A stretch of DNA of 64,000 nt from contig JAFVSK010000023.1 in the NCBI GenBank assembly GCA_017503785.1, positions 1-64,000 on the forward strand, written 5' to 3'. Source of the stretch: Clostridia bacterium (GTDB lineage Bacteria; Bacillota; Clostridia; Oscillospirales; Acutalibacteraceae). Position numbers and translations under genes: made by a program. Below are positions 1 to 64,000 of this stretch, one piece after another. The notes below the pieces were generated by a model. The model was not told the DNA's origin, made no database searches, and worked only from the letters and a program-made list of their open reading frames with translations. Each line of letters starts with the position of its first letter. The stretch's first letter is position 1.

Positions 1-172
1 GGATCAGCATCAATTCTTAGAGCGTCTTAGCTCTCTCTTACGCTTGCGCGCTTTGCGATTCTTCATCGCCGGATTCTTCATCCGTGTAAATTAACGGGTA
101 GTTAATTCTGTTCTTTGCATTGTTTAATTTTCAAGGTCCCTTGCTGTCCCCTTTTTAGGGGGCAGTGTTAAT

Positions 173-240
173 AGGATATCACCAGACGTCGCATTTGTCA
201 ACACTTTTTTTGAAAAAAATCAAAGTTTTTTTAAAAAATT
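173..240 (-). promoter_or_regulatory. Strong rRNA-type promoter reading out of the left edge
   Basis: On the minus strand there is TTGACA (196-201), a 17-base spacer and TATCCT (173-178). An A/T-rich block at 202-240, directly upstream, looks like an UP element. Downstream, 1-170 contains no open frame but has a short hairpin (CCCCC...GGGG near 150-162) and a CCTTGAAAATTAAACAA stretch near 121-137. That stretch resembles the leader found before 16S rRNA in Firmicutes. The 16S 5' end itself is not in the window, so the rRNA assignment is inference; the promoter elements are directly visible. Confidence 0.55.
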
Positions 241-1621
241 ATCGACGCAACAGTCGGCGTATACTCTCGACCATTCCTTTGCCGCAAAGCAGCAGCACAA
301 CAGCGAATAACACCGTTTCCCAAAGCAGCCACAGCGGCACCTCACATAGCAGCAATACCGTTTGCACAAGCAGGATAACCGTGCATAGCACAAGGCGGGC
401 ATAATTCCACCGAATACGGATATATTTGCGCGTATCACACAAGCGGATCACAAAAACCACCAAATAGCACACCAGTGTGGCTGCCGCAGCACCGTTGACA
501 CCGTAGAGCGGAATCCACCAAATATTCAACACCACATTAATAACGGCACTGATCAAGGCGGTGATCAACGACCGTGCGCTTTTCTTTTCTAACATATAAA
601 TACTGCCAAGGAAATTGACCATGCACGTAAACACCATGGCCACAACCAGCAGCGGAATGTAGCGCCATGCTTCGTAATAGCTTTCGGCAAACAACAGATG
701 CGGCACAAAGCGCGTGCACAGGATCACACCCGAGGCCATGACGAACAGCAGTGAGCTGTAGGTGGACATCACCTTGGAGTAGAAACGGTCTCTCCCCTCT
801 TTTTCGGTGAACGCTGAGATCTGCCAAGCATCCATAAAAATACCGGAAGCCAACATAATAAGCGAGGGGATCTTATACGCTGCAGCATACATACCGTTAG
901 CCGACTCACCGCACACAGCCGCAACGATATATCGGTCGGACACGTTGGTGATCCACCACAATATAGTATTTGGTATTAAGGGAATGGAATACCGCAGCAT
1001 CGCTTTGGACTGTGTAAAATCTAATGCGCGCGGTTTGATATAGCGATGCAGTTTAGCGACAACGAACAAGAAAATAACCGACAGCGCATCGGAGCAGACG
1101 ATCGAGAAGATATAGCCAAACACGCCCCAGCGGAACACTACCAAATATAATAAGTTAAAAAGAATGGTCGTAGCGGTGCTGAGAATACCGTCGATCGCGA
1201 ATAGCTTAACGCGGCTTTGCGCACGGACAAACTGAGCACAAAGCGAACGCAGCGACGACATAAACACAAACAAACATAATAACCAAATATGTTCCGTAAG
1301 CAGCTCGATCATGCCGAGCAACGGGCTGATCAGCAGCAACAGCACCATGCCACCCAGCAACGAAAGCAGGCCGGTGGTGAATACGTCTTGTTTACGCACG
1401 CCGCTATCCAAGCCGAAACGCACGACCGCATTGGTGATTCCCAAGGTCACGAGCGGCAAGAGCAGATTGCCGCTTTGCTGAATAAGATCGGTTACACCGT
1501 ATTGGGCTTTATCAAGCACCTCAGTGTACAAACGCGTAAGGAAGAAGGATAACAGCTTGGAACTAAACGTACCGATTGCAAAAATCAAGGTGTTAGATGC
1601 TAGTCGCTTATACTTATCCAT
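239..1621 (-). CDS. Polysaccharide/lipid flippase, MATE/Wzx-like membrane protein
   Basis: A 460-residue polytopic membrane protein with about 12-14 hydrophobic segments. The N-terminus (LASNTLIFAIGTFSSKLLSF) is typical of oligosaccharide or lipid II flippases of the MVIN/Wzx superfamily, which move undecaprenyl-linked sugars across the membrane. I chose the ATG at 1621 because AAAGGAGG lies about eight bases upstream; an in-frame ATG at 1654 would put the ribosome binding site inside the gene. It has its own promoter. No glycosyltransferase genes are nearby, so the substrate is unknown. It could equally be a spore-cortex lipid flippase such as SpoVB; sure of the superfamily only. Confidence 0.8.
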   Translation of the reverse strand: MDKYKRLASNTLIFAIGTFSSKLLSFFLTRLYTEVLDKAQYGVTDLIQQSGNLLLPLVTLGITNAVVRFGLDSGVRKQDVFTTGLLSLLGGMVLLLLISPLLGMIELLTEHIWLLCLFVFMSSLRSLCAQFVRAQSRVKLFAIDGILSTATTILFNLLYLVVFRWGVFGYIFSIVCSDALSVIFLFVVAKLHRYIKPRALDFTQSKAMLRYSIPLIPNTILWWITNVSDRYIVAAVCGESANGMYAAAYKIPSLIMLASGIFMDAWQISAFTEKEGRDRFYSKVMSTYSSLLFVMASGVILCTRFVPHLLFAESYYEAWRYIPLLVVAMVFTCMVNFLGSIYMLEKKSARSLITALISAVINVVLNIWWIPLYGVNGAAAATLVCYLVVFVIRLCDTRKYIRIRWNYARLVLCTVILLVQTVLLLCEVPLWLLWETVLFAVVLLLCGKGMVESIRRLLRR

Positions 1622-1675
1622 GGTTTTCTTCCTCCTTTTACCAATCTTTTTCATTGCCTTATAGTTACCTTATAT

Positions 1676-1704
1676 AGAATAACGAGATTTTCTTCTGCTG
1701 TCAA
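1676..1704 (-). promoter_or_regulatory. Promoter of the flippase gene
   Basis: Minus-strand TTGACA (1699-1704), a 17-base spacer and TATTCT (1676-1681), about 55 bases before the ATG at 1621. This is a good match to the vegetative consensus. Confidence 0.7.
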
Positions 1705-1716
1705 GTGGTGGCATAC

Positions 1717-1745
1717 TTGCTTTTCTTGCAACATTATGGTACACT
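1717..1745 (+). promoter_or_regulatory. Promoter of the EamA transporter gene
   Basis: TTGCTT (1717-1722), a 17-base spacer and TACACT (1740-1745), about 30 bases before the ATG at 1776. It is divergent from the flippase promoter. Confidence 0.5.
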
Positions 1746-1775
1746 AGGTCAATCTTCAAAGAATCGAGTGATAGT

Positions 1776-2666
1776 ATGTCGAAGAATCTGCGCGCCTCGG
1801 TGTGCGCTTTGTTGGCTGCCTTTTTTTGGGGCTCCACGTTTGTGGCGCAGGATATGGCTGCCGAAGCGATCGGTCCGTTCACCTACAGCGCCTCACGTTC
1901 CTGGGTGGGGGCCTTTCTGCTGTTGTTCCTTTCACTGCTGCTGCGCAAAAGAACCGTTATAGCTAAAGAACACAAAGCCCACTATCGGCGCGATTTGCTG
2001 CTGGGCGGCTTAGCCTGCGGCGCGGCGATGACCATTGCCGCCAATCTGCAGCAGGCCGGCATCGGCAACACCGACCCCGGCAAAGCCGGCTTTATCACCT
2101 CGCTGTACGTGGTTCTGGTTCCGATTTTCGGATTGTTCTGCCGCCGACGCGCCTCGGTGGTGGTTTGGATCAGTACCGCCATTGCACTGGCCGGCTTGTA
2201 TTTATTGTGCGTCACCGAGTCGCTCACCATCCAATTTAGCGATCTTCTCATTTTACTGTGCGCCGTATTCTTCGCCATCCAGATCCTCTTGATCGACCGT
2301 CTTCCCCACATTCACGGCATGCACCTGTGCTGCGTACAGTTGTTTGTGGTAGCTGTTGTCAGCACGATGCTGGCGTTGATCGTTGAAAAGCCGACGATGG
2401 CGCAGATCTTCAGCGTGTGGGGACCCATTCTGTACAGCGCCGTATTTTCCAGCGCGATCGCCTACACCTTGCAGATCGTAGCACAAAAAGATTCCAATCC
2501 CACGGTGATCACGCTGTTGCTTTGTTTGGAATCGGTTTTCGCGGTGCTGTGCGACTTGGTGATCCTCGGCAACGTCCCCACGCTGCGTGAAGGCATTGGC
2601 TGCGTGCTGATGTTCGCGGCAGTCATTTTAGCCAATCTTCCCTTTTCTCCCAAGAAAAAAGCTTGA
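1776..2666 (+). CDS. EamA/DMT-family transporter
   Basis: A 296-residue protein with about ten hydrophobic segments arranged as two similar halves, as in the drug/metabolite transporter superfamily. The start (LLAAFFWGSTFVAQ) and the second-half motif (YSAVFSSAIAYTLQ) are the usual EamA signatures. Family members export amino acids, nucleobases or other small metabolites; the substrate cannot be read from sequence. The ribosome binding site before 1776 is weak. The gene is a single transcription unit, ended by a clear terminator at 2669. Confidence 0.85.
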   Translation: MSKNLRASVCALLAAFFWGSTFVAQDMAAEAIGPFTYSASRSWVGAFLLLFLSLLLRKRTVIAKEHKAHYRRDLLLGGLACGAAMTIAANLQQAGIGNTDPGKAGFITSLYVVLVPIFGLFCRRRASVVVWISTAIALAGLYLLCVTESLTIQFSDLLILLCAVFFAIQILLIDRLPHIHGMHLCCVQLFVVAVVSTMLALIVEKPTMAQIFSVWGPILYSAVFSSAIAYTLQIVAQKDSNPTVITLLLCLESVFAVLCDLVILGNVPTLREGIGCVLMFAAVILANLPFSPKKKA

Positions 2667-2668
2667 AT

Positions 2669-2704
2669 AAAAGCGGCTGCACGGCCGCTTTTATTATTTT
2701 TTTG
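2669..2704 (+). terminator. Intrinsic terminator after the EamA gene
   Basis: Nine-base-pair stem AAAAGCGGC/GCCGCTTTT (2669-2677 with 2684-2692), six-base loop, then a T-rich tract. Confidence 0.85.
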
Positions 2705-2734
2705 AAAAAATTTTAAAAAAATTCAATTTTCCAC

Positions 2735-2763
2735 TTTACTTTGCTAATGTGGTAGTGTATAAT
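2735..2763 (+). promoter_or_regulatory. Promoter of the amino-acid ABC transporter operon
   Basis: TTTACT (2735-2740), a 17-base spacer and a consensus TATAAT (2758-2763), 44 bases before the ATG at 2807. The A/T-rich run at 2698-2733 could act as an UP element. Confidence 0.7.
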
Positions 2764-2806
2764 AGCCTCATCACCCACACCAGGGTAGAAAAAGGAGGCA
2801 ATTCTT

Positions 2807-3601
2807 ATGAAACGTTTTATTGCATTACTGTTGGCTGTTTTGATGATCGTCACCTGCTTCGCGGGTTGCGGCAAGGCCAAAACCGAATCCGACAAGGCTT
2901 ACGTTAAGGAAAACGGCAAGCTGATCGTCGGTATCACCGATTTCGCACCGATGGACTACAAAGAAACCGAAGAAAGCACCGAGTGGATCGGCTTTGACGC
3001 CGACATGGCCAAGAAGTTTGCCGAGTATCTGGGTGTTGAAGTTGAGTTCCTGGTTCTGGCCGACTGGGGCAAGAAAGCCATGGAGCTGGAAACCAAGAGC
3101 ATTGACGTTGTGTGGAACGGCATGACCATCACCGATGAAGTTAAGGGCTTGATGGGCGTTAGCGAGCCGTACTGCAAGAATGCACAGGTCGTGGTTGTTA
3201 AGTCGGATATCGCCGCTCAGTACACCACCAAAGAAAGCCTGAGCGCTCTCACCTTTGCCGTGGAATCCGGTTCCGCCGGTGCCGAGGCGCTGGACGAGCT
3301 GAAGATCAGCTACACCGCTGTTGACGATCAGGCTCGCGCTCTGATGGAAGTTCAGTCCGGCAGTGTGCAGGCTTGCGTGATCGACCTGCTGATGGCCGGT
3401 GCGATGATCGGCGAAGGCACCAGCTATCCCGAACTGACCACCACCGTTGAACTGACCAGCGAGGATTACGGCGTTGGCTTCCGTAAGGAAAGCGATCTGA
3501 TTGCCGAATTCAACACGTTCTGGAAAAAGGCCTACGACGACGGCACGGTGAAGGCCACCGCCGAGAAGTACGGTATTGCACAGAACATCATCGCTAAATA
3601 A
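2807..3601 (+). CDS. Polar amino-acid ABC transporter, substrate-binding lipoprotein
   Basis: A 264-residue family-3 (SBP_bac_3) solute-binding protein. Residues 1-20 are a lipoprotein signal peptide with lipobox FAGC, so Cys21 would be lipidated and anchor the protein to the outer membrane face. The mature part has the family patterns GKLIVGITDFAPMDY and GFDADMAKKFAEYLGV and binds an amino acid for the permease and ATPase encoded downstream. AAAAGGAGG precedes the ATG. The ligand (for example cystine, glutamine or a basic amino acid) cannot be decided from sequence. Confidence 0.93.
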   Translation: MKRFIALLLAVLMIVTCFAGCGKAKTESDKAYVKENGKLIVGITDFAPMDYKETEESTEWIGFDADMAKKFAEYLGVEVEFLVLADWGKKAMELETKSIDVVWNGMTITDEVKGLMGVSEPYCKNAQVVVVKSDIAAQYTTKESLSALTFAVESGSAGAEALDELKISYTAVDDQARALMEVQSGSVQACVIDLLMAGAMIGEGTSYPELTTTVELTSEDYGVGFRKESDLIAEFNTFWKKAYDDGTVKATAEKYGIAQNIIAK

Positions 3602-3624
3602 TCAGTTTTGTACGATAAAACCGG

Positions 3625-3652
3625 TAAGGCAGAGGGGTGACCCTCTGCCTTA
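3625..3652 (+). promoter_or_regulatory. Intercistronic stem-loop between binding-protein and permease genes
   Basis: A perfect 12-base-pair stem (3625-3636 with 3641-3652) closed by a GTGA tetraloop, with no T-run after it. It sits in the 77-base gap after the binding-protein gene. Such elements usually stabilise the upstream mRNA and lower downstream expression, giving excess binding protein; that role is inferred here. Confidence 0.7.
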
Positions 3653-3678
3653 CTGCAGTCTTTAAATGAGGTTATCTT

Positions 3679-4323
3679 ATGTCGTTTTGGAGTGTAACAA
3701 GAACCCTGCTGGAAGGGCTTATCACCACAGGAGAACTGTTTGCGCTGACTCTTCTGTTTGCTCTGCCGCTGGGATTGCTGATCTGCTTGGCTTCCATGAG
3801 CCGCATCGCCCCGCTGCGTTGGCTGGTGCAAACGATCGTGTGGATCGTACGCGGTTCTCCCTTGATGCTGCAGATCCTGATCGTCTATTACGGGCCGGGC
3901 TTGCTGTTTGATTGGCCGCTTCTCCCCCGATTCACCGCGGCGCTCATTACGTTCAGCATCAACTACGCCTGCTATTTCTCCGAGATCTATCGCGGTGGTA
4001 TTCAATCCATTCCCCGCGGTCAAAGTGAAGCCGGCCAAGTGCTGGGCATGACACGCAGCCAAGTGTTTTTTAAGGTAACGCTGCTGCAGCTGATCAAGCG
4101 CATCGTTCCGCCGATGGGCAACGAGTGCATCACGTTGGTTAAGGACACCGCCTTGGCTCGTGTTATCGCGGTGTATGAGATCATTTGGGCGGGTGAAACC
4201 TTTATTAAAAAAGGCTTTATTTGGCCGCTCTTTTACACGGCTGTGTTCTACTTGATCTTTAACGGCGTTTTGACGATCTTGCTGAGTAAGATCGAGAAAA
4301 AGTTGGATTATTTCAAAGCGTAA
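3679..4323 (+). CDS. Polar amino-acid ABC transporter permease
   Basis: A 214-residue integral membrane protein of the HisM/GlnP family with about five membrane segments. The cytoplasmic EAA-type loop (GGIQSIPRGQSEAGQVLGMT) that contacts the ATPase is intact near residues 103-122. It forms the channel for the amino acid delivered by the lipoprotein encoded upstream. Only one permease gene is present, so a homodimer is expected. The ribosome binding site before 3679 is modest (ATGAGG), fitting lower expression than the binding protein. Confidence 0.93.
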   Translation: MSFWSVTRTLLEGLITTGELFALTLLFALPLGLLICLASMSRIAPLRWLVQTIVWIVRGSPLMLQILIVYYGPGLLFDWPLLPRFTAALITFSINYACYFSEIYRGGIQSIPRGQSEAGQVLGMTRSQVFFKVTLLQLIKRIVPPMGNECITLVKDTALARVIAVYEIIWAGETFIKKGFIWPLFYTAVFYLIFNGVLTILLSKIEKKLDYFKA

Positions 4324-4335
4324 GGAGGTGCCGTG

Positions 4336-5121
4336 ATGCCTATTTTAGAAGTACGTAACATTCGTAAATCGTTTGGAAAAACCGTTGTTCTTAAAGGGCT
4401 GGACTTTTCGTTGGAAAAGGGTCAGGTCTTATCCATCATCGGCTCCTCCGGCAGCGGCAAGACCACCCTGCTGCGGTGCCTCACCTTTTTGGAACGCGCC
4501 GATGAGGGCACGGTAACGGTGGCAGGCAAAACCATTTTTGATGCTGCCGACACACGCCGCTTATCGCCTGCCGAGCAACGCGAACGTCAATTGCATTTCG
4601 GCTTGGTGTTCCAGAACTTCAACCTGTTCCCGCAGTATACCGCACTGGAAAACGTGTGTCTTGCCCCGCGCCTGCAGGCGCAGGAACGCCCCGATTATAA
4701 GGCGAACAGCAAGGCCATTCTTGCCGAAATTGAAGCACGCGGCCGTAATCTGCTCGACCGTGTGGGTCTGTCGGCCAAGTATAATTCTTATCCGTGCGAA
4801 TTGTCGGGTGGGCAACAGCAACGCGTGGCCATTGCCCGCGCGTTGGCATTGGAGCCGGAGATCTTGTTCTTCGACGAGCCGACCTCGGCACTGGATCCGG
4901 AGCTGACCGGTGAAATCCTGCGCGTTATTCGCCAGTTGGCCGACGGCAATATGACAATGGTGATCGTCACGCACGAAATGCAGTTTGCCCGCGAGGTATC
5001 CGATCACGTGTTGTTTATGGACGACGGCCTGATTGTGGAAGAAGGCACGCCTGAAGAAGTGATCGACAACCCCAAAAACGAACGCACCAAAGCGTTCCTG
5101 GCGCGTATTACCAATCCGTAA
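4336..5121 (+). CDS. Polar amino-acid ABC transporter ATP-binding protein
   Basis: A 261-residue GlnQ/HisP-type ATPase. It has Walker [10 protein letters not shown] (about residues 36-44), Q-loop [10 protein letters not shown], signature LSGGQQQR, Walker [13 protein letters not shown] and the switch histidine in VTHEM. It powers the importer. AAGGAGG at 4322-4328 is seven bases before the ATG at 4336. An adjacent GTG at 4333 is too close to the ribosome binding site. Last gene of a three-gene operon. Confidence 0.95.
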
Positions 5122-5129
5122 CACAAAAA

Positions 5130-5158
5130 AACCACCTGCTGTGCAGGTGGTTTTTTAT
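5130..5158. terminator. Bidirectional terminator
   Basis: Stem AACCACCTGC/GCAGGTGGTT with a TGT loop, A-run on the left and T-run on the right. It can stop both the ABC operon (plus) and the esterase gene (minus). Confidence 0.9.
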
Positions 5159-5166
5159 TGTGTGAA

Positions 5167-6261
5167 TTACACGTTTTTGGCATCGCGGAAATCCATAACC
5201 AAATGCCAGTCGATCGCGCGAATACTGTGCGGACCCGTCTTAACGTGATAACCGATCGTGCCCTCGTGATAGCCCGTGTTCAGTTCGATCTCGCTTTCCT
5301 CGGGCAAAACAGCACCTTTAACACCATAGATCTTTTCATACACGTCGCTGGCCCAACGGCAAGACAACCGCTCGTGCTCGGGGTCGGCCCACAGATCCTG
5401 CGAACTACTCGCCACGTATACCGGGCGGGGTGCCATGGCAGCTACCAGCATGTGCTGATCGACCGGCAGGGCATCTTCGTTATCGCTATACTGCGAGAAG
5501 TTGCCGCAGAACCAGTCGGTTACCAAAATATTCTTGATATGCTCACCTTGCTTACCGCGCAGCACGGCCGCACCCATACAACCCGAATCGTTGGAATAGG
5601 CCATCGAAAAACGCTCGTCCATAGCGCCTGCCCACAACGCGGTTTTGCCGCCGCGGGAATGGCCCGTGGGGCACACCCGCTTGCTGTCGATCATCGGGTC
5701 GGTTTCAATGTAATCCATTACGCGCGACATAGCCCACGACCACGCAGCGATGGAGGCCCAATCGTCGCCCTTACGTTCGGACGGCTTGGGACCGAGATTG
5801 GCAAAAATGCCGCAATCGTATTCACCTTGTGCTTCCAAGTCGGGATAGATCTCGCTGTTGTAGATAACAAACAATGCATAGCCGCGACCAACGATATCCA
5901 GCACAGGAATGTTGAGATCGTCCATAGCATCAACAATGCAAGAAGATTCCATGTGCCAGTCGTGCATGTTGTGAATAAAGGCCGGTACGGGCTTGTCGGA
6001 ATACGGAATAAAGGCATTGACACGGAAGGTGTAGCCGGGGAACTTTACCCACAGCTGCTTATACATCAACCGATGACCTTTATAATTCTCGCGTTTGTAA
6101 CCCAGTACGAAGCGGAGTCCTTCCGGCTTTTCCACCGGGCGGCGACCGTACACGTGTTCTTGGAATAACTCTAAGATCTCTTCGCGGCGCTCACGCCACT
6201 TTTCTTTTGTGGTGACTGCGTCACCGTTTACCATTTTTAAAAGTTCGGGATACTGTGCCAT
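5167..6261 (-). CDS. CE15-like alpha/beta-hydrolase (glucuronoyl esterase family), no signal peptide
   Basis: A 364-residue hydrolase resembling carbohydrate esterase family 15, which cleaves esters between glucuronic acid side chains of xylan and lignin alcohols. The nucleophile elbow is GHSRGGK (Ser202), followed by ALWAGAMDERF and SNDSGCMGAA patterns typical of bacterial CE15 and acetyl-xylan-esterase-like proteins. His345 in TGPHSIRAIDW fits the catalytic histidine, and an acidic residue in the 287-298 stretch would complete the triad. No signal peptide is visible, so it is probably cytoplasmic and would act on imported oligosaccharides. No other carbohydrate genes adjoin it. Family call fairly firm, substrate uncertain. 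Confidence 0.75.
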   Translation of the reverse strand: MAQYPELLKMVNGDAVTTKEKWRERREEILELFQEHVYGRRPVEKPEGLRFVLGYKRENYKGHRLMYKQLWVKFPGYTFRVNAFIPYSDKPVPAFIHNMHDWHMESSCIVDAMDDLNIPVLDIVGRGYALFVIYNSEIYPDLEAQGEYDCGIFANLGPKPSERKGDDWASIAAWSWAMSRVMDYIETDPMIDSKRVCPTGHSRGGKTALWAGAMDERFSMAYSNDSGCMGAAVLRGKQGEHIKNILVTDWFCGNFSQYSDNEDALPVDQHMLVAAMAPRPVYVASSSQDLWADPEHERLSCRWASDVYEKIYGVKGAVLPEESEIELNTGYHEGTIGYHVKTGPHSIRAIDWHLVMDFRDAKNV

Positions 6262-6371
6262 GGTATACTCCCCTTTCCGTTTTGCAACGACACATTGTTT
6301 TCTTAATTGTACCGATATCCGCTCGTGCTGTCAATAACCTTTTGTACAAAAAACATTGCAATTTGTTGCAT

Positions 6372-6405
6372 AAAAAGGCCGATGGGAATTCCCATCGGCC
6401 TTTTT
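6372..6405 (-). terminator. Terminator after the DegV gene
   Basis: Perfect 15-base-pair stem AAAAAGGCCGATGGG with an AATT loop, giving T-runs on either strand. It lies just past the DegV stop codon. Confidence 0.9.
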
Positions 6406-6415
6406 GTGTTTCAAA

Positions 6416-7303
6416 TTACGCCGTGCGCTCGTCGCCCCAGAAGAACAGTGCCACCGTGCCCGGGCCGGTGTGGCTGCCAATGGTGGTGCCGATATCGTTG
6501 ATCTCCACCTTGCCCTTCAGCTGCGGGAACTTCTCTTCCACCAGATCGGCCACCGCACGAGCATCCTCGTAGCAAGCCGAATTGCACATATAGCACTTGC
6601 CGTCGTAGTTCACACCCTTATCGACGTGCTCGACCATTTGATCGACAATGGCGCGGATCACCTGGCGTTTGCCGCGGATCTTGCTGCGCGGAACCAACTG
6701 GCCCTTGTCGTTCACGTTCAGCAGCGGGCAAATACCCAGCAAACCGCCAAACAAACCGGCCGCCTTGGAAATGCGGCCGCCCTTCACAAAGAACGTAAGG
6801 TCGGTGGCAAAGAACCAGTGATGCAGCTTATTCTTGTTCGCCTCTGCCCAATCACGCACCTCTTCAATAGTGGCGCCGGCATCGCGCAGGTCGGCCAGCT
6901 TATCCATTAACAAGCCAAAGCCCGACGAAGCGGCCAGCGAATCGACAATGTAGATCTTGCGATCGGGATACCGCTCGGCAGCGATGGCCGCTGCATTGCG
7001 CGCCGAGTTGACCGAACCAGAAATACCGGAAGACAGCGCCACGTGGAGAATGTCCTTTCCCTCTTCCAAGATGGAGCAGAAATACTCCAGATATTCCGAC
7101 ACATTGACCTGCGAGGTGGCCGTGTCGGCGCCCTCGGCCATCATGCGATAGAACTCTGCAAACGGAATGGTCTGGCCCAGATCATCGGGATACTCCGTAC
7201 CGTTCAAGCGATAGTGAAAGCAAATATAGTGCAGATCACGCGACTCAAAATGCTCTTTGGTTAAGTCGGCGGTGGAGCAGCAGCTCAAAACGTAGGAACT
7301 CAT
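6416..7303 (-). CDS. DegV-family fatty-acid-binding protein (FakB-like)
   Basis: A 295-residue DegV protein. Family members bind a fatty acid and present it to fatty acid kinase FakA, which makes acyl-phosphate for phospholipid synthesis; a FakA gene lies at 12055. Visible family patterns are the N-terminal CCSTADL, SQVNVSEY, the ALSSGISGSVNSA loop that binds the carboxylate, IYIVDSLAASSG, and FFWGDER at the C-terminus. I chose ATG at 7303 because GGAGG is eight bases upstream; an in-frame TTG at 7318 would overlap it. An extended -10 (TGTTATACT, hexamer at 7354-7359) lies upstream. Confidence 0.92.
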   Translation of the reverse strand: MSSYVLSCCSTADLTKEHFESRDLHYICFHYRLNGTEYPDDLGQTIPFAEFYRMMAEGADTATSQVNVSEYLEYFCSILEEGKDILHVALSSGISGSVNSARNAAAIAAERYPDRKIYIVDSLAASSGFGLLMDKLADLRDAGATIEEVRDWAEANKNKLHHWFFATDLTFFVKGGRISKAAGLFGGLLGICPLLNVNDKGQLVPRSKIRGKRQVIRAIVDQMVEHVDKGVNYDGKCYMCNSACYEDARAVADLVEEKFPQLKGKVEINDIGTTIGSHTGPGTVALFFWGDERTA

Positions 7304-7410
7304 AACATTATCCTCCAAAAATCTGCCCGCAGGCAGTTATTGATTACTCGGCCAGTATAACACACACGCGCGCTTTTTGCACTCTATTCAATTTTAGTAT
7401 ATCCTCTACA

Positions 7411-7455
7411 AAATAAAAACCCGCAGTAGAGTGGCTTTTCTCCACTCTACTGCGG
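7411..7455 (-). terminator. Terminator of the rex-to-ABC-exporter operon
   Basis: A 14-base-pair stem (7421-7434 with 7442-7455) followed on the minus strand by GTTTTTATTTTG. It is the only strong terminator between the rex promoter and this point. Confidence 0.9.
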
Positions 7456-7491
7456 CGAGAATTGCTTAAAACCCCTTGATTTATTAAGGGC

Positions 7492-9189
7492 TTACAGCGC
7501 TGTCAGCTTGCCGTTTTCCAAGCGCAGCACGCGGTCACTTCCGGCCACCGTGGTATCCTTATGCGAGATCAGCAGCACGGCCTTATCGTTTAAGCTACGC
7601 AAATTTTTAAGCAGCCGTTCTTCGGTTTCGGCATCCAGCGCCGAGGTACATTCATCCAAAAGCAAAATGGGAGCATCATGCAGCAGTGCGCGCGCCACGG
7701 CAATACGCTGCGCCTGCCCCTCGGAAACGCCCAAGCCATGCTCACCGAGCACGGTATCAAGTCCCTCGGGCAGCGATCCAACAAATTCATCCAAGCAAGC
7801 AAGGCGCACCGCCGCTTCGACAGCTTCGGTCGACACCTCGCGGAAAAAGGTGATATTGTCCCGAATCGTACCGGAGATCAAGGCGTTGCCCTGCGGCACG
7901 TAGGCCATTATGCAGCGAGTGGCGGCACTCACAGGAACGGACACCTCGCCCTCCAGCGAAATGCTGCCCGCGTCGCACGAGTGGATCGCCAGCAGCAGCT
8001 TCATCAGCGTGCTCTTACCGATACCCGAAGCACCGACCAGGGCGACACACTCGCCGCGGTTCACCGTCAGGTCTACCTGCTGAAGCACCGGTGTGTCTTC
8101 GTCGTAAGCAAAAGAGACCCCCGCCATCACCAGCGAACGGAACCCATCCACCACCGTGCGGCGCGAAGCCGGCAACGTGTTGTCGGTTTCCGGCGGCATC
8201 GTATCGGCCTGCTGCAGCCGCTCTGCCGAGGCCATCATCGCATAATACTGCGGCATGATACCGGAAGCGCTGCGCAACGGTGACTGCAACTGCTCAAACA
8301 CCTGCAGCAACGCTGTTAAGGTGCCCACCGTCATGGTACCGATCGCCAAGCAAAACACGCACCACAGAAGCATTGCGTAATATGCTGCTGTCATCAGTAA
8401 ATACATACCGGTGCTGCCAACGATCTGCACGGTGTTGCGCCGCAGCTTGAAACGAAAATGCTCGTTTTGGCAAGCGTTCATCTCGTTCTCAACAGCGGTT
8501 TCATCGGCAAACGCCTTAACCGACAACAGCTGGGTAAACGCCTCTTGAATGAAGGAGCGTGTTTTGCCATAGGCCTCTTGGCAACGCTTGTGCAGCTTCT
8601 TCAGCTTTGAGCCATAAAAACGGCTGCCGATCACCGCCAGCACTCCGATTGCGGCGATCACTACCGCCAGTTCGGGAGCCAGCACCGCAAGCACCGCCAT
8701 GCTGCCCACAAGCTTGGTGAGAAGCGAGATCGCCGTTGGTGCCAGGCCGGTAACACCTTGAGCCACCACCGTAACGTCACTGGTCAAGCGTGTGATGAGC
8801 TCACCCGAATGGAACGCGTTGATCGCCGTATATTCGGTGTGCAGCAGCGAGGAAAACACCTGCTCACGCAAGCGCATTTCCAGTTTTCCGGAAACGTGTA
8901 CTCGCAATCGGCTGGTGAGCATGTGCAGTATCACCTGCCCCAGCACCACGGCAACCGCCGTAGCGGCAGGTATGTACAACGCGGGATCGGCCAAGCAATT
9001 CCACAAGGTAAGCGACTTGCCGCTTTCCAGCAGCTGCTGTGCGGCTTCAATCAACTCTTTGGACAACAAGGCCAACCATAAATACGCCGCCGATGTCAGT
9101 GCCGAAAGCACCGATAGCAGGATCACACTCGGCAATTGGCGCCGTGTATGCTGCATCAACCATTTTCCGGCGGTTTTATTTACCTTCAC
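7492..9189 (-). CDS. ABC exporter, fused permease-ATPase (peptide export type)
   Basis: A 565-residue half-transporter: six membrane segments (about 15-290), then an ATPase domain with Walker A GASGIGKST, Q-loop YVPQG, signature GVSEGQAQR (a variant of LSGGQ), Walker B ILLLDECTSALD and H-loop LISHKD. It would act as a homodimer pumping a peptide or lipid-like substrate outward. No N-terminal C39 peptidase domain is present, so any leader removal must come from elsewhere, perhaps the S26-type peptidase encoded immediately upstream. The GTG start at 9189 lies inside the end of that gene (14-base overlap), with GGAGG ten bases upstream. Last gene of the operon. Confidence 0.88.
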   Translation of the reverse strand: MKVNKTAGKWLMQHTRRQLPSVILLSVLSALTSAAYLWLALLSKELIEAAQQLLESGKSLTLWNCLADPALYIPAATAVAVVLGQVILHMLTSRLRVHVSGKLEMRLREQVFSSLLHTEYTAINAFHSGELITRLTSDVTVVAQGVTGLAPTAISLLTKLVGSMAVLAVLAPELAVVIAAIGVLAVIGSRFYGSKLKKLHKRCQEAYGKTRSFIQEAFTQLLSVKAFADETAVENEMNACQNEHFRFKLRRNTVQIVGSTGMYLLMTAAYYAMLLWCVFCLAIGTMTVGTLTALLQVFEQLQSPLRSASGIMPQYYAMMASAERLQQADTMPPETDNTLPASRRTVVDGFRSLVMAGVSFAYDEDTPVLQQVDLTVNRGECVALVGASGIGKSTLMKLLLAIHSCDAGSISLEGEVSVPVSAATRCIMAYVPQGNALISGTIRDNITFFREVSTEAVEAAVRLACLDEFVGSLPEGLDTVLGEHGLGVSEGQAQRIAVARALLHDAPILLLDECTSALDAETEERLLKNLRSLNDKAVLLISHKDTTVAGSDRVLRLENGKLTAL

Positions 9190-9652
9190 GTTTCCACCAC
9201 CTCCACATGCGGGAGCCTACTCGAATCAAAAAGGGACGTATGGGACGAACCAACATCCACAAAGCACTGTACAAACGGTACCACACGTTACGGCAGCTTA
9301 CCGTTTTCCCCTTGCGAACGAAACCGGTCATTACCGCCAACACACAATTTTTGGGAAGTCCGCGCTCCAGCTCCTGCTGCGCATCGCCTGCCAAGGTGTA
9401 GGTATCTTTTTTTACCCACAGAATACGGTGCAGAATAAACCGACCGTCAGGGCGGCGATATAACGGCACGTCTCCTCGGCGCAACGCCGTAGGATCGCAT
9501 GCCGATAGGATCACGCTGTCACGCCCATGGCGAAACAACGGCAACATACTGTTGCCGGTAACGCCCAACGTAACCGTCATGCCTTGGCGAAAGGACTCCT
9601 CGATCATCGGCAGCAGTTCGGCCATCGCTACCTGCGATTGTACGGTTTTCAT
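9176..9652 (-). CDS. S24/S26-family signal-peptidase-like protein (Ser-His type)
   Basis: A 158-residue protein of the S26 fold. The catalytic-serine box is GNSMLPLF (Ser35). The usual second box carries histidine (FILHRI, His75) where bacterial LepB has lysine, and AGDAQ (Asp90) follows. This is the Ser-His-Asp pattern of SipW/Sec11-type peptidases. A hydrophobic stretch near residues 127-146 could be a C-terminal membrane anchor. The start codon overlaps the PqqD-like stop codon (ATGA), so the two are translationally coupled. Inference: it trims a peptide substrate before export by the downstream transporter. LepB-type housekeeping peptidases are encoded elsewhere (40923, 42333). Confidence 0.8.
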   Translation of the reverse strand: MKTVQSQVAMAELLPMIEESFRQGMTVTLGVTGNSMLPLFRHGRDSVILSACDPTALRRGDVPLYRRPDGRFILHRILWVKKDTYTLAGDAQQELERGLPKNCVLAVMTGFVRKGKTVSCRNVWYRLYSALWMLVRPIRPFLIRVGSRMWRWWKREGK

Positions 9653-9912
9653 ACCAGCAGTTCCGCCTCTTTCAGCGAAGCAAGGAACGCCGCAACATCG
9701 GCTTTGGCAACCGATTCCTCCACGGCATACTCTGCCAGCAGTGCGGCCAGCAACGTTTCTTCGGTGCAGTCATTTTTTAACTGCTCCCACAAAAATGCGC
9801 CGCTCTCGTTCAGCTTGATAAGACCTTTGAAATCCAGCGTTTGACGACCCACGGCCACCACGATATATTCGCCGCACACGTTGCGCAGAACAAATCCGTC
9901 TTTGATCTTCAT
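9649..9912 (-). CDS. PqqD-like peptide-chaperone domain protein (RRE)
   Basis: An 87-residue single-domain protein. The pattern LNESGAFLWEQL followed by an acidic helix and a C-terminal helix (FLASLKEAELL) is characteristic of PqqD. In ribosomally made, modified peptide pathways PqqD-type domains bind the precursor leader and hand it to modifying enzymes. It lies 12 bases after the HprK-like gene and overlaps the peptidase gene. No precursor gene is adjacent. Confidence 0.85.
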   Translation of the reverse strand: MKIKDGFVLRNVCGEYIVVAVGRQTLDFKGLIKLNESGAFLWEQLKNDCTEETLLAALLAEYAVEESVAKADVAAFLASLKEAELLV

Positions 9913-9924
9913 AATCGTTTCTCC

Positions 9925-10794
9925 TTATAATCCCAACGTTTTATGCACCAGCATCACCGCTTCGGCGCTGGCGGTGCATCCCAGTAAAAGCACCGGCACC
10001 GATTGCACTAACCGCGTTGCCGTATCCCACAGCGTTTCACACAGCGCATCGTCGTGATACGGGAGCGCCAATTCGCGCCCCATATACAAAAGCGCCTCGG
10101 TGGCCGACAAGCGCCGTATTTCGTTGTGAGGCTTCCGCTCCAAAAAGACAATGGCCCTCAGCGGTGCCACCGTATTGGTGTTCAGTTCGGTTTTGCCGCT
10201 CCACGGCGTACCGTACACCAGAGGCTGCCCTGCCTCGGTAAAGCGAATGGCGGGCTTATCGTCGTTAACGGTTACCACGTCATCGCCATACACCTCACGC
10301 CATAAACCTGCGTGAGTGGATTTTCCCGTACCGGAAGGTGCCGAAAACACCAAGCCGTTGCCCTTGTAGGCAATTGACGAGCCGTGCAGTACCATACCGC
10401 CCAGATAGGTCAACCGATCGGAAAACGTAAGACCGGTAAACATATACTCAAAATCCGTGAGCGTTAGCGTGGGGTGCTGCCGGTCCAGCGGAACGCAGAT
10501 CTCTGCTTCGCGGTAATCGGGCGTACAAGTGATGGTTTGCAGCAACCGACCGCTTTTCGGGCCGTACAAGCCACGGAGGCGGCGGCCGTCGCTCAGTTCT
10601 GTCACCCGCAGTCGTTCGTTACATTCTCGCGTGGGCCCCTCGGGGTACGGAATGGTTGCGGGGGTTGAAAAGGTGATCTTCAAATCGGGTGGGCACTCAC
10701 TCTCCTCGCGATAGGCCTGCAGACGGTGCTCAAAAAAGTCGGTATCGGTATTGTTCATGTCAATGACCAAGTCGGCAATGCGAACACGCTGCAC
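9925..10794 (-). CDS. HPr-kinase-like (HprK C-terminal domain) kinase
   Basis: A 289-residue protein whose C-terminal half matches the HPr kinase fold: VLHGSS (135-140), P-loop APSGTGKST (about 152-160) and VNDDKPAI, with the paired aspartates of the HprK metal site. The N-terminal 130 residues are unlike HprK proper. Such truncated HprK homologues occur in peptide clusters such as paeninodin-type lasso peptides, where the kinase phosphorylates the precursor. GTG start at 10794, preceded by a G7-containing Shine-Dalgarno region; 21 bases after the rex stop codon with no terminator between. Substrate here unknown. Confidence 0.8.
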   Translation of the reverse strand: MQRVRIADLVIDMNNTDTDFFEHRLQAYREESECPPDLKITFSTPATIPYPEGPTRECNERLRVTELSDGRRLRGLYGPKSGRLLQTITCTPDYREAEICVPLDRQHPTLTLTDFEYMFTGLTFSDRLTYLGGMVLHGSSIAYKGNGLVFSAPSGTGKSTHAGLWREVYGDDVVTVNDDKPAIRFTEAGQPLVYGTPWSGKTELNTNTVAPLRAIVFLERKPHNEIRRLSATEALLYMGRELALPYHDDALCETLWDTATRLVQSVPVLLLGCTASAEAVMLVHKTLGL

Positions 10795-10815
10795 AGGAGC
10801 CCCCCCTTTCGTTTC

Positions 10816-11451
10816 TTACTTATGCTCCAGCAAATACGATAACGTCATCAGGCTATCGCCCAAATGCACGTTTTCCACCACGACCTCGGGATGTGCTACC
10901 GCGATGTCGTAATGGCTGAAATTCCAAAATGCTTGAATGCCGGCGGCAATTAATCGTTCAGACAACTGCTTGGCAGCCTCTTTGGGAATACACAACGCTG
11001 CCACCGACGGCTGATGCTCGGCACAAAAGGCTTCCAGCTCGCTTGTGGAACGCACGGTGATTCCATTCACCTGTGTGCCCACCAAGGCGGGAGCATCGTC
11101 AAAAATACCGACGAGCGGCAAGCCCTTGCCCGCAAAATCCATGTGGTTAACCACGGCACGGCCCAAATTGCCCAAACCGATAAGAACGGTGCCGTGTGTT
11201 GTGTTAAACCCTAAGATCTGGCGAAGCTCCTCGCACAACCGCTCCACCGGGTAGCCGTAGCCCTGCTGGCCGAATTCACCGAAGCAATTCAAGTCTTGGC
11301 GAATCTGCGAAGCCGTTACGCCCATACGTTCGGCCAAATTGCGCGACGATATCCGCGCTACGCCACTGTCGCGCAGCTCGCAGAAAAACCGATAGTAGCG
11401 CGGCAAGCGGCGCACCACCGACATTGATATGACTGTATCTTTTTCGTTCAT
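10816..11451 (-). CDS. rex: Redox-sensing transcriptional repressor Rex
   Basis: A 211-residue Rex. An N-terminal winged helix (RISSRNLAERMGVTASQIRQDL) is followed by a Rossmann NAD(H)-binding domain with GLGNLGRA. Rex leaves DNA when the NADH/NAD+ ratio rises and so controls fermentation and respiration genes. The ATG at 11451 has AGAGGA seven bases upstream; a TTG two codons earlier is less likely. It is the first gene of the operon that continues into the HprK-like, PqqD-like, peptidase and exporter genes. Confidence 0.96.
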   Translation of the reverse strand: MNEKDTVISMSVVRRLPRYYRFFCELRDSGVARISSRNLAERMGVTASQIRQDLNCFGEFGQQGYGYPVERLCEELRQILGFNTTHGTVLIGLGNLGRAVVNHMDFAGKGLPLVGIFDDAPALVGTQVNGITVRSTSELEAFCAEHQPSVAALCIPKEAAKQLSERLIAAGIQAFWNFSHYDIAVAHPEVVVENVHLGDSLMTLSYLLEHK

Positions 11452-11480
11452 ATCCAATTCCTCTCAAATCTATTCTACTT

Positions 11481-11510
11481 ATTATAAAATATTTTATAGC
11501 CTCTTGTCAA
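11481..11510 (-). promoter_or_regulatory. Promoter of the rex operon
   Basis: Minus-strand TTGACA (11505-11510), an 18-base spacer and TATAAT (11481-11486). Both hexamers match consensus. The -35 lies within the Rex-like operator. Confidence 0.8.
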
Positions 11511-11521
11511 TAATTTATCAA
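11504..11521. promoter_or_regulatory. Rex-type operator
   Basis: The 18-base element TTGTCAATAATTTATCAA matches 12 of 14 fixed positions of the clostridial Rex consensus TTGTTAA-N4-TTAACAA. It covers the -35 of the rex promoter, which predicts autoregulation and control of the whole downstream operon. Confidence 0.7.
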
Positions 11522-11546
11522 ATTTGGTAATCTGTTACATTTCCTC

Positions 11547-11575
11547 TTGATTATCCGAGAAAAATGCGCTATAAT
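11547..11575 (+). promoter_or_regulatory. Promoter of yloU-fakA-recG
   Basis: TTGATT (11547-11552), a 17-base spacer and TATAAT (11570-11575), about 70 bases before the ATG at 11647. It is divergent from rex, and its -35 is 26 bases from the Rex-type operator. Confidence 0.75.
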
Positions 11576-11646
11576 AATGTTGATTGTTCAAAAGCAACCA
11601 ATCAAATCGCAACGTGATAGATTGCACAGAAAGGTGTGTTAACTGT

Positions 11647-12000
11647 ATGATCCGTATTGAAAACCATCTGGGAACCATCGAGATCTCGCAGAGCTATTTT
11701 GCTTACCTGGTGGGTAACGCTGCGTCTTCCTGCTTTGGTGTTGCCGGTATGGTCAAGAGCGGTACGCGGCAAGGCCTGCGTTCCATTTTCACCCGCCGCT
11801 CCTACGCCGACGAAGGCGTTCGCGTGCGCAGCGAAAACGGTAAGCTGGTTGTCGATCTGCATATCTGTGTTATTTACGGTATGAACATTGCCGAAATTTC
11901 CAAGAGCATCGTTAACAAGGTGCGCTACACCGTGGAGGAAGCCACCGGCTTAACGGTAAAGCGCGTGAACGTATATATCGACGGAATGAAATCCGAATAA
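11647..12000 (+). CDS. Asp23/Gls24-family envelope-stress protein (YloU-like)
   Basis: A 117-residue DUF322 protein. The pattern runs from IENHLGTIEISQSYFAYLVGNAASSCFGVAGM to a C-terminal VEEATGLTVKRVNVYIDGM, as in YloU. Its role is unclear; relatives associate with the membrane or envelope stress. In Bacillus yloU precedes yloV (fakA), as here, and recG follows in both. Start chosen at ATG 11647, where the conserved N-terminus begins; AAGGTG lies ten bases upstream. Confidence 0.9.
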   Translation: MIRIENHLGTIEISQSYFAYLVGNAASSCFGVAGMVKSGTRQGLRSIFTRRSYADEGVRVRSENGKLVVDLHICVIYGMNIAEISKSIVNKVRYTVEEATGLTVKRVNVYIDGMKSE

Positions 12001-12054
12001 CGTCTGCGGCTAACGGGCCGGTGTGCCCGTCCGTTCCGAAAAGGAGTGCTACGC

Positions 12055-13719
12055 TTGATACAAGGTAAACAGTTACGCGATGCCATGATCTCGGCATCCA
12101 ACGCGCTTTCCCTGCAAAAGCAGCAGGTCGATGAACTGAACATTTTCCCCGTTCCCGACGGCGATACCGGCACCAACATGTCGATGACGATCTCCGCTGC
12201 CGCACGGGAACTGGCTCGTTTGCAGGAGCCCACTGTCAGCGAAACTGCCGACACCGCCTCCGCTGCGCTGCTGCGCGGTGCACGCGGTAACTCCGGCGTT
12301 ATTCTGTCGCTGCTGTTCCGTGGTTTTTCCAAAGGTCTTAAAGGCAAAACCGAAGCCAACGGCGCCGATTTGGCCGCCGCATTGAAACTGGGTGTCGAAG
12401 CTGCCTACAAGGCCGTCATGAAGCCCACCGAGGGCACCATTCTCACCGTGGCTCGCGAGGCCGCCGAAAAAGGCATTGCCGCCGGCGAAGCCGATCCTTC
12501 GGTGGAACACGTGTGGGAAGCCATCTGCGCCGAGGCCGATGCTTCGCTGCAGCGCACCCCCGATCTGCTGCCCGTGCTGAAAAAGGCCGGTGTGGTGGAT
12601 GCCGGTGGTCAGGGCTTGTATATCATTCTCCGCGCCATGCAAGCTGTGTTCCGCGGCGAGCCCATCGTGGAGGGCGACACCGCTGCCGCCGCGCCTGTAG
12701 CGCGCAAGGCCAGTGCTGCCGGTTCCTTTGAAACCGACATCACCTTCACCTACTGCACCGAGTTTATCGTCGCACGCGATAAGGCCTGCACCAAGGATCC
12801 GCTCCAACTGCGTGCCTACTTGGAAACCATCGGCGATTGTGTGGTGGTAGTTGATGATGAAGAGATCATCAAAGTCCACGTGCACACGAACGACCCCGGC
12901 AAGGCCTTGTCTAAGGGTGTGGAATACGGTCAGTTTGAAACCGTTAAGGTAGAAAATATGCGTATCCAACACGAAAATGCCGGCTGGGTCGACGATGACG
13001 ATGCCGCTCAACCCGTGGTTCCCGCTCGCGCCGAGCCCGAAGAAGAGTTTGGCTTTGTGGCTGTGGCTGCCGGCGAGGGCCTTACCGCTCTGTTTGCCGA
13101 TCTGGGCTGCCAGCAGGTAGTGTCGGGCGGTCAGACGATGAACCCCTCAACTGACGACATTCTGAACGCCATCGAAGCCACCCCCGCCAAGGTGGTATAC
13201 GTGCTGCCGAACAACAAAAATATTATTCTCGCTGCTGAGCAAGCCATCCCGCTGGCCGACCGCGAGGTGCACGTACTCCCCACCCGCACCATCCCGCAGG
13301 GTATTGCCGCCATGCTCGGCTTCGATCCCGATGCCGAGGTTGAGCAAAACCTCACCGCGATGATGAAAGCAGCCGACAACGTGTCGACCGGTTCGGTCAC
13401 CTTTGCCGCACGCGACAGTGATTTTGAAAATCGCGCCATTCACGAGGGCGACATTTTGGCACTGGATAACGGCAAGCTCACCTTTACCGACACCGATGTC
13501 AGCCACGCAACGATCAAGCTTACCCGCAACATGATCACCGCTCGCCGCTTATCCGGTAAGGACGTTTCGTTCATCACCCTTCTGTTCGGTGAGGGCGTCA
13601 CCGAGGAAGAAGCCGAAGGCGTGCGCGCCGCTTTGGCTGCCAAGCTGGGCGACGAGATCGAGATCACCGTTTTGGGCGGTGGTCAACCGGTCTACTACTA
13701 TTTCATTTCCATCGAATAA
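12055..13719 (+). CDS. fakA: Fatty acid kinase catalytic subunit FakA (DAK2 domain, YloV)
   Basis: A 554-residue protein. An N-terminal DAK2/DhaL kinase domain carries the Mg-ATP-binding FPVPDGDTGTNM (about 28-39) and RGARGNSGVILSLLFRG. A middle domain contains the CTEFIV region and a C-terminal DegV-like domain follows. It phosphorylates fatty acids bound by FakB/DegV proteins to acyl-phosphate. AAAAGGAG at 12039-12046 is eight bases before a TTG at 12055, which I take as the start; an upstream GTG overlaps that ribosome binding site. The gene lies 54 bases after yloU. A hairpin follows. Confidence 0.93.
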   Translation: MIQGKQLRDAMISASNALSLQKQQVDELNIFPVPDGDTGTNMSMTISAAARELARLQEPTVSETADTASAALLRGARGNSGVILSLLFRGFSKGLKGKTEANGADLAAALKLGVEAAYKAVMKPTEGTILTVAREAAEKGIAAGEADPSVEHVWEAICAEADASLQRTPDLLPVLKKAGVVDAGGQGLYIILRAMQAVFRGEPIVEGDTAAAAPVARKASAAGSFETDITFTYCTEFIVARDKACTKDPLQLRAYLETIGDCVVVVDDEEIIKVHVHTNDPGKALSKGVEYGQFETVKVENMRIQHENAGWVDDDDAAQPVVPARAEPEEEFGFVAVAAGEGLTALFADLGCQQVVSGGQTMNPSTDDILNAIEATPAKVVYVLPNNKNIILAAEQAIPLADREVHVLPTRTIPQGIAAMLGFDPDAEVEQNLTAMMKAADNVSTGSVTFAARDSDFENRAIHEGDILALDNGKLTFTDTDVSHATIKLTRNMITARRLSGKDVSFITLLFGEGVTEEEAEGVRAALAAKLGDEIEITVLGGGQPVYYYFISIE

Positions 13720-13729
13720 TTTGCGGTTT

Positions 13730-13767
13730 AAAGCCGATAACGCCCCGCGTTATCGGCTTTTGCTTTT
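13730..13767 (+). terminator. Terminator-like hairpin between fakA and recG
   Basis: 14-base-pair stem (13730-13743 with 13747-13760), CCC loop, then TTGCTTTTG. The T-run is interrupted, and recG begins 16 bases later, so it may only attenuate recG transcription. Confidence 0.7.
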
Positions 13768-13782
13768 GAAAGGAGGAGAATC

Positions 13783-15825
<2,043 letters not shown>

Positions 15826-15829
15826 AAAA

Positions 15830-15857
15830 CTCCCTCACAAAGTGAGGGAGCTTTTTT
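15830..15857. terminator. Bidirectional terminator
   Basis: Stem CTCCCTCAC/GTGAGGGAG with AAA loop, A-run on the left and T-run on the right, between convergent recG and the YfbR-like gene. Confidence 0.9.
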
Positions 15858-16425
15858 ACAGTTCATCCAAGGTTTTTTCGTAGGCGGGAAGAAATTCTTC
15901 CAGAAAGCAATCGGCCGCAGGCAGCTTCATTTCACGAATGGATGCCTCCACCGACGTTCGGGCGGTTTCAAACTCACGGTTGCCCTGCTTTAATTCCTCA
16001 ATGCATTTGATAAGGGCTGCCAAGCGGTCGGCCGCCTTTAATAAGCGATACTCCTCGCCGCTTTCGGGCAGCAGCAACGGACGATAATCGGGCTGCAGAT
16101 CGGCCGGAAGCTTCGACAACAGCTTGTTCGCCGCCACTGTTTCCAGCTGCTTGTAAGCAGCCTGCAGCTCGGGGTTGTTGTACTTTACCGGCGTGGGCAT
16201 ATCCCCCGTGAGCGTTTCGGTGGCATCGTGATACAGCGCCAGTAACACGCATTTTTCCACGTTGGCCGCACCGCCGAAGCGCTTGTTGTGCAACAGCGCC
16301 AGCGCGTGCACCAGCACCGCTACGTCGTGCGAGTGCTCACAAATATTTTCGGTTTTTGTATTGCGCATCAGCGGCCAGCGGTTCACGTTTTTCATCCGCG
16401 ACAGCATCGCAAAAAACGAACTCAT
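15856..16425 (-). CDS. YfbR-like HD-domain 5'-deoxynucleotidase
   Basis: A 189-residue HD phosphohydrolase. The patterns ENICEHSHDVAVLVHAL and LYHDATETLTGDMPTPVKY match YfbR, which dephosphorylates deoxynucleoside 5'-monophosphates. Metal ligands of the HD family (His and the His-Asp pair) are present. I chose ATG 16425, with AGGAG nine bases upstream. A GTG immediately after the trpS stop codon is in frame but has no ribosome binding site. Probably co-transcribed with trpS. Confidence 0.88.
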   Translation of the reverse strand: MSSFFAMLSRMKNVNRWPLMRNTKTENICEHSHDVAVLVHALALLHNKRFGGAANVEKCVLLALYHDATETLTGDMPTPVKYNNPELQAAYKQLETVAANKLLSKLPADLQPDYRPLLLPESGEEYRLLKAADRLAALIKCIEELKQGNREFETARTSVEASIREMKLPAADCFLEEFLPAYEKTLDEL

Positions 16426-16446
16426 CCCCATCAACTCCTGCAACAC

Positions 16447-17469
16447 TTACACCTGCACAAAGCCGAGCTTTTTCATGGCTTTGCCCAGCGTGCGGCCGGC
16501 AACGCGCGAGGCGTTTTCGGCGCCCTGCTTCATCAGCGCATCCAGCTGTGCCTTATCCTTCATCAGCTCGGCAAAGCGCGCCTGAATGGGCGCAAGCTCT
16601 GCGGCAACCGCTTCACCCACGGCAGTTTTGAAATCGCCGTAGCCGCGGCCGTCGAACTCCTGCTCGATCTCGTCCATGGTTTTTTCGGTGATGGCACCGT
16701 AGATCTCCATCAGGTTATTAATGCCATCCTTGCCCTCGGCATAGCGCACCTTGGCCTCGCTGTCGGTCACGGCGCGGCGGAACTTGCGCAGGATGGTGTC
16801 GGTATCGTCCTTCAGCGAAATAAACGCGTTTTGGTTTTCATCGGACTTAGACATTTTCTTCAGCGGCTCCTGCAGCGAACGCACGCGGGCACCTGTTTTC
16901 ATAATATACGGCTCGGGCACCACGAAGGTGTTGGCATACAGATTGTTAAAGCGCTGCGCGAGGTCACGCGTGAGCTCGCAATGCTGCTTTTGATCCTCAC
17001 CCACCGGCACGTATTGCGGCTGGTACAGCAAAATATCTGCCGCCATTAAGGCCGGATAGGTGAATAAGCCGGCGTTGATATTGTCGGCGTGCTTGGCCGA
17101 TTTATCTTTAAACTGCGTCATGCGCGACAACTCGCCAAACTGCGTGTGGCAGGACAAGATCCACGACAGCTGCGCATGCTCCGGCACCTGCGACTGCACG
17201 AACAGCAGCGATTTTTCGGGATCGAGACCAATAGCCATTAACAGAGCAAACATTTCGCGAGTCTGCTGGCGCAGCTTGGCCGGCTCCTGACGAACGGTGA
17301 TGGCGTGCAGGTCGGCCACCGCGAAAAAGCATTCGAACGAATCCTGCATGGCTACCCAGTTGCGCAGTGCACCCAAATAGTTACCCAGCGTGGGCGTTCC
17401 GGTGGGCTGAATACAGCTGAGCGCGCGCGGCAAACGCGTAATTTCTGCCGTGTTGGTTGTTTCTTGCAT
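16447..17469 (-). CDS. trpS: Tryptophan--tRNA ligase
   Basis: A 340-residue class I aminoacyl-tRNA synthetase that charges tRNA-Trp. The HIGH-type motif is GTPTLGNYLGAL near residue 22, and the KMSKS motif KKMSKSDENQ is intact. Length matches bacterial TrpS. No T-box leader: the ATG lies about 30 bases after the promoter -10, so tRNA-responsive attenuation is unlikely. Confidence 0.97.
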   Translation of the reverse strand: MQETTNTAEITRLPRALSCIQPTGTPTLGNYLGALRNWVAMQDSFECFFAVADLHAITVRQEPAKLRQQTREMFALLMAIGLDPEKSLLFVQSQVPEHAQLSWILSCHTQFGELSRMTQFKDKSAKHADNINAGLFTYPALMAADILLYQPQYVPVGEDQKQHCELTRDLAQRFNNLYANTFVVPEPYIMKTGARVRSLQEPLKKMSKSDENQNAFISLKDDTDTILRKFRRAVTDSEAKVRYAEGKDGINNLMEIYGAITEKTMDEIEQEFDGRGYGDFKTAVGEAVAAELAPIQARFAELMKDKAQLDALMKQGAENASRVAGRTLGKAMKKLGFVQV

Positions 17470-17502
17470 TTACAATCATCCTCAGTACAAAATCTTTTTC
17501 TT

Positions 17503-17532
17503 ATAATACCACACTTTGATTGACTTTTTCAA
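17503..17532 (-). promoter_or_regulatory. Promoter of trpS
   Basis: Minus-strand TTGAAA (17527-17532), an 18-base spacer and TATTAT (17503-17508), with an extended TGG before the -10. Confidence 0.6.
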
Positions 17533-17548
17533 CCAAAAAATGTAATAT
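17520..17548 (+). promoter_or_regulatory. Promoter of gltX-glnS
   Basis: TTGACT (17520-17525), a 17-base spacer and TAATAT (17543-17548). Its -35 overlaps the -35 region of the divergent trpS promoter. Confidence 0.55.
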
Positions 17549-17581
17549 ATAATATATATGTTTCAATTTAGGAGGATCCCT

Positions 17582-19228
17582 ATGAGTGCCTTGCAAGAAT
17601 TAGCCGATTTGTTGTTCCCCAACGTCACCGAAACCCCCGACGATCTGGAACAACGCTACCCCGCACGCCAGCTTCCCGAAGGAGCACGCGTGGTGCGCAT
17701 TGCGCCTTCGCCCACGGGCTATCTGCATTTGGGTGTGCTGTTCACGGCAACTGTCAACTTCCTTACGGCACAGGCCTCCAAGGGTGTCTTTTTCTTCCGC
17801 TTGGAGGATACCGATAAAAAGCGCGAGGTAGACGGCGGCGCCGCTGATATTTTGGCAGGCTTGCGCCAATACGGCTTGGTGATCGACGAAGGCTACGAGG
17901 CTCCCGGCAAAGAAACCGGCAGCTACGGCCCCTACCGCCAAAGCGACCGCGCACCGCTGTACCACGTGTACGCCAAATCGCTGCTGCTGCAAGGCTTGGC
18001 CTATCCGTGCTTCTGCACCGCCGAAGAATTGGATGCCGTGCGTACCGGTCAAGAAGTCAAAAAGCAACGCACCGGCTACTACGGCGAATACGCCTCCTGC
18101 CGTGCACTCACACCCGAGCAGGCTATTGAAAAAATCAAAGCCGGCCAGCCCTACGTGCTGCGCCTGCGCTCCCCCGGCGACGAATCGCGCCGCGTAAAAT
18201 TTGACGACGTGATCAAGGGCACCATCGAAATGCCGGAAAACGATCAGGATATCGTGCTGCTGAAGTCCGATGGTATTCCTACCTATCACTTCGCCCATGC
18301 AGTTGACGATCACTTAATGCGCACCACCCATGTCATCCGCGGCGACGAATGGATCGCCTCGGTGCCGATCCACCTGCAGTTGTTCCGTGTGCTGGGCGTT
18401 AAGCCTCCCAAATACGCACACGTGAGCCCCATCATGAAGGAAGATAACGGCGGCAAGCGCAAGCTTTCGAAGCGCAAGGATCCCGAAGCGGCCGTGCATT
18501 TCTACGCCGAGCAGGGCTACCCTGCCGACAGTGTGCAGGAATACCTGCTCACCATCGCCAACAGCGATTATGAGGAATGGCGCCGCTGCAACGCCGACAA
18601 GCCGCGCAGCGCATTCCCCTTTAATCTCAAGAAAATGAGCGTTTCGGGTGCCTTGTTCGACTTAAACAAGCTCAACGACGTCAGCAAAAACGTCATTGCC
18701 GGCATGGATGCCGACACCGTACTGGAAGCCGTTCTGGCGTGGGCCAAAGAACAAAACCCCGCGTTTTATGAGCAATTAACGGCAGATCTCGCCTTTGCTC
18801 GCGGCATCTTCGCCATCGACCGCGGCGGCCCGAAACCGCGCAAAGATCTGTCTCGCTGGAGTGAGGTTCCGGAATACACCGCGTATTTCTTCAACCGTCC
18901 CACCGAGTATCCGTGGCCCGAGCAGCTGGCTACGGAGGACATTCGCGCCATTCTGGAAGCCTATCCCGCCGTGTACGATCCCGCGCAGGACAAGCAGGCG
19001 TGGTTCGATACCATCAAGGCGCTGTGCCCCTCGCTGGGCTTCTGCCCCGAAATTAAGGAGTACAAAAAAGATCCCGGCAGCTATAAAGGGCACGCCGGCG
19101 ATGTGAGCACCGTCATTCGCGTTGCGGTTACCGGGCGGCGGAACACCCCCGATCTATGCGGCATTATGGCGTTGCTCGGCAACGATGAGATCGCGGCGCG
19201 TTTGGCCGCTGCCGCAAAAGCGCTGTAA
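17582..19228 (+). CDS. gltX: Glutamate--tRNA ligase
   Basis: A 548-residue class I synthetase. The HIGH region is RIAPSPTGYLHLGVLF, FFFRLEDTD follows, and KLSKRKDP serves as KMSKS. It is longer than the usual bacterial GltX of about 480-490 residues, with extra sequence in the C-terminal half. ATG at 17582 has GGAGGATCCCT in front; an upstream in-frame ATG (17558) has none. It is followed after 12 bases by glnS, so this GltX may be specific for tRNA-Glu rather than also charging tRNA-Gln; that is inference. Confidence 0.93.
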   Translation: MSALQELADLLFPNVTETPDDLEQRYPARQLPEGARVVRIAPSPTGYLHLGVLFTATVNFLTAQASKGVFFFRLEDTDKKREVDGGAADILAGLRQYGLVIDEGYEAPGKETGSYGPYRQSDRAPLYHVYAKSLLLQGLAYPCFCTAEELDAVRTGQEVKKQRTGYYGEYASCRALTPEQAIEKIKAGQPYVLRLRSPGDESRRVKFDDVIKGTIEMPENDQDIVLLKSDGIPTYHFAHAVDDHLMRTTHVIRGDEWIASVPIHLQLFRVLGVKPPKYAHVSPIMKEDNGGKRKLSKRKDPEAAVHFYAEQGYPADSVQEYLLTIANSDYEEWRRCNADKPRSAFPFNLKKMSVSGALFDLNKLNDVSKNVIAGMDADTVLEAVLAWAKEQNPAFYEQLTADLAFARGIFAIDRGGPKPRKDLSRWSEVPEYTAYFFNRPTEYPWPEQLATEDIRAILEAYPAVYDPAQDKQAWFDTIKALCPSLGFCPEIKEYKKDPGSYKGHAGDVSTVIRVAVTGRRNTPDLCGIMALLGNDEIAARLAAAAKAL

Positions 19229-19240
19229 GGAGGAACTACC

Positions 19241-20926
19241 ATGGCTGAAGAACGTACCATTGCCACCGAAATGGGCGGCAACTTTATTCACGATATTATC
19301 GACGAGGAATTAAAACCCGGCGGTCGCTGTGAGGGGAAGCAGATTCACACCCGTTTTCCGCCCGAGCCGAACGGCTATCTTCACATCGGACACGCCAAAG
19401 CGATCTGCATCGACTTCGGCACTGCCGTGAAATACGGTGGCATCTGCAATCTGCGTATGGACGATACCAACCCCACGAAAGAAGACGAAGAATACGTGGA
19501 TGCCATTCAAGAGGACATTCATTGGCTCGGCTACGATTGGGATGATCGTTTCTATTTCGCATCGGATTATTTTGAAACGATGTACGATATTGCGGTATCG
19601 CTCATCAAGCGCGGCCTTGCCTATGTGTGCGAGCTGTCACCCGACGAAATGCGGGCCAACCGCGGCGATCTTACTCATCCGGCTGTCAGCCCCTATCGCG
19701 ACCGCCCCGTGGAGGAAAGCCTGGATCTGTTTGCCCGCATGCGCGCCGGTGAATTCGCCGACGGTGCCATGACCCTGCGCGCCAAGATCGACCTGGCAAG
19801 CGGCAACTTCAACATGCGCGACCCGGTTATTTACCGTATTAACCATGCACCGCATCACCGCCAAGGCGACCGCTGGTGTATCTATCCCATGTACGATTTC
19901 GCGCATCCTCTGGAGGATGCGATCGAGGGCATCACCCACTCACTGTGCTCGCTGGAATTTGAGGATCACCGCCCGTTGTACAACTGGGTGGTGGAAAACG
20001 CCGATCTGCCCGGTCAGCCGCGCCAGATCGAGTTTGCTCGCTTGAACATCAATTACACCGTCATGTCCAAGAGAAAGCTTCGTCAACTGGTAGAGGAGGG
20101 CTTTGTTTCCGGCTGGGACGATCCGCGTATGCCCACGCTGCGCGGCTTGCGCCGCCGCGGCTACACGCCTGCTTCCATCCGCAATTTCATTGAGCGCGTT
20201 GGCGTTGCCAAGGTGCCCAGCACCGTGGAGGTGGCACTTCTGGAGCATTGCCTGCGTGAAGACCTGAACGAAAATGCCACTCGCGCCATGGCGGTGCTGC
20301 ATCCCGTAAAGCTCACCATCACCAACTATCCCGAGGGTGAAAGCGAAACCTTTGCTATGGAAAATCATCCCTCCTACCCCGAGCGCGGCACGCACCCCGT
20401 AACGTTCTCACGTTCGCTGTGGGTGGAGCAGGATGACTTTATGGAAGAGCCGGTTAAGGGTTATTTCCGCTTGTTCCCCGGCAACGAGGTGCGCTTGAAA
20501 TCCGCCTACGTGGTGCGTTGCACCGGCTGTGTGAAGGACGAGCAGGGCAACGTGGTGGAAATCCTTGCCACCTACGATCCCGAAACCCGCGGCGGCAACA
20601 CACCCGACGGTCGCAAGGTGCGCGGCACCATTCATTGGGTGGATGCCCAAACCGCCAAGGATGCCGAGGTGCGCCTGTACAGCTCGCTGTTCAACGATGC
20701 TGAGCCCGAAGGCGGCGACAAGAGCTTCCTCGATTGCCTCAACGAGGCTTCACTGGAAACGCTGACGAACTGCAAGGTGGAGGCATCCATTCTCCCCGCC
20801 GAAGCGCCTGCTTCGTTCCAGTTCCTGCGATTGGGCTACTTCTGCATCGACAGCGTAAACAGCACCGCCGAGCATCCGGTATTTAACCGCTCGGTATCGC
20901 TGAAAGACAGCTTCAACAAAAAATAA
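19241..20926 (+). CDS. glnS: Glutamine--tRNA ligase
   Basis: A 561-residue GlnS that attaches glutamine directly to tRNA-Gln. It has [19 protein letters not shown] (HIGH), MDDTNPTKE, the [19 protein letters not shown] block (KMSKS) and the C-terminal beta-barrel anticodon domain. Many Firmicutes lack GlnS and amidate Glu-tRNA-Gln with GatCAB, so its presence here is noteworthy. TAAGGAGGAACTACC precedes the ATG. Operon with gltX. Confidence 0.96.
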
Positions 20927-20939
20927 ACCACACAAAAAC

Positions 20940-20976
20940 AACCGCCCAAGCACAGCCGTGCTTGGGCGGTTTCTTT
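20940..20976. terminator. Bidirectional terminator
   Basis: Thirteen-plus base-pair stem (ACCGCCCAAGCAC and its complement) with AGCC loop, then TTCTTTATT, between convergent glnS and the YesL gene. Confidence 0.88.
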
Positions 20977-20983
20977 ATTGCTT

Positions 20984-21916
20984 TTAAATTGTGCCATCCT
21001 CGTCGGCGTTGCTTTTGCCGTGCAGCTTCTTGCTGCGGCGCAGCTCGTCGGCACCGTACTGTTTCGGGATCACCGGCGTTTCACGCTCACGCTGCGGAGC
21101 GTCGGTGAAAATGGGTTCCTCCTGCGCGGCTGCAGTCGGCTCCTCCGCCTCCAGATTTAGGTCGCGGCGCTTTTCAATATCCTCATCGGGATGCTCCTCG
21201 TAATACGGATCAATGATCGCCTTTTTTACCAGCGGGAACACCGTGAACTGGATCATGAACGAACGGAACGCCGGATATACCAGTACGTACAGCGGAATCA
21301 AAATACCCAGCGCAATGTGATCGAAAAACCAAAACGCCAGCACGGCAATCACGGTGAAGGCCACCTGTACCAGCGTAAGAAGAAGGTTCTGTTTTACGCC
21401 GCCGGCAGCAAACAGCACGCTGTTTTTCAAGATCTGTTTGAACGACATTTTAAACGTGATGATCTGCAAATACACGTAATAGAACGTAAAGGTAACCATG
21501 GCGGTAACAAACAGCGCAACTGCCAACGGAATGATAGTACCAAACGACATTTCGGCACTGGTCCACACGCCCATAAAGTAGAAGTACAGGCTGTAGCCGC
21601 AAGCGATCGACACGATCAGCTCCAACAAACCAAATGCCAAGCCCTGCTTCCAATTTTTCTTGATGGTATCAAAGAAATCCGACGGCAGGAACACGTGCTT
21701 CTCACGTGAGTATTGGCGAGTAACGTAGGTTAAACCCACCTGCGCCAAACCGCGCGTTACGATCGGAAGCGAGATCAACACGTACAGCAGGTTCGCCACC
21801 ATCAGCTTCCAAAATTTTCGAAAATACAGCTCGAAAAACTTAAAAAACGCTTTCTTTTCGGGCTCGTTTTTAGACACGCCCGGTCCGGGATTGTTGTAAC
21901 CGCCAAACAGACCCAT
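20984..21916 (-). CDS. DUF624 (YesL-like) membrane protein
   Basis: A 310-residue membrane protein with about five hydrophobic segments. The N-terminal FFKFFELYFRKFWKLMVANLLY and the LPIVTRGLAQVGLTYVTRQY pattern are typical of DUF624/YesL, a family of unknown function often near sugar-uptake genes. The C-terminal 90 residues are charged and rich in Glu, Asp and Arg and look disordered. ATG 21916 has AAAGGAG in front. It follows the SpoIIM-like gene by 19 bases. No function assigned. Confidence 0.75.
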   Translation of the reverse strand: MGLFGGYNNPGPGVSKNEPEKKAFFKFFELYFRKFWKLMVANLLYVLISLPIVTRGLAQVGLTYVTRQYSREKHVFLPSDFFDTIKKNWKQGLAFGLLELIVSIACGYSLYFYFMGVWTSAEMSFGTIIPLAVALFVTAMVTFTFYYVYLQIITFKMSFKQILKNSVLFAAGGVKQNLLLTLVQVAFTVIAVLAFWFFDHIALGILIPLYVLVYPAFRSFMIQFTVFPLVKKAIIDPYYEEHPDEDIEKRRDLNLEAEEPTAAAQEEPIFTDAPQRERETPVIPKQYGADELRRSKKLHGKSNADEDGTI

Positions 21917-21935
21917 AATCATACTCCTTTTTACA

Positions 21936-22541
21936 TCAGCGTAACCAATTTGAACATACCAAACGCATTCCCACGTCCAGTGCACCTGCACCAAGCAGAA
22001 TAAGCAGCAGCACCGCAAACCGCAGCGCATACAACCGAAACTCTTGCCACAATCCTCCGCAATGTGCCGATCGCGGCAACAAGGAGGTTGCAAATCGCAA
22101 CGACATGCGCAGCCCCTCCGAGGCACCCATCAGCAACGCCACCGCTTCCATTACCGAATGAGGCAACAACACGACCGCCGCCACCGCTGCACCAAACCAA
22201 CCGTCGGCGTAACAACAGGCTTGTGTGAGCCCAAAACCGATTCCCCAAAACACGGGAACCGCCAAAACAATGGGTGCACCGCAGGCGGAAAGCCCTGCCG
22301 TGAATAAAATTGCCAACAACACAAGCGGTTGGAAGCACGAACTGAAAAATTGCGAAAACACCGGCCCCACTCCTGCAGGGATGGGGCGAATGGGCAACCA
22401 CGCGGCCCACGCGCTCGTGCGCACACCGACATAGAGCAGTAGCCCGCAAACGCACCCCAGCGTGGGTAGCAGCAAAAATAGCAACAATCGGCGATTATCG
22501 CCGATAAATCGTTTGAGGGCGGTTGTCCGTTTTCGCTTCAT
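21936..22541 (-). CDS. SpoIIM-like (DUF95) integral membrane protein
   Basis: A 201-residue protein with five hydrophobic segments after a basic N-terminus. The segment order and the motif AVVLLPHSVMEAVALLMGASEGLR resemble the SpoIIM family, whose LLPHxxxE motif is conserved. In Bacillus SpoIIM helps remodel septal peptidoglycan during engulfment. The ATG at 22541 has GGAGGAATGTACC in front; an upstream in-frame extension to 22787 would cross a terminator. It could be a SpoIIM relative with a non-sporulation role. Confidence 0.62.
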   Translation of the reverse strand: MKRKRTTALKRFIGDNRRLLLFLLLPTLGCVCGLLLYVGVRTSAWAAWLPIRPIPAGVGPVFSQFFSSCFQPLVLLAILFTAGLSACGAPIVLAVPVFWGIGFGLTQACCYADGWFGAAVAAVVLLPHSVMEAVALLMGASEGLRMSLRFATSLLPRSAHCGGLWQEFRLYALRFAVLLLILLGAGALDVGMRLVCSNWLR

Positions 22542-22600
22542 GGTACATTCCTCCGTTTCGCTTACCGCATTGTATGCGAAACAAGAGAAAACTATGACAA

Positions 22601-22629
22601 ACCAAAACGGGGCGGATCGCTCCGCCCCG
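22601..22629 (-). terminator. Terminator after the TIGR04086 gene
   Basis: Stem CGGGGCGGA with TCGC loop and complementary arm (22608-22629), followed on the minus strand by TTTTGGTTTG. It separates the yajC unit from the SpoIIM-like/YesL unit. Confidence 0.82.
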
Positions 22630-22636
22630 GTCGAAT

Positions 22637-23032
22637 TTACCTCCGCCCTACATTGACACCCAAAATGCCGCCGAGGGCACCGCCGCCAACCGTTAAGGCG
22701 AGCTTTAAAAACAATGTGGTTCCGCGGATCTCCCGCATAACCGCAAGGCCGATAACGGCTACCACCAAAAACAAAAGCAACCCACAAGCGGCACCGTAAA
22801 GCAAGCCACGCTCACGCGAAAGGCGTGCAGTAACGAAACCGCCCACCAGCGCCGCCACGGCTAAAACACCCATAGCCATCGGCGTTACCACCGCCGCGGG
22901 CACTTGCACAAGCGCCATCACAGCAGCTGTCGCCAGCATGAGCAGCAGCCCCACGCCAACACCCGCGCCGACACCGACTAACAAGGGGCGTATGCGGCTT
23001 CCTACCGTGCTTCGTTCTTTGTTTTTGTTCAT
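22637..23032 (-). CDS. TIGR04086-family four-helix membrane protein
   Basis: A 131-residue protein with four hydrophobic, glycine-rich segments. The pattern GGFVTARLSRERGLLYGAACGLLL, the C-terminal GGGALGGILGVN and the position next to yajC match TIGR04086 proteins of Clostridia and Bacilli. Function unknown. ATG at 23032 has GGAGGG six bases upstream; another ATG two codons earlier abuts the ribosome binding site. Confidence 0.8.
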   Translation of the reverse strand: MNKNKERSTVGSRIRPLLVGVGAGVGVGLLLMLATAAVMALVQVPAAVVTPMAMGVLAVAALVGGFVTARLSRERGLLYGAACGLLLFLVVAVIGLAVMREIRGTTLFLKLALTVGGGALGGILGVNVGRR

Positions 23033-23110
23033 TGCCATCCCTCCGCATCCAGATCAGATCACATCATCACTGTATGTGGCGGATGCCAAAAATAGTACCG
23101 TTACGGACGA

Positions 23111-23497
23111 TTAGATATCGTCATCGTCGTCATCGTCGTCGGCGGGAGCATCGTGCACGGTGTCGCAGCTCTGCAGCGCCCACTTTTTAATGGTCATCTT
23201 GCTGCGATCGGCACCGGTTTCGATAACCAGCGTATCCTCTTTAATGCTAAGAACGCGGCCGCAAATACCGCCGATGGTGGTGATCTCATCGCCAACGCGA
23301 AGATTCTCACGCATCTGCTGTTCTTCCTTCTGCTTCTTTTTCTGCGGACGGATCATCATGAAATACATCAGCACAAAAATGAGAATGAGCGGCAAAAACG
23401 AACCGATGGTACCCAACAGGTTACCACCTGCGGCGCCGTTGGCTGCCGTGGTTGCTGCAGCCGTGGTATCGGCTGCCAAAGCGACAAAATTGAACAT
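23111..23497 (-). CDS. yajC: Preprotein translocase accessory subunit YajC
   Basis: A 128-residue YajC with one membrane helix (about 31-47), the family hallmark MMIRPQKKKQKEEQQM and a small SH3-like domain (GDEITTIGGICGRVLSI). It associates with SecDF-YajC to aid protein export. The C-terminus is an unusual run of eight aspartates before the final isoleucine. AGGTGTTTC and a dedicated promoter precede it; the neighbouring tgt and queA are the usual partners. Confidence 0.94.
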   Translation of the reverse strand: MFNFVALAADTTAAATTAANGAAGGNLLGTIGSFLPLILIFVLMYFMMIRPQKKKQKEEQQMRENLRVGDEITTIGGICGRVLSIKEDTLVIETGADRSKMTIKKWALQSCDTVHDAPADDDDDDDDI

Positions 23498-23526
23498 AGT
23501 GAAACACCTCCAAAGTAATCTTTAAT

Positions 23527-23555
23527 ATTATACCGAACTTTGCACCGCTGTGCAA
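23527..23555 (-). promoter_or_regulatory. Promoter of yajC with palindrome over the -35
   Basis: Minus-strand TTGCAC (23550-23555), a 17-base spacer and TATAAT (23527-23532). The -35 is one arm of a perfect palindrome, TTGCAC-CGCT-GTGCAA (23540-23555), so a regulator could bind there. Confidence 0.65.
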
Positions 23556-23589
23556 GTCCTAATACCGAAAAAATATAAAAAGTTTACAA

Positions 23590-25768
<2,179 letters not shown>

Positions 25769-25810
25769 TAAAAATCGTACTCCGTTGCAGGCTTTCCCTG
25801 CCTTGAATTA

Positions 25811-25839
25811 TTGACAACTCTATCTCTTAATGCTACAAT
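25811..25839 (+). promoter_or_regulatory. Promoter of asd-dapA-dapB
   Basis: Consensus TTGACA (25811-25816), a 17-base spacer and TACAAT (25834-25839), 67 bases before the asd ATG. The leader is too short for a lysine riboswitch. Confidence 0.8.
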
Positions 25840-25858
25840 AGGAACAGAGAAAAGTCAA
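25830..25858 (-). promoter_or_regulatory. Promoter of queA-tgt, overlapping the asd promoter
   Basis: Minus-strand TTGACT (25853-25858), a 17-base spacer and TAGCAT (25830-25835). Its -10 overlaps the asd -10 by two bases on the opposite strand, so the two promoters face outward across the same DNA. Confidence 0.55.
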
Positions 25859-25906
25859 GTAAATCTCACTTCTCACACCAAATTTCCCCGAAAGGAATGC
25901 TTTACT

Positions 25907-26983
25907 ATGAAAACCTATAACGTCGGTATTATCGGCTGTACCGGTATGGTCGGTCAGCGGTTTGCCACCCTGCTTGCGGAGCATCCGTGGTTCAAGGTCA
26001 GCGTGCTGGCCGCCAGCCCCCGCTCGGCAGGAAAAACCTACGAAGAGGCTGTAGGCAACCGTTGGGCAATGACTGTTCCCATGCCCGAATCCCTCAAAGC
26101 CATGACGGTGTACGACGCTTCTAACGTTGAGGAAGTTGCCGCAAAAGCCGACTTTGTCTTCTGTGCCGTGGATATGAAAAAAGATGAGATCCGCGCACTG
26201 GAAGAAACCTACGCCAAGGCCGAGTGCCCTGTGGTGTCCAACAACAGCGCCCACCGCGGCACGCCCGATGTTCCGATGATCATTCCGGAACTCAACGCCG
26301 ATCACGTGGAGGTTATTCCCTACCAGCGCAAGCGCTTGGGCACCAAGCGCGGCTTTGTGGCCGTTAAGTCCAATTGCTCGCTGCAGAGCTACGTGCCGGC
26401 CCTGTATCCGTTGTCGAAATTCGGCATCACCAAGTCGCTCGTGTGCACCTATCAGGCCATCTCGGGCGCCGGCAAAACGTTTGAGCGTTGGCCCGAAATG
26501 GTCGACAACCTCATCCCCTACATCGGCGGCGAGGAAGAAAAATCCGAGCAAGAACCGCTGAAGATCTGGGGTCGCGTGGAAAACGGCGTGATCGTACCGG
26601 CCAAGGCTCCCGCCTTCACGGCGCAGTGCCTGCGCGTACCGGTAACCGACGGCCACTTTGCCGCCGTATTCTGCTCGTTCGAAAAGAAGCCCACCAAGGA
26701 AGAAATTTTGGAAACCTGGGCTTCCTTCCGCGGCCGTGCGCAGGAGCTTGATCTCCCCAGTGCTCCCAAGCAGTTCCTGCATTATTTTGAAGAAGATAAC
26801 ATGCCCCAAACCCGCCTGCATCGCGGCTTAGAGGGCGGCATGGCCATTTCTCTGGGCCGTCTGCGTGAGGATACGCAGTACGATTATAAGTTTGTCGGTC
26901 TGTCGCACAACACGCTGCGCGGCGCTGCGGGCGGTGCCGTTCTGCTGGCCGAGCTGCTGTGCGCCGAAGGGTATATGGACTGA
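25907..26983 (+). CDS. asd: Aspartate-semialdehyde dehydrogenase (archaeal/fungal-type clade)
   Basis: A 358-residue enzyme reducing aspartyl-phosphate to aspartate semialdehyde with NADPH. The NADP loop GCTGMVGQRF, ASPRSAGKTYEEA, the active cysteine in KSNCSLQSY, and GLSHNTLRGAAGGAVLLAEL place it in the longer archaeal/fungal-like clade rather than the common short bacterial one. ATG 25907 follows GAAAGGAATGC. First gene of asd-dapA-dapB, supplying lysine and diaminopimelate for peptidoglycan. Confidence 0.94.
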   Translation: MKTYNVGIIGCTGMVGQRFATLLAEHPWFKVSVLAASPRSAGKTYEEAVGNRWAMTVPMPESLKAMTVYDASNVEEVAAKADFVFCAVDMKKDEIRALEETYAKAECPVVSNNSAHRGTPDVPMIIPELNADHVEVIPYQRKRLGTKRGFVAVKSNCSLQSYVPALYPLSKFGITKSLVCTYQAISGAGKTFERWPEMVDNLIPYIGGEEEKSEQEPLKIWGRVENGVIVPAKAPAFTAQCLRVPVTDGHFAAVFCSFEKKPTKEEILETWASFRGRAQELDLPSAPKQFLHYFEEDNMPQTRLHRGLEGGMAISLGRLREDTQYDYKFVGLSHNTLRGAAGGAVLLAELLCAEGYMD

Positions 26984-27009
26984 TAACACATTTCCAAGGA
27001 GGTCAACGT

Positions 27010-27897
27010 ATGAGTAAACCGGCAATCTTTACCGGCGCGGGCGTGGCGCTCGTCACCCCTATGCATCCGGACGGAAGTATCAATTTTGAAAAATACCGCG
27101 AACTCATTGATTTCCAAATTGAAAACGGCACCGACGCGATCATCGCCGTCGGCACCACGGGCGAAGCCTCCACGCTGGATAACGACGAGCATCTGGAAGC
27201 CATCCGCGTGGCGGTCGAGCACACCAAGGGCCGTGTTCCCGTCATTGCCGGCACCGGTTCCAACAACACGCGGCAGGCGATTTACATGTCCACCCGCTCA
27301 AAAGAACTGGGCGCCGACGGCTTGCTGCTCGTCACCCCCTACTACAACAAAACCTCGCAGCGCGGCTTGATTGCGCACTACACTGCCATCGCCAAGGCGG
27401 TCGATCTGCCCATGATCTTATACAACGTGCCCACGCGCACCGGGTTGAACTTAAAACCCGAAACGGTGGCCGAGCTGTATAAGCTGCCCCAGATCAACGC
27501 CGTTAAGCAGGCCAGCAGCAATTTCTCCGAAACCACCATTTTGGCCTCGCTGTGCGATATTCCCATCTATTCCGGCAACGACGATCTCATCGTTCCCACG
27601 CTGGCGCTGGGCGGCAAGGGCGTTATTTCGGTGCTGTCCAACGTGGCTCCCCGCGCCGTACACGATCTGTGTGCTTCGTGGTTTGCCGGCAACACCGAAG
27701 AAAGCCTGAAGCTGCAGCTGCAGTATTTAGATCTTGCTAACGCCCTGTTCACCGACGTGAACCCCATCCCCGTCAAGGAAGCACTGAATATGATGGGCTT
27801 CGAGGTCGGCCAATGCCGACTCCCCCTGTACGATATGGAGCCTGCTGCTAAAGAAAAGCTGCGCGCCGTGCTGCAGCGGTATGATCTTATCAAGTAA
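27010..27897 (+). CDS. dapA: 4-hydroxy-tetrahydrodipicolinate synthase
   Basis: A 295-residue TIM-barrel enzyme condensing pyruvate with aspartate semialdehyde. It has VGTTGEASTL (substrate loop), LLVTPYYNKTSQRGL, YNVPTRTG (catalytic Tyr) and INAVKQAS (Schiff-base Lys). AAGGAGGTCAACGT precedes the ATG at 27010. It lies 26 bases after asd. Confidence 0.97.
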   Translation: MSKPAIFTGAGVALVTPMHPDGSINFEKYRELIDFQIENGTDAIIAVGTTGEASTLDNDEHLEAIRVAVEHTKGRVPVIAGTGSNNTRQAIYMSTRSKELGADGLLLVTPYYNKTSQRGLIAHYTAIAKAVDLPMILYNVPTRTGLNLKPETVAELYKLPQINAVKQASSNFSETTILASLCDIPIYSGNDDLIVPTLALGGKGVISVLSNVAPRAVHDLCASWFAGNTEESLKLQLQYLDLANALFTDVNPIPVKEALNMMGFEVGQCRLPLYDMEPAAKEKLRAVLQRYDLIK

Positions 27898-27909
27898 AGG
27901 ATTGTTTGT

Positions 27910-28662
27910 ATGACCAAGCTGATCGTTTGCGGTTGTAACGGTAAAATGGGCCGTGCCATCACGGCATGTGTAAAAGAACGGCCCGATTGCGAAATCGTGG
28001 CCGGGTTCGACCGTAACACCGATTCTCCCGCCGGATTTCCTGTGTATGCCAATCCGCAAAACTGCAACGTTTCCGCCGACGTTGTGATTGATTTTTCGCA
28101 CCCCTCTGCCCTGCCCGACGTACTGCGTTACGCCGAGCAGCACGGTATGGGCGCCGTGATCGCCACCACCGGCTTGTCCGAAGAAGATCGCGCCTTAATT
28201 CGCGACACCGCCAAGCGTATTCCCGTGTTTTTCAGCGCCAACATGTCGCTGGGTGTGAGCCTGCTGGCCGAGCTTGCCAAAAAGGCTGCCGCCATTCTCG
28301 GCGGTTCGTTTGACGTGGAGATCATTGAAAAGCATCACAATCAGAAGATCGATGCCCCCTCCGGCACCGCGTTGATGCTGGGTGAGGCTGTTGCGGAGGG
28401 GCTGCCCTACGCTCCCAAATCTGTGTACGATCGCCACGCCGTGCGTGAAAAGCGCGACCCTCACGAGATCGGTTACAGCTCGGTGCGCGGCGGCACCATT
28501 GTGGGTGAACACGAAATTCTGTTTGCCGGGCACGATGAATGTATCAGCTTAACGCATACGGCTATGTCAAAAGAAATTTTTGCCGCCGGCGCGGTCAGCG
28601 CCGCCGCTTTCCTGGTCGGCAAGCCCGCCGGGCTGTACACCATGAAAGACCTGATGGCGTAA
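27910..28662 (+). CDS. dapB: 4-hydroxy-tetrahydrodipicolinate reductase
   Basis: A 250-residue NAD(P)H enzyme, the next step after DapA. The nucleotide loop is CGCNGKMGRAI, ATTGLSEED follows, and the signature EIIEKHHNQKIDAPSGTAL carries the catalytic His-His-x-x-Lys. It lies 12 bases after dapA and is the last gene of the operon; a strong terminator follows. Confidence 0.97.
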   Translation: MTKLIVCGCNGKMGRAITACVKERPDCEIVAGFDRNTDSPAGFPVYANPQNCNVSADVVIDFSHPSALPDVLRYAEQHGMGAVIATTGLSEEDRALIRDTAKRIPVFFSANMSLGVSLLAELAKKAAAILGGSFDVEIIEKHHNQKIDAPSGTALMLGEAVAEGLPYAPKSVYDRHAVREKRDPHEIGYSSVRGGTIVGEHEILFAGHDECISLTHTAMSKEIFAAGAVSAAAFLVGKPAGLYTMKDLMA

Positions 28663-28674
28663 TTCCTAAAACAC

Positions 28675-28715
28675 AAAAAAGCGGAGAAAGACGGTTGTCT
28701 TTCTCCGCTTTTTTT
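28675..28715 (+). terminator. Terminator of the asd-dapA-dapB operon (copy 1 of a repeat)
   Basis: Stem GCGGAGAAAGAC with GGTT loop and complementary arm, flanked by A-run and T-run. The 38-base core at 28677-28714 is identical to 29817-29854. Confidence 0.93.
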
Positions 28716-28733
28716 ACAGTTTTGTAATAACTA

Positions 28734-28763
28734 TTGACGACCATTTTTTCCTTGCTATATAAT
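28734..28763 (+). promoter_or_regulatory. Promoter of the WG-repeat lipoprotein gene
   Basis: TTGACG (28734-28739), an 18-base spacer and TATAAT (28758-28763), 31 bases before the ATG at 28794. Confidence 0.7.
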
Positions 28764-28793
28764 GGAAACAGGAGCTACAAGGGAGGCGCTTTT

Positions 28794-29804
28794 ATGAAAC
28801 GGATCGGCTTGATTCTTCTCGGTTTGACGGTGCTTTTGGCATCTCTTTGCGGCTGCGATGCGAAAGAGACACAAAAAACATCAGAGACGACAACGACGAC
28901 AACGATAACCGCGCCATCGGATACGCAGTGGCGATTGCGCTCCGTCAGCATCGAAGCGGATGATATTTTCTATTCGCAAGGCACACCGAACTATCAATTT
29001 TGTGTTATCCAAAAAGGTGAAAAATACGGTATTGTTGATTTTGGAGGTACTGTCATCGTTCCCATCGAATATCCGGCCATTAGTCTCAGAGAAATCGCCC
29101 CACACAGCCCGATTACCGTACTGACGGCTCTAGACTACCCCAATGCCTGGCATTTTGAAGCCGACGGCACCGTCTCTCCCGTCGAATACGACGCCTGGGG
29201 ATACACGGATGGATACGATGTGTACTGGCATAACGACGCGCCCGTTCTCTCCTGCCACGATGAATTTATAAAGCCCTTCACATATAAGGATTATGTGGAA
29301 CTGACCGATCCGCGCGGCTCACTCGGCTCATACGTTGTCGACGCGACGCCCGTGCTCGCTATACGGGAGATCGTCGCTCTCAACGAAAACCCCGAGCATC
29401 CCGAACTCATGGTTGAAAAGCTTTCCGACAACTATGCCCTTTTTGATGCAAAAAAGCAAACCTTGATTACGGATTTCATCTATGAGGATTACGCCTATAT
29501 CGGATTCGTCGACGGATTGGCGGCGGTTAAAAAGAACGGTAAATGGGGTTACATCCGCGAGGATGGCACTGCTGTGACCGAGTTTATCTACGATGCCGTG
29601 TACGAAGACCCTTGGATGGGTGCTGATCTGTATTCTGTCACCAACGGCTACATCGTTGTCCGTCGCGGCGATAAGTACGGTTTAATTGATAAAAGAGGAA
29701 AAACCATCATCGAACCTGTCTATGAGAATATCACCGCCGTGACCGACAAGGGGCTTTTCTGGCTCAAGAAGGACGGCGTGTGGCACGTAGGCGAGATCCT
29801 GTAA
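28794..29804 (+). CDS. WG-repeat lipoprotein
   Basis: A 336-residue secreted protein. Residues 1-20 form a lipoprotein signal with lipobox LCGC (Cys21), followed by a Thr-rich linker (about 30-40). At least three WG-type repeats are visible: KYGIVDFGGTVIVPIEY, KWGYIREDGTAVTEFIYD and KYGLIDKRGKTIIEPVYE. These short beta repeats occur in surface proteins of Clostridia and their ligands are mostly unknown. AGGGAGGCG precedes the ATG. A single-gene unit between two copies of the same terminator, which suggests the gene arrived or duplicated as a cassette. Confidence 0.85.
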   Translation: MKRIGLILLGLTVLLASLCGCDAKETQKTSETTTTTTITAPSDTQWRLRSVSIEADDIFYSQGTPNYQFCVIQKGEKYGIVDFGGTVIVPIEYPAISLREIAPHSPITVLTALDYPNAWHFEADGTVSPVEYDAWGYTDGYDVYWHNDAPVLSCHDEFIKPFTYKDYVELTDPRGSLGSYVVDATPVLAIREIVALNENPEHPELMVEKLSDNYALFDAKKQTLITDFIYEDYAYIGFVDGLAAVKKNGKWGYIREDGTAVTEFIYDAVYEDPWMGADLYSVTNGYIVVRRGDKYGLIDKRGKTIIEPVYENITAVTDKGLFWLKKDGVWHVGEIL

Positions 29805-29816
29805 GTAGCACAACAC

Positions 29817-29854
29817 AAAAGCGGAGAAAGACGGTTGTCTTTCTCCGCTTTTTT
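29817..29854. terminator. Terminator after the WG-repeat gene (copy 2 of the repeat)
   Basis: Identical over 38 bases to the terminator at 28677-28714. It lies between convergent genes and can work on both strands. Confidence 0.93.
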
Positions 29855-29858
29855 CAGC

Positions 29859-30032
29859 TTATTTGCACTCGAACGACTGGCAGTCCGTGCACTGGCAATC
29901 GGTGGGGTTCATTTCGTGCGTACCCACCTGGATCGAGTTCAGCGAGCAGTAGTTGCCCTGCGAGCAATGATAACGACACTGCTGCACGGTGCACTGGATC
30001 GCCTTGTTTTCCTTACAAGTGTTGGTTTCCAT
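29859..30032 (-). CDS. DUF1540 cysteine-rich small protein
   Basis: A 57-residue protein with nine cysteines. The pattern IQCTVQQCRYHCSQGNYCSLNSIQVG ends in CTDCQSF, as in DUF1540 proteins of spore-forming Firmicutes, thought to bind metal. ATG 30032 has AAGGAGGTACCGG upstream. Function unknown. It follows the 50-residue peptide gene by 98 bases and may have its own promoter. Confidence 0.85.
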   Translation of the reverse strand: METNTCKENKAIQCTVQQCRYHCSQGNYCSLNSIQVGTHEMNPTDCQCTDCQSFECK

Positions 30033-30130
30033 ACCGGTACCTCCTTCAGCTGATTCGACGGACACAACAATGCCGCCACAACTAGTTTACCCGGCTGTAA
30101 CCAAAATACACGATTGGAAAATTTTAAAAA

Positions 30131-30283
30131 TCACACCCACGGTGTCCAAACGCCGCTTTGCGTTTGTGCGTAGGTCTGCGGCTCATCGCCATCGTCCACG
30201 CTGAGCGAAGCCAGCTGCTCCGGCATAGTCAGGGTTAACAGCTCCATTTCAGGTGATACATAGGTCTTCTTTTGCGATGCCAT
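30131..30283 (-). CDS. Small 50-residue peptide with leader-like Y-x-x-P motif
   Basis: A short reading frame, ATG 30283 to TGA 30131, with AAAGGA nine bases upstream. The peptide starts MASQKKTYVSPEMELLTL, turns acidic (DDGDE near 30-34) and ends TQSGVWTPWV. The Lys-Lys-x-Tyr-x-x-Pro-x-(Leu/Met) arrangement resembles the leader motif that PqqD-type domains bind in lasso and related peptides. It starts 14 bases after the engB stop codon, on the same strand, so it can be read from that operon. It may be a modified-peptide precursor or simply an uncharacterised small protein. Confidence 0.6.
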   Translation of the reverse strand: MASQKKTYVSPEMELLTLTMPEQLASLSVDDGDEPQTYAQTQSGVWTPWV

Positions 30284-30297
30284 ACGTCTTCATCCTT

Positions 30298-30882
30298 TCA
30301 TTCTTCTGTAACTTCTGCCAAAATTGCACGAAGCTCGTCCACGCCTTCGCCGTTTAACGAGGAAAACGGAATGTATTGCAATCCCTCGTAGTCGGCAAAG
30401 GCTTCGGCGAATACCGCCATCTGTGCTTCGCGTTGCGATTTGTTCAGCTTATCCGATTTGGTAAGCACCACCACGAACGGCAAGCCGCTTTCCGCCAAGG
30501 CTTCCAGCATTTGCTTGTCATCGGCTGTGGGCGGATGACGCATATCAATGAGCTGCAACACTAGGCGCAAGTCACGGTCGTCACCTAAATACCCACCGAT
30601 CGCCTCGGAAAATCGTTGCTTTTCCGAGCGTGACAGCTTGGCATAGCCGTAGCCCGGCAGATCGACCAAGCGCATCGTATCCAACCGATAAAAGTTCACG
30701 GTGATAGTCTTACCGGGAGTGGCGCTGGTGCGCGCCAACGATTTGCGGTTAAGCACCCGATTGATGAGTGAGGACTTACCCACGTTGGAACGCCCCGATA
30801 CGGCCACCTCCGGCAACTCCGACGGCGGCAGCTGGCTGCCGATTCCTACCGATAATTCAAATTGCGCGGATTCGATTTTCAT
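30298..30882 (-). CDS. engB: Ribosome biogenesis GTP-binding protein EngB (YsxC/YihA)
   Basis: A 194-residue GTPase for large-subunit assembly. G1 is GRSNVGKSS, the switch region has TSATPGKT, G3 is DLPGYGYA and G4 is LTKSDK. The ribosome binding site AAGGAGG lies within the end of lon, 16 bases away. The lon-engB order is conserved in Firmicutes. Confidence 0.96.
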   Translation of the reverse strand: MKIESAQFELSVGIGSQLPPSELPEVAVSGRSNVGKSSLINRVLNRKSLARTSATPGKTITVNFYRLDTMRLVDLPGYGYAKLSRSEKQRFSEAIGGYLGDDRDLRLVLQLIDMRHPPTADDKQMLEALAESGLPFVVVLTKSDKLNKSQREAQMAVFAEAFADYEGLQYIPFSSLNGEGVDELRAILAEVTEE

Positions 30883-30898
30883 AACTGCCGCCTCCTTC

Positions 30899-33232
30899 TT
30901 ACATGCGCAACGCCGTTTTCAGCACAGTGTCCATACTGCGTGCGGTAACAAAGTTCAGTTTACCTCGCACCGCCTCATCCAACTCTGCCAGATCGGGCTC
31001 GTTGGCCTGCGGTATCACCACCGTCGTTAAATTGTGACGGTAGGCCGCCATGGTTTTTTCTTTTAAGCCGCCAATGGGCAGCACGCGGCCGCGCAGCGAG
31101 ATCTCGCCCGTCATAGCCACGTCGTGACGAACGGGAATTCCCGTAAGCGCCGACACCATTGCCGTTGCCATCGTAACACCGGCCGAAGGACCGTCCTTAG
31201 GCACAGCGCCCTCCGGTACGTGAATGTGAATATCCTTCGTCTTGTAGAAATCGCCGTCGATCTTCCAGTCGTCGGCGCGGGAACGCACGTAACTGATCGC
31301 CGCACGCGCCGATTCCTTCATCACGTCACCCAACGAGCCGGTCAGCTCCACCTTGCCGGTGCCGTCCATAACGGCCACCTCAACCGGCATGGTTTCACCG
31401 CCCACGGCCGTCCACGCCAGGCCGTTCACCACACCCACCTCGTCGGTTTTGGCGGTTTCATCGTCCTTGAAACGGCGCGGGCCAAGATACTCTTCCACAC
31501 TATCGGGACGGATAGACAAACTCGTCACTTCGCCGGAAACGATTTTCTGCGCGCTCTTGCGGCACAGCGTTCCCAACGCACGCTCTAAATTACGCACACC
31601 GCCTTCGCGGGTGTAGCCGTCGATCAACAGACGAAGCGTGGCATCGGTAATGCGCAGCTGGCGACTGCTTAACCCGTTTTGCTTCAGCTGCTTTTTCACC
31701 AAATGCTTGCGGGCGATATGAAACTTTTCCTCGGCCGTGTAGCTGGACAGGGTAATCACGTCCATGCGGTCATACAGCGGTGCGGGAATATCCTCGGCCG
31801 TGTTCGCGGTGGTAATGAACAACACCTGCGACAGGTCGTAAGGCATTTCTAAGTAATGGTCACGGAACGCCACATTCTGCTCGGTATCCAGCACCTCCAG
31901 CAGCGCCGACGACGGATCGCCGTTCGGCGACGAGGCCAGCTTGTCGATCTCATCCAGCAATATCAGCGGATTGGAGGTTTTTGCCTGCACAAGAGCCTCA
32001 ACAATACGGCCGGCTTTGGAACCGATATACGTGCGGCGGTGACCGCGGATCTCGGCCTCGTCACGCACGCCGCCGAGCGACACGCGCACGTAGGTGCGGC
32101 CCAATGCCTCGGCAATGGATTTGGCAATGGAGGTCTTACCCACGCCGGGAGGGCCCACAAGGCAAATTACCTGCCCTTTGGTGCCGCCCGTGAGGCAACG
32201 CACTGCCAGTAATTCCAGAATACGTTCTTTCACTTTTTTTAAGCCGTAGTGATCGCGCTCCAGCACGGCGCTTGCAGCCTCTAAATCCAACCGTTCCTCG
32301 GAATACACACCCCACGGCAGGCTAAGGCAGGTATCCAAATACAAGCGGATCACCGTGGCCTCGTGTGAACCAAACGGCATTTTTGCCAATTTGTCACATT
32401 CCTTCAGCAGCTTTTGCTCCACGTCCTCCGGCAAGTGACGTTCGCGGATGGTGCGGCGCAATTCCTCCGACTCACCCAGCGGATCATCCTCCTCGCCCAG
32501 CTCCGAGGCGATCACCTTCATTTGCTCGTGGAGATAATAGTCGCGCTGATTTTTATCAATAGACGCTTGTACGCGCTGCTCAATGCCGCGCTCCAGTTCC
32601 AAAATCTCATTTTCACTCACCAGAAGCCGCAGCACTGCTTGCAGGCGTTCCTCCAGCGTGAGAGCATCCAGCACCGGCTGTTTTTCCTCGGCAGGTGCCG
32701 GCAGCGCATCGGCAATAAGATCGGGCAACAGCCCAATATCACGGCACAAGGCCACGCGGTTGCGCACGTCCTCGGTGATCTCGCCGGACAAGGTAGCATA
32801 GCGAATAAACTGTGCATGACATTCCCGACGGTAAGCCGCTGCTGCAGACGGGTCACGCAGGCTACGCGTTAAGCACTCTTTCACTTCGACCATGCACACC
32901 GGATCGTTTTGGATCACGGTGCGAATCCGTGCGCGGTACTGTGCTTCCACCGTTACACGCAAGGTGTCCGACGGCATACGCAGTACCTGACGAACACGCA
33001 CCACCACACCGGTCTGACACAGTTGATCGAGGGTGGGATCGTCGTCCTCTACGTTGGTTTGCGAAACTAAAAACAGGCATTGATCGGCTGCCATAGCCTC
33101 CTGCAGGGCGGCTATGGATTTTTCGCGCCCCACGTCGAAATGAACCGAGGTTTGCGGAAACACCACCAATCCGCGCAGTGCCAACAGCGGCAACGTGGCA
33201 ATGCGCGATACCCTTCTTTGTAACGAATTCAT
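30899..33232 (-). CDS. lon: ATP-dependent protease Lon
   Basis: A 777-residue LonA. The N-terminal substrate domain starts at LPLLALRGLVVFPQT, the AAA domain has Walker A GPPGVGKTS and Walker B ILLDEIDK, and the protease domain has the catalytic serine in KDGPSAGVTMA and lysine in GGLKEKTMAA. It degrades misfolded and regulatory proteins in the cytoplasm. ATG 33232 is eleven bases after AGGAG; an in-frame GTG at 33244 overlaps that site. Same strand as clpX. Confidence 0.97.
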   Translation of the reverse strand: MNSLQRRVSRIATLPLLALRGLVVFPQTSVHFDVGREKSIAALQEAMAADQCLFLVSQTNVEDDDPTLDQLCQTGVVVRVRQVLRMPSDTLRVTVEAQYRARIRTVIQNDPVCMVEVKECLTRSLRDPSAAAAYRRECHAQFIRYATLSGEITEDVRNRVALCRDIGLLPDLIADALPAPAEEKQPVLDALTLEERLQAVLRLLVSENEILELERGIEQRVQASIDKNQRDYYLHEQMKVIASELGEEDDPLGESEELRRTIRERHLPEDVEQKLLKECDKLAKMPFGSHEATVIRLYLDTCLSLPWGVYSEERLDLEAASAVLERDHYGLKKVKERILELLAVRCLTGGTKGQVICLVGPPGVGKTSIAKSIAEALGRTYVRVSLGGVRDEAEIRGHRRTYIGSKAGRIVEALVQAKTSNPLILLDEIDKLASSPNGDPSSALLEVLDTEQNVAFRDHYLEMPYDLSQVLFITTANTAEDIPAPLYDRMDVITLSSYTAEEKFHIARKHLVKKQLKQNGLSSRQLRITDATLRLLIDGYTREGGVRNLERALGTLCRKSAQKIVSGEVTSLSIRPDSVEEYLGPRRFKDDETAKTDEVGVVNGLAWTAVGGETMPVEVAVMDGTGKVELTGSLGDVMKESARAAISYVRSRADDWKIDGDFYKTKDIHIHVPEGAVPKDGPSAGVTMATAMVSALTGIPVRHDVAMTGEISLRGRVLPIGGLKEKTMAAYRHNLTTVVIPQANEPDLAELDEAVRGKLNFVTARSMDTVLKTALRM

Positions 33233-33252
33233 AGCTTTTGTCACTCCTGTTT

Positions 33253-33317
33253 GTCGGTACCGTACCGACGTAGCGAAAAGTCAGCAATCGACAGCCATTA
33301 GCGCCGATTGCTGACTT
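33253..33317 (-). terminator. Two stem-loops between clpX and lon
   Basis: A 13-base-pair stem (33278-33290 with 33305-33317) followed on the minus strand by TTTTCG, and a palindrome GTCGGTAC-C-GTACCGAC (33253-33269) directly before the lon ribosome binding site. The first may be a weak terminator, giving partial read-through into lon. Confidence 0.6.
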
Positions 33318-33335
33318 GATATACCATAATGCGCG

Positions 33336-34637
33336 TTATGCTGTCACCTTACGGCGGGCAGGCTTTTTGCCCGGGGCCTTAATGCGCGTGGGCTTTTTGT
33401 CGGGGTTTTTCACAAGCTCCGGCATAGCGCCATCTTCCACGCAAGCACGGGTGATGATCACCTTTTCCACCGTGTATTCGGTGGGCAGCACAAACATCAA
33501 TTCGGTGAGTAATTCTTCCATAACCGAACGCAAACCGCGAGCACCGGTGTTACGTTTCAGCGTTTTTTCAGCCACAGCCGTTAACGCATCGGGTTCGAAC
33601 ACCAGTTCCACACCGTCCATCTTCAAAAGACTGACGTACTGCTTCAGCAACGCGTTTTTGGGGCAGCTCAAGATCTGTACCAGTGCGTCTGCATCCAACG
33701 GCTGCAGCGCGGTAATCACCGGCATGCGACCCACCAGTTCGGGGATCAAGCCGTATTTGATAAGATCCTGCGGCACGACCTGACGGTAAATTTCGCCCTG
33801 GTCCATATCCTTTTTGGATTTCACCTCGTTGCCGAAGCCCATGGCACCGGACGAAATGCGCTTTTCGACGATCTTTTCGATACCATCGAAGGCACCACCC
33901 AAAATGAACAGAATGTTGCTGGTATCAATTTGAATAAATTCCTGCTGCGGATGCTTGCGGCCGCCACCGGGAGGCACGTTGGAAACCGTGCCCTCCAGGA
34001 TCTTCAAAAGCGCCTGCTGCACGCCCTCACCGCTGACATCGCGGGTGATAGACGGGTTTTCGCTGCGGCGAGCGATCTTGTCGATCTCATCCACGTAGAT
34101 GATGCCGCGCTGTGCGCGTTCCACGTTGCCCTCGGCCGCTTGAATAAGACGAAGCAGGATATTCTCCACGTCTTCGCCCACGTAGCCGGCTTCGGTTAAC
34201 GTGGTGGCATCGGCAATGGCGAACGGCACGTTTAAGGTTTTTGCCAAGGTTTGCGCCAGTGCAGTCTTACCCACACCAGTGGGACCCAGCAGCAGCACGT
34301 TGCTTTTGCCGATCTCCACGTCGCTCTCCTTTTGCATGAAGATACGCTTATAGTGATTGTACACCGCCACCGACAAGGCTACCTTTGCGGCATCCTGCCC
34401 CACAACGTATTCGTCCAACAATTTTTTGATTTCCTTCGGAGTGGGCAGCGTGAACGAAGAATCGGAATCCATGGCGCGCTTACTGAAATGTGTGCCATCC
34501 TCCAAAATTTCGGTGCACAGCTCGATACACTCGTTGCAAATATACACTCCGGGGCCGGCGATCAGGCGATATACCTCATCCTGTGCTTTCCCGCAAAAGG
34601 AGCAGCAAATCGGTCGGTTTTCGTCGCTCTTCGGCAT
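33336..34637 (-). CDS. clpX: ATP-dependent Clp protease ATP-binding subunit ClpX
   Basis: A 433-residue AAA+ unfoldase that feeds substrates to ClpP. The zinc-binding N-domain is [19 protein letters not shown]...C..C (about 12-37). Walker A is GPTGVGKTA, the pore loop is GYVG, Walker B is [10 protein letters not shown], sensor region [10 protein letters not shown] Lys/Arg-rich tail (about 410-433) is longer than usual. Upstream clpP and tig complete the classic order. Confidence 0.97.
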
Positions 34638-34671
34638 GTGTCGTACCTCTCTGTTTCTGTGTTTGGTCGGC

Positions 34672-35256
34672 TTACGGACGCTTTTCTACGATCTTATCAA
34701 TGATACCGTATTTCACAGCGTCCTCGGCAGTCATCCAATTATCGCGATCGGTATCGCGCTCAACGGTTTCCAGCGGCTGGCCGGTCATTTGCGCAAGCAG
34801 GGTGTTCATACGGTTGCGGATGAACAAAATGTGCTCGGCCTGGATCTTAATATCGCTGGCCTGACCCTGCGCACCGCCAAGCGGCTGATGGATCATGATC
34901 TCGCTGTTCGGCAGTGCCAAGCGTTTGCCCGGTGCACCGGCAGCCAGCAGAAACGCGCCCATGCTTGCTGCCAAGCCAACACAGATAGTGGATACGTCGC
35001 ACTTGATAAACTGCATCGTATCGTAAATGGCCATACCCGCGGAAATGGAACCGCCGGGCGAGTTGATATACAAGTGGATATCCTTATCCGGGTCCTGCCC
35101 CTCCAAGAACAGAAGCTGGGCAACCACCAACGAGGCCGTCGTATCGTTCACTTGATCCGACAACAAAATAATACGATCGTTAAGCAGACGGGAAAAAATA
35201 TCGTAGCTGCGTTCGCCGCGGCTGGTCTGCTCCACAACATAGGGAATGAAACTCAT
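34672..35256 (-). CDS. clpP: ATP-dependent Clp protease proteolytic subunit ClpP
   Basis: A 194-residue serine protease that forms the 14-mer barrel used by ClpX. The catalytic triad is visible: Ser in [11 protein letters not shown], His in IMIHQPLGG, Asp in [10 protein letters not shown]. Length typical. It sits 34 bases before clpX. Confidence 0.97.
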
Positions 35257-35304
35257 AAATGCTCATCCTTTCTTCTGTAATACTATGGGACGGGAATGAA
35301 AGGC

Positions 35305-36624
35305 TTATTCAGCCTTTTCTGCCTTCTTGGCTTTGGTAGCCTTGGCGGGAGCCACAGCGTTGGCCTTCACCAGTTCCATGGCCTTGCTCACGGCCAGATC
35401 GCCGCGGATGCTGGCTTCGGGAATGAGCGACTTGATCTTCTCCACTTCCATGGAATACTGATCGGCATACTTTTTGAACTCGGCTTCCACGTCCTCATCG
35501 GAGGGGGCGATGTTCTCAAGCTGTGCCACCTTTTCCAGAGCCAGGCGAATCTTAACCGATTTCTCGGCCTGCTCGCGGAAGCCGCCGCGGAAAGCAGCCA
35601 TATCCATGCCCGTGTACTTCAAGTAGGTGTCGAGATCCAGGCCCTGCATCTGCAGACGGTAGCCGAAATCCTGCACGCTTTCGTTTACACGGTTTTCAAA
35701 CATTGCTTCGGGAATTTCGCCCTGCACAGCGGCGCACAGCTGCTCCATCAGTTCGGTTTCGAACGCTTCGTCAGCGGCACGCTCTTTCTGCTGCTTCAGC
35801 TTGGCCTTGGTGTCGGCCTTCAGCTCGTCCAGCGTATCGAACTCGCTGCAATCCTTGGCGAACTCATCGTTCAGTTCGGGAAGCTCCTTCACCTTGATCT
35901 CGTGCAGCAGGCACTTGAACACGGCAGGCTTGCCGGCGAGCTCGGCTGCATGATACTCTTCGGGGAAGGTAACCTCAACGTCGAACGCCTCTTCGGGCTT
36001 CTTGCCGACGATCTGATCTTCAAAGCCGGGGATGAACTGGCCGGAGCCCAGCACCAGCGTGTGGTTCTCTGCCTTGCCGCCCTCGAAAGCCACGCCGTCA
36101 ACGTAACCGTCGAAGTCGAACACCACGGTGTCGCCCTCGGCGGCAGCGCGGTCTTCCACCGTTACCAAACGGGAGTTACGATCCTGCAGCTTCTCCAGCT
36201 CGGCCTTGATCTCGTCTTCCTTCACGGAAACGGCCTTTTTCTTAGCCTTCAGGCCCTTGTACTCAGTCAGCTCGATCTCGGGCTTCACGGTGATGACCGC
36301 CTTGAAGCACAAGCCCTCGGCGCCAACCGAAACAACGTCGAGATCGACCTTGTCTTCCACGTACTCATAGCCCGACTCGCGGATCGCTTCGTCCAGCGCG
36401 GTGGGATATAGATCGTTGATCGCATCCTCATAGAACACGCCGGTGCCGTACATCTTTTCCACGATAGCACGGGGAGCCTTGCCCTTACGGAAACCGGGAA
36501 CGTTGATCTTGCCAACGTTCTTGCGATAGGCAGCGGAAACCGCTGCTTCAAACGCCTCGGCGCCGACCTCGATCTCGAGCTCCACGCGATTGGTTTCTAC
36601 TTTGTTTGCCTGCTTTAATGCCAT
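35305..36624 (-). CDS. tig: Trigger factor, ribosome-associated chaperone
   Basis: A 439-residue Tig. The ribosome-binding signature is GFRKGKAPRAIVEK near 44-57, a peptidyl-prolyl isomerase domain covers about 150-240 and the long C-terminal arm follows. It receives nascent chains at the exit tunnel. The tail is Ala/Lys-rich (about 425-439). AGGAGGCAACTATC precedes the ATG. First gene of tig-clpP-clpX-lon-engB. Confidence 0.96.
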   Translation of the reverse strand: MALKQANKVETNRVELEIEVGAEAFEAAVSAAYRKNVGKINVPGFRKGKAPRAIVEKMYGTGVFYEDAINDLYPTALDEAIRESGYEYVEDKVDLDVVSVGAEGLCFKAVITVKPEIELTEYKGLKAKKKAVSVKEDEIKAELEKLQDRNSRLVTVEDRAAAEGDTVVFDFDGYVDGVAFEGGKAENHTLVLGSGQFIPGFEDQIVGKKPEEAFDVEVTFPEEYHAAELAGKPAVFKCLLHEIKVKELPELNDEFAKDCSEFDTLDELKADTKAKLKQQKERAADEAFETELMEQLCAAVQGEIPEAMFENRVNESVQDFGYRLQMQGLDLDTYLKYTGMDMAAFRGGFREQAEKSVKIRLALEKVAQLENIAPSDEDVEAEFKKYADQYSMEVEKIKSLIPEASIRGDLAVSKAMELVKANAVAPAKATKAKKAEKAE

Positions 36625-36657
36625 GATAGTTGCCTCCTACGATTTATAAATCCTTGA

Positions 36658-36695
36658 ATACAAGTGACTTGTATCATAAATACAAGTTATTGTAT
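36658..36695. promoter_or_regulatory. Tandem palindromic operators before tig
   Basis: Two inverted repeats: ATACAAGT-G-ACTTGTAT (36658-36674, perfect) and ATACAA-GTTA-TTGTAT (36680-36695, perfect). Their centres are about 22 bases apart, two helical turns. On the minus strand TGATACAAT (36691-36699) can serve as an extended -10 for tig, so bound repressor would cover the transcription start. They do not resemble the direct GGTCAAA heptads of CtsR or the CIRCE element of HrcA. Confidence 0.65.
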
Positions 36696-36754
36696 CATAT
36701 TCTTTGGAAAATTTCTACTGTATTTTCTCATTTTTTAAGGTTTTTCTTAACTTT

Positions 36755-37447
36755 TTAATCAGAAATCAGCATAGGACAGAAGCTTAACGCATCACACGAA
36801 GTAAGTTTGAACTGAATCCCCTGCCATTCGCCCTGAAACGCTTGGCGAATACCGGCGCCGTGTAGGTGGCCATAGTAGCACCGCTTCACCGCAAAACCGC
36901 GCAGCACCTCTAAAAGTTCCGTGCACTCTTTTCCGTCGAACAGCGGCGGGTAGTGTAAGAACACCACAGGCTCCAGCCCGGTTTTGGTTGCCGCCTCCAG
37001 TGAGGCTTGCAGCCGTGCCGCTTCGCGGCGCAGGATCTTGCCGTTATCCTCCTCGGTATCGTCATAAAACCAGCCGCGGGTGCCGCACACGGCAAAGCGA
37101 CCGTCGACCTCCACCGCATCATTATGGACGATGGTAAGCGAATCTAAACCGTGCTCGCTGAAAAAGGTGTCCATTTTGCGGCGCGTACACCACCAATAAT
37201 CGTGATTGCCCTTAAACAGCAGTTTACGTCCCGGTAACGATTGCAAAAACGTGAAATCCTGCAGGGTCTCCTCTAAGGTCATGGCCCACGATACGTCACC
37301 GGCGATCACCACCGTATCCTCCGGACGGACGAGGGCGCGCCAATTCTTTTCCAACCGCTCCACATAGTCGTCCCAGCCACGAAACACGGTCATCGACTTG
37401 TTCGTACTAAGCGACAAATGGGTGTCGGACAACACGAACAATGCCAC
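36755..37447 (-). CDS. Metallophosphoesterase (calcineurin-like)
   Basis: A 230-residue phosphoesterase with the full metal-binding set: SDTHL (5-11), GDVSWAM, GNHDYWW, a histidine in FLHYPPLF and YGHLHGAG. Substrate unknown; relatives hydrolyse nucleotides or phosphoproteins. The GTG start is eight bases after the thrC stop region, so it is likely co-transcribed with thrC. Confidence 0.88.
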   Translation of the reverse strand: MALFVLSDTHLSLSTNKSMTVFRGWDDYVERLEKNWRALVRPEDTVVIAGDVSWAMTLEETLQDFTFLQSLPGRKLLFKGNHDYWWCTRRKMDTFFSEHGLDSLTIVHNDAVEVDGRFAVCGTRGWFYDDTEEDNGKILRREAARLQASLEAATKTGLEPVVFLHYPPLFDGKECTELLEVLRGFAVKRCYYGHLHGAGIRQAFQGEWQGIQFKLTSCDALSFCPMLISD

Positions 37448-37462
37448 ACGTTCACCCCGTTC

Positions 37463-38959
37463 TTATTTCACTGCTAAGAGTGCCCGTACCGTTTGCTCCA
37501 TGGTGTCGCGGTCGCACACCTGCGTGAAGCGCGGCTGCTTGCCCTTGAGCACCGCCAACGACGGCGGAACAGGCGCACCCGTGAGTGCGTGCAAGCGATC
37601 GACCTTGTCGAACTCATCCTCGTCGTCGCGCTCGGCACCCAAGGCGCGGAGCACGCTGGCAGAGAACTTGTACGGATCGGCTGTGGATGCCAATACGATG
37701 GGCGTGTTGTCGCCCGTTTCGGCACGGTATTGCTCGCACACCGATACCGCTACGGCGGTGTGGGTGTCGCACAAATAGCCCTGCTGCTCGTAGGTGGTGC
37801 GAATGGCCTGCATGGTCTGCTCGTCGTCGCACCAGCCGGCAGCAAACAACGAACGCAGCTTTTCCATTAAGGCAGCCGGCACGGTGTAGCTGCCGGTTTC
37901 GTTCAATTCCTTCATTAAGCCGGCCACCAGTTCGGCATCGCAGCCGGAGAGGTGATATAACAGCCGCTCAAGGTTGGACGAAATGAGAATGTCCATTGAG
38001 GGCGAGATGGTGGTATGGAACGCACGGCGGCGGTCGTAGGTGCCGGTACGCAGGAAATCCGTGAGAACGTTGTTGCAATTGGAGGCGCAGATCAGCCGTG
38101 CCACGGGCAGACCCATTTCACGGGCATAGTAGGCCGCCAAGATGTTACCGAAGTTACCGGTGGGAACCGCCACATTAACGGGATCACCCATGGCAATGGA
38201 GCCCGCGGCAACCAAGTCGCAATAGGCCGAGAAATAGTACACGATCTGCGGCACCAAACGACCCCAGTTGATGGAGTTGGCCGACGAGAACATCATGCCC
38301 TGCTCGGCCAAGACCGTGCGCATTGTCGGATCGGTGAAGATGGTCTTAACACCGCTCTGCGCATCGTCAAAATTGCCGCGGATGGCGCAAACACCGACGT
38401 TGCCGCCCTCTTGCGTGGTCATTTGCAGCTTCTGCATGGGGCTGACACCGTTTTCGGGATAGAACACCAGAATGCGTGTATGCGGCGCATCGCGGAAGCC
38501 CTCGAGCGCCGCCTTGCCGGTGTCGCCGGAGGTGGCAACCAGAATGACGATCTCCTTACCGTCGGAGGTTTTGGAGGCCGACACGCGCATGAGATGCGGC
38601 AGGATCTGCAGTGCCATATCCTTGAAAGCGCAGGTAGGGCCGTGCCACAGCTCCAGCACGTGCACGCCGTCCTTAAGCGAATGGACAGGTGCCACCTCGG
38701 GCGCCAGAAAACGGCCGCTGCCGTAGGCCGACTGTGCACAGTCGCGTACTTCGTCGGCGGTGAAATCCGTTAAGAAGCGGGACAGCACCGTAACGGCACG
38801 GTCAATATAGCTTTGCGACACCATAGCCGCCAATTCGTCTTTGGTAAACTGAGGCAGCTGTTCAGGGACGAACAGACCTCCCTCGTTGGAAATGCCTTGG
38901 GTGATCGCCTGCGCCGCCGATGCGGTTACCGAACGGTCACGTGTGCTGGTATACATCAT
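37463..38959 (-). CDS. thrC: Threonine synthase
   Basis: A 498-residue PLP enzyme converting phosphohomoserine to threonine. It has the N-terminal MMYTSTRD, the PLP lysine in GPTCAFKDMALQ, LVATSGDTGKAAL for phosphate binding, and VAVPTGNFGNI. The length matches the long, yeast/E. coli-like type. GAGGTCGG precedes the start. No leader or riboswitch is visible in the 34-base gap downstream of the dipeptidase. Confidence 0.96.
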   Translation of the reverse strand: MMYTSTRDRSVTASAAQAITQGISNEGGLFVPEQLPQFTKDELAAMVSQSYIDRAVTVLSRFLTDFTADEVRDCAQSAYGSGRFLAPEVAPVHSLKDGVHVLELWHGPTCAFKDMALQILPHLMRVSASKTSDGKEIVILVATSGDTGKAALEGFRDAPHTRILVFYPENGVSPMQKLQMTTQEGGNVGVCAIRGNFDDAQSGVKTIFTDPTMRTVLAEQGMMFSSANSINWGRLVPQIVYYFSAYCDLVAAGSIAMGDPVNVAVPTGNFGNILAAYYAREMGLPVARLICASNCNNVLTDFLRTGTYDRRRAFHTTISPSMDILISSNLERLLYHLSGCDAELVAGLMKELNETGSYTVPAALMEKLRSLFAAGWCDDEQTMQAIRTTYEQQGYLCDTHTAVAVSVCEQYRAETGDNTPIVLASTADPYKFSASVLRALGAERDDEDEFDKVDRLHALTGAPVPPSLAVLKGKQPRFTQVCDRDTMEQTVRALLAVK

Positions 38960-38993
38960 TTGTTACCGACCTCGCCTTATTTTAGATTACTCT

Positions 38994-39938
38994 TTATTGT
39001 ACTTCATTTTCTGCCGATTGTAAAGTGTTCGTGAAGAAATCAAACGCATTTTTAAAAAACACTTGCTCAATTACCGCTTCTGAAAGGCCTTTTTGGAGAA
39101 AATATTCCCCCAGCCGCTCATAGATCGCTATTCCCTGCCACGCTTCAGGCAAGACAGTACCATCAAGGTCGCCGCCAAAAGCAACCGTGTTGACACCGTC
39201 CAATTCCAGATAGTGCGACAAATGACGATACACCGCCTCCGGCTCGGCTGCCCCCAGCTGCGCTTCGTCGAAGCTGAGACCTACCAAGCCGCCGCGGCGG
39301 CGCAGCTCTTTGAACTGTGCATCGGTGAGATTGCGTGGATGCTCACACACCGCGCGTGACAAAGAGTGACTGGCAATAAGTGGGGCTTCGGTGAGCGTGG
39401 CTACGTCCCAAAAGCCCGACTCATTGAGATGTGACACATCGGGAACGATGCCGAAGCGCACCATTTCCCGCACGGCTGCGCGGCCGAATGCCGTAAGGCC
39501 CTCGTTGCCCTCCGTCAAGCAGCCGCACCCCAGCTCATTGCGGCCGTTCCAAGTGAGGGTGATAACACGCACGCCTTGTTCGGCAAAGCGCTGCACGTTA
39601 CGCAGCTTGCCGTTCAGCGCCGCCCCGCCTTCAATGGCTAAGATCCCCACACAGCGTTCCCCTTTTGTCGCTTGCTCCAGCATTTCGCGATGGGCAACGA
39701 AGGTTATCTGTTGGGGATAGGCTTTTTCCTGCTCGCGGGCAAAGGTGAGCACACGGCGGGCGTAGCGCGTGGCGGCTGCGCCGCGCAGCGTGTCGGGGAT
39801 GAACACCGCAAACACCTGACACCACGGACCGTATTGCCTCCCTCGCTTTAGATCAAGATCGCCGCTATTACGGCAGAGCGAACCACCGTTTTGATAACAA
39901 GCCGTTAGGGTGTCGCAATGCAGGTCGAACAAGCGCAT
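38994..39938 (-). CDS. Membrane dipeptidase, M19 family
   Basis: A 314-residue zinc dipeptidase relative. The first metal pair is DLHCDTL (His7, Asp9), the bridging glutamate is in LAIEGG and further ligands are in DVSHLNESGFWDV and ASHSLSRAV. FGGDLDG closes the barrel. Members hydrolyse dipeptides, including those with D-residues. No signal peptide. AAAGGAGGAAC precedes the ATG; yraN lies just downstream of it in reverse order of transcription. Confidence 0.9.
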   Translation of the reverse strand: MRLFDLHCDTLTACYQNGGSLCRNSGDLDLKRGRQYGPWCQVFAVFIPDTLRGAAATRYARRVLTFAREQEKAYPQQITFVAHREMLEQATKGERCVGILAIEGGAALNGKLRNVQRFAEQGVRVITLTWNGRNELGCGCLTEGNEGLTAFGRAAVREMVRFGIVPDVSHLNESGFWDVATLTEAPLIASHSLSRAVCEHPRNLTDAQFKELRRRGGLVGLSFDEAQLGAAEPEAVYRHLSHYLELDGVNTVAFGGDLDGTVLPEAWQGIAIYERLGEYFLQKGLSEAVIEQVFFKNAFDFFTNTLQSAENEVQ

Positions 39939-39955
39939 AAAGTTCCTCCTTTTGG

Positions 39956-40321
39956 TCAGCCTCCATGCGCGTTCTTTAAGTGGTTCAGCTCAATCAGCTG
40001 CATCGGTTGCCCCACTGCGGTAACGACCTCGATCACGTCGAACCGCGGCTGCAGCTTGGTGGGATGCTTCGATAAAAACAACAGCGCCGTTTTTACGATA
40101 CGCCGCTGCTTTGCCACCGTTACCGCCTCACGCGGGGCATAATAGGAATTTTGCGCACGGGCCTTGACCTCTACGAACACAATATACGTGCCGTCGGTGG
40201 CGATTATGTCGATCTCGCCGAAGCGCGTGCGGTAGTTTGCTCCCAAAATACGGTAGCCTTGATCGCGTAAATAACGGGCAGCCAGTACTTCACCGGCTGC
40301 CCCCTTAGACACGTTTGCCAT
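39956..40321 (-). CDS. YraN-family (UPF0102) nuclease-like protein
   Basis: A 121-residue protein with the endonuclease-like core RFGEIDIIATDGTYIVFVEVKAR and the N-terminal GAAGEVLAARYL, as in YraN. It commonly neighbours rnhB, as here (nine bases). Thought to belong to the restriction-endonuclease-like fold; function unproven. Confidence 0.9.
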   Translation of the reverse strand: MANVSKGAAGEVLAARYLRDQGYRILGANYRTRFGEIDIIATDGTYIVFVEVKARAQNSYYAPREAVTVAKQRRIVKTALLFLSKHPTKLQPRFDVIEVVTAVGQPMQLIELNHLKNAHGG

Positions 40322-40330
40322 ACGTTTCCC

Positions 40331-40933
40331 TCAATGCAGTTTTTTTAAAAAGCTGGGACGGTGCGCGGGGCACATCCCATATTCTGCCAGTTTTTCATAA
40401 TGCAACGCCGTGCCGTAGCCCTTGTGTTTGGCGAAAGCATACTGCGGGTATTCCCGATCCAGCTCCATCAACAAGCGGTCACGGCTGACCTTGGCCAAAA
40501 TGGAGGCCGCGCCCACCGAGGCAGACAGTGCATCGCCCTTGATGAGCGTGCGCGACGGCACGGTGAGTCCGGGCGGCGTGCGATTGCCGTCGATCAACAG
40601 CAGCTCGGGCGTGACCGACAAGCTTTCCACCGCGCGGCGCATGGCCAAAAAGGTGGCCTGCAAAATGTTATATTCCTCGATCTCCTCCACCGAGGCCGAG
40701 GCAATGCCGTAGGCCAGTGCCTCGCGGCAAATATCTTCAAACAACGCTTCGCGTTTTTTCTCCGACAGCTTCTTGGAGTCGTTCAAGCCCTCCGGTACGG
40801 CATCGGGGCGAAGAATGACCGCCGCTGCGAACACCGGCCCCGCTAACGGACCGCGACCTGCCTCGTCGACACCGCACAGCAGCGAAACGCCTTCGGCACG
40901 AATGGCTTCGTCAAATTCTGCGTTAGTCATCAT
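40331..40933 (-). CDS. rnhB: Ribonuclease HII
   Basis: A 200-residue RNase HII that removes ribonucleotides from DNA and cleaves RNA in hybrids. The active-site acids lie in [15 protein letters not shown] and in LIDGNRTP; further motifs are [10 protein letters not shown] and KGYGT. ATG 40933 has GGGAGGAATCT upstream and overlaps the lepB end by 11 bases; a second ATG follows directly. Confidence 0.96.
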
Positions 40934-41453
40934 AGATTCCTCCCATCCGATCAAACGGCATGAGGCGATACACTGCCTTGCCCACCACGTCTTCCACGGG
41001 GACGCAGCCGAAACTGCGGCTGTCGTACGAATGGTTGGGGGCGCGGTTATCGCCCATAATGAACACCTGGCCGCTCGGCACGGTGACGGGGCCCGTCATG
41101 CGTTCGACGGCGGTGGGAAAATCAATATACGGTTCCACAAGCAACTCGTTGTTGCGATACACCTCACCGCTCTCGGCATCGACGTAGATCGTATCGCCCG
41201 GCAGGCCGATCACACGCTTGATAAGCGGTTCTTGTGCCATGCCGCGGCTGACGACGACGATATCCTCATACGCAGGCGTGTAGGGTGCACTGGAAAGTAT
41301 CAGCTGTTCGCCGTTGGACAGGGTGGTTTCCATGGAGGAGCCGCTGACGTTGACCATGCGGAACAAAAACGTATATACCACGGCCATCAGCACGATAACG
41401 CCGCAGATGATCTCGGCCCATTCGTAAAAGCCGTTTTTCTTTTTCGGTTCCAT
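40923..41453 (-). CDS. lepB: Signal peptidase I (first of two)
   Basis: A 176-residue type I signal peptidase with one N-terminal helix (about 15-31), catalytic serine in SGSSMETTL, general-base lysine in [11 protein letters not shown] and the [17 protein letters not shown] box. It cleaves Sec signal peptides outside the membrane. ATG 41453 has GGGAGGTTGGCT upstream; the longer in-frame version would start inside rbgA. Confidence 0.95.
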
Positions 41454-41472
41454 AGCCAACCTCCCTTTCCGA

Positions 41473-42330
41473 TCAATCGGGCAGTTCCAACGTGATGCGG
41501 CCCAATTTTCCGCCGCGAAATTCATCGAGCAGCATAATGGAGGCGCGCTCGGTGTTGACCTCGCCGCCCGAAACCAGCATGCCGCGTTTGCGACCGATCA
41601 GCTGCAGCAGCTCGTAGCTGTCGTCCGGCAGTTCGCCCGTGAGCTTATACCGTTCGCGCAGCATCGGCTCGTATTGTTTGTGTAAGATCTCCAACAAGCC
41701 GCAGGCCAGTTCTTCACTATCCAGCACTTCGTCGCGAATGGCGCCGGTATAAGCTAAGCGCTGTGCCACGGTTTGATCTTCAAATTTGGGCCATAGCACG
41801 CCCGGGGTGTCCAACAGCTGGGCGCCGCCCTCCACTACGAACCATTGTTGATCCCGCGTGACACCGGGACGGTCTTCGGCCTTGGCCTTGCCGCCTTTAG
41901 TCATGCGATTGATGAACGAGGATTTCCCGCAATTGGGGATCCCCACCACCATAACGCGGAGCGCACGGTTCATCATGCCGCGTTGCTCCCAAGCGACGAT
42001 CTTGTCCTGCAGAAGCTCGCGCAAAAGCGGCACAAAACGCTGCACGCCACGACCGCTCTTGCAATCGACCGCCAGTGCCGGCACGCCGTTTGCGGCAAAG
42101 TGCGCCAGCCACGCCTTTGTGGCGGATTCGTCGGCAATGTCGGTTTTGTTCATAACCACCAAGCGGGGCTTGTTGCCAATGATGCTGTCAAGCTCCGGAT
42201 TGCGGCTGCTGACAGGAATGCGCGCATCAATAATCTCGACCACCAGATCGACCAACGGAAGCTTATCGACAATGCGGCGGCGCGTGCGGGTCATGTGCCC
42301 GGGGAACCATTGGATCGTTTGTTGTTCCAT
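41473..42330 (-). CDS. rbgA: Ribosome biogenesis GTPase RbgA (YlqF)
   Basis: A 285-residue circularly permuted GTPase needed for late 50S assembly. Motif order is G4 (MNKTD, about 60), G5-like (DCKSGRG), G1 (GIPNCGKSS), G2 and G3 (LDTPGVLWP), followed by a C-terminal ANTAR-like RNA-binding region. The N-terminal IQWFPGHMTR is diagnostic. It lies between the two lepB genes, as in other Firmicutes near rplS. Confidence 0.96.
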   Translation of the reverse strand: MEQQTIQWFPGHMTRTRRRIVDKLPLVDLVVEIIDARIPVSSRNPELDSIIGNKPRLVVMNKTDIADESATKAWLAHFAANGVPALAVDCKSGRGVQRFVPLLRELLQDKIVAWEQRGMMNRALRVMVVGIPNCGKSSFINRMTKGGKAKAEDRPGVTRDQQWFVVEGGAQLLDTPGVLWPKFEDQTVAQRLAYTGAIRDEVLDSEELACGLLEILHKQYEPMLRERYKLTGELPDDSYELLQLIGRKRGMLVSGGEVNTERASIMLLDEFRGGKLGRITLELPD

Positions 42331-42332
42331 AC

Positions 42333-42902
42333 TTACACGCCCCCTATCCTTGAAAACGGATAAAAACGGAATACCGCCGTACCGATCATATCCTCCACCG
42401 CAACGAAGCCGATATCGTTATACCGACTATCGTGCGAAACAACGCGGTTATCACCCATCACGAACAACATTCCTGCAGGTACGGTAACCTCGCCCAAAAG
42501 TTCCTTTTGAGGCGTGCTGCTTTTAATGTACGGCTCCTCCAACAATTTGCCGTTTAGGTACACCTCGCCGGAGAATTCGTCGATACGCAGCGTGTCGCCC
42601 TCAACGGCAATGACACGCTTGATAAGCGGTGTTTTTCCCTCACGGCGTACCGCGATGATATCGCCGTATTGCGGCTCGGTGTTGCCGCAGGAAAGCAGCA
42701 AGCGGTCGCCGCTTTGCAGCGTGGGAACCATGGAATCGCCTTGTACGGCACACGGACGATAAAACGCCGTGAGCAACGCCAGCACAGCAGTGAACACGCA
42801 CAGGCAGGAAACCACGTAATACACGCTCGGCAGCGTGCGGCGCACCGCCTTCAGCCGACGTTTCAGCGTGTTGAGCCACGGAATATCTTTAAACCGATTC
42901 AC
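42333..42902 (-). CDS. lepB: Signal peptidase I (second of two)
   Basis: A 189-residue signal peptidase I with an N-terminal helix (about 25-45), serine in QGDSMVPTL, lysine in LIKRVIAVEGD and MGDNRVVSHDSR. It is 40-50 percent like the paralogue at 40923 by eye and keeps all catalytic residues, so both are probably active. GTG start with AAGGAGG seven bases upstream. Confidence 0.93.
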   Translation of the reverse strand: MNRFKDIPWLNTLKRRLKAVRRTLPSVYYVVSCLCVFTAVLALLTAFYRPCAVQGDSMVPTLQSGDRLLLSCGNTEPQYGDIIAVRREGKTPLIKRVIAVEGDTLRIDEFSGEVYLNGKLLEEPYIKSSTPQKELLGEVTVPAGMLFVMGDNRVVSHDSRYNDIGFVAVEDMIGTAVFRFYPFSRIGGV

Positions 42903-43009
42903 GGTGCACCTCCTTCAGCTTGTATGTATTTCAAGTGAGTATAACGCTGTTGCTGTGAAAAATTGTTGTTTTGACCGATTAGGGTTCAACTCTCTTCGGC
43001 TATAAAGAA

Positions 43010-43036
43010 AAGGGAGAAAACGCAGTGTTTTCTCCC
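43010..43036 (-). terminator. Terminator after rplS
   Basis: Stem GGGAGAAAAC with GCAGT loop and complementary arm, followed on the minus strand by TTTTCTTTAT. The second lepB therefore may have its own promoter. Confidence 0.8.
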
Positions 43037-43047
43037 CTCTTTTTGCC

Positions 43048-43392
43048 TTATTTAATGAGCTCTTTGACCTTGGCAGCCTTACCCACACGGTCGCGCAGGT
43101 AGTACAGCTTGCTTCTGCGAACCTTACCGTGACGCACGATGGTAACAGCCGCAACATTGGGAGAATGCAGCGGGAACACGCGCTCCACACCAACGCCGTA
43201 GGATACACGACGTACCGTGAAGGTTTCGGCAACGCCGGAGCCCTTCTTGGCAATAACGGTGCCCTCGAACGCCTGAATACGCTCGCGGTCGCCTTCGCGG
43301 ATCTTAACATCGACACGAACGGTATCACCGATCGCAAACTGGGGGGCTGCCTCTTTCAGACTACCAGAGGCAATGAGTTTCAACGCATCCAT
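43048..43392 (-). CDS. rplS: 50S ribosomal protein L19
   Basis: A 114-residue L19 at the 30S-50S interface. Features are [41 protein letters not shown] and [17 protein letters not shown]. Length is standard. A long leader and good promoter lie upstream. Confidence 0.97.
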
Positions 43393-43534
43393 TAGAAAAT
43401 CCTCCTTAATTTTTCAGACATTCTTGCCCAGACCGGCCGCAGCCGCCGACAGAGGAATGCCCGCTTTCATGCTAGCTTTCGCTCGGCATTCATCCCCATC
43501 CCACCCGGATGATGGCGGGACGGACATTCATACT
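43393..43534 (-). promoter_or_regulatory. Structured leader of rplS (candidate L19 leader RNA)
   Basis: About 140 bases between the inferred start of transcription and the rplS ATG. They contain several pairing arms, for example GAATGCC with GGCATTC and G/C-rich segments near 43420-43450. Ribosomal protein L19 leaders that mediate autoregulation are known in Firmicutes; I infer this is one but could not fold or search it. Confidence 0.4.
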
Positions 43535-43539
43535 GATAC

Positions 43540-43568
43540 AGTATACTACGCCTTTTCGGAAAATGCAA
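43540..43568 (-). promoter_or_regulatory. Promoter of rplS
   Basis: Minus-strand TTGCAT (43563-43568), a 17-base spacer and TATACT (43540-43545). Confidence 0.7.
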
Positions 43569-43584
43569 GCACTTTTTTCAGAAA

Positions 43585-44247
43585 TTATGCAAATTCATTT
43601 CCGTCACGCGATAATACGCGCAAACGGAGCACCGAACACGGAATTTCGGCGCCTTGTGCTTCGCGCAATGCCGCCACCACCAACGACGGATTGATAGATT
43701 GCTCACTGCTGCACGGCAGCGTTATTTCCCAGCGCGTACCGCCCTCACACGAGGTGATTACGCTGTTTGCCGCTTCCAGTGCGGGCTTCAGCTCCACGGG
43801 GACCAATTGCTTTTTCTTGGTGCGCTTGATGGCCGTGATCGACTCTTGCGCCAGCAAGGCTTCAATGGCCTGCACCGAGCAGCCCAGCGTGAGCCGATAG
43901 ACGGCACACGCTACCTCCCCTGCTTTTTTGACGGCCGGGGCCGCGCTTAAAATATGTAGACCTTCCGGCATGACCGCATCCAACCGCTGCACCAGCTCGT
44001 CCAACGGCAGTTCCCCTGCCAGGCGCAGATCCATGGTTTCACGTTCACCCTCGTATCCCAGCGACAACGGCGAGGCAAAGGTGAGGTACGGATGCTTGTT
44101 AAAGCCCTCGGTATACCAAATGGGAAGGCCTGCCCGACGCACGGCGCGGGTCATGGTGCGATTGAGATCCAAATGAGAAATGTAGCGTGCGCGCCCCGTT
44201 TTTGAGAAGAAAATGCGCACGGTGGTAAAGTCCTTAACGTCGTTCAA
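43585..44247 (-). CDS. TIGR03936/DUF2344 radical-SAM-linked protein
   Basis: A 220-residue protein with the DUF2344 pattern VRIFFSKTGRARYISHLDLNRTMTRAVRRAGLP and TEGFNKHPYLTFASPLSLGYEG. It almost always follows the TIGR03960 radical SAM gene, as here, and may act on the same RNA or protein target; activity unknown. TTG 44247 with GGGAGG eight bases upstream is the likely start, giving a 14-base overlap with the upstream gene. Confidence 0.88.
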   Translation of the reverse strand: MNDVKDFTTVRIFFSKTGRARYISHLDLNRTMTRAVRRAGLPIWYTEGFNKHPYLTFASPLSLGYEGERETMDLRLAGELPLDELVQRLDAVMPEGLHILSAAPAVKKAGEVACAVYRLTLGCSVQAIEALLAQESITAIKRTKKKQLVPVELKPALEAANSVITSCEGGTRWEITLPCSSEQSINPSLVVAALREAQGAEIPCSVLRLRVLSRDGNEFA

Positions 44248-46075
44248 CGCAGATCCCTCCCTTGAAGCAGGTCGCACCGCAATGCGAGCACTCTTGGCGG
44301 CAGTTCGGCGTGGTTACTGCCTCGTGTGCACGCTGATTTTCCGACCACAGGAACGCCTTGCTGACACCAACGTCGATATGATCCCACGGAAACACCTCGT
44401 CGGCTTCACGGCGGCGCGAGGCGTAGAAATCGGGATCGAGGCCCTGGCTGCGGAAAATATCCATCCACGCATCGAAATCGAAATGCTCCGACCAGGCATC
44501 CAGATTGAAGCCGCGGCGGAACGCCTCCTCCAGCACGGTGCCCAAGCGACGGTCGCCGCGGGCAAGCACCGCCTCCAGATAGCTGGTTTTGGCATCGTGC
44601 CAGCTAAGCGATATCTTTTTGGTGGTGACCGATTCGCGCAACAGCTTTTGTTTTTCTTCCAGCTGCGCCAAGCTGTCCTGCGGTTCCCATTGGAACGGCG
44701 TGAACGGCTTGGGCACAAAGCACGAAACGCTTACCGACACCGTGACCCCCTTGCCTTTGGGCTTGTCCGGATTTTGGTAAAAACAGTTGACAATTTTTTG
44801 ACCGAGTGTGTTAATGCCCACGATGTCCTCGTTGGTTTCGGTGGGAAGACCCATCATAAAATACAGCTTCACCGAGGTCCAGCCGCCGGCAAACGCACGA
44901 TGTGCGGTTTCCAAAATTTCGTCTTCGGTGAGGTTTTTGTTAATGGCGTCGCGCAGGCGCTGCGTGCCCGCTTCGGGTGCAAAGGTGAGACCGTTGCGGC
45001 GAAGCACGTTTAAGCGGTTGGCCAGCTCCTCGGAAAACCCGTCGACGCGCAGAGAGGGCACCGAAATGTTGGTGTGCTGCTCCTCGGCCCACGATAAAAG
45101 CGTTGTGAGCAGTTCTTCCAGCTTGGTGTAATCGCTGGTGGACAGCGACGACAGCGAAAACTCCTCGTATCCGCTGGTTTCGCACAGCGCGCGGCTTTGA
45201 CGGTCGATGGTATCGACCGATTTTTCACGCACGGGACGGTAGATAAACCCCGCCTGACAGAAGCGGCAGCCGCGGATGCAGCCGCGGAAGATCTCGCTCA
45301 TGGCACGGTCGTGCACAATGTCGATGAACGGCACCACAAAGGCTTCCGGATAGTAGGCGGTGTCCATATCCTTGATAATGCGCTTGCGCACGGTAGCAGG
45401 AGCACCTTGGCAGGCAGTGACGGAGCACACGCGACCATCGTCACAATAGGCTACCTCGTACAAGGCGGGAACGTAGACGCCTTCGATTTGGGAAGCGGCA
45501 CGTAAAAATTCTTGCTTGTGATAGCCGCGCTGCTTGTGCTCACGGTAGAGCGACATCAGCTCCAGATTGACCTCTTCGCCCTCGCCCATGATAAAGATAT
45601 CAAAAAAATCGGCCAGCGGCTCGGGGTTGCACGCGCAGGGGCCGCCGCCCACCACCAGAGGCATATCGTCGCCACGGTCGGCGGCGCGCAGCGGCATGCC
45701 CGCAAGGTCGAGCATGTTGAGCACAGTGGTGTAGCACATTTCGTATTGCAGGGTGAAGCCCACAAAATCAAAGTCGCGCACAGGATCGCGGCTTTCCAGT
45801 GCAAACAGCGGAATACCGTTTTCGCGCATCAGCGTTTCCATATCGGTATCGGGGGCAAACACGCGCTCGCACCAAAAATCCTCCACGGCGTTTTTGGCAC
45901 CGTACAGAATTTTCATGCCCAAATGCGACATGCCCACCTCGTATAAATCAGGAAAACAAAACGCAAAGCGCACGGCGACCTTGCTTTTATCTTTCACAAT
46001 ACTGTTCAACTCACCGCCGGTGTAGCGGGCAGGCTTTTGAACCTTTTCGAACAGCTGCTCCAATGTAAGCGCCAT
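44234..46075 (-). CDS. TIGR03960-family B12-binding-type radical SAM protein
   Basis: A 613-residue protein. The N-terminal half resembles a cobalamin-binding domain (FCFPDLYEVGMSHLGMKIL...VGGGPCACNPEP). The radical SAM core has FRGCIRGCRFCQAG for the [4Fe-4S] cluster. A further Cys cluster at the C-terminus (CRQECSHCGATC) could hold a second cluster. Reaction unknown. ATG 46075 follows GAGGAGGTACGAT. Operon with DUF2344 downstream, and M50 upstream. Confidence 0.9.
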   Translation of the reverse strand: MALTLEQLFEKVQKPARYTGGELNSIVKDKSKVAVRFAFCFPDLYEVGMSHLGMKILYGAKNAVEDFWCERVFAPDTDMETLMRENGIPLFALESRDPVRDFDFVGFTLQYEMCYTTVLNMLDLAGMPLRAADRGDDMPLVVGGGPCACNPEPLADFFDIFIMGEGEEVNLELMSLYREHKQRGYHKQEFLRAASQIEGVYVPALYEVAYCDDGRVCSVTACQGAPATVRKRIIKDMDTAYYPEAFVVPFIDIVHDRAMSEIFRGCIRGCRFCQAGFIYRPVREKSVDTIDRQSRALCETSGYEEFSLSSLSTSDYTKLEELLTTLLSWAEEQHTNISVPSLRVDGFSEELANRLNVLRRNGLTFAPEAGTQRLRDAINKNLTEDEILETAHRAFAGGWTSVKLYFMMGLPTETNEDIVGINTLGQKIVNCFYQNPDKPKGKGVTVSVSVSCFVPKPFTPFQWEPQDSLAQLEEKQKLLRESVTTKKISLSWHDAKTSYLEAVLARGDRRLGTVLEEAFRRGFNLDAWSEHFDFDAWMDIFRSQGLDPDFYASRRREADEVFPWDHIDVGVSKAFLWSENQRAHEAVTTPNCRQECSHCGATCFKGGICVERR

Positions 46076-46130
46076 ATCGTACCTCCTCAAGATACTGTAA
46101 AGTTAAGTATACGATATTTTTCGGCGTTTT

Positions 46131-46706
46131 TCAATGCCCACGGCGCAAAAACATGCGCAAAATCAGATAAATCGCCAGCATCAGCAGCGTATAATTGTAG
46201 CCACCGCCAAACAGCAGATACACGCCCGCGACAGTGAGCGGCACGATCACGGTCACCGAACAGATGAGCAACACCCGCTCGGCTCGTTCCTCCGACAAGC
46301 GGCAACACAGTAAGGCGTATAGCGCTTCCCCACCGTCCAGCGAGGTGACGGGAAGCAGGTGCAACACCGCCAGCACCGTGTGCACTGTCGCGGCCTCGCC
46401 CGACAGCACGACTGCGCATACCACGTTGGCAAGCGGCCCTGCCAGTGACACGGCACATAAGCTCCGATAACTTAACCGCTGCGTGGGGCGACGCTCAATG
46501 CGCATACCGAAAACGCCCAGCGTTACACACGCCGGGCGGTCGCGCAGACAAAGCATTGCCGTTAAATGCCCCAGTTCATGAATAAGCGAGGCCAGCAAAC
46601 ACAACACGGTGGTGCCGACGGGATCGAACCACAACAGCACGATCACCGTAGCGGGAAACAAAAAACTAAGCCGGCACCGCACGTCATACAAGCAGCATTC
46701 AAGCAT
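46131..46706 (-). CDS. M50 site-2 metalloprotease, SpoIVFB-like
   Basis: A 191-residue membrane protease with HELGH in LIHELGHLTA (zinc ligands and catalytic Glu) and the third ligand in LDGGEAL. About five hydrophobic segments. In Bacillus, SpoIVFB of this family cleaves pro-sigma-K in the mother cell. It lacks the C-terminal CBS domain and is shorter. The upstream M23 gene overlaps by eight bases, matching the spoIVFA-spoIVFB order. Role in sporulation inferred from context. Confidence 0.8.
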   Translation of the reverse strand: MLECCLYDVRCRLSFLFPATVIVLLWFDPVGTTVLCLLASLIHELGHLTAMLCLRDRPACVTLGVFGMRIERRPTQRLSYRSLCAVSLAGPLANVVCAVVLSGEAATVHTVLAVLHLLPVTSLDGGEALYALLCCRLSEERAERVLLICSVTVIVPLTVAGVYLLFGGGYNYTLLMLAIYLILRMFLRRGH

Positions 46707-47379
46707 ACCACACCTCCGCAATCAGCGGTGACGGATCGTAGCAGATGCCCTCGCAACGCAGTTCAATATGCACATGGTTGCCGGTGGAGTCGCCCGTGCT
46801 GCCCACCTTGGCCACGCTCTCCCCTGCCAGCGCGAGATCGCCCGCGCTACACAGCAGCACCGAGCAATGGGCATAGAGAATTTCCAGCGCAGCGGTGCGC
46901 ACGGTCACGTAATAGCCGTAGCTGGTATCCCACCCTGCCGCCGTGACGGTGCCGCTGTATACGGCGCGCAGCGGTGTTCCTGCCGGAGCGGCAACGTCGA
47001 TGCCGGTGTGAAAGCCTGTCCCGCCGCTTAGAGGATCGGTGCGGTAGCCAAAGGGTGAGGTCACACGCCCCTCCTCCAACGGCAGCACCGTGACCTGCGG
47101 TACGGCAAGCGGCGAAAAGGAGGCTCCGTCGGGCGGTGCCGTGACCGACACCGCCTCGCCCAACGGAATATCTTTACCCCCAACAGCTTCCTCTTCTTGA
47201 ACCAGCAGCGTTGCTAAGCCGTCATCCAGCATCCATTGCCGCAGCACGGTGCGCAACTGCTCCCAGCTTTGGCCACCGATCAAGCGAAACAGCAGCGCCA
47301 ACAGCAAAATCACACCGCACACGATGCTTTGTACCGCCAACAGAGAAAACCGCCCGGGTGTGCGGCGCGATTCTGCCAT
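46699..47379 (-). CDS. Membrane-anchored M23 (LytM) peptidase, SpoIVFA/SpoIIQ-like
   Basis: A 226-residue protein: one N-terminal helix (about 14-34), a linker and a LytM domain. Zinc and catalytic residues are all present (FHTGIDVAAP, LYAHC, NHVHIEL), so it could cleave peptidoglycan. Position between spoIVA and an M50 protease recalls SpoIVFA, which holds SpoIVFB in check; SpoIIQ is the alternative. AAGGAGGACTCACT precedes the ATG, 12 bases after spoIVA. Confidence 0.8.
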   Translation of the reverse strand: MAESRRTPGRFSLLAVQSIVCGVILLLALLFRLIGGQSWEQLRTVLRQWMLDDGLATLLVQEEEAVGGKDIPLGEAVSVTAPPDGASFSPLAVPQVTVLPLEEGRVTSPFGYRTDPLSGGTGFHTGIDVAAPAGTPLRAVYSGTVTAAGWDTSYGYYVTVRTAALEILYAHCSVLLCSAGDLALAGESVAKVGSTGDSTGNHVHIELRCEGICYDPSPLIAEVWYA

Positions 47380-47391
47380 AGTGAGTCCTCC

Positions 47392-48873
47392 TTAAACGAT
47401 AATGCAGATCAGTCCATTACAGCCCTCGTTGATGATACGCTCCACCGTATCCTTGAGCTTCAAGCGAGCATCGCCCGGCATACGGTACAATTTATTATGC
47501 AAGCCTTCGTTGACAAGGCCGTACAACGACGTACCGAAAATGTTGGAATCCCAAATCTTGGCCGGGTCGGCCTCAAACTCACGCAGCAAGTAGTTGACCA
47601 GTTCCTCTGACTGCTTTTCCGAGCCCACGATGGGGGCTACCTCGGTGGTAATATTGGCCTTCATTAAGTGGATGGACGGCGCCGTAGCACGCAAGCGCAC
47701 ACCGTAGCGGCCGCTCTGCTTGATGATCTCGGGCTCATCCAGCGACATTTCATCCAAAGCCGGCATAACGATCCCATAGCCGGTGGCCTCCACCTGCTCC
47801 AGTGCACCGCGAATCTTTTCGTATTGGCGGCGAATGGCGGCCAGCTCGTTCATGCGCGTCATCAGCTCGCCCTCATCGGCCACCGCAATACCCGTGGTTT
47901 CACTGAGCACTTGATAAAACAGTTCCGGCAACACCGACAGCTCAACGACGCCACTGCCGCTGCCGAGATCGACCGTATCCAGACCCACGTGGCTTACGTA
48001 TTCGTGATCGGCCAATAAGCGGCCAATACCTTCCAGTTCGCGGATCTTGGACACACCGCCCACCGATTCACGCACGGCATTCACAATGCTGCGACGAACC
48101 GGATGCTCACGGTCGAGCGCCATCACCCACGGCGGCATTTTGAAGCCGATGCGGTTCACAGGAAATTCGAACAGCACGGTTTCCAAAATTTCGCGGATCT
48201 TCTCCTCGCTGATCTCCAAGCAGTTCACCGGGCAAACCGGCACGCCGTAGACTTCGCTCATTTCGGCACACAGCGCCGCCGTGGCAGCGCTGCTCGGATC
48301 GGTGGTGTTGAGCAGCACAGCAAACGGCTTGCCGAGCGCCTGCAGCTCTCCGATCACACGCGCCTCGGCCTCGGCGTATTCGGCGCGCGGAATTTCGGTA
48401 ATGCTACCATCGGTGGTGATGACCAGCCCAATGGTGGAATGCTCGGCAATGACCTTTTGCGTACCGACCTCGGCTGCCATATTAAACGGCACCTCTTCAT
48501 CGAACCACGGCGTTTTCACCATGCGCGGGGCGTTTTCTTCAATATACCCCAGCGCCGACGGCACCACGTAGCCCACGCAATCGATCATGCGCACCTTCAT
48601 TTCCGCCGCACCGCTTACCGTGATTCCCACCGCCTGTTCGGGAATGAACTTGGGCTCGGTAGTCATAATGGTGCGCCCTGCCGACGACTGCGGCAGCTCA
48701 TCCACGGCCCGCTCGCGGCTGTATTCGCTGTCGATGTTGGGCAGCACCAACGTATCCATAAACTGCTTAATAAACGTAGACTTGCCCGTGCGCACCGGAC
48801 CGACTACCCCAATATAAATATCTCCGCCGGTCCGTGTGGCGATATCCTGATATATGCTGTTGCTCGTTGTCAT
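47392..48873 (-). CDS. spoIVA: Stage IV sporulation protein A, spore coat ATPase
   Basis: A 493-residue SpoIVA, essentially the same length as the Bacillus protein (492). The N-terminal Walker A is GPVRTGKST, followed by MIDCVGYVVPSA; a middle domain and the membrane-targeting tail (SLYGLVNEGLHNKLYRMPGDARLKLKDTVERIINEG) are intact. It polymerises with ATP on the forespore surface to form the coat base. ATG 48873 has GGAGGAAGGATC upstream. A hallmark of endospore formers. Confidence 0.97.
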   Translation of the reverse strand: MTTSNSIYQDIATRTGGDIYIGVVGPVRTGKSTFIKQFMDTLVLPNIDSEYSRERAVDELPQSSAGRTIMTTEPKFIPEQAVGITVSGAAEMKVRMIDCVGYVVPSALGYIEENAPRMVKTPWFDEEVPFNMAAEVGTQKVIAEHSTIGLVITTDGSITEIPRAEYAEAEARVIGELQALGKPFAVLLNTTDPSSAATAALCAEMSEVYGVPVCPVNCLEISEEKIREILETVLFEFPVNRIGFKMPPWVMALDREHPVRRSIVNAVRESVGGVSKIRELEGIGRLLADHEYVSHVGLDTVDLGSGSGVVELSVLPELFYQVLSETTGIAVADEGELMTRMNELAAIRRQYEKIRGALEQVEATGYGIVMPALDEMSLDEPEIIKQSGRYGVRLRATAPSIHLMKANITTEVAPIVGSEKQSEELVNYLLREFEADPAKIWDSNIFGTSLYGLVNEGLHNKLYRMPGDARLKLKDTVERIINEGCNGLICIIV

Positions 48874-48905
48874 GATCCTTCCTCCGCTCACATCGTTGTT
48901 TGTAC

Positions 48906-48935
48906 ATTCCTATGAACGTGGGACAGCGTTTATGA
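48906..48935 (-). promoter_or_regulatory. Candidate sigma-E promoter of spoIVA
   Basis: Minus-strand TCATAAA (48929-48935), about 14 bases, then CATAGGAAT (48906-48914), placed about 30 bases before the ATG. It resembles the sigma-E pattern ATAtt...CATAcAAT, but with two mismatches in the -10. Confidence 0.4.
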
Positions 48936-48939
48936 CAAG

Positions 48940-48985
48940 CCACAAAAGAAAACCGCATCGCAAGCCGTTGCTTGCGATGCGGTTT
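48940..48985 (-). terminator. Terminator after the U32 peptidase gene
   Basis: 15-base-pair stem (48950-48964 with 48971-48985) followed on the minus strand by TTTTCTTTTG. Confidence 0.9.
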
Positions 48986-48988
48986 GGT

Positions 48989-51019
48989 TTATTCTACGCC
49001 GCGCTTATACAGACCGCGGGTGAAGGCGGCAGGCGGTGTGCCGCCGCTGCGGTATTCCTTTAGCACCGCGGACACCCTGTCGGGGTCTTCGTCGGTGAAA
49101 TGCAAATACTGAAAGGCCAGCTTCGGAAGCTCGTGCAGCCGATCGGCTAAATACAGCGGCACCGCATTCAGCAGCTCGCTGCAGCCACCGTTACAACGCA
49201 CCGGGAAGCGAGCGCCCATACGGTCGACAAGCTCGCTGCCGCCGTTACACGAAGCACAGCCCTTGGCAGCAGAAGCCGGACAATTGCGCAGCAGCATCAA
49301 CGGTTGGCGGCCATAGGCAAACAAGCCGACACAGCCCCCGTTTTCGGCAAAGCGCAGCTGCGGAAACGTAAGCTCGAACGAGGCAATGGCTGCGACGGCA
49401 CCGTCTTCGGCGGCAGCAGCCAACGATTCGGTGTTGGTAACGTTCCAAAACGCGCCTGCCACCGGGGCTAACCCTGCTTCGCGCGCCAGCGGTACGGCGC
49501 CCACGTTGTTGCACAGTGCAAACGCGGCACCGGCTTTGGCTGCTTCGTGCAAGGCACGGCGCGTGGCCTCTTCCCTGCCAAACAGTCCGCGCGGGATCTC
49601 TACACCCCACCGCGGCACCGACGGCGTGCAGCCCAGCGGCACGATCCAGCTATCGGCATCGCCCGTGATCTGTTCGGCGCGTTCCACACGTGCCACCAAG
49701 CCATGGAGCAGCCCCGAGGGCAACACAGCTTTGGGTGGCAGGGTTGCCGTATATTCCACGGTGCGCGGCTTACCGCGGCGCAGGGACAATTCTTCCAACG
49801 CCGTGCGGCGCAGCGCATTGAGTGCCGAGAGCGGCACCGACGGTTCAGCCTCAACCGTTACCGTGGCCGTGAACGGCGTGCCGCCCGTTTTTCCCAACTG
49901 GGCTTTGACACGGTCGGCTTCCAGAGCGCGCTCGGTAACAGGCGTATCTGCAGGCGCCGTAACCGCAACGACGTTGCCCTCATTATCGGCAGCCGTTAAG
50001 GTGAGCGGCGACTCGGTTAACGTGAAATGTACGGGAACACGCGGCACCTCGCGGTCGTACAGGCGGGACAGTCGCGACAGCACCGCCGACGAGGCTACAT
50101 CCTCTTGACGGCGGCTTCCGAACATGGCCGCGGTGCGCTTGCCGGTGAAATAACCATCGGTAAAGCCGGAACGCGAAAACACCGCCGCCAAATCCTCGGT
50201 TAGCACGGCATCGGGCGTTTCGCCGTCCAATAAACGGCGAAGCACCGCCGTGGCGGCGGCCACGTATTCAGGGCGCTTCATGCGCCCTTCGATCTTCAGC
50301 GAGGAAACACCCAACTCACGCAGGGCATCCAAATGGGCGTACAGCGATTGATCTTTTAAGCTGAGCGCCGCCTCGCCCTCTCGCGGAGCACGGCCCACAG
50401 CCCACGGCAAACGGCAAGGCTGTGCACACAAGCCACGGTTGCCGCTGCGCCCACCAAGCAGTGCCGACAATTCACATTGTCCCGACACGCTCATGCACAG
50501 CGCCCCGTGCACAAACACCTCTAATTCGCAGCCCAGATCGCGGCAGGCGGCAATTTCGTCACATGTCATTTCGCGGGCAAGCACCACGCGAGAAAAGCCT
50601 GCATCACGCAGGGTCGCAACGCCTGCCGGCGTGTGGCAGGACAGTTGTGTGGAGGCGTGCAACGGCATTGCAGGAGCGGCGGCGTGCAGCAAGCGAGCCA
50701 AGCCGCGATCCTGCACGATAAGGGCATCCACACCCGCGGCGCAGGCAGCCTCGGCAATACGCAGGGCTTCGGGAAGCTCACGGTCGCGCACCAGCGTGTT
50801 CAGCGCCAAGTGCACCTTGACGCCGCGCGTATGACAAAACGACACCGCCTCCTCCAAGGAGCAGGCCGCATCATCGGTGGGATCTATGGAAAAATTGCGG
50901 GCGTTGCGGCGGGCGTTAAACATGCCCACCCCGAGATACACCGCATCCGCGCCCGCGCGAACAGCGGCAACCAGCGACTCATAGGAGCCTGCCGGTGATA
51001 ACAGCTCCGGCTTCATCAC
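48989..51019 (-). CDS. U32-family peptidase (YegQ/RlhA-like) with DUF3656
   Basis: A 676-residue protein. The N-terminal U32 domain begins PELLSPAGSYESLVAAVRAGADAVYLG and has the signature EVFVHGALCMSVSGQCELSALLGGRSGNRGLCAQPC, with Cys residues that hold an Fe-S cluster in tRNA/rRNA hydroxylases of the family. A DUF3656 domain and a second U32-like half follow (about 350-620). Some relatives hydroxylate C2501 of 23S rRNA. GTG 51019 or ATG 51016 start; AAAGGAG about ten bases upstream. Confidence 0.88.
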   Translation of the reverse strand: MMKPELLSPAGSYESLVAAVRAGADAVYLGVGMFNARRNARNFSIDPTDDAACSLEEAVSFCHTRGVKVHLALNTLVRDRELPEALRIAEAACAAGVDALIVQDRGLARLLHAAAPAMPLHASTQLSCHTPAGVATLRDAGFSRVVLAREMTCDEIAACRDLGCELEVFVHGALCMSVSGQCELSALLGGRSGNRGLCAQPCRLPWAVGRAPREGEAALSLKDQSLYAHLDALRELGVSSLKIEGRMKRPEYVAAATAVLRRLLDGETPDAVLTEDLAAVFSRSGFTDGYFTGKRTAAMFGSRRQEDVASSAVLSRLSRLYDREVPRVPVHFTLTESPLTLTAADNEGNVVAVTAPADTPVTERALEADRVKAQLGKTGGTPFTATVTVEAEPSVPLSALNALRRTALEELSLRRGKPRTVEYTATLPPKAVLPSGLLHGLVARVERAEQITGDADSWIVPLGCTPSVPRWGVEIPRGLFGREEATRRALHEAAKAGAAFALCNNVGAVPLAREAGLAPVAGAFWNVTNTESLAAAAEDGAVAAIASFELTFPQLRFAENGGCVGLFAYGRQPLMLLRNCPASAAKGCASCNGGSELVDRMGARFPVRCNGGCSELLNAVPLYLADRLHELPKLAFQYLHFTDEDPDRVSAVLKEYRSGGTPPAAFTRGLYKRGVE

Positions 51020-51034
51020 GGCGCATCTGCTCCT

Positions 51035-51517
51035 TTACTTATGGTATTTACCGCCCGAGGCAATGTGAAACGCACGGTACAACTGCTCCAGCGTTAAAAT
51101 GCGGGCCAGCTGGTGCGGAAAGGTCATGGGGGAAAACGACAGCCTCAGCCGCGCTTCACGCTTGACCGCCTCCGACAAGCCGAACGAGCCGCCGATGACC
51201 AGCGCCACGTGGCTGACACCATCGACCGTCCAGGAGGACAGCTGCTTAGACAATGCCTCCGAGGGCATTTCCTTGCCCTCAATACACAGCGCAATCAGCG
51301 AGGCACCTGCAGGAATGTGCGACAGCAACCGCCGACCCTCGGCCTCGATGGCAGCCGTGATCTGTGCCGGCGAGGGAGCATCGGGCAGGCGTTCTTCGGC
51401 AACCTCGATAATCTGCAAGCGGCAGAAAGCCCCCAGGCGTTTTTCATATTCGGCGCAGGCTTCGCGCCAATAACGTTCCTTTAACTTGCCGACGCAAGCG
51501 AGTGTGACTGTAAGCAC
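51035..51517 (-). CDS. rlmH: 23S rRNA pseudouridine(1915)-N3-methyltransferase
   Basis: A 160-residue SPOUT methyltransferase. GKLKERYWREACAEYEKRL, the knot region FVIGG-type (ALVIGGSFGLSEAVK) and the C-terminal AFHIASGGKYHK are diagnostic. GTG start with AAAGGAGGAAGAGC upstream. Confidence 0.96.
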   Translation of the reverse strand: MLTVTLACVGKLKERYWREACAEYEKRLGAFCRLQIIEVAEERLPDAPSPAQITAAIEAEGRRLLSHIPAGASLIALCIEGKEMPSEALSKQLSSWTVDGVSHVALVIGGSFGLSEAVKREARLRLSFSPMTFPHQLARILTLEQLYRAFHIASGGKYHK

Positions 51518-51529
51518 GCTCTTCCTCCT

Positions 51530-52318
51530 TTAAAACACCAAGTACGATTGTTCGTTTTCGGGCGGGGCCACCTTTAACACGTAATCAATATTTTCGGTGA
51601 GACCGCAGGCACAAAGCTCGGCCTGTGCCGTGGCATAAGCGAGCTCGGGTATGTTGTTTTCACGACTGACGTGACCCAAGAAAATGCGCGTGGTACCCTC
51701 GCGCACCAGGCTTGGCAATTCGCGCGAGCAGGCCACGTTGGACAGATGGCCGCGATCGGATAGGATGCGCCGCTTGAGCGGATACGGATAGGGGCCGTTT
51801 TCCAGCATGCGAACGTCGTGATTGGATTCGATATGTATGAGATCACAGCCACGCAAATGATCGCGCACGGTTTGGGTGACCACGCCAAGGTCGGTGGCAA
51901 TACCGACACAGCGATCGTCCGGCAAAACGATGCGGTAGCCGTAGCTTTCACGGCAATCGTGCGAGGTGGCAAACGGAATGACCGTAAATTCACCGATCTG
52001 CTGATCTTCGGTTAAGGGGATGCACAGCGTTTGCGGATCCAGTGCGCCTGCGGCGCGCAGCGCAGCACAGGTGCCTTCACTGGCATAGACAGGCACCCGA
52101 AAGCGTTTGCAAAACACGCGCAGGCCGCTGATATGATCGACGTGCTCATGCGTGACCAGCACTGCACGAATGGAGCCGGGATCAATTTCGCGTGCCCACA
52201 AAGCGCGCTCGATGCGGCGAGCGCTGACACCGGCATCGACCAGCAAGCCTGCTTCGCCGGTGCCGACATAGAGGCAGTTGCCGCTGCTGCCGCTGAATAA
52301 AGGACAAAACCGTGCCAT
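51530..52318 (-). CDS. WalJ/YycJ-type metallo-beta-lactamase-fold hydrolase
   Basis: A 262-residue MBL-fold enzyme with the metal motif THEHVDHISG and further ligands (SHDCRES, ATDLGVV, LGHVSREN). It matches WalJ/YycJ, an exonuclease-like protein often near rlmH and walKR. No walKR here. AAGGAACGGTT precedes the ATG. Confidence 0.88.
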   Translation of the reverse strand: MARFCPLFSGSSGNCLYVGTGEAGLLVDAGVSARRIERALWAREIDPGSIRAVLVTHEHVDHISGLRVFCKRFRVPVYASEGTCAALRAAGALDPQTLCIPLTEDQQIGEFTVIPFATSHDCRESYGYRIVLPDDRCVGIATDLGVVTQTVRDHLRGCDLIHIESNHDVRMLENGPYPYPLKRRILSDRGHLSNVACSRELPSLVREGTTRIFLGHVSRENNIPELAYATAQAELCACGLTENIDYVLKVAPPENEQSYLVF

Positions 52319-52332
52319 AACCGTTCCTTTCT

Positions 52333-52367
52333 TAAAAAACGGCGCACACTACTGCAAGTGTGCGCCG
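52333..52367 (-). terminator. Terminator of murA
   Basis: 11-base-pair stem (52340-52350 with 52357-52367) followed on the minus strand by TTTTTT. Confidence 0.9.
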
Positions 52368-52379
52368 CTGACCGTTTGT

Positions 52380-53666
52380 TTATTGTGCTGTTTGCAACGC
52401 CGGTTCGTCTTCGGAAACACGGCGGATATCGGCGCCGAGACCACGAAGCTTTTCTACCAGATCTTCATAGCCGCGTTCGATATATTGGATATCTTCAATT
52501 TCGGTAACACCGTGGGCAGCCATTGCTGCAATGACCATGGCTGCGCCGGCGCGCAGGTCCATGGCTTTCACGGGTGCGGCCGTTAAGTGAGGAACGCCCT
52601 GAATGACGGCAAGCTTGCCATCGACTTGAATTTCTGCGCCCATGCGGCGAAGCTCATCCACATAGCGATAGCGATTTTCCCACACGCCCTCGTTGATGAT
52701 GCTTGTCCCTTCCGCCATGGACAGCAGCACCGCAATTTGGGGCTGCATATCGGTGGGAAAACCGGGATGCGGCATGGTTTTTACATTGCAATGGCGCAAG
52801 AAATTACCGGCAGAAACGCGGATCTCTTCGTCAAACTCCTCGATTTCGGCGCCCATTTCCTGCAGTTTGGCGGTAATGGATTCCAAATGCTTGGGAATGA
52901 CGTTGCGTACCGTAACATCGCCACCTGTGGCCACCGCTGCCGCCATGTAGGTGCCGGCTTCGATTTGGTCGGGAATAATGGAATAGGTGGTGCCGTACAA
53001 GCGGTTCACGCCGCGCACCTTAATAACGTCGGTACCGGCGCCGCGAATATCGGCACCCATGGAGTTTAAGAAGTTGGCCAAGTCCACAATGTGGGGTTCC
53101 TTGGCGGCGTTTTCAATCACGGTGATACCCTCGGCGTACACGGCCGCCAGCATGATGTTGACGGTGGCACCGACGGAAACCATATCGAGGTAGACCGAAT
53201 TGCCCACCAGCGAATCGGCGCAAGCGCTGATCATGCCGTTTTTCATGGGCAGCACCTGTGCACCCAACGCGGTGAAGCCTTTTAAGTGTTGGTCGATGGG
53301 GCGCACGCCGAAATAGCAGCCGCCCGGCATGGGAACACTGGCTTTACCGAACCGGCCCAGCAGTGCGCCGATGAAGTAGTACGAGGCGCGCATTTTCTTG
53401 GCCAGATCGTGCGGCACCGTTTGCGTGACGATGGTGCGCGAATCAATTTCGACGGTGTGCTTATCAATACGCGACACCGTGGCACCCAGAGAATTTAAAA
53501 TCTCCAATGCGGTATCGACGTCGGCAATGTTCGGAATGTTTTCTATGCGGCACACGCCGTTGGCAAGCACCGTAGCCGGCAAAATTGCCACCACGGCGTT
53601 CTTGGCGCCGCTGATATCTACCGTGCCGGTTAAGCGCCGTTCACCGCAGATGATATACTTGTCCAA
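52380..53666 (-). CDS. murA: UDP-N-acetylglucosamine 1-carboxyvinyltransferase
   Basis: A 428-residue MurA, first committed step of peptidoglycan synthesis. SGAKNAVVAILPAT carries the active lysine region, and MPGGCYFGVRPIDQHLKGF holds the catalytic cysteine targeted by fosfomycin. RYVDELRRMGA and DLRAGAAMVIAAMAA are also conserved. I chose TTG 53666, eight bases after GGGAG; a longer in-frame start at 53684 would place that site inside. Own promoter. Confidence 0.95.
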   Translation of the reverse strand: MDKYIICGERRLTGTVDISGAKNAVVAILPATVLANGVCRIENIPNIADVDTALEILNSLGATVSRIDKHTVEIDSRTIVTQTVPHDLAKKMRASYYFIGALLGRFGKASVPMPGGCYFGVRPIDQHLKGFTALGAQVLPMKNGMISACADSLVGNSVYLDMVSVGATVNIMLAAVYAEGITVIENAAKEPHIVDLANFLNSMGADIRGAGTDVIKVRGVNRLYGTTYSIIPDQIEAGTYMAAAVATGGDVTVRNVIPKHLESITAKLQEMGAEIEEFDEEIRVSAGNFLRHCNVKTMPHPGFPTDMQPQIAVLLSMAEGTSIINEGVWENRYRYVDELRRMGAEIQVDGKLAVIQGVPHLTAAPVKAMDLRAGAAMVIAAMAAHGVTEIEDIQYIERGYEDLVEKLRGLGADIRRVSEDEPALQTAQ

Positions 53667-53760
53667 AATACCCACTCCCTGCAAGCTTGATGGTAATGTT
53701 CGCTATGTAGGATGGCTGTTTATCAAGGGAAAGTATGCCCCTTGCTATACTCCACCAAAC

Positions 53761-53788
53761 AGTATACCATAGTTTTTAGAAAAATCAA
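53761..53788 (-). promoter_or_regulatory. Promoter of murA
   Basis: Minus-strand TTGATT (53783-53788), a 16-base spacer and extended -10 TGGTATACT (TATACT at 53761-53766). Confidence 0.7.
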
Positions 53789-53908
53789 ACATTTTCTGTA
53801 AAAATCCTGATTTTTTTCTTGAAAACCACTACATATAGTATGGGCATTACTTTAGCAGCTTAACCGCGAAAGGTTTTTCCACCGACAAAGTACACCATTT
53901 TTTGACAA

Positions 53909-54562
53909 TTAAAAGCCCAGCGGCTCGTCCACCAAAATGACCTTGATGCGGCCGGCCGTGCGCTGCTTGCCCAGTGTGAGATACGAACAGCAAATGCGCG
54001 CCGGACTGCTGCAGCCGTCGGCGGCGTTGGGACTATCTGCTGCCACGCAGATACCGGTGGTAGCGCACGGTGTGGCGCAGCCCAAACGGGCGGTGTTTTT
54101 CGGCGCGGCGATCGTTTTTACACGGCGCTGTGCGGCGGCGATATCCTCCACCAGCTTATTGCGGCCGACAACAAGCACGACGGTGCGCGGACCGTAGCAC
54201 AAGGCTGCAATGCGGTTGGCGTTACCGTCGACACAATAGATCTCGCCCTGTGCGGTAACGGCGTTGGCCGAGCACAGATACACATCGGCGCCCAAACTGG
54301 CAACGAAAATTTCGCGAATTTGCTCCGGTGTAAGGCCGGGGACGTAGCGATCATAAAAGCGGTAGTCACCGTTTCGCAGCAACGGCAGGACGTTGGTCTC
54401 CTCCAAGGTACGTGAGCCGCCTACGGCCACGGTATCACCCGGTTTCAAGAGAGTACGCAATGTCGGTACCACCTCGGCGGCGGTACCGACACACAGGACA
54501 TCCATATTGTTGCGGCGCAGTGCCTCCGCTACGCTTTGAAGCGTAACAGACGTGCTGCTCAT
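53909..54562 (-). CDS. LUD-domain (DUF162) protein, lactate-utilisation-like
   Basis: A 217-residue protein with the LUD core PGDTVAVGGSRTLEE, LGADVYLCSANAVTAQGEI and NRIAAL...VVLVVGRNK. A Cys-rich C-terminal stretch (CATPCATTGIC...CSSPARICC) follows, as in the stand-alone LUD subfamily. LutC relatives take part in lactate oxidation, but LutA and LutB are absent here. ATG 54562 lies two bases before the rpiB stop codon's end. Confidence 0.85.
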   Translation of the reverse strand: MSSTSVTLQSVAEALRRNNMDVLCVGTAAEVVPTLRTLLKPGDTVAVGGSRTLEETNVLPLLRNGDYRFYDRYVPGLTPEQIREIFVASLGADVYLCSANAVTAQGEIYCVDGNANRIAALCYGPRTVVLVVGRNKLVEDIAAAQRRVKTIAAPKNTARLGCATPCATTGICVAADSPNAADGCSSPARICCSYLTLGKQRTAGRIKVILVDEPLGF

Positions 54563-54563
54563 A

Positions 54564-55010
54564 TTACAGCACCTCGCCGTTTTCCAGTGCGGTGATGAGA
54601 TCGACACGGCGCTGATGGCGGCCGCCCTCGAACTCGGTGGTTAAAAACACGCGCACGATCTCCTTAGCCAGTTCGGGACCGGTGACGCGGGCGCCGATGG
54701 CAAGCACGTTGGCGTCGTTATGCTGACGCGTGAGCGAAGCCGACAGCGGCTCGCTGCACAGCGCGCAGCGCACGCCCTTGACCTTGTTGGCGGAAATGCT
54801 GATGCCGATGCCGGTGCCGCAAATGACGATGCCCTTTTCACATTCGCCCGAGGCTACGGCATAGGCGGCGCGGGAACCGTACACGGGGTAATCGACACTG
54901 GCAGCGGTGTCGGTGCCGAAGTCCTTATACGTATAGCCCATTTCGGTGAGCAGCGCTTTGATCTCTTCTTTTAACGCCGGACCGGCGTGGTCGCATGCAA
55001 TAGCAATCAT
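54564..55010 (-). CDS. rpiB: Ribose-5-phosphate isomerase B
   Basis: A 148-residue RpiB interconverting ribose- and ribulose-5-phosphate. ACDHAGPALKEEIK, DYPVYG and the catalytic Cys in IVICGTGIGISISANK are present; RQHNDANVLAIGARV closes the fold. GGAGAGTTTATT precedes the ATG. Next to a LUD gene. Confidence 0.94.
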   Translation of the reverse strand: MIAIACDHAGPALKEEIKALLTEMGYTYKDFGTDTAASVDYPVYGSRAAYAVASGECEKGIVICGTGIGISISANKVKGVRCALCSEPLSASLTRQHNDANVLAIGARVTGPELAKEIVRVFLTTEFEGGRHQRRVDLITALENGEVL

Positions 55011-55041
55011 AATAAACTCTCCTCAACTTGCAAAAATTTCA

Positions 55042-55074
55042 AAAAAAGGAAACGGGAGACCCGTTTCCTTTTTT
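55042..55074 (-). terminator. Terminator after the IspH-S1 gene
   Basis: 15-base-pair stem AAAAAAGGAAACGGG with AGA loop; A-run and T-run on the two sides. Confidence 0.92.
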
Positions 55075-55083
55075 GGTTTTTGA

Positions 55084-57159
55084 TTACTCCGCAGTTTCTT
55101 CAGCGGCTTCGGGAGCAGCTTCCTCGGCGGCAGCTTCGGGAGCGGCTTCCTCGGCGGCAGCTTCGGGAGCGGCTTCCTCGACAGCAGGAGCGTCCTCCAG
55201 CAGAGCACGGATGGACAGGCTGATGCGCTTGTTCTCCACGTCGATGCCGGTGATCTTGACCTGCACTTCTTCGCCGACCTTCAGGGCATCCTGCGGCTTC
55301 TCGATGCGGCGGTTGGCGATCTGAGAAATGTGGATCAGGCCGTCAACGCCGGGCAGGATCTGAGCGAAGGCACCGAACGTGGTCATGCCCACGATCTTGG
55401 CGGCGACAACGTCGCCCTCGGCATACTTGCTCTTGAAGATCTCGAACGGATTGTCTTCCGCACGGCGATAGCCCAGCGAGATCTTGCGCTTTTCGGTATC
55501 CAGGTCGCGGATGTACACTTCGACGACGTCGCCGACATTGACGACCTCGGAGGGATGCTTAATGCGCTTCCAGGACAACTCGGACACGTGGATCATGCCA
55601 TCGACACCGCCGAGGTCCACGAACGCACCGTAGCTGGTGAGCGAGCGAACCGTACCGGTGTACTTCTGGCCGACCTCTGCCTGAGCGAAGAAGGCTTCTT
55701 CCTTCTCTTTGCGCTCGGCACGAGCGATATCACGCACGGAACCCACCGCACGGCGGCGAGCCTGGTTGGTTTCCAGAACCTTGAAGCGAACGGTAGTCTT
55801 CAGCAGGGGGCTCAGGTCTTCCATACGGGAAGCCGAAGCGTGCGAAGCGGGAACGAACACCTTAACACCGTGCGATACGACCAGCATACCGCCCTTGATG
55901 ATATCGGTGACAGTACCCTCGAGGATCTCGCCGCTTTCGCCGGCGGCCACGATGGTGTCCCAGCCCTTCTTGGCATCGATGCGCTTTTTGGAGAGCATGA
56001 TGGTGCCTTCTTGGTCGTTCGTGCGCATGATGAGCAGCTCGAGCTCATCGCCGATGTTGACCAGCTTGGACGGATCGGTGCCCTCGGCGGACAGTTCGTC
56101 AGCCGGGATGTAGCCCGTCTGCTTACGGCCGATAACCTCTACCTGCACCTCGTTGGGAGCAATGGCGATGACGATGCCGCGCACTCTTTCATCTGTAGTT
56201 AAACTTTGAAGAGAAGCTTCAAGCGCCTCCTCAAAACTCATTTCGTCAAAGGATTTGACAGTTTCGGCAGCCTCCGCTACCTCGGTTTCTTTGACTTCGC
56301 TGTTGTTGACGATCTCGGACATGGTTGAAAGTACCTCCTTTATAATATCGGCGGGCGTAGACGCTCCGGCGGTTATCCCCACCGTGTGGACTCCGACAAA
56401 TTGTTCGGCCTTGAGCTCGGCAGCCGTTTCGATTAAGATCGTTCGGCAGCCGGGATGGCAAACATCTCGGAGTTTGGCGGTGTTGGAGCTCTGGCGTCCA
56501 CCGACAATAACCATTATATCACTTTCCCGTGACAGGGCAACCGCTTCTTCCTGGCGGCGTGCAGTTGCGTTACATATTGTATCAAAGATTTGAAGATTTG
56601 TATAGTGTTTTTTTGAGATTTCCGAACATTTTTTCCAGATATCGGTGTGAAACGTGGTTTGTGCCACCAAAATCAACCGTTCATCGACGTCTAAAACGCC
56701 TTGTTTGATGAGTTCGTTGAGTTCTTGCTCGGTGGAAAATACGTAGGACCTGCCCTTCAGGTGGCCGCGAATACCGATCACCTCGGGATGATTGGCATCG
56801 CCGGCGATGAGCACGGTGGCCCCCGCTGCCGACTGCTCGGCTACGATGCGGTGGATCTTGGCAACGAACGGACAGGTGGCATCGTGATAGGTGACTCCTG
56901 CCGCCTCCAGTGCTTGATACACACTTTCGGGAACGCCGTGTGAACGGATCACCAGCGTGGCTCCCTGCGGCACCTGCGACGGATCCTCGGCGATGGTGAC
57001 ACCGCGTTCGGCCAGCTTTTCCACCATTTGCGGATTATGAATGATGGGACCGAGCGTGCACACGGTCTTGCCGCTGTCGAGCAGTTCGTATACCGCATCG
57101 ACTGCACGCTTTACGCCAAAGCAAAAGCCGGCGGATTTGGCTACACGGATAACGGCCAT
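55084..57159 (-). CDS. Bifunctional HMBPP reductase (IspH) / ribosomal protein S1 fusion
   Basis: A 691-residue fusion. Residues about 1-285 are IspH, the Fe-S enzyme making IPP/DMAPP: cluster cysteines in [20 protein letters not shown] and [13 protein letters not shown] linker and four S1 RNA-binding domains (about 335-660) follow, each with the VDGLIHIS-type core. The C-terminal tail has three Glu-Glu-Ala-Ala-Pro-Glu-Ala-rich repeats of nine residues. Such fusions are common in Clostridia. ATG 57159 with GGAGG overlaps the plsC stop. Confidence 0.95.
55106..55180 (-). repeat. 27-base coding repeat in the IspH-S1 C-terminal tail
   Basis: About three tandem copies of a 27-base unit (gcttcgggag...cggcggca on the plus strand) encoding the Ala/Glu/Pro tail. 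Copies differ by single bases. Confidence 0.85.
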
Positions 57160-57788
57160 TACTCCACCTCCGCGCGATGCTGCTCGATCAAGTCGCCGAT
57201 GACCTCCATCAAGCGACGGGAAGCATAGCGAATATCGGGCTTTTCGCCGTCGAGGTGCAGGTCGGCCGGTGAGAGCGGTTTGCCGTAGACCACCAACGTG
57301 CGGCGGAACGGACACATCCGTTGCTTGCGGGCCACCACGGCCACCGGCTGCACGGTGGCACCGGTTTGTACCACAATGAGCGAGGTGCCGGATTTGGCGC
57401 GCAGCAGCTTACCGTCTTTAGAACGGGTGCCTTCGGGGAAGATTCCCATGATCTTCCCCTCCTCGACCAGCTTTTTCGCAACGGCAAGGGCATCGGTATC
57501 GCCCGTGCCGCGATGCACGGCAAAGGCACCGAATTGCTTGCCCAGCAGCCAAGCAAACAGCGGATTTTTAAACAGCTCCGCTTTGGCCATGAAATAAATA
57601 TGTCGTTTTGGTTGCGCCACAATGAGTACAATGGGATCCCAGTTGGAAATGTGATTGCTGCACAGCACCAGCTTTTCACCCTCGGGAGGCAGGTTTTCCT
57701 GACCGATGACCTTAACACGCATCAGTGCACGGATCAACGGTGCAAGAAGCCACACCAGAAAACGTCCCAACCACATTGACGATGTCAT
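57159..57788 (-). CDS. plsC: 1-acyl-sn-glycerol-3-phosphate acyltransferase (PlsC)
   Basis: A 209-residue acyltransferase with one N-terminal hydrophobic helix, NHISNWDP (catalytic His and Asp), FPEGTRS and a conserved proline. It makes phosphatidic acid at the membrane. The start overlaps the cmk stop codon (ATGA), suggesting coupling; a second ATG four codons on is an alternative. The IspH-S1 start overlaps its stop (TAATG). Confidence 0.93.
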   Translation of the reverse strand: MTSSMWLGRFLVWLLAPLIRALMRVKVIGQENLPPEGEKLVLCSNHISNWDPIVLIVAQPKRHIYFMAKAELFKNPLFAWLLGKQFGAFAVHRGTGDTDALAVAKKLVEEGKIMGIFPEGTRSKDGKLLRAKSGTSLIVVQTGATVQPVAVVARKQRMCPFRRTLVVYGKPLSPADLHLDGEKPDIRYASRRLMEVIGDLIEQHRAEVE

Positions 57789-58465
57789 CCTTTCAAGCGC
57801 TCCTCGACCAACGATTTCAAGAGTGCCACCGATTCCTCCAAGGTATTGCCGTCGGTGTTTACAAACACCGCATCCTCGGCCGGGCGCAGCGGCGCGGCAG
57901 CACGGTGAGAGTCGTTATAGTCGCGCTCCTTCATATCACTCAGCACCTCGTCGTACGTGGTGGCAATGCCCTTTTCCTGCAATTCCGCAAAGCGGCGGCG
58001 GGCACGCTCCTCGGCCGAGGCGGTGAGGAAAATTTTGACCTGTGCAAACGGCAACACAACGGTGCCGATATCGCGGCCGTCCATAATTACGTTTTGACGG
58101 CGCGCGGTATCCTGCTGAAGATCGAACAGGAAACGGCGTACCGGCGGCAGTGCCGACACAGCCGAAGCGGCCATGGACACCTCGGGTGTGCGGATATGGT
58201 CGCTCACGTCCTCGCCGTTGAGAAACACACGCTGGGTACCGTCAACATAGCCGAGCGATACCTGCAGCTCGGGAAGCACGGCCACGATCTGCTCCTCGTT
58301 ATGAGGGTCGATGCCGCGACGGAGCATGGCCAAGCCAACCGTGCGATACAGCGCTCCCGTATCGACGTAAACGAAGCCCATGTCCGCTGCCAAAGCGCGC
58401 GCGATGGTGCTTTTACCGGCACCGGAAGGGCCGTCAATTGCGATTGCAACCGTGGTGTTTGCCAT
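57785..58465 (-). CDS. cmk: Cytidylate kinase
   Basis: A 226-residue CMP/dCMP kinase. P-loop GPSGAGKST, VDTGALYRTV, DGRDIGTVV and ERDYNDS are typical. ATG 58465 has AAAGGAT about ten bases upstream; in-frame ATGs just before it overlap that site. cmk-plsC-ispH-rpsA is a conserved clostridial order. Confidence 0.96.
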   Translation of the reverse strand: MANTTVAIAIDGPSGAGKSTIARALAADMGFVYVDTGALYRTVGLAMLRRGIDPHNEEQIVAVLPELQVSLGYVDGTQRVFLNGEDVSDHIRTPEVSMAASAVSALPPVRRFLFDLQQDTARRQNVIMDGRDIGTVVLPFAQVKIFLTASAEERARRRFAELQEKGIATTYDEVLSDMKERDYNDSHRAAAPLRPAEDAVFVNTDGNTLEESVALLKSLVEERLKG

Positions 58466-58480
58466 ACAATTCATCATCCT

Positions 58481-59719
58481 TTAAATATGATTACCGGCCG
58501 CCATGCCGGTGGAAAAAGCAATTTGAAGATTGAAGCCGCCGGTATAGGCATCGACATCGATGACTTCGCCGGCAAACGACAGCCCACTCACAAGGCGTGA
58601 GGCCATCGTTTTACTGTTGATCTCCTTGGTGCTGACACCGCCCGCCGTAACGATGGCTTCCGCTAACGGACGAAACTCCTGTACCGTTAAGGAGAACCCC
58701 TTGAGCACCTCACCCAAACGGCGGCGCATCTCTCGCGAGACCGAGTGGCACTTGGTTTCCCCCGGGATCGCGGCGGCATTCAGCACGGGAACGATCAAGG
58801 AACGCGGCAGCAGCGCTGCCAGCATGTTGCCCAGACAAGCGTTGGGCTTTTGCTCGGCCTCACGCACCAAGCGAGCATCGACCTGTTCGGGTGTGAGGGC
58901 GGGCTTTAAATCAATGGTCAACCGATAACGGTTCGGCTGCATATCGCGAATGTGGGCGCTGGCACTGAGCACCAACGGCCCCGAGACTCCAAAATGGGTA
59001 AACAGCAGTTCGCCGAAATCCTCAAACAAGGTTTTGCCGGTGGCAGTATCCGTTACCGAAAGCGAGCAATTTCGCAGGGACAAGCCCTGCATATCGGCAC
59101 AATCGGGGGTGCTGACCACCAACGGCACCAAGGACGGTCGCGGCGGGACAACGGTGTGACCCGCCTGCCCGGCAAGCGCGTAGCCATCACCGGTGGAGCC
59201 GGTGCCCGGATACGAGCAACCGCCGGTGCACACGATAACGCCATAGGCTTCGATGGTGCTGCCGTTTTCCAGCTCGACACCGCAGCACACGCCGTCTTCC
59301 ACCAGCAGGCGCGTGACGCGGCCGGTGACAAACTGTGTGCCGCCGAAGCGGGCGTAGCGAACCAATGCATCGACAATATCGACCGCTTTATCCGACACGG
59401 GAAATACGCGGCGGCCGCGTTCGGTCTTTAAAGGAACCCCGAGTTCTTCGAACAGCTGCATGGTATCCTGCGGCGTGAACGACGAAAAGGCGCTGTACAA
59501 AAACCGCCCATTGCCGGGGACGTTGGCCACGCAATCGGCCACCGTGCTATCGTTCGTTACGTTGCAGCGGCCTTTACCGGTAATCATCACCTTGCGCGCA
59601 GGACGCGGGTTACGTTCGATCACGGTGACACGATAGCCCCGACGTGCGGCACAACCGGCAGCGATCAGCCCTGCGGCACCGCCGCCAACCACAACGACGT
59701 GTAACGCTTCATTCATCAT
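58481..59719 (-). CDS. HI0933-family FAD-dependent oxidoreductase
   Basis: A 412-residue flavoprotein with N-terminal VVVGGGAAGLIAAGCAARRGYRVTVIE, GKGRCNVTND and the C-terminal FAGEVIDVDAYTGGFNLQIAFSTG. These define the HI0933/YhiN family, of uncertain reaction (some annotated aminoacetone oxidase). Start codon lies within the end of the RpiR gene (11-base overlap), GGAG seven bases upstream. Confidence 0.9.
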   Translation of the reverse strand: MMNEALHVVVVGGGAAGLIAAGCAARRGYRVTVIERNPRPARKVMITGKGRCNVTNDSTVADCVANVPGNGRFLYSAFSSFTPQDTMQLFEELGVPLKTERGRRVFPVSDKAVDIVDALVRYARFGGTQFVTGRVTRLLVEDGVCCGVELENGSTIEAYGVIVCTGGCSYPGTGSTGDGYALAGQAGHTVVPPRPSLVPLVVSTPDCADMQGLSLRNCSLSVTDTATGKTLFEDFGELLFTHFGVSGPLVLSASAHIRDMQPNRYRLTIDLKPALTPEQVDARLVREAEQKPNACLGNMLAALLPRSLIVPVLNAAAIPGETKCHSVSREMRRRLGEVLKGFSLTVQEFRPLAEAIVTAGGVSTKEINSKTMASRLVSGLSFAGEVIDVDAYTGGFNLQIAFSTGMAAGNHI

Positions 59720-60605
59720 GGGTGTTCTCCGACGGTTGTTTTTCAGCGGGCTGGTAGACGTGATAGGTTTCCCACAACGATTCCAGCTCGGTAAGGGTGG
59801 CGCGATTGGCCTCCATGCGCTTCAGCGAGATCGCCACCGTTAAGGCGTTGATGATGCTGAGCGGCGCTACCAACGAGTCCACAATGGTGGCCATATCGCT
59901 GTGTGCCAGCAACAGATATGTGGCAAAATCCGCAATGGGTGAACGCTGCGTATCGGTTACGGCAATGACCTGTGCCCCGCGGGAATGGGCAAAGTGCAGC
60001 GCCTTGACAGCGCGCGACGAATAGCGCGGGAAGCTGAGGCCGATGATGGCATCGTCTTGATTGATGGGGAACATTTCCTCCAAGATCTCGGTTTCGCCTA
60101 CGGCAGCAATGAGACGCACGTCCGGCAACAACAATTTGAGATAATATGCCAAGAAATTGGCCAGTGCGCGGCAACTGCCTGCGCCGAAAATATACACGCG
60201 GCGAGCCTGCACCAGCGCTTCTACCGCCGCATCAAATACCGCAGGGTCTAATTCGGCCAAGGTTTTGCGGATGTTAGCCATGTCGTACGACATGACGTTT
60301 TCCAGCACCTCATCGTCTCGCATGCGGGCACGAGTGACCTCCACACGCTGTACGCTGGTGAGCTTGCTGCGCACCAATTCCTGCATGGCCTCCTGCAAGC
60401 GGGGATAGCCCGAAAAGCCAAGCTCGGTGGCAAAGCGCACCACGGTGGATTCGCTGACACCCACGGCTTCGCCCAAGGCATAGGCCGTCATGTAGGCGGC
60501 GGTATCGTAATGTTCTAAAATGTAAGAAGCGATCAATCGCTGGCCCTTGGAAAACTTCGGCATTTGCCGTGTGATATGAGCGATGAGATCGATTTTCAAC
60601 GTCAT
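59709..60605 (-). CDS. RpiR/MurR-family transcriptional regulator
   Basis: A 298-residue regulator: N-terminal helix-turn-helix (ALGEAVGVSESTVVRFATELGFSGYPRLQ, about 42-71) and a SIS sugar-isomerase domain (VYIFGAGSCRALA, about 135-275) that senses phosphosugars in relatives. It is the first gene of the operon leading to FAD, cmk, plsC and ispH-rpsA genes; its ligand is unknown. Confidence 0.92.
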   Translation of the reverse strand: MTLKIDLIAHITRQMPKFSKGQRLIASYILEHYDTAAYMTAYALGEAVGVSESTVVRFATELGFSGYPRLQEAMQELVRSKLTSVQRVEVTRARMRDDEVLENVMSYDMANIRKTLAELDPAVFDAAVEALVQARRVYIFGAGSCRALANFLAYYLKLLLPDVRLIAAVGETEILEEMFPINQDDAIIGLSFPRYSSRAVKALHFAHSRGAQVIAVTDTQRSPIADFATYLLLAHSDMATIVDSLVAPLSIINALTVAISLKRMEANRATLTELESLWETYHVYQPAEKQPSENTHDE

Positions 60606-60631
60606 CTACCCCTTCTTGCGGTAATTGATTA

Positions 60632-60660
60632 AGTGTACCGCATTTTTGGGAAAATTGCAA
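60632..60660 (-). promoter_or_regulatory. Promoter of the RpiR-led operon
   Basis: Minus-strand TTGCAA (60655-60660), a 17-base spacer and TACACT (60632-60637), 27 bases before the start codon. Confidence 0.65.
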
Positions 60661-60667
60661 GTAAATC

Positions 60668-61207
60668 TTATTTAAACAAGCGGCGCCAAAGTGGCTGAAG
60701 CCGCGAAAAGTACAACGGAAGCATGCGGGAAAGCCCGATATCGTACATGATAAAAATGAGGTTACCCGCCAGTAAAAAGAGAAGCAGCATCACTGCGAGT
60801 GATACGGCGAGGCCGGGAATCATGAACACCGAAAGCGAAAAGCCCACGGCAGAGAGCAGCGCATAGGCCGCCACCACGGCGATGTTAAAAACGCCAAGCT
60901 TGCAAGCCCATTCCACGGGGCGCGGCCGCCCCTCGGCCCACGATTTGAACACGGGATAGTAGCCGAAGAAAAAGACAAACAGCAAGCGGGCTTCCAAATC
61001 GGGAACCACCAGCAGTGCCAGCAAGCTCACGGCAACGTACAAGGCCAAGGCCCAGCGTTTTCCGCATTCAATAACAACAGGCATGAAAAACACCGAGGCC
61101 AACGCCGGCAGTGCATAGGTGGCAAAGGGAAACACCGTAAGCAGCAAGCACACCAAGGACAGTGCTCCCATAACGCCGCAAACGGTAAGTTTGGCGGTGC
61201 GTTTCAT
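60668..61207 (-). CDS. Membrane protein of unknown function
   Basis: A 179-residue protein with a basic N-terminus and five to six hydrophobic segments (about 10-30, 35-50, 54-68, 73-83, 105-130, 132-158). The N-terminal AKLTVCGVMGALSLVCLLL resembles the start of ECF-transporter S components, but no family signature is certain. ATG 61207 has AAAGGAC upstream. Followed by no terminator before the RpiR promoter. Confidence 0.55.
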   Translation of the reverse strand: MKRTAKLTVCGVMGALSLVCLLLTVFPFATYALPALASVFFMPVVIECGKRWALALYVAVSLLALLVVPDLEARLLFVFFFGYYPVFKSWAEGRPRPVEWACKLGVFNIAVVAAYALLSAVGFSLSVFMIPGLAVSLAVMLLLFLLAGNLIFIMYDIGLSRMLPLYFSRLQPLWRRLFK

Positions 61208-61224
61208 TGAAAACGTCCTTTCTA

Positions 61225-61821
61225 TCAGCAGCAACGGATCAAGTCGCCGCCCATACATTCGCAGCAGCAATCGGCGCAGATCAGGCTTTGACAGACATCA
61301 CAGCCCGAGCAGCCCGGAGCCCCGTGCACGGGCGCACGATACGCACCGGTTTGGCGCTGGCGCTCCAGCTGATGATACGCTGCGCGGTATTCGGCGTTGC
61401 TCGGATCCATGCGCGTGGCAGTGGAAAAATGCGTGAACGCATCGTCGAGCCAGCCCTTTTTATACAGCACACTGCCCTTTAGAAAATACCATTCGGCATC
61501 GCGGGCCGGTGCAGGAATGCCATCGAGCAGCGTTTCGGCATCAACCACGCGGCCGGTGCGGATGAGATTGCGAATGTCGGTGTACTGCGTGCTGCCCGAG
61601 GACGTGCTGCCACTCCCCTGCTTGCGACCCGAACGACGTTCACGAACGATCGCATCGTACGCCTCGTTGATCTCCTGCATTTTTTCTTTGGCCAGATCGG
61701 ACAGCGGATTATCGCCGTAATTATCGGGATGGTATTTGCGCGCCAACGCACGATAGGCATCTTTTACCTCATCGTCGGTGGCATCGCGAGTGATACCGAG
61801 AATTTGATAGGGATCTTTCAT
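61225..61821 (-). CDS. DnaJ-domain protein with Cys-rich tail
   Basis: A 198-residue protein: J domain at 1-62 with the HPD tripeptide at 31-33, a linker, a TPR-like helical segment (about 100-155) and a tail with ten cysteines (CSGCDVCQSLICADCCCEC...CC). The tail could bind metal. Overlaps the upstream DUF5685 gene by four bases. Probably a DnaK co-chaperone for a special client; client unknown. Confidence 0.88.
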   Translation of the reverse strand: MKDPYQILGITRDATDDEVKDAYRALARKYHPDNYGDNPLSDLAKEKMQEINEAYDAIVRERRSGRKQGSGSTSSGSTQYTDIRNLIRTGRVVDAETLLDGIPAPARDAEWYFLKGSVLYKKGWLDDAFTHFSTATRMDPSNAEYRAAYHQLERQRQTGAYRAPVHGAPGCSGCDVCQSLICADCCCECMGGDLIRCC

Positions 61822-62702
61822 GATTTGACCTCCTGCGGTTCGGTGCCGCCGCTCAACACGGAGCGCTGTGCAGCTGCCATACCGTATTCAAGAATGTTGC
61901 GCAGGATCCCGTCGTACCGACGGATCTCCAGCAGCTCGTAGGCCGCTTTACATTCGGCCAAGGAAGCGTTGAGGGAAAAGCGCACCCGCTCGCGGCAGTC
62001 TGCCAGCAAGGCGGGGGTTATGGGTTCGCCGCGGTGCGGCTCCAGCAAGGGGTTATAATTGCCTGTGCGACTGTCTTGCTCCACGTCGTCGGCTGCATCC
62101 ATTAAATAGATCCACCGGCCGAGGCAATATCCCAAGCGGTCGAGCACGCGACGCTCATTCTCAGTTTTAGCAGGCAAAGCACACAAAAACGAAAGCAGCT
62201 TTGCCGTGGGTTCGGCCGCAGCATCAACGGAAGCGCTGTGTGCCTGTTCCACCGCTGCCTGCGCCGCGGTGTAGGCGGCCATGGCCTTGTCCATCTCCGG
62301 CTCGTAGCGCAGGGCTCGGCGGCGTTGACGGCGGGCCGCAATCAAGGCGGCCTTGGCGGCCGTGCGTTTTACAAACGCGCTGTCGGCCACGTTGTCGAGT
62401 GTTTTGTAATAGACCAGCAGCACCGAGGCATCGGCGCAACGGTCGAGCTGCGGCGAATCGCCGCAGCACAAACGCTTTTTGAAGGGATTGTACGGGCAGC
62501 GGCCTTTATGAAAGCCGGTGCAATCGTCGGACAGGGCTAAATACAGCAGCAGCAAAAACGTCATATCGTAGCTGAGAGTCATTTGCGCAGTGCAGCCGTA
62601 GCGTTTTCCCAAACGACGGCACAACGAGCAATACAAGCCACGGTATTGCTCGAATTCGCCCATTTTCAGTTCCGGTTGATACGGCTTTATATACCCGAAC
62701 AT
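61818..62702 (-). CDS. DUF5685 protein
   Basis: A 294-residue alpha-helical protein. It starts MFGYIKPYQPELKMGEFEQYRGLYCSLCRRLGKRYG and has cysteines in YCSLC, RCPYNP and RLCCG, plus the acidic motif LMDAADDVEQD near 215-225. This is the pattern of DUF5685, whose overall layout recalls isoprenoid-synthase-like folds. Paired with DnaJ here, the two may function together. ATG 62702 has AGGGTGA upstream. No function known. Confidence 0.8.
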   Translation of the reverse strand: MFGYIKPYQPELKMGEFEQYRGLYCSLCRRLGKRYGCTAQMTLSYDMTFLLLLYLALSDDCTGFHKGRCPYNPFKKRLCCGDSPQLDRCADASVLLVYYKTLDNVADSAFVKRTAAKAALIAARRQRRRALRYEPEMDKAMAAYTAAQAAVEQAHSASVDAAAEPTAKLLSFLCALPAKTENERRVLDRLGYCLGRWIYLMDAADDVEQDSRTGNYNPLLEPHRGEPITPALLADCRERVRFSLNASLAECKAAYELLEIRRYDGILRNILEYGMAAAQRSVLSGGTEPQEVKS

Positions 62703-62862
62703 AGCTTCACCCTTATAGTATGATACAACATTCCGCCGAAAGTGTATGAAAGATTTGTAAATATTTTGCGCAAATGCTGCGCATAATTTTGCTGAAATCG
62801 CCCACACTACTGGTGCGAAAGCAAATAAATCGGCGCATTCGCAAGCAAGGAGGGACAACTCA

Positions 62863-63072
62863 ATGGATACGATCGCTTTGATCTTGGTGATCATCGGCGC
62901 ACTCAACTGGGGTGGAATTGGTTTGTTCCAGTTCGATCTGGTAGCGTGGCTTTGCGGTGGGCAGGACGGCCCGATCAGCCGTGTGATCTACACACTGGTG
63001 GCCTTGGCGGGCATTTGGTGCATTACACTGCTGTTCCGCCGCCGTGATTCGTTGCCGGCCAATCGCGAATAA
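62863..63072 (+). CDS. DUF378 small membrane protein
   Basis: A 69-residue protein with two hydrophobic segments and the DUF378 pattern ALILVIIGALNWGGIGLFQFDLVAWLCG and YTLVALAGIW. Function unknown; common in spore formers. AAGGAGGGACAACTCA precedes the ATG. Divergent from DUF5685. Confidence 0.9.
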   Translation: MDTIALILVIIGALNWGGIGLFQFDLVAWLCGGQDGPISRVIYTLVALAGIWCITLLFRRRDSLPANRE

Positions 63073-63083
63073 TATGATTGCAC

Positions 63084-63117
63084 AAAAGCAGGGTCGCCCA
63101 CGGGCGGCCCTGCTTTT
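63084..63117. terminator. Bidirectional terminator
   Basis: Near-perfect stem AAAAGCAGGGTCGCC with four-base loop (one G-T pair), A-run and T-run on the two sides, between convergent DUF378 and ackA genes. Confidence 0.88.
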
Positions 63118-63126
63118 GTTAAACGG

Positions 63127-64000
63127 TTAAATAAGGGCTTTGGTATCGCGAGCGATAACGAGCTCTTCGTTGGTGGGAATGACGAATGCGCGCACAGCCG
63201 AATCGGGCGTGGTGATCTCTTGGATCTGGCCGCGCACCTTATTGGCTTCGGCATCCAGCTTAACGCCCAGATAGGACAAGCCTTCCAGCAGCTCGGCACG
63301 CAGGCGATCTTGGTTTTCGCCGATACCGGCGGTGAACACGATGGCATCCAGGCCGCCCAGTGCAGCAACGTAGCCGCCGATGTACTTGAGGATCTGGTAG
63401 CTGCGCATATCCCAAGCCAGTTTGGCGCGGGGGTTGCCCTCATCCATAGCGGCCGTGATGTCGCGATCGTCGCTCGACACGCCGGAAATGCCCAGCATGC
63501 CGGACTTCTTGTTCATAACGTCATCCATCTGCTTGGGCGTGAGGCCTTCTTTTTCCATTAAGAACGTAACGACCGACGGGTCGATAGCGCCGCTGCGAGT
63601 GCCCATGAGGAAACCGTCGAGCGGGGTCATGCCCATGGTGGTGTCGATAACCTTGCCGTCCTTCAAAGCAGCCAGCGACGAGCCGTTGCCCAGGTGGCAG
63701 GTGATGATGCGAGTGCCCTTACCGTCGGGCTTGCCCAACAATTCGCAGCAGATGGCCGACACAAAGCGGTGCGACGAGCCGTGGTAGCCGTAGCGGCGGA
63801 TGCCGTAATCGGTGTAGTACTCATACGGCAGACCCCACAGATAAGCAACCTCGGGCATGGTCTGATGGAAGGCGGTGTCGAACACGGCGACCTGCGGAAT
63901 CTCGGTGCCGAAGGTTTCGGTAGCGGCCTCAATGCCCTTCAGGCAGGCCGGATTGTGCAGCGGTGCCAGCACTTCGTATTCACGAACAGCCTTGAGCACC
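63127..64000 (-). CDS. ackA: Acetate kinase, 5' end beyond the window
   Basis: The C-terminal 291 codons of AckA, which makes acetate and ATP from acetyl-phosphate. FDTAFHQTMPEVAYLWGLPYEYY, YGYHGSSHRFV (catalytic His), HLGNGSSLAA, DTTMGMTPLDG and FTAGIGEN are all present. The frame is open to base 64000, so the N-terminal hundred or so residues lie outside. A Rex target in many Clostridia, though its promoter is not visible here. Confidence 0.96.
   Translation of the reverse strand, partial: VLKAVREYEVLAPLHNPACLKGIEAATETFGTEIPQVAVFDTAFHQTMPEVAYLWGLPYEYYTDYGIRRYGYHGSSHRFVSAICCELLGKPDGKGTRIITCHLGNGSSLAALKDGKVIDTTMGMTPLDGFLMGTRSGAIDPSVVTFLMEKEGLTPKQMDDVMNKKSGMLGISGVSSDDRDITAAMDEGNPRAKLAWDMRSYQILKYIGGYVAALGGLDAIVFTAGIGENQDRLRAELLEGLSYLGVKLDAEANKVRGQIQEITTPDSAVRAFVIPTNEELVIARDTKALI

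Follow-up and report, generated by a model that had tools for sequence, protein, structure and literature searches.

The window, a 64,000-nucleotide stretch of Clostridia bacterium DNA (assembly GCA_017503785.1, contig JAFVSK010000023.1), carries an operon in which the gene of the redox-sensing repressor Rex precedes a set of peptide-tailoring and export genes. This raises the question of which peptides the set acts on and whether their maturation could follow redox state. Judged from its genes, this gut-type bacterium seems to keep machinery for peptide trimming, phosphorylation and export behind a redox-sensing regulator. We consider it probable that the four genes following rex together serve as a genome-wide station for the maturation of dispersed precursors, of the type known for linear polyphosphorylated peptides (LPP), an estimate that includes the whole of the mechanism proposed below.

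Operon layout and transcription signals

Five genes in the order given in Table 1, separated by gaps of 21 and 12 bases and then overlapping by 4 and 14 bases ahead of a terminator, had been proposed to form one operon, and open reading frame coordinates together with a terminator scan confirmed this layout. All five genes are intact. The rex promoter is the sole promoter-like minus-strand site among those listed for 7000–11800, and the same scan returned none in the rex–kinase interval. The kinase gene accordingly appears to have no separate promoter behind rex, as 21 bases leave no space for one. Terminator-like sites in the scanned region numbered 14 against a shuffle mean of 6.2. Weaker minus-strand sites of this kind lie within operon genes (e.g. 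11419–11394 and 11120–11106), and rex has an alternative in-frame TTG start at 11457. Among the genes identified beside the operon none was recognised as coding for a precursor, a cyclase or a radical SAM enzyme, as originally observed.

Table 1. Features of the rex operon and of the unlinked precursor gene, in window coordinates.
Feature	Position	Strand	Basis
rex, redox-sensing repressor	10816–11451	minus	ATG start; domain profiles and NF003990
HprK-like peptide kinase, LppK-type	9925–10794	minus	GTG start; weak ScmC/HprK-related matches, motifs and linkage
PqqD-like leader-binding protein, LppB-type	9649–9912	minus	PF05402 3e-18; profile matches to lasso B1 structures
Soluble SipW/Sec11-like serine peptidase (S24/S26-type), LppS-type	9176–9652	minus	Profiles, invariant residues, hydropathy
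ABC exporter, MsbA-like, LppD-type	7492–9189	minus	ABC exporter domains; TIGR02203
Intrinsic terminator	7421–7455	minus	14-pair stem and T run
Sigma-70-type promoter TTGACA-18-TATAAT	11481–11510	minus	12/12 consensus positions; consensus match only
Rex-type operator-like box TTGTCAATAATTTATCAA	11504–11521	.	Covers -35 element of rex promoter; sequence match
Unlinked precursor-like peptide gene MASQKKTYVSPEMELLTLTMPEQLASLSVDDGDEPQTYAQTQSGVWTPWV	30131–30283	minus	Profile E=6.4e-9

Machinery proteins

The last four genes had been read as a set for peptide recognition, phosphorylation, cleavage and export. Support for this comes from their match to the LPP machinery, demonstrated experimentally with Paenibacillus alginolyticus genes and comprising a kinase, a leader-binding PqqD-like protein, a soluble SipW-like peptidase and an exporter (Popov et al., May 2026, PMC13381572). 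According to that paper, Ser3 of the core is poly-phosphorylated, cleavage is RRE-dependent, precursors carry the motif YxxPxVLxHQxIxFETxxS and the role of the products is unknown. The shared features are a kinase that here is only putatively HprK-like (profile matches below cut-off), a discrete PqqD-type RRE, a SipW-like leader peptidase with catalytic Ser/His/Asp, an MsbA-like exporter, YxxP leaders and links to capsule loci in relatives. Unlike the LPP set as described there, the window operon has rex in front and lacks an NTP transferase (LppN). None was found in 5167–15825, and the genome's one PF14907 gene lies on contig C41, unlinked to the operon.

The label "HprK-like" for the kinase is based on conserved motifs, of which the P-loop, NDDKP and others are near-invariant among 41 relatives, on linkage to PqqD and S26 genes and on profile matches that are weak, the NCBIfam matches (ScmC 2e-4, HprK_rel_A 0.017 and also HprK_rel_B) all being below cut-off. 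The kinase had no Pfam match, and against the PDB it matched no solved kinase, the matches obtained being spurious. The PqqD-like protein is the sole PqqD match in its genome. Its profile matched the structures TbiB1 (43.7 bits, 2.4e-10), TfuB1 (37.8), 9x90 (33.3) and 9x8z (31.9). The last of these may be LppB, and an RRE profile scored it no higher than lasso B1 proteins.

Residues G33, S35, M36, P38, H75, R76, G89 and D90 of the peptidase are the same in all 51 relatives, and S35 and H75 among them uphold the earlier assignment as a Ser-His enzyme of S26 type. D90 would be catalytic and correspond to D93 of LppS. The S24 (0.023) and sigpep_I_arch (2.6e-7) profile matches are below cut-off, the single sequence had no match in the PDB, and no 19-residue stretch exceeds a hydropathy of 1.6 in any of the 51 relatives. 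The exporter matches TIGR02203 at 5.9e-80, below the equivalog cut-off of that model.

Precursor peptides

A single ORF stood out from the 736 small ORFs of the window in a search with a precursor profile (Table 1), the next best scoring 0.18. The profile held no row from the genome itself; other precursor-profile E-values are inflated for rows used in profile building. This ORF, 14 bases downstream of an EngB-like GTPase gene, is the precursor nearest to the operon, at 19 kb. A copy of it on contig C17 was rejected as an additional gene, being identical over the 1500 bases compared and hence an assembly duplicate.

Six further precursors are dispersed in the genome and end in the same 19 residues, ALAAVVQSEPTVEDDDLSV. 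Across the six genes 17 of the 19 codons of this core are synonymously varied and the flanks have nothing in common. Synonymous change over a constant core indicates that selection acts on the peptide itself, and a DNA repeat was rejected as the source of the core on the grounds of the unrelated flanking DNA and the varied codons. The operon set is not self-contained, since its precursors are dispersed. This distinguishes it from the LPP systems of PMC13381572, where precursors lie in the cluster: here they are mostly beside genes for large secreted proteins, with none near the window cluster, while many relatives do have one near. The paper looked for precursors no more than a few kilobases away from the enzymes, which suggests that a search so limited would miss all precursors found in this genome.

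A set of 149 loci yielded 52 small precursor-like ORFs at E<=0.0012, which are spread over 36 of the loci. Where a kinase had been called (49 ORFs), 48 are on the kinase strand and 47 lie at most 4 kb upstream of the kinase. Leaders have YxxP, an acidic pair at positions 13–14 and a small residue at position 17, with Tyr as 0 (counted on 95 of 104 distinct peptides; 9 that had no [YF]xxP anchor or were too short were excluded). The six peptides with the shared core have their first post-leader serine at position 22 and not at 18–20, and the leader motif of the window genome differs from that of LPP beyond YxxP. Identical cores behind varied leaders also contrast with the conserved N-termini and variable C-termini reported in PMC13381572.

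Rex linkage and the candidate operator

Rex is identified by domain matches of 1.7e-20 and 1.3e-12 and by the Rex equivalog NF003990 (7.3e-81, above cut-off). In Rex operons of Clostridia, rex comes first, a Rex-type palindrome lies in its promoter and fermentation genes follow; the window operon shares the first two features and differs in having peptide-maturation genes downstream. The promoter that Rex was suggested to bind carries a candidate box with two mismatches to TTGTTAANNNNTTAACAA, taken here as the clostridial operator consensus. The box is one of 11 places in the genome at two mismatches or fewer, and adhE in the same genome has an upstream box with one mismatch. Both genus promoters that could be read have such a sequence match, the second being a near-identical box in the corresponding intergenic region of genome G436 (L317, 3291–3308). 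An initial pattern, TTGTG-N9-CACAA, was dropped for the clostridial form, as its 242 occurrences against 244.9 expected are at chance.

Within the genus, rex precedes the orthologous kinase in all four genomes with a readable upstream side. Homologous clusters that never adjoin rex had been named as a finding against the original prediction, and this objection fails on those four genomes; outside the genus, however, no rex adjacency was seen. It occurs in 2 of 69 kinase loci, namely the window and its genus-mate L100, and in 1 of 76 loci with a called kinase; that locus, L120, is the same sequence as L320, a contig of the genus. PqqD is nearby in 54 of the 69 kinase loci and an S26 gene in 51, both beyond chance.

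The linkage might reflect no more than inherited gene order, the peptide genes escaping redox control because an internal start or processing uncouples them, an account that we find somewhat doubtful. It draws on the confinement of the linkage to one genus among the loci examined and on Rex-type sites at three mismatches or fewer being at chance (97 in the genome against 94 for the reversed pattern). The neighbourhood is also in flux, as no exporter was found after S26 in the genus members L100, L102 and L316 and rex is preceded by an aconitase gene in L317 and L320, whereas the window has none at that place. Against it stand the short rex–kinase gap devoid of minus-strand promoter-like sites, the linkage in every readable genome of the genus and the box in every readable promoter. 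If Rex control is real, redox state would decide the maturation of surface peptides in an anaerobe. Rex would at most control the machinery and not the precursor supply, because the stretches holding the six shared-core precursor genes have no Rex box at two mismatches or fewer.

Pairing with secreted proteins and proposed model

Five of the six shared-core genes lie directly downstream of genes for proteins of 985–1312 residues with signal-peptide-like starts. At 40 loci in other genomes of the family, 24 of the 28 genes lying upstream appear to code for secreted products, and a Fisher test for upstream genes that are both long and secreted gives P=1.5e-10, with kinship of the genomes ignored. 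By simple tests, LPXTG, dockerin or a C-terminal membrane stretch was present in 0 of 32 large secreted proteins. The window precursor follows the GTPase gene instead of a secreted-protein gene, and at L229 the 962 bases of contig upstream hold no secreted-protein gene. Peptides and kinase co-occur: in family samples of 200 genomes, the kinase is present in each of the 50 that encode such peptides (kinship again ignored), and 49 of 99 kinase genomes have no peptide at E<=0.01. The genus-mate G438, 83% complete, is an exception: three strong peptides were found there, but nothing that matched the kinase. Neither dispersed precursors nor pairing with secreted proteins is described in the accessible text of PMC13381572.

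We infer the following course for the maturation station. The PqqD-like protein would bind the YxxP leader, the kinase would phosphorylate a serine just past the leader, and the SipW-like peptidase, a cytoplasmic enzyme to which the PqqD-like protein would deliver the substrate, would remove the leader near the small residue at position 17. The acidic core would then be exported by the ABC pump and, once outside the cell, act together with the secreted protein encoded beside it, whether as a tag, an anchor, a partner or a signal. At low NADH the station would be repressed by Rex, so that maturation would follow redox state, while precursor supply would be set by the regulation of each secreted protein. 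Several observations given here weigh against this course: the weak kinase matches, the lack of LppN in the operon, the leader motif beyond YxxP, the RRE scores, the serine at position 22, G438 and the kinase genomes with no peptide, the window precursor and L229 as exceptions to the pairing, and the chance-level Rex-type sites.

The dispersed precursors beside large secreted proteins, often carbohydrate-acting or adhesive, offer a testable role for LPP in surface-protein assembly or in secretion-tied signalling. More tentatively, one Rex-controlled station may serve many substrates, each large secreted protein without a recognisable anchor having its own precursor and the phosphorylated core being a surface tag or linker by which the protein is held in place or activated. 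Cores would then evolve in concert within a species, as all copies would have to suit one and the same partner at the surface. A possibility that we hold just as loosely gives the peptides the role of secreted signals (pheromones) or regulators instead of physical partners of the secreted proteins, each secretion operon feeding one common species-specific signal. The single core that six loci share here and the different, nearly uniform one of G438 fit this, as does the AraC-type regulator gene adjoining one peptide/secreted-protein pair at L227; on the other hand no receptor was identified, and genomes such as G310, among the other genomes, have cores that differ from locus to locus, which is odd for a single signal.

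Capsule links and comparison with other systems

Some relatives adjoin CpsB, Wzz, VanZ, sugar transferase and NTP_transf_5 genes, and the NTP_transf_5 gene of the window genome adjoins a sugar nucleotidyltransferase gene. The operon might on this basis serve a surface polysaccharide (capsule), the short ORFs being bystanders or affecting only the translation of the secreted-protein operons. We regard this as improbable in view of the selection on the peptide evident from its codons, the co-occurrence of peptides with the kinase and the action of the homologous Paenibacillus set on a peptide (PMC13381572). Less probable still is an account in which the cassette is a relic, or works on some unknown peptide encoded locally, and the YxxP peptides are part of a different pathway: the missing adjacent precursor and the kinase-less G438 would agree with this, but the five genes are intact, the only PqqD match of the genome is in this operon, co-occurrence is complete in the family samples, and peptides of relatives lie directly upstream of the kinase.

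Apart from the LPP paper, the literature titles and abstracts listed yielded nothing on the combination of kinase, PqqD-like protein, peptidase, exporter and Rex, and the main texts of two RRE papers mention neither kinases nor S26 peptidases. Paeninodin-type lasso peptide systems, described in PMC13381572, resemble the station in their B1-type RRE, HprK-like kinase and exporter. They differ in that the window genome (95% complete) has no match to the B2 transglutaminase-fold leader peptidase (Transglut_core3) at the search threshold, a SipW-like peptidase taking its place; no macrolactam cyclase is among the genes identified beside the operon. SynChlorMet and HPr-rel-A systems (TIGR04249, TIGR04352, TIGR04353) have a similar kinase and PqqD-like protein, whereas here the scores are far below cut-off and the operon has no radical SAM gene. 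The relatives L131, L136 and L138 do add a radical SAM gene, that of L131 having ScmE/ScmF matches below cut-off.

Results

The genes predicted to run from rex to an ABC exporter were recovered by gene and terminator calls with the order, placement, gaps, overlaps and terminator originally proposed: gaps of 21 and 12 bases are followed by overlaps of 4 and 14 bases (see table).

Features of the window and Rex-type boxes elsewhere in the window genome (G000)
Feature	Position	Strand	Remark
rex	10816-11451	minus	above its NCBIfam cut-off
HprK-like kinase	9925-10794	minus	weak match to public models
PqqD-like protein	9649-9912	minus	clear match
S24/S26 peptidase	9176-9652	minus	weak match to public models
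ABC exporter	7492-9189	minus	
Terminator	7455-7421	minus	strong; downstream of ABC exporter
Sigma-70 promoter	11510-11481	minus	12/12 match; upstream of rex
Rex-type box TTGTCAATAATTTATCAA	11504-11521		sequence match; overlaps -35 element of rex promoter
Rex-type box	63116-63133		2 mismatches
Rex-type box	G000:C45:11438-11455		0 mismatches
Rex-type box	G000:C32:90781-90798		1 mismatch
Precursor ORF	30131-30283		
Cysteine-rich small ORF (METNTCKENKAIQCTVQQCRYHCSQGNYCS...)	29859-30032	minus	after the precursor
Glucuronyl-esterase-like protein	5167-6261	minus	PF22244, 2.5e-30; two genes beyond the operon

A sequence search for the kinase gave matches in 67 of 245 order-level genomes and in 99 of the 200 sampled from the family. 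The kinase, PqqD and S26 peptidase genes are a conserved unit: in a close inspection of 69 loci (the window plus 68 further stretches, part of them truncated by a contig end) the kinase had PqqD nearby in 54 cases, the S26 gene in 51 and an ABC-like gene in 25, of which 17 reached E<=1e-50. Several relatives are neighbours of CpsB, Wzz, VanZ or NTP_transf_5 genes in loci of capsule type. Ser35, His75 and Asp90 of the peptidase are invariant (51/51) and, because none of the 51 peptidases has a 19-residue stretch of mean hydropathy above 1.6 (top value 1.59), the enzyme seems to be a SipW/Sec11 relative of the cytoplasm.

Short ORFs sharing an M-K-x-Y-x-K-P-like start are interspersed with PqqD, radical SAM and kinase genes in Desulfosporosinus hippei, Ruminiclostridium cellobioparum and a Peptococcaceae genome (L131, L136 and L138). 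Precursors were sought by motif scan and then with a profile from 23 such short ORFs, run on 149 sequences with 25,905 small ORFs in all; a few of the loci are the identical DNA included twice. At E<=0.0012 there were 52 ORFs, spread over 36 of the sequences. A kinase was called in the locus for 49 of these, on the same strand in 48 and with the ORF at most 4 kb upstream in 47, the exceptions being an opposite-strand ORF in L185 and the window ORF, 19 kb from its kinase. With a profile made solely from 29 rows of other genomes, the latter scored E=6.4e-9 among 736 small window ORFs (next best 0.18); it has a ribosome-binding-like AAAGGA and an EngB-like gene 14 bases upstream. The cysteine-rich ORF after it resembles a DUF1540-type protein. 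Contig G000:C17 (L200, L232; 3175 bases), identical to window 29501-31000 across the 1500 bases compared, is evidently an assembly duplicate.

Six more precursor genes lie on five contigs of the window genome, all encoding the C-terminal end ALAAVVQSEPTVEDDDLSV behind divergent leaders. Within the shared 19-residue core, 17 of 19 codons vary synonymously and 4-16 of 57 bases differ pairwise with no amino acid change, and the flanks are unrelated (five of six compared); the peptide itself is thus under strong selection. A separate version (ALAAVIQSEPTVEDNDDDLSV twice, TLAAVIQSEPTVEDNDEDLST once) occurs in genus-mate G438, suggesting that the core evolves in concert within a species; in G310 and other genomes the core varies from locus to locus.

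Such peptides occur in 50 of 200 sampled family genomes (E<=0.01; maximum nine, in G310). All 50 fall within the 99 kinase genomes (hypergeometric 1.1e-19), as do all 41 left on removal of nine genomes supplying profile rows (7.5e-17); the kinase and peptide searches used one setting and their genomes agree as far as listed, the listing of negatives being incomplete, and the P values ignore kinship. The remaining 49 kinase genomes gave no peptide match at this threshold. G438, 83% complete, is a counter-case with three peptides and no kinase match.

Five of the six dispersed precursors lie directly downstream (1-base overlap to 20-base gap) of a gene for 985-1312 residues with a signal-peptide-like start; the upstream proteins carry metallophosphoesterase, LamG and Big_2 (L227), Big_2 (L228), DUF4886 (L230, two precursors) or polysaccharide deacetylase domains (L231). 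For the sixth (L229) no large secreted-type gene is present in the 962 bases of contig upstream, and a 329-residue Big_2 protein is encoded downstream. The surroundings of 40 listed peptide matches, mainly the best ones outside the loci already covered, hold 47 peptides; for 35 of them a gene on the same strand lies no more than 400 bases upstream, and for 12 none does. Distinct genes at most 200 bases upstream number 28 (median 1020 residues). The start is signal-peptide-like in 24, and 20 of these are at least 400 residues long too, compared with 17 of the 150 other genes of at least 100 residues there (Fisher 1.5e-10); 19 lie within 30 bases of the peptide, 18 of them secreted-looking. Domains found in six scanned proteins include cohesin, CBM26, InlB-type repeats and Cna_B. 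Simple tests for LPXTG, a dockerin motif or a C-terminal membrane stretch were negative in all 32 paired proteins (the 28 and four from the window genome). In L280 a peptide gene of the linear polyphosphorylated peptide (LPP) type directly follows a cohesin (scaffoldin-like) protein (2008-6462), and the paired secreted protein of L287 (1854-6488) has a ubiquitin-family domain near its start (PF00240, 1.4e-15).

Kinase matches occur in 7 of 9 genomes of the genus, six with at least 46% identity to the window kinase. Of these six, rex precedes the kinase in all four with a readable upstream side (window, L100, L320, L317), the contigs of G379 and G435 stopping at the kinase gene start. In the loci examined this adjacency was not seen outside the genus: rex was near the kinase in 2 of the 69 loci, the window and L100. 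Titled genome records yielded 589 confirmed loci; among the best 80 of these (kinase called in 76), rex was found in L120 only, no independent case because it is letter-identical to L320 of the genus genome G434. An aconitase gene lies upstream of rex in L317 (1308-3248) and L320 (3-1136), and apparent aconitase C-terminal residues in L100; in genus-mates the aconitase gene separates a Rex-like box from rex, and it is missing there in the window. In G436 the box TTGTCAATCTCTTATCAA occupies the corresponding intergenic region, upstream of the aconitase gene (L317). The window genome has 11 places with at most 2 mismatches to the Rex pattern, one just upstream of an adhE-type gene; adhE is a typical Rex target. 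With a box at the machinery promoter and none at this threshold in the five stretches holding the six shared-core genes, Rex control seems to extend to the machinery but not to the precursors.

Discussion

The LPP family from Bacilli comprises LppA, the kinase LppK, the RRE LppB, SipW-like LppS, the pump LppD and the NTP transferase LppN (Popov et al., Nat Commun 2026, PMC13381572), the only paper found by a family name search. Its main text describes repeated phosphorylation of Ser3 by LppK, leader cleavage by LppS together with LppB, a precursor hunt within 5 kb of the cluster, and a role that its authors give as unknown; the words surface, S-layer, secreted, Clostridia, orphan and Rex are absent from that main text. 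Compared with the system as set out there, the window operon lacks an NTP transferase (one unlinked gene lies elsewhere in the genome), its leaders share YxxP but not the published motif past it, and no precursor is near the cluster. The window set is of LPP type and would function like the LPP system; on account of these three differences it is termed a variant rather than a strict member.

LPP work and family knowledge are the grounds for proposing phosphorylation, cleavage, export, partnership and a redox response. Binding would occur at YxxP, followed by cleavage after a small residue at position 17 from the leader Tyr as 0. This fits the counts over 95 distinct peptides (window ORF included, six shared-core peptides excluded), with Thr, Ala or Ser at 17 in 77 and serine at 18-20 in 80, counts dependent on the selecting profile, which spans the same positions. 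The six shared-core peptides retain Ala at 17, but in them the first serine comes at 22, so that cleavage or phosphorylation may take place at other positions.

A radical SAM gene stands beside PqqD in L131 (8387-9505), L136 (8349-9467) and L138 (8262-9383), and several precursor-like peptides near these cassettes contain cysteines; within the same family they may form a sactipeptide-like branch.
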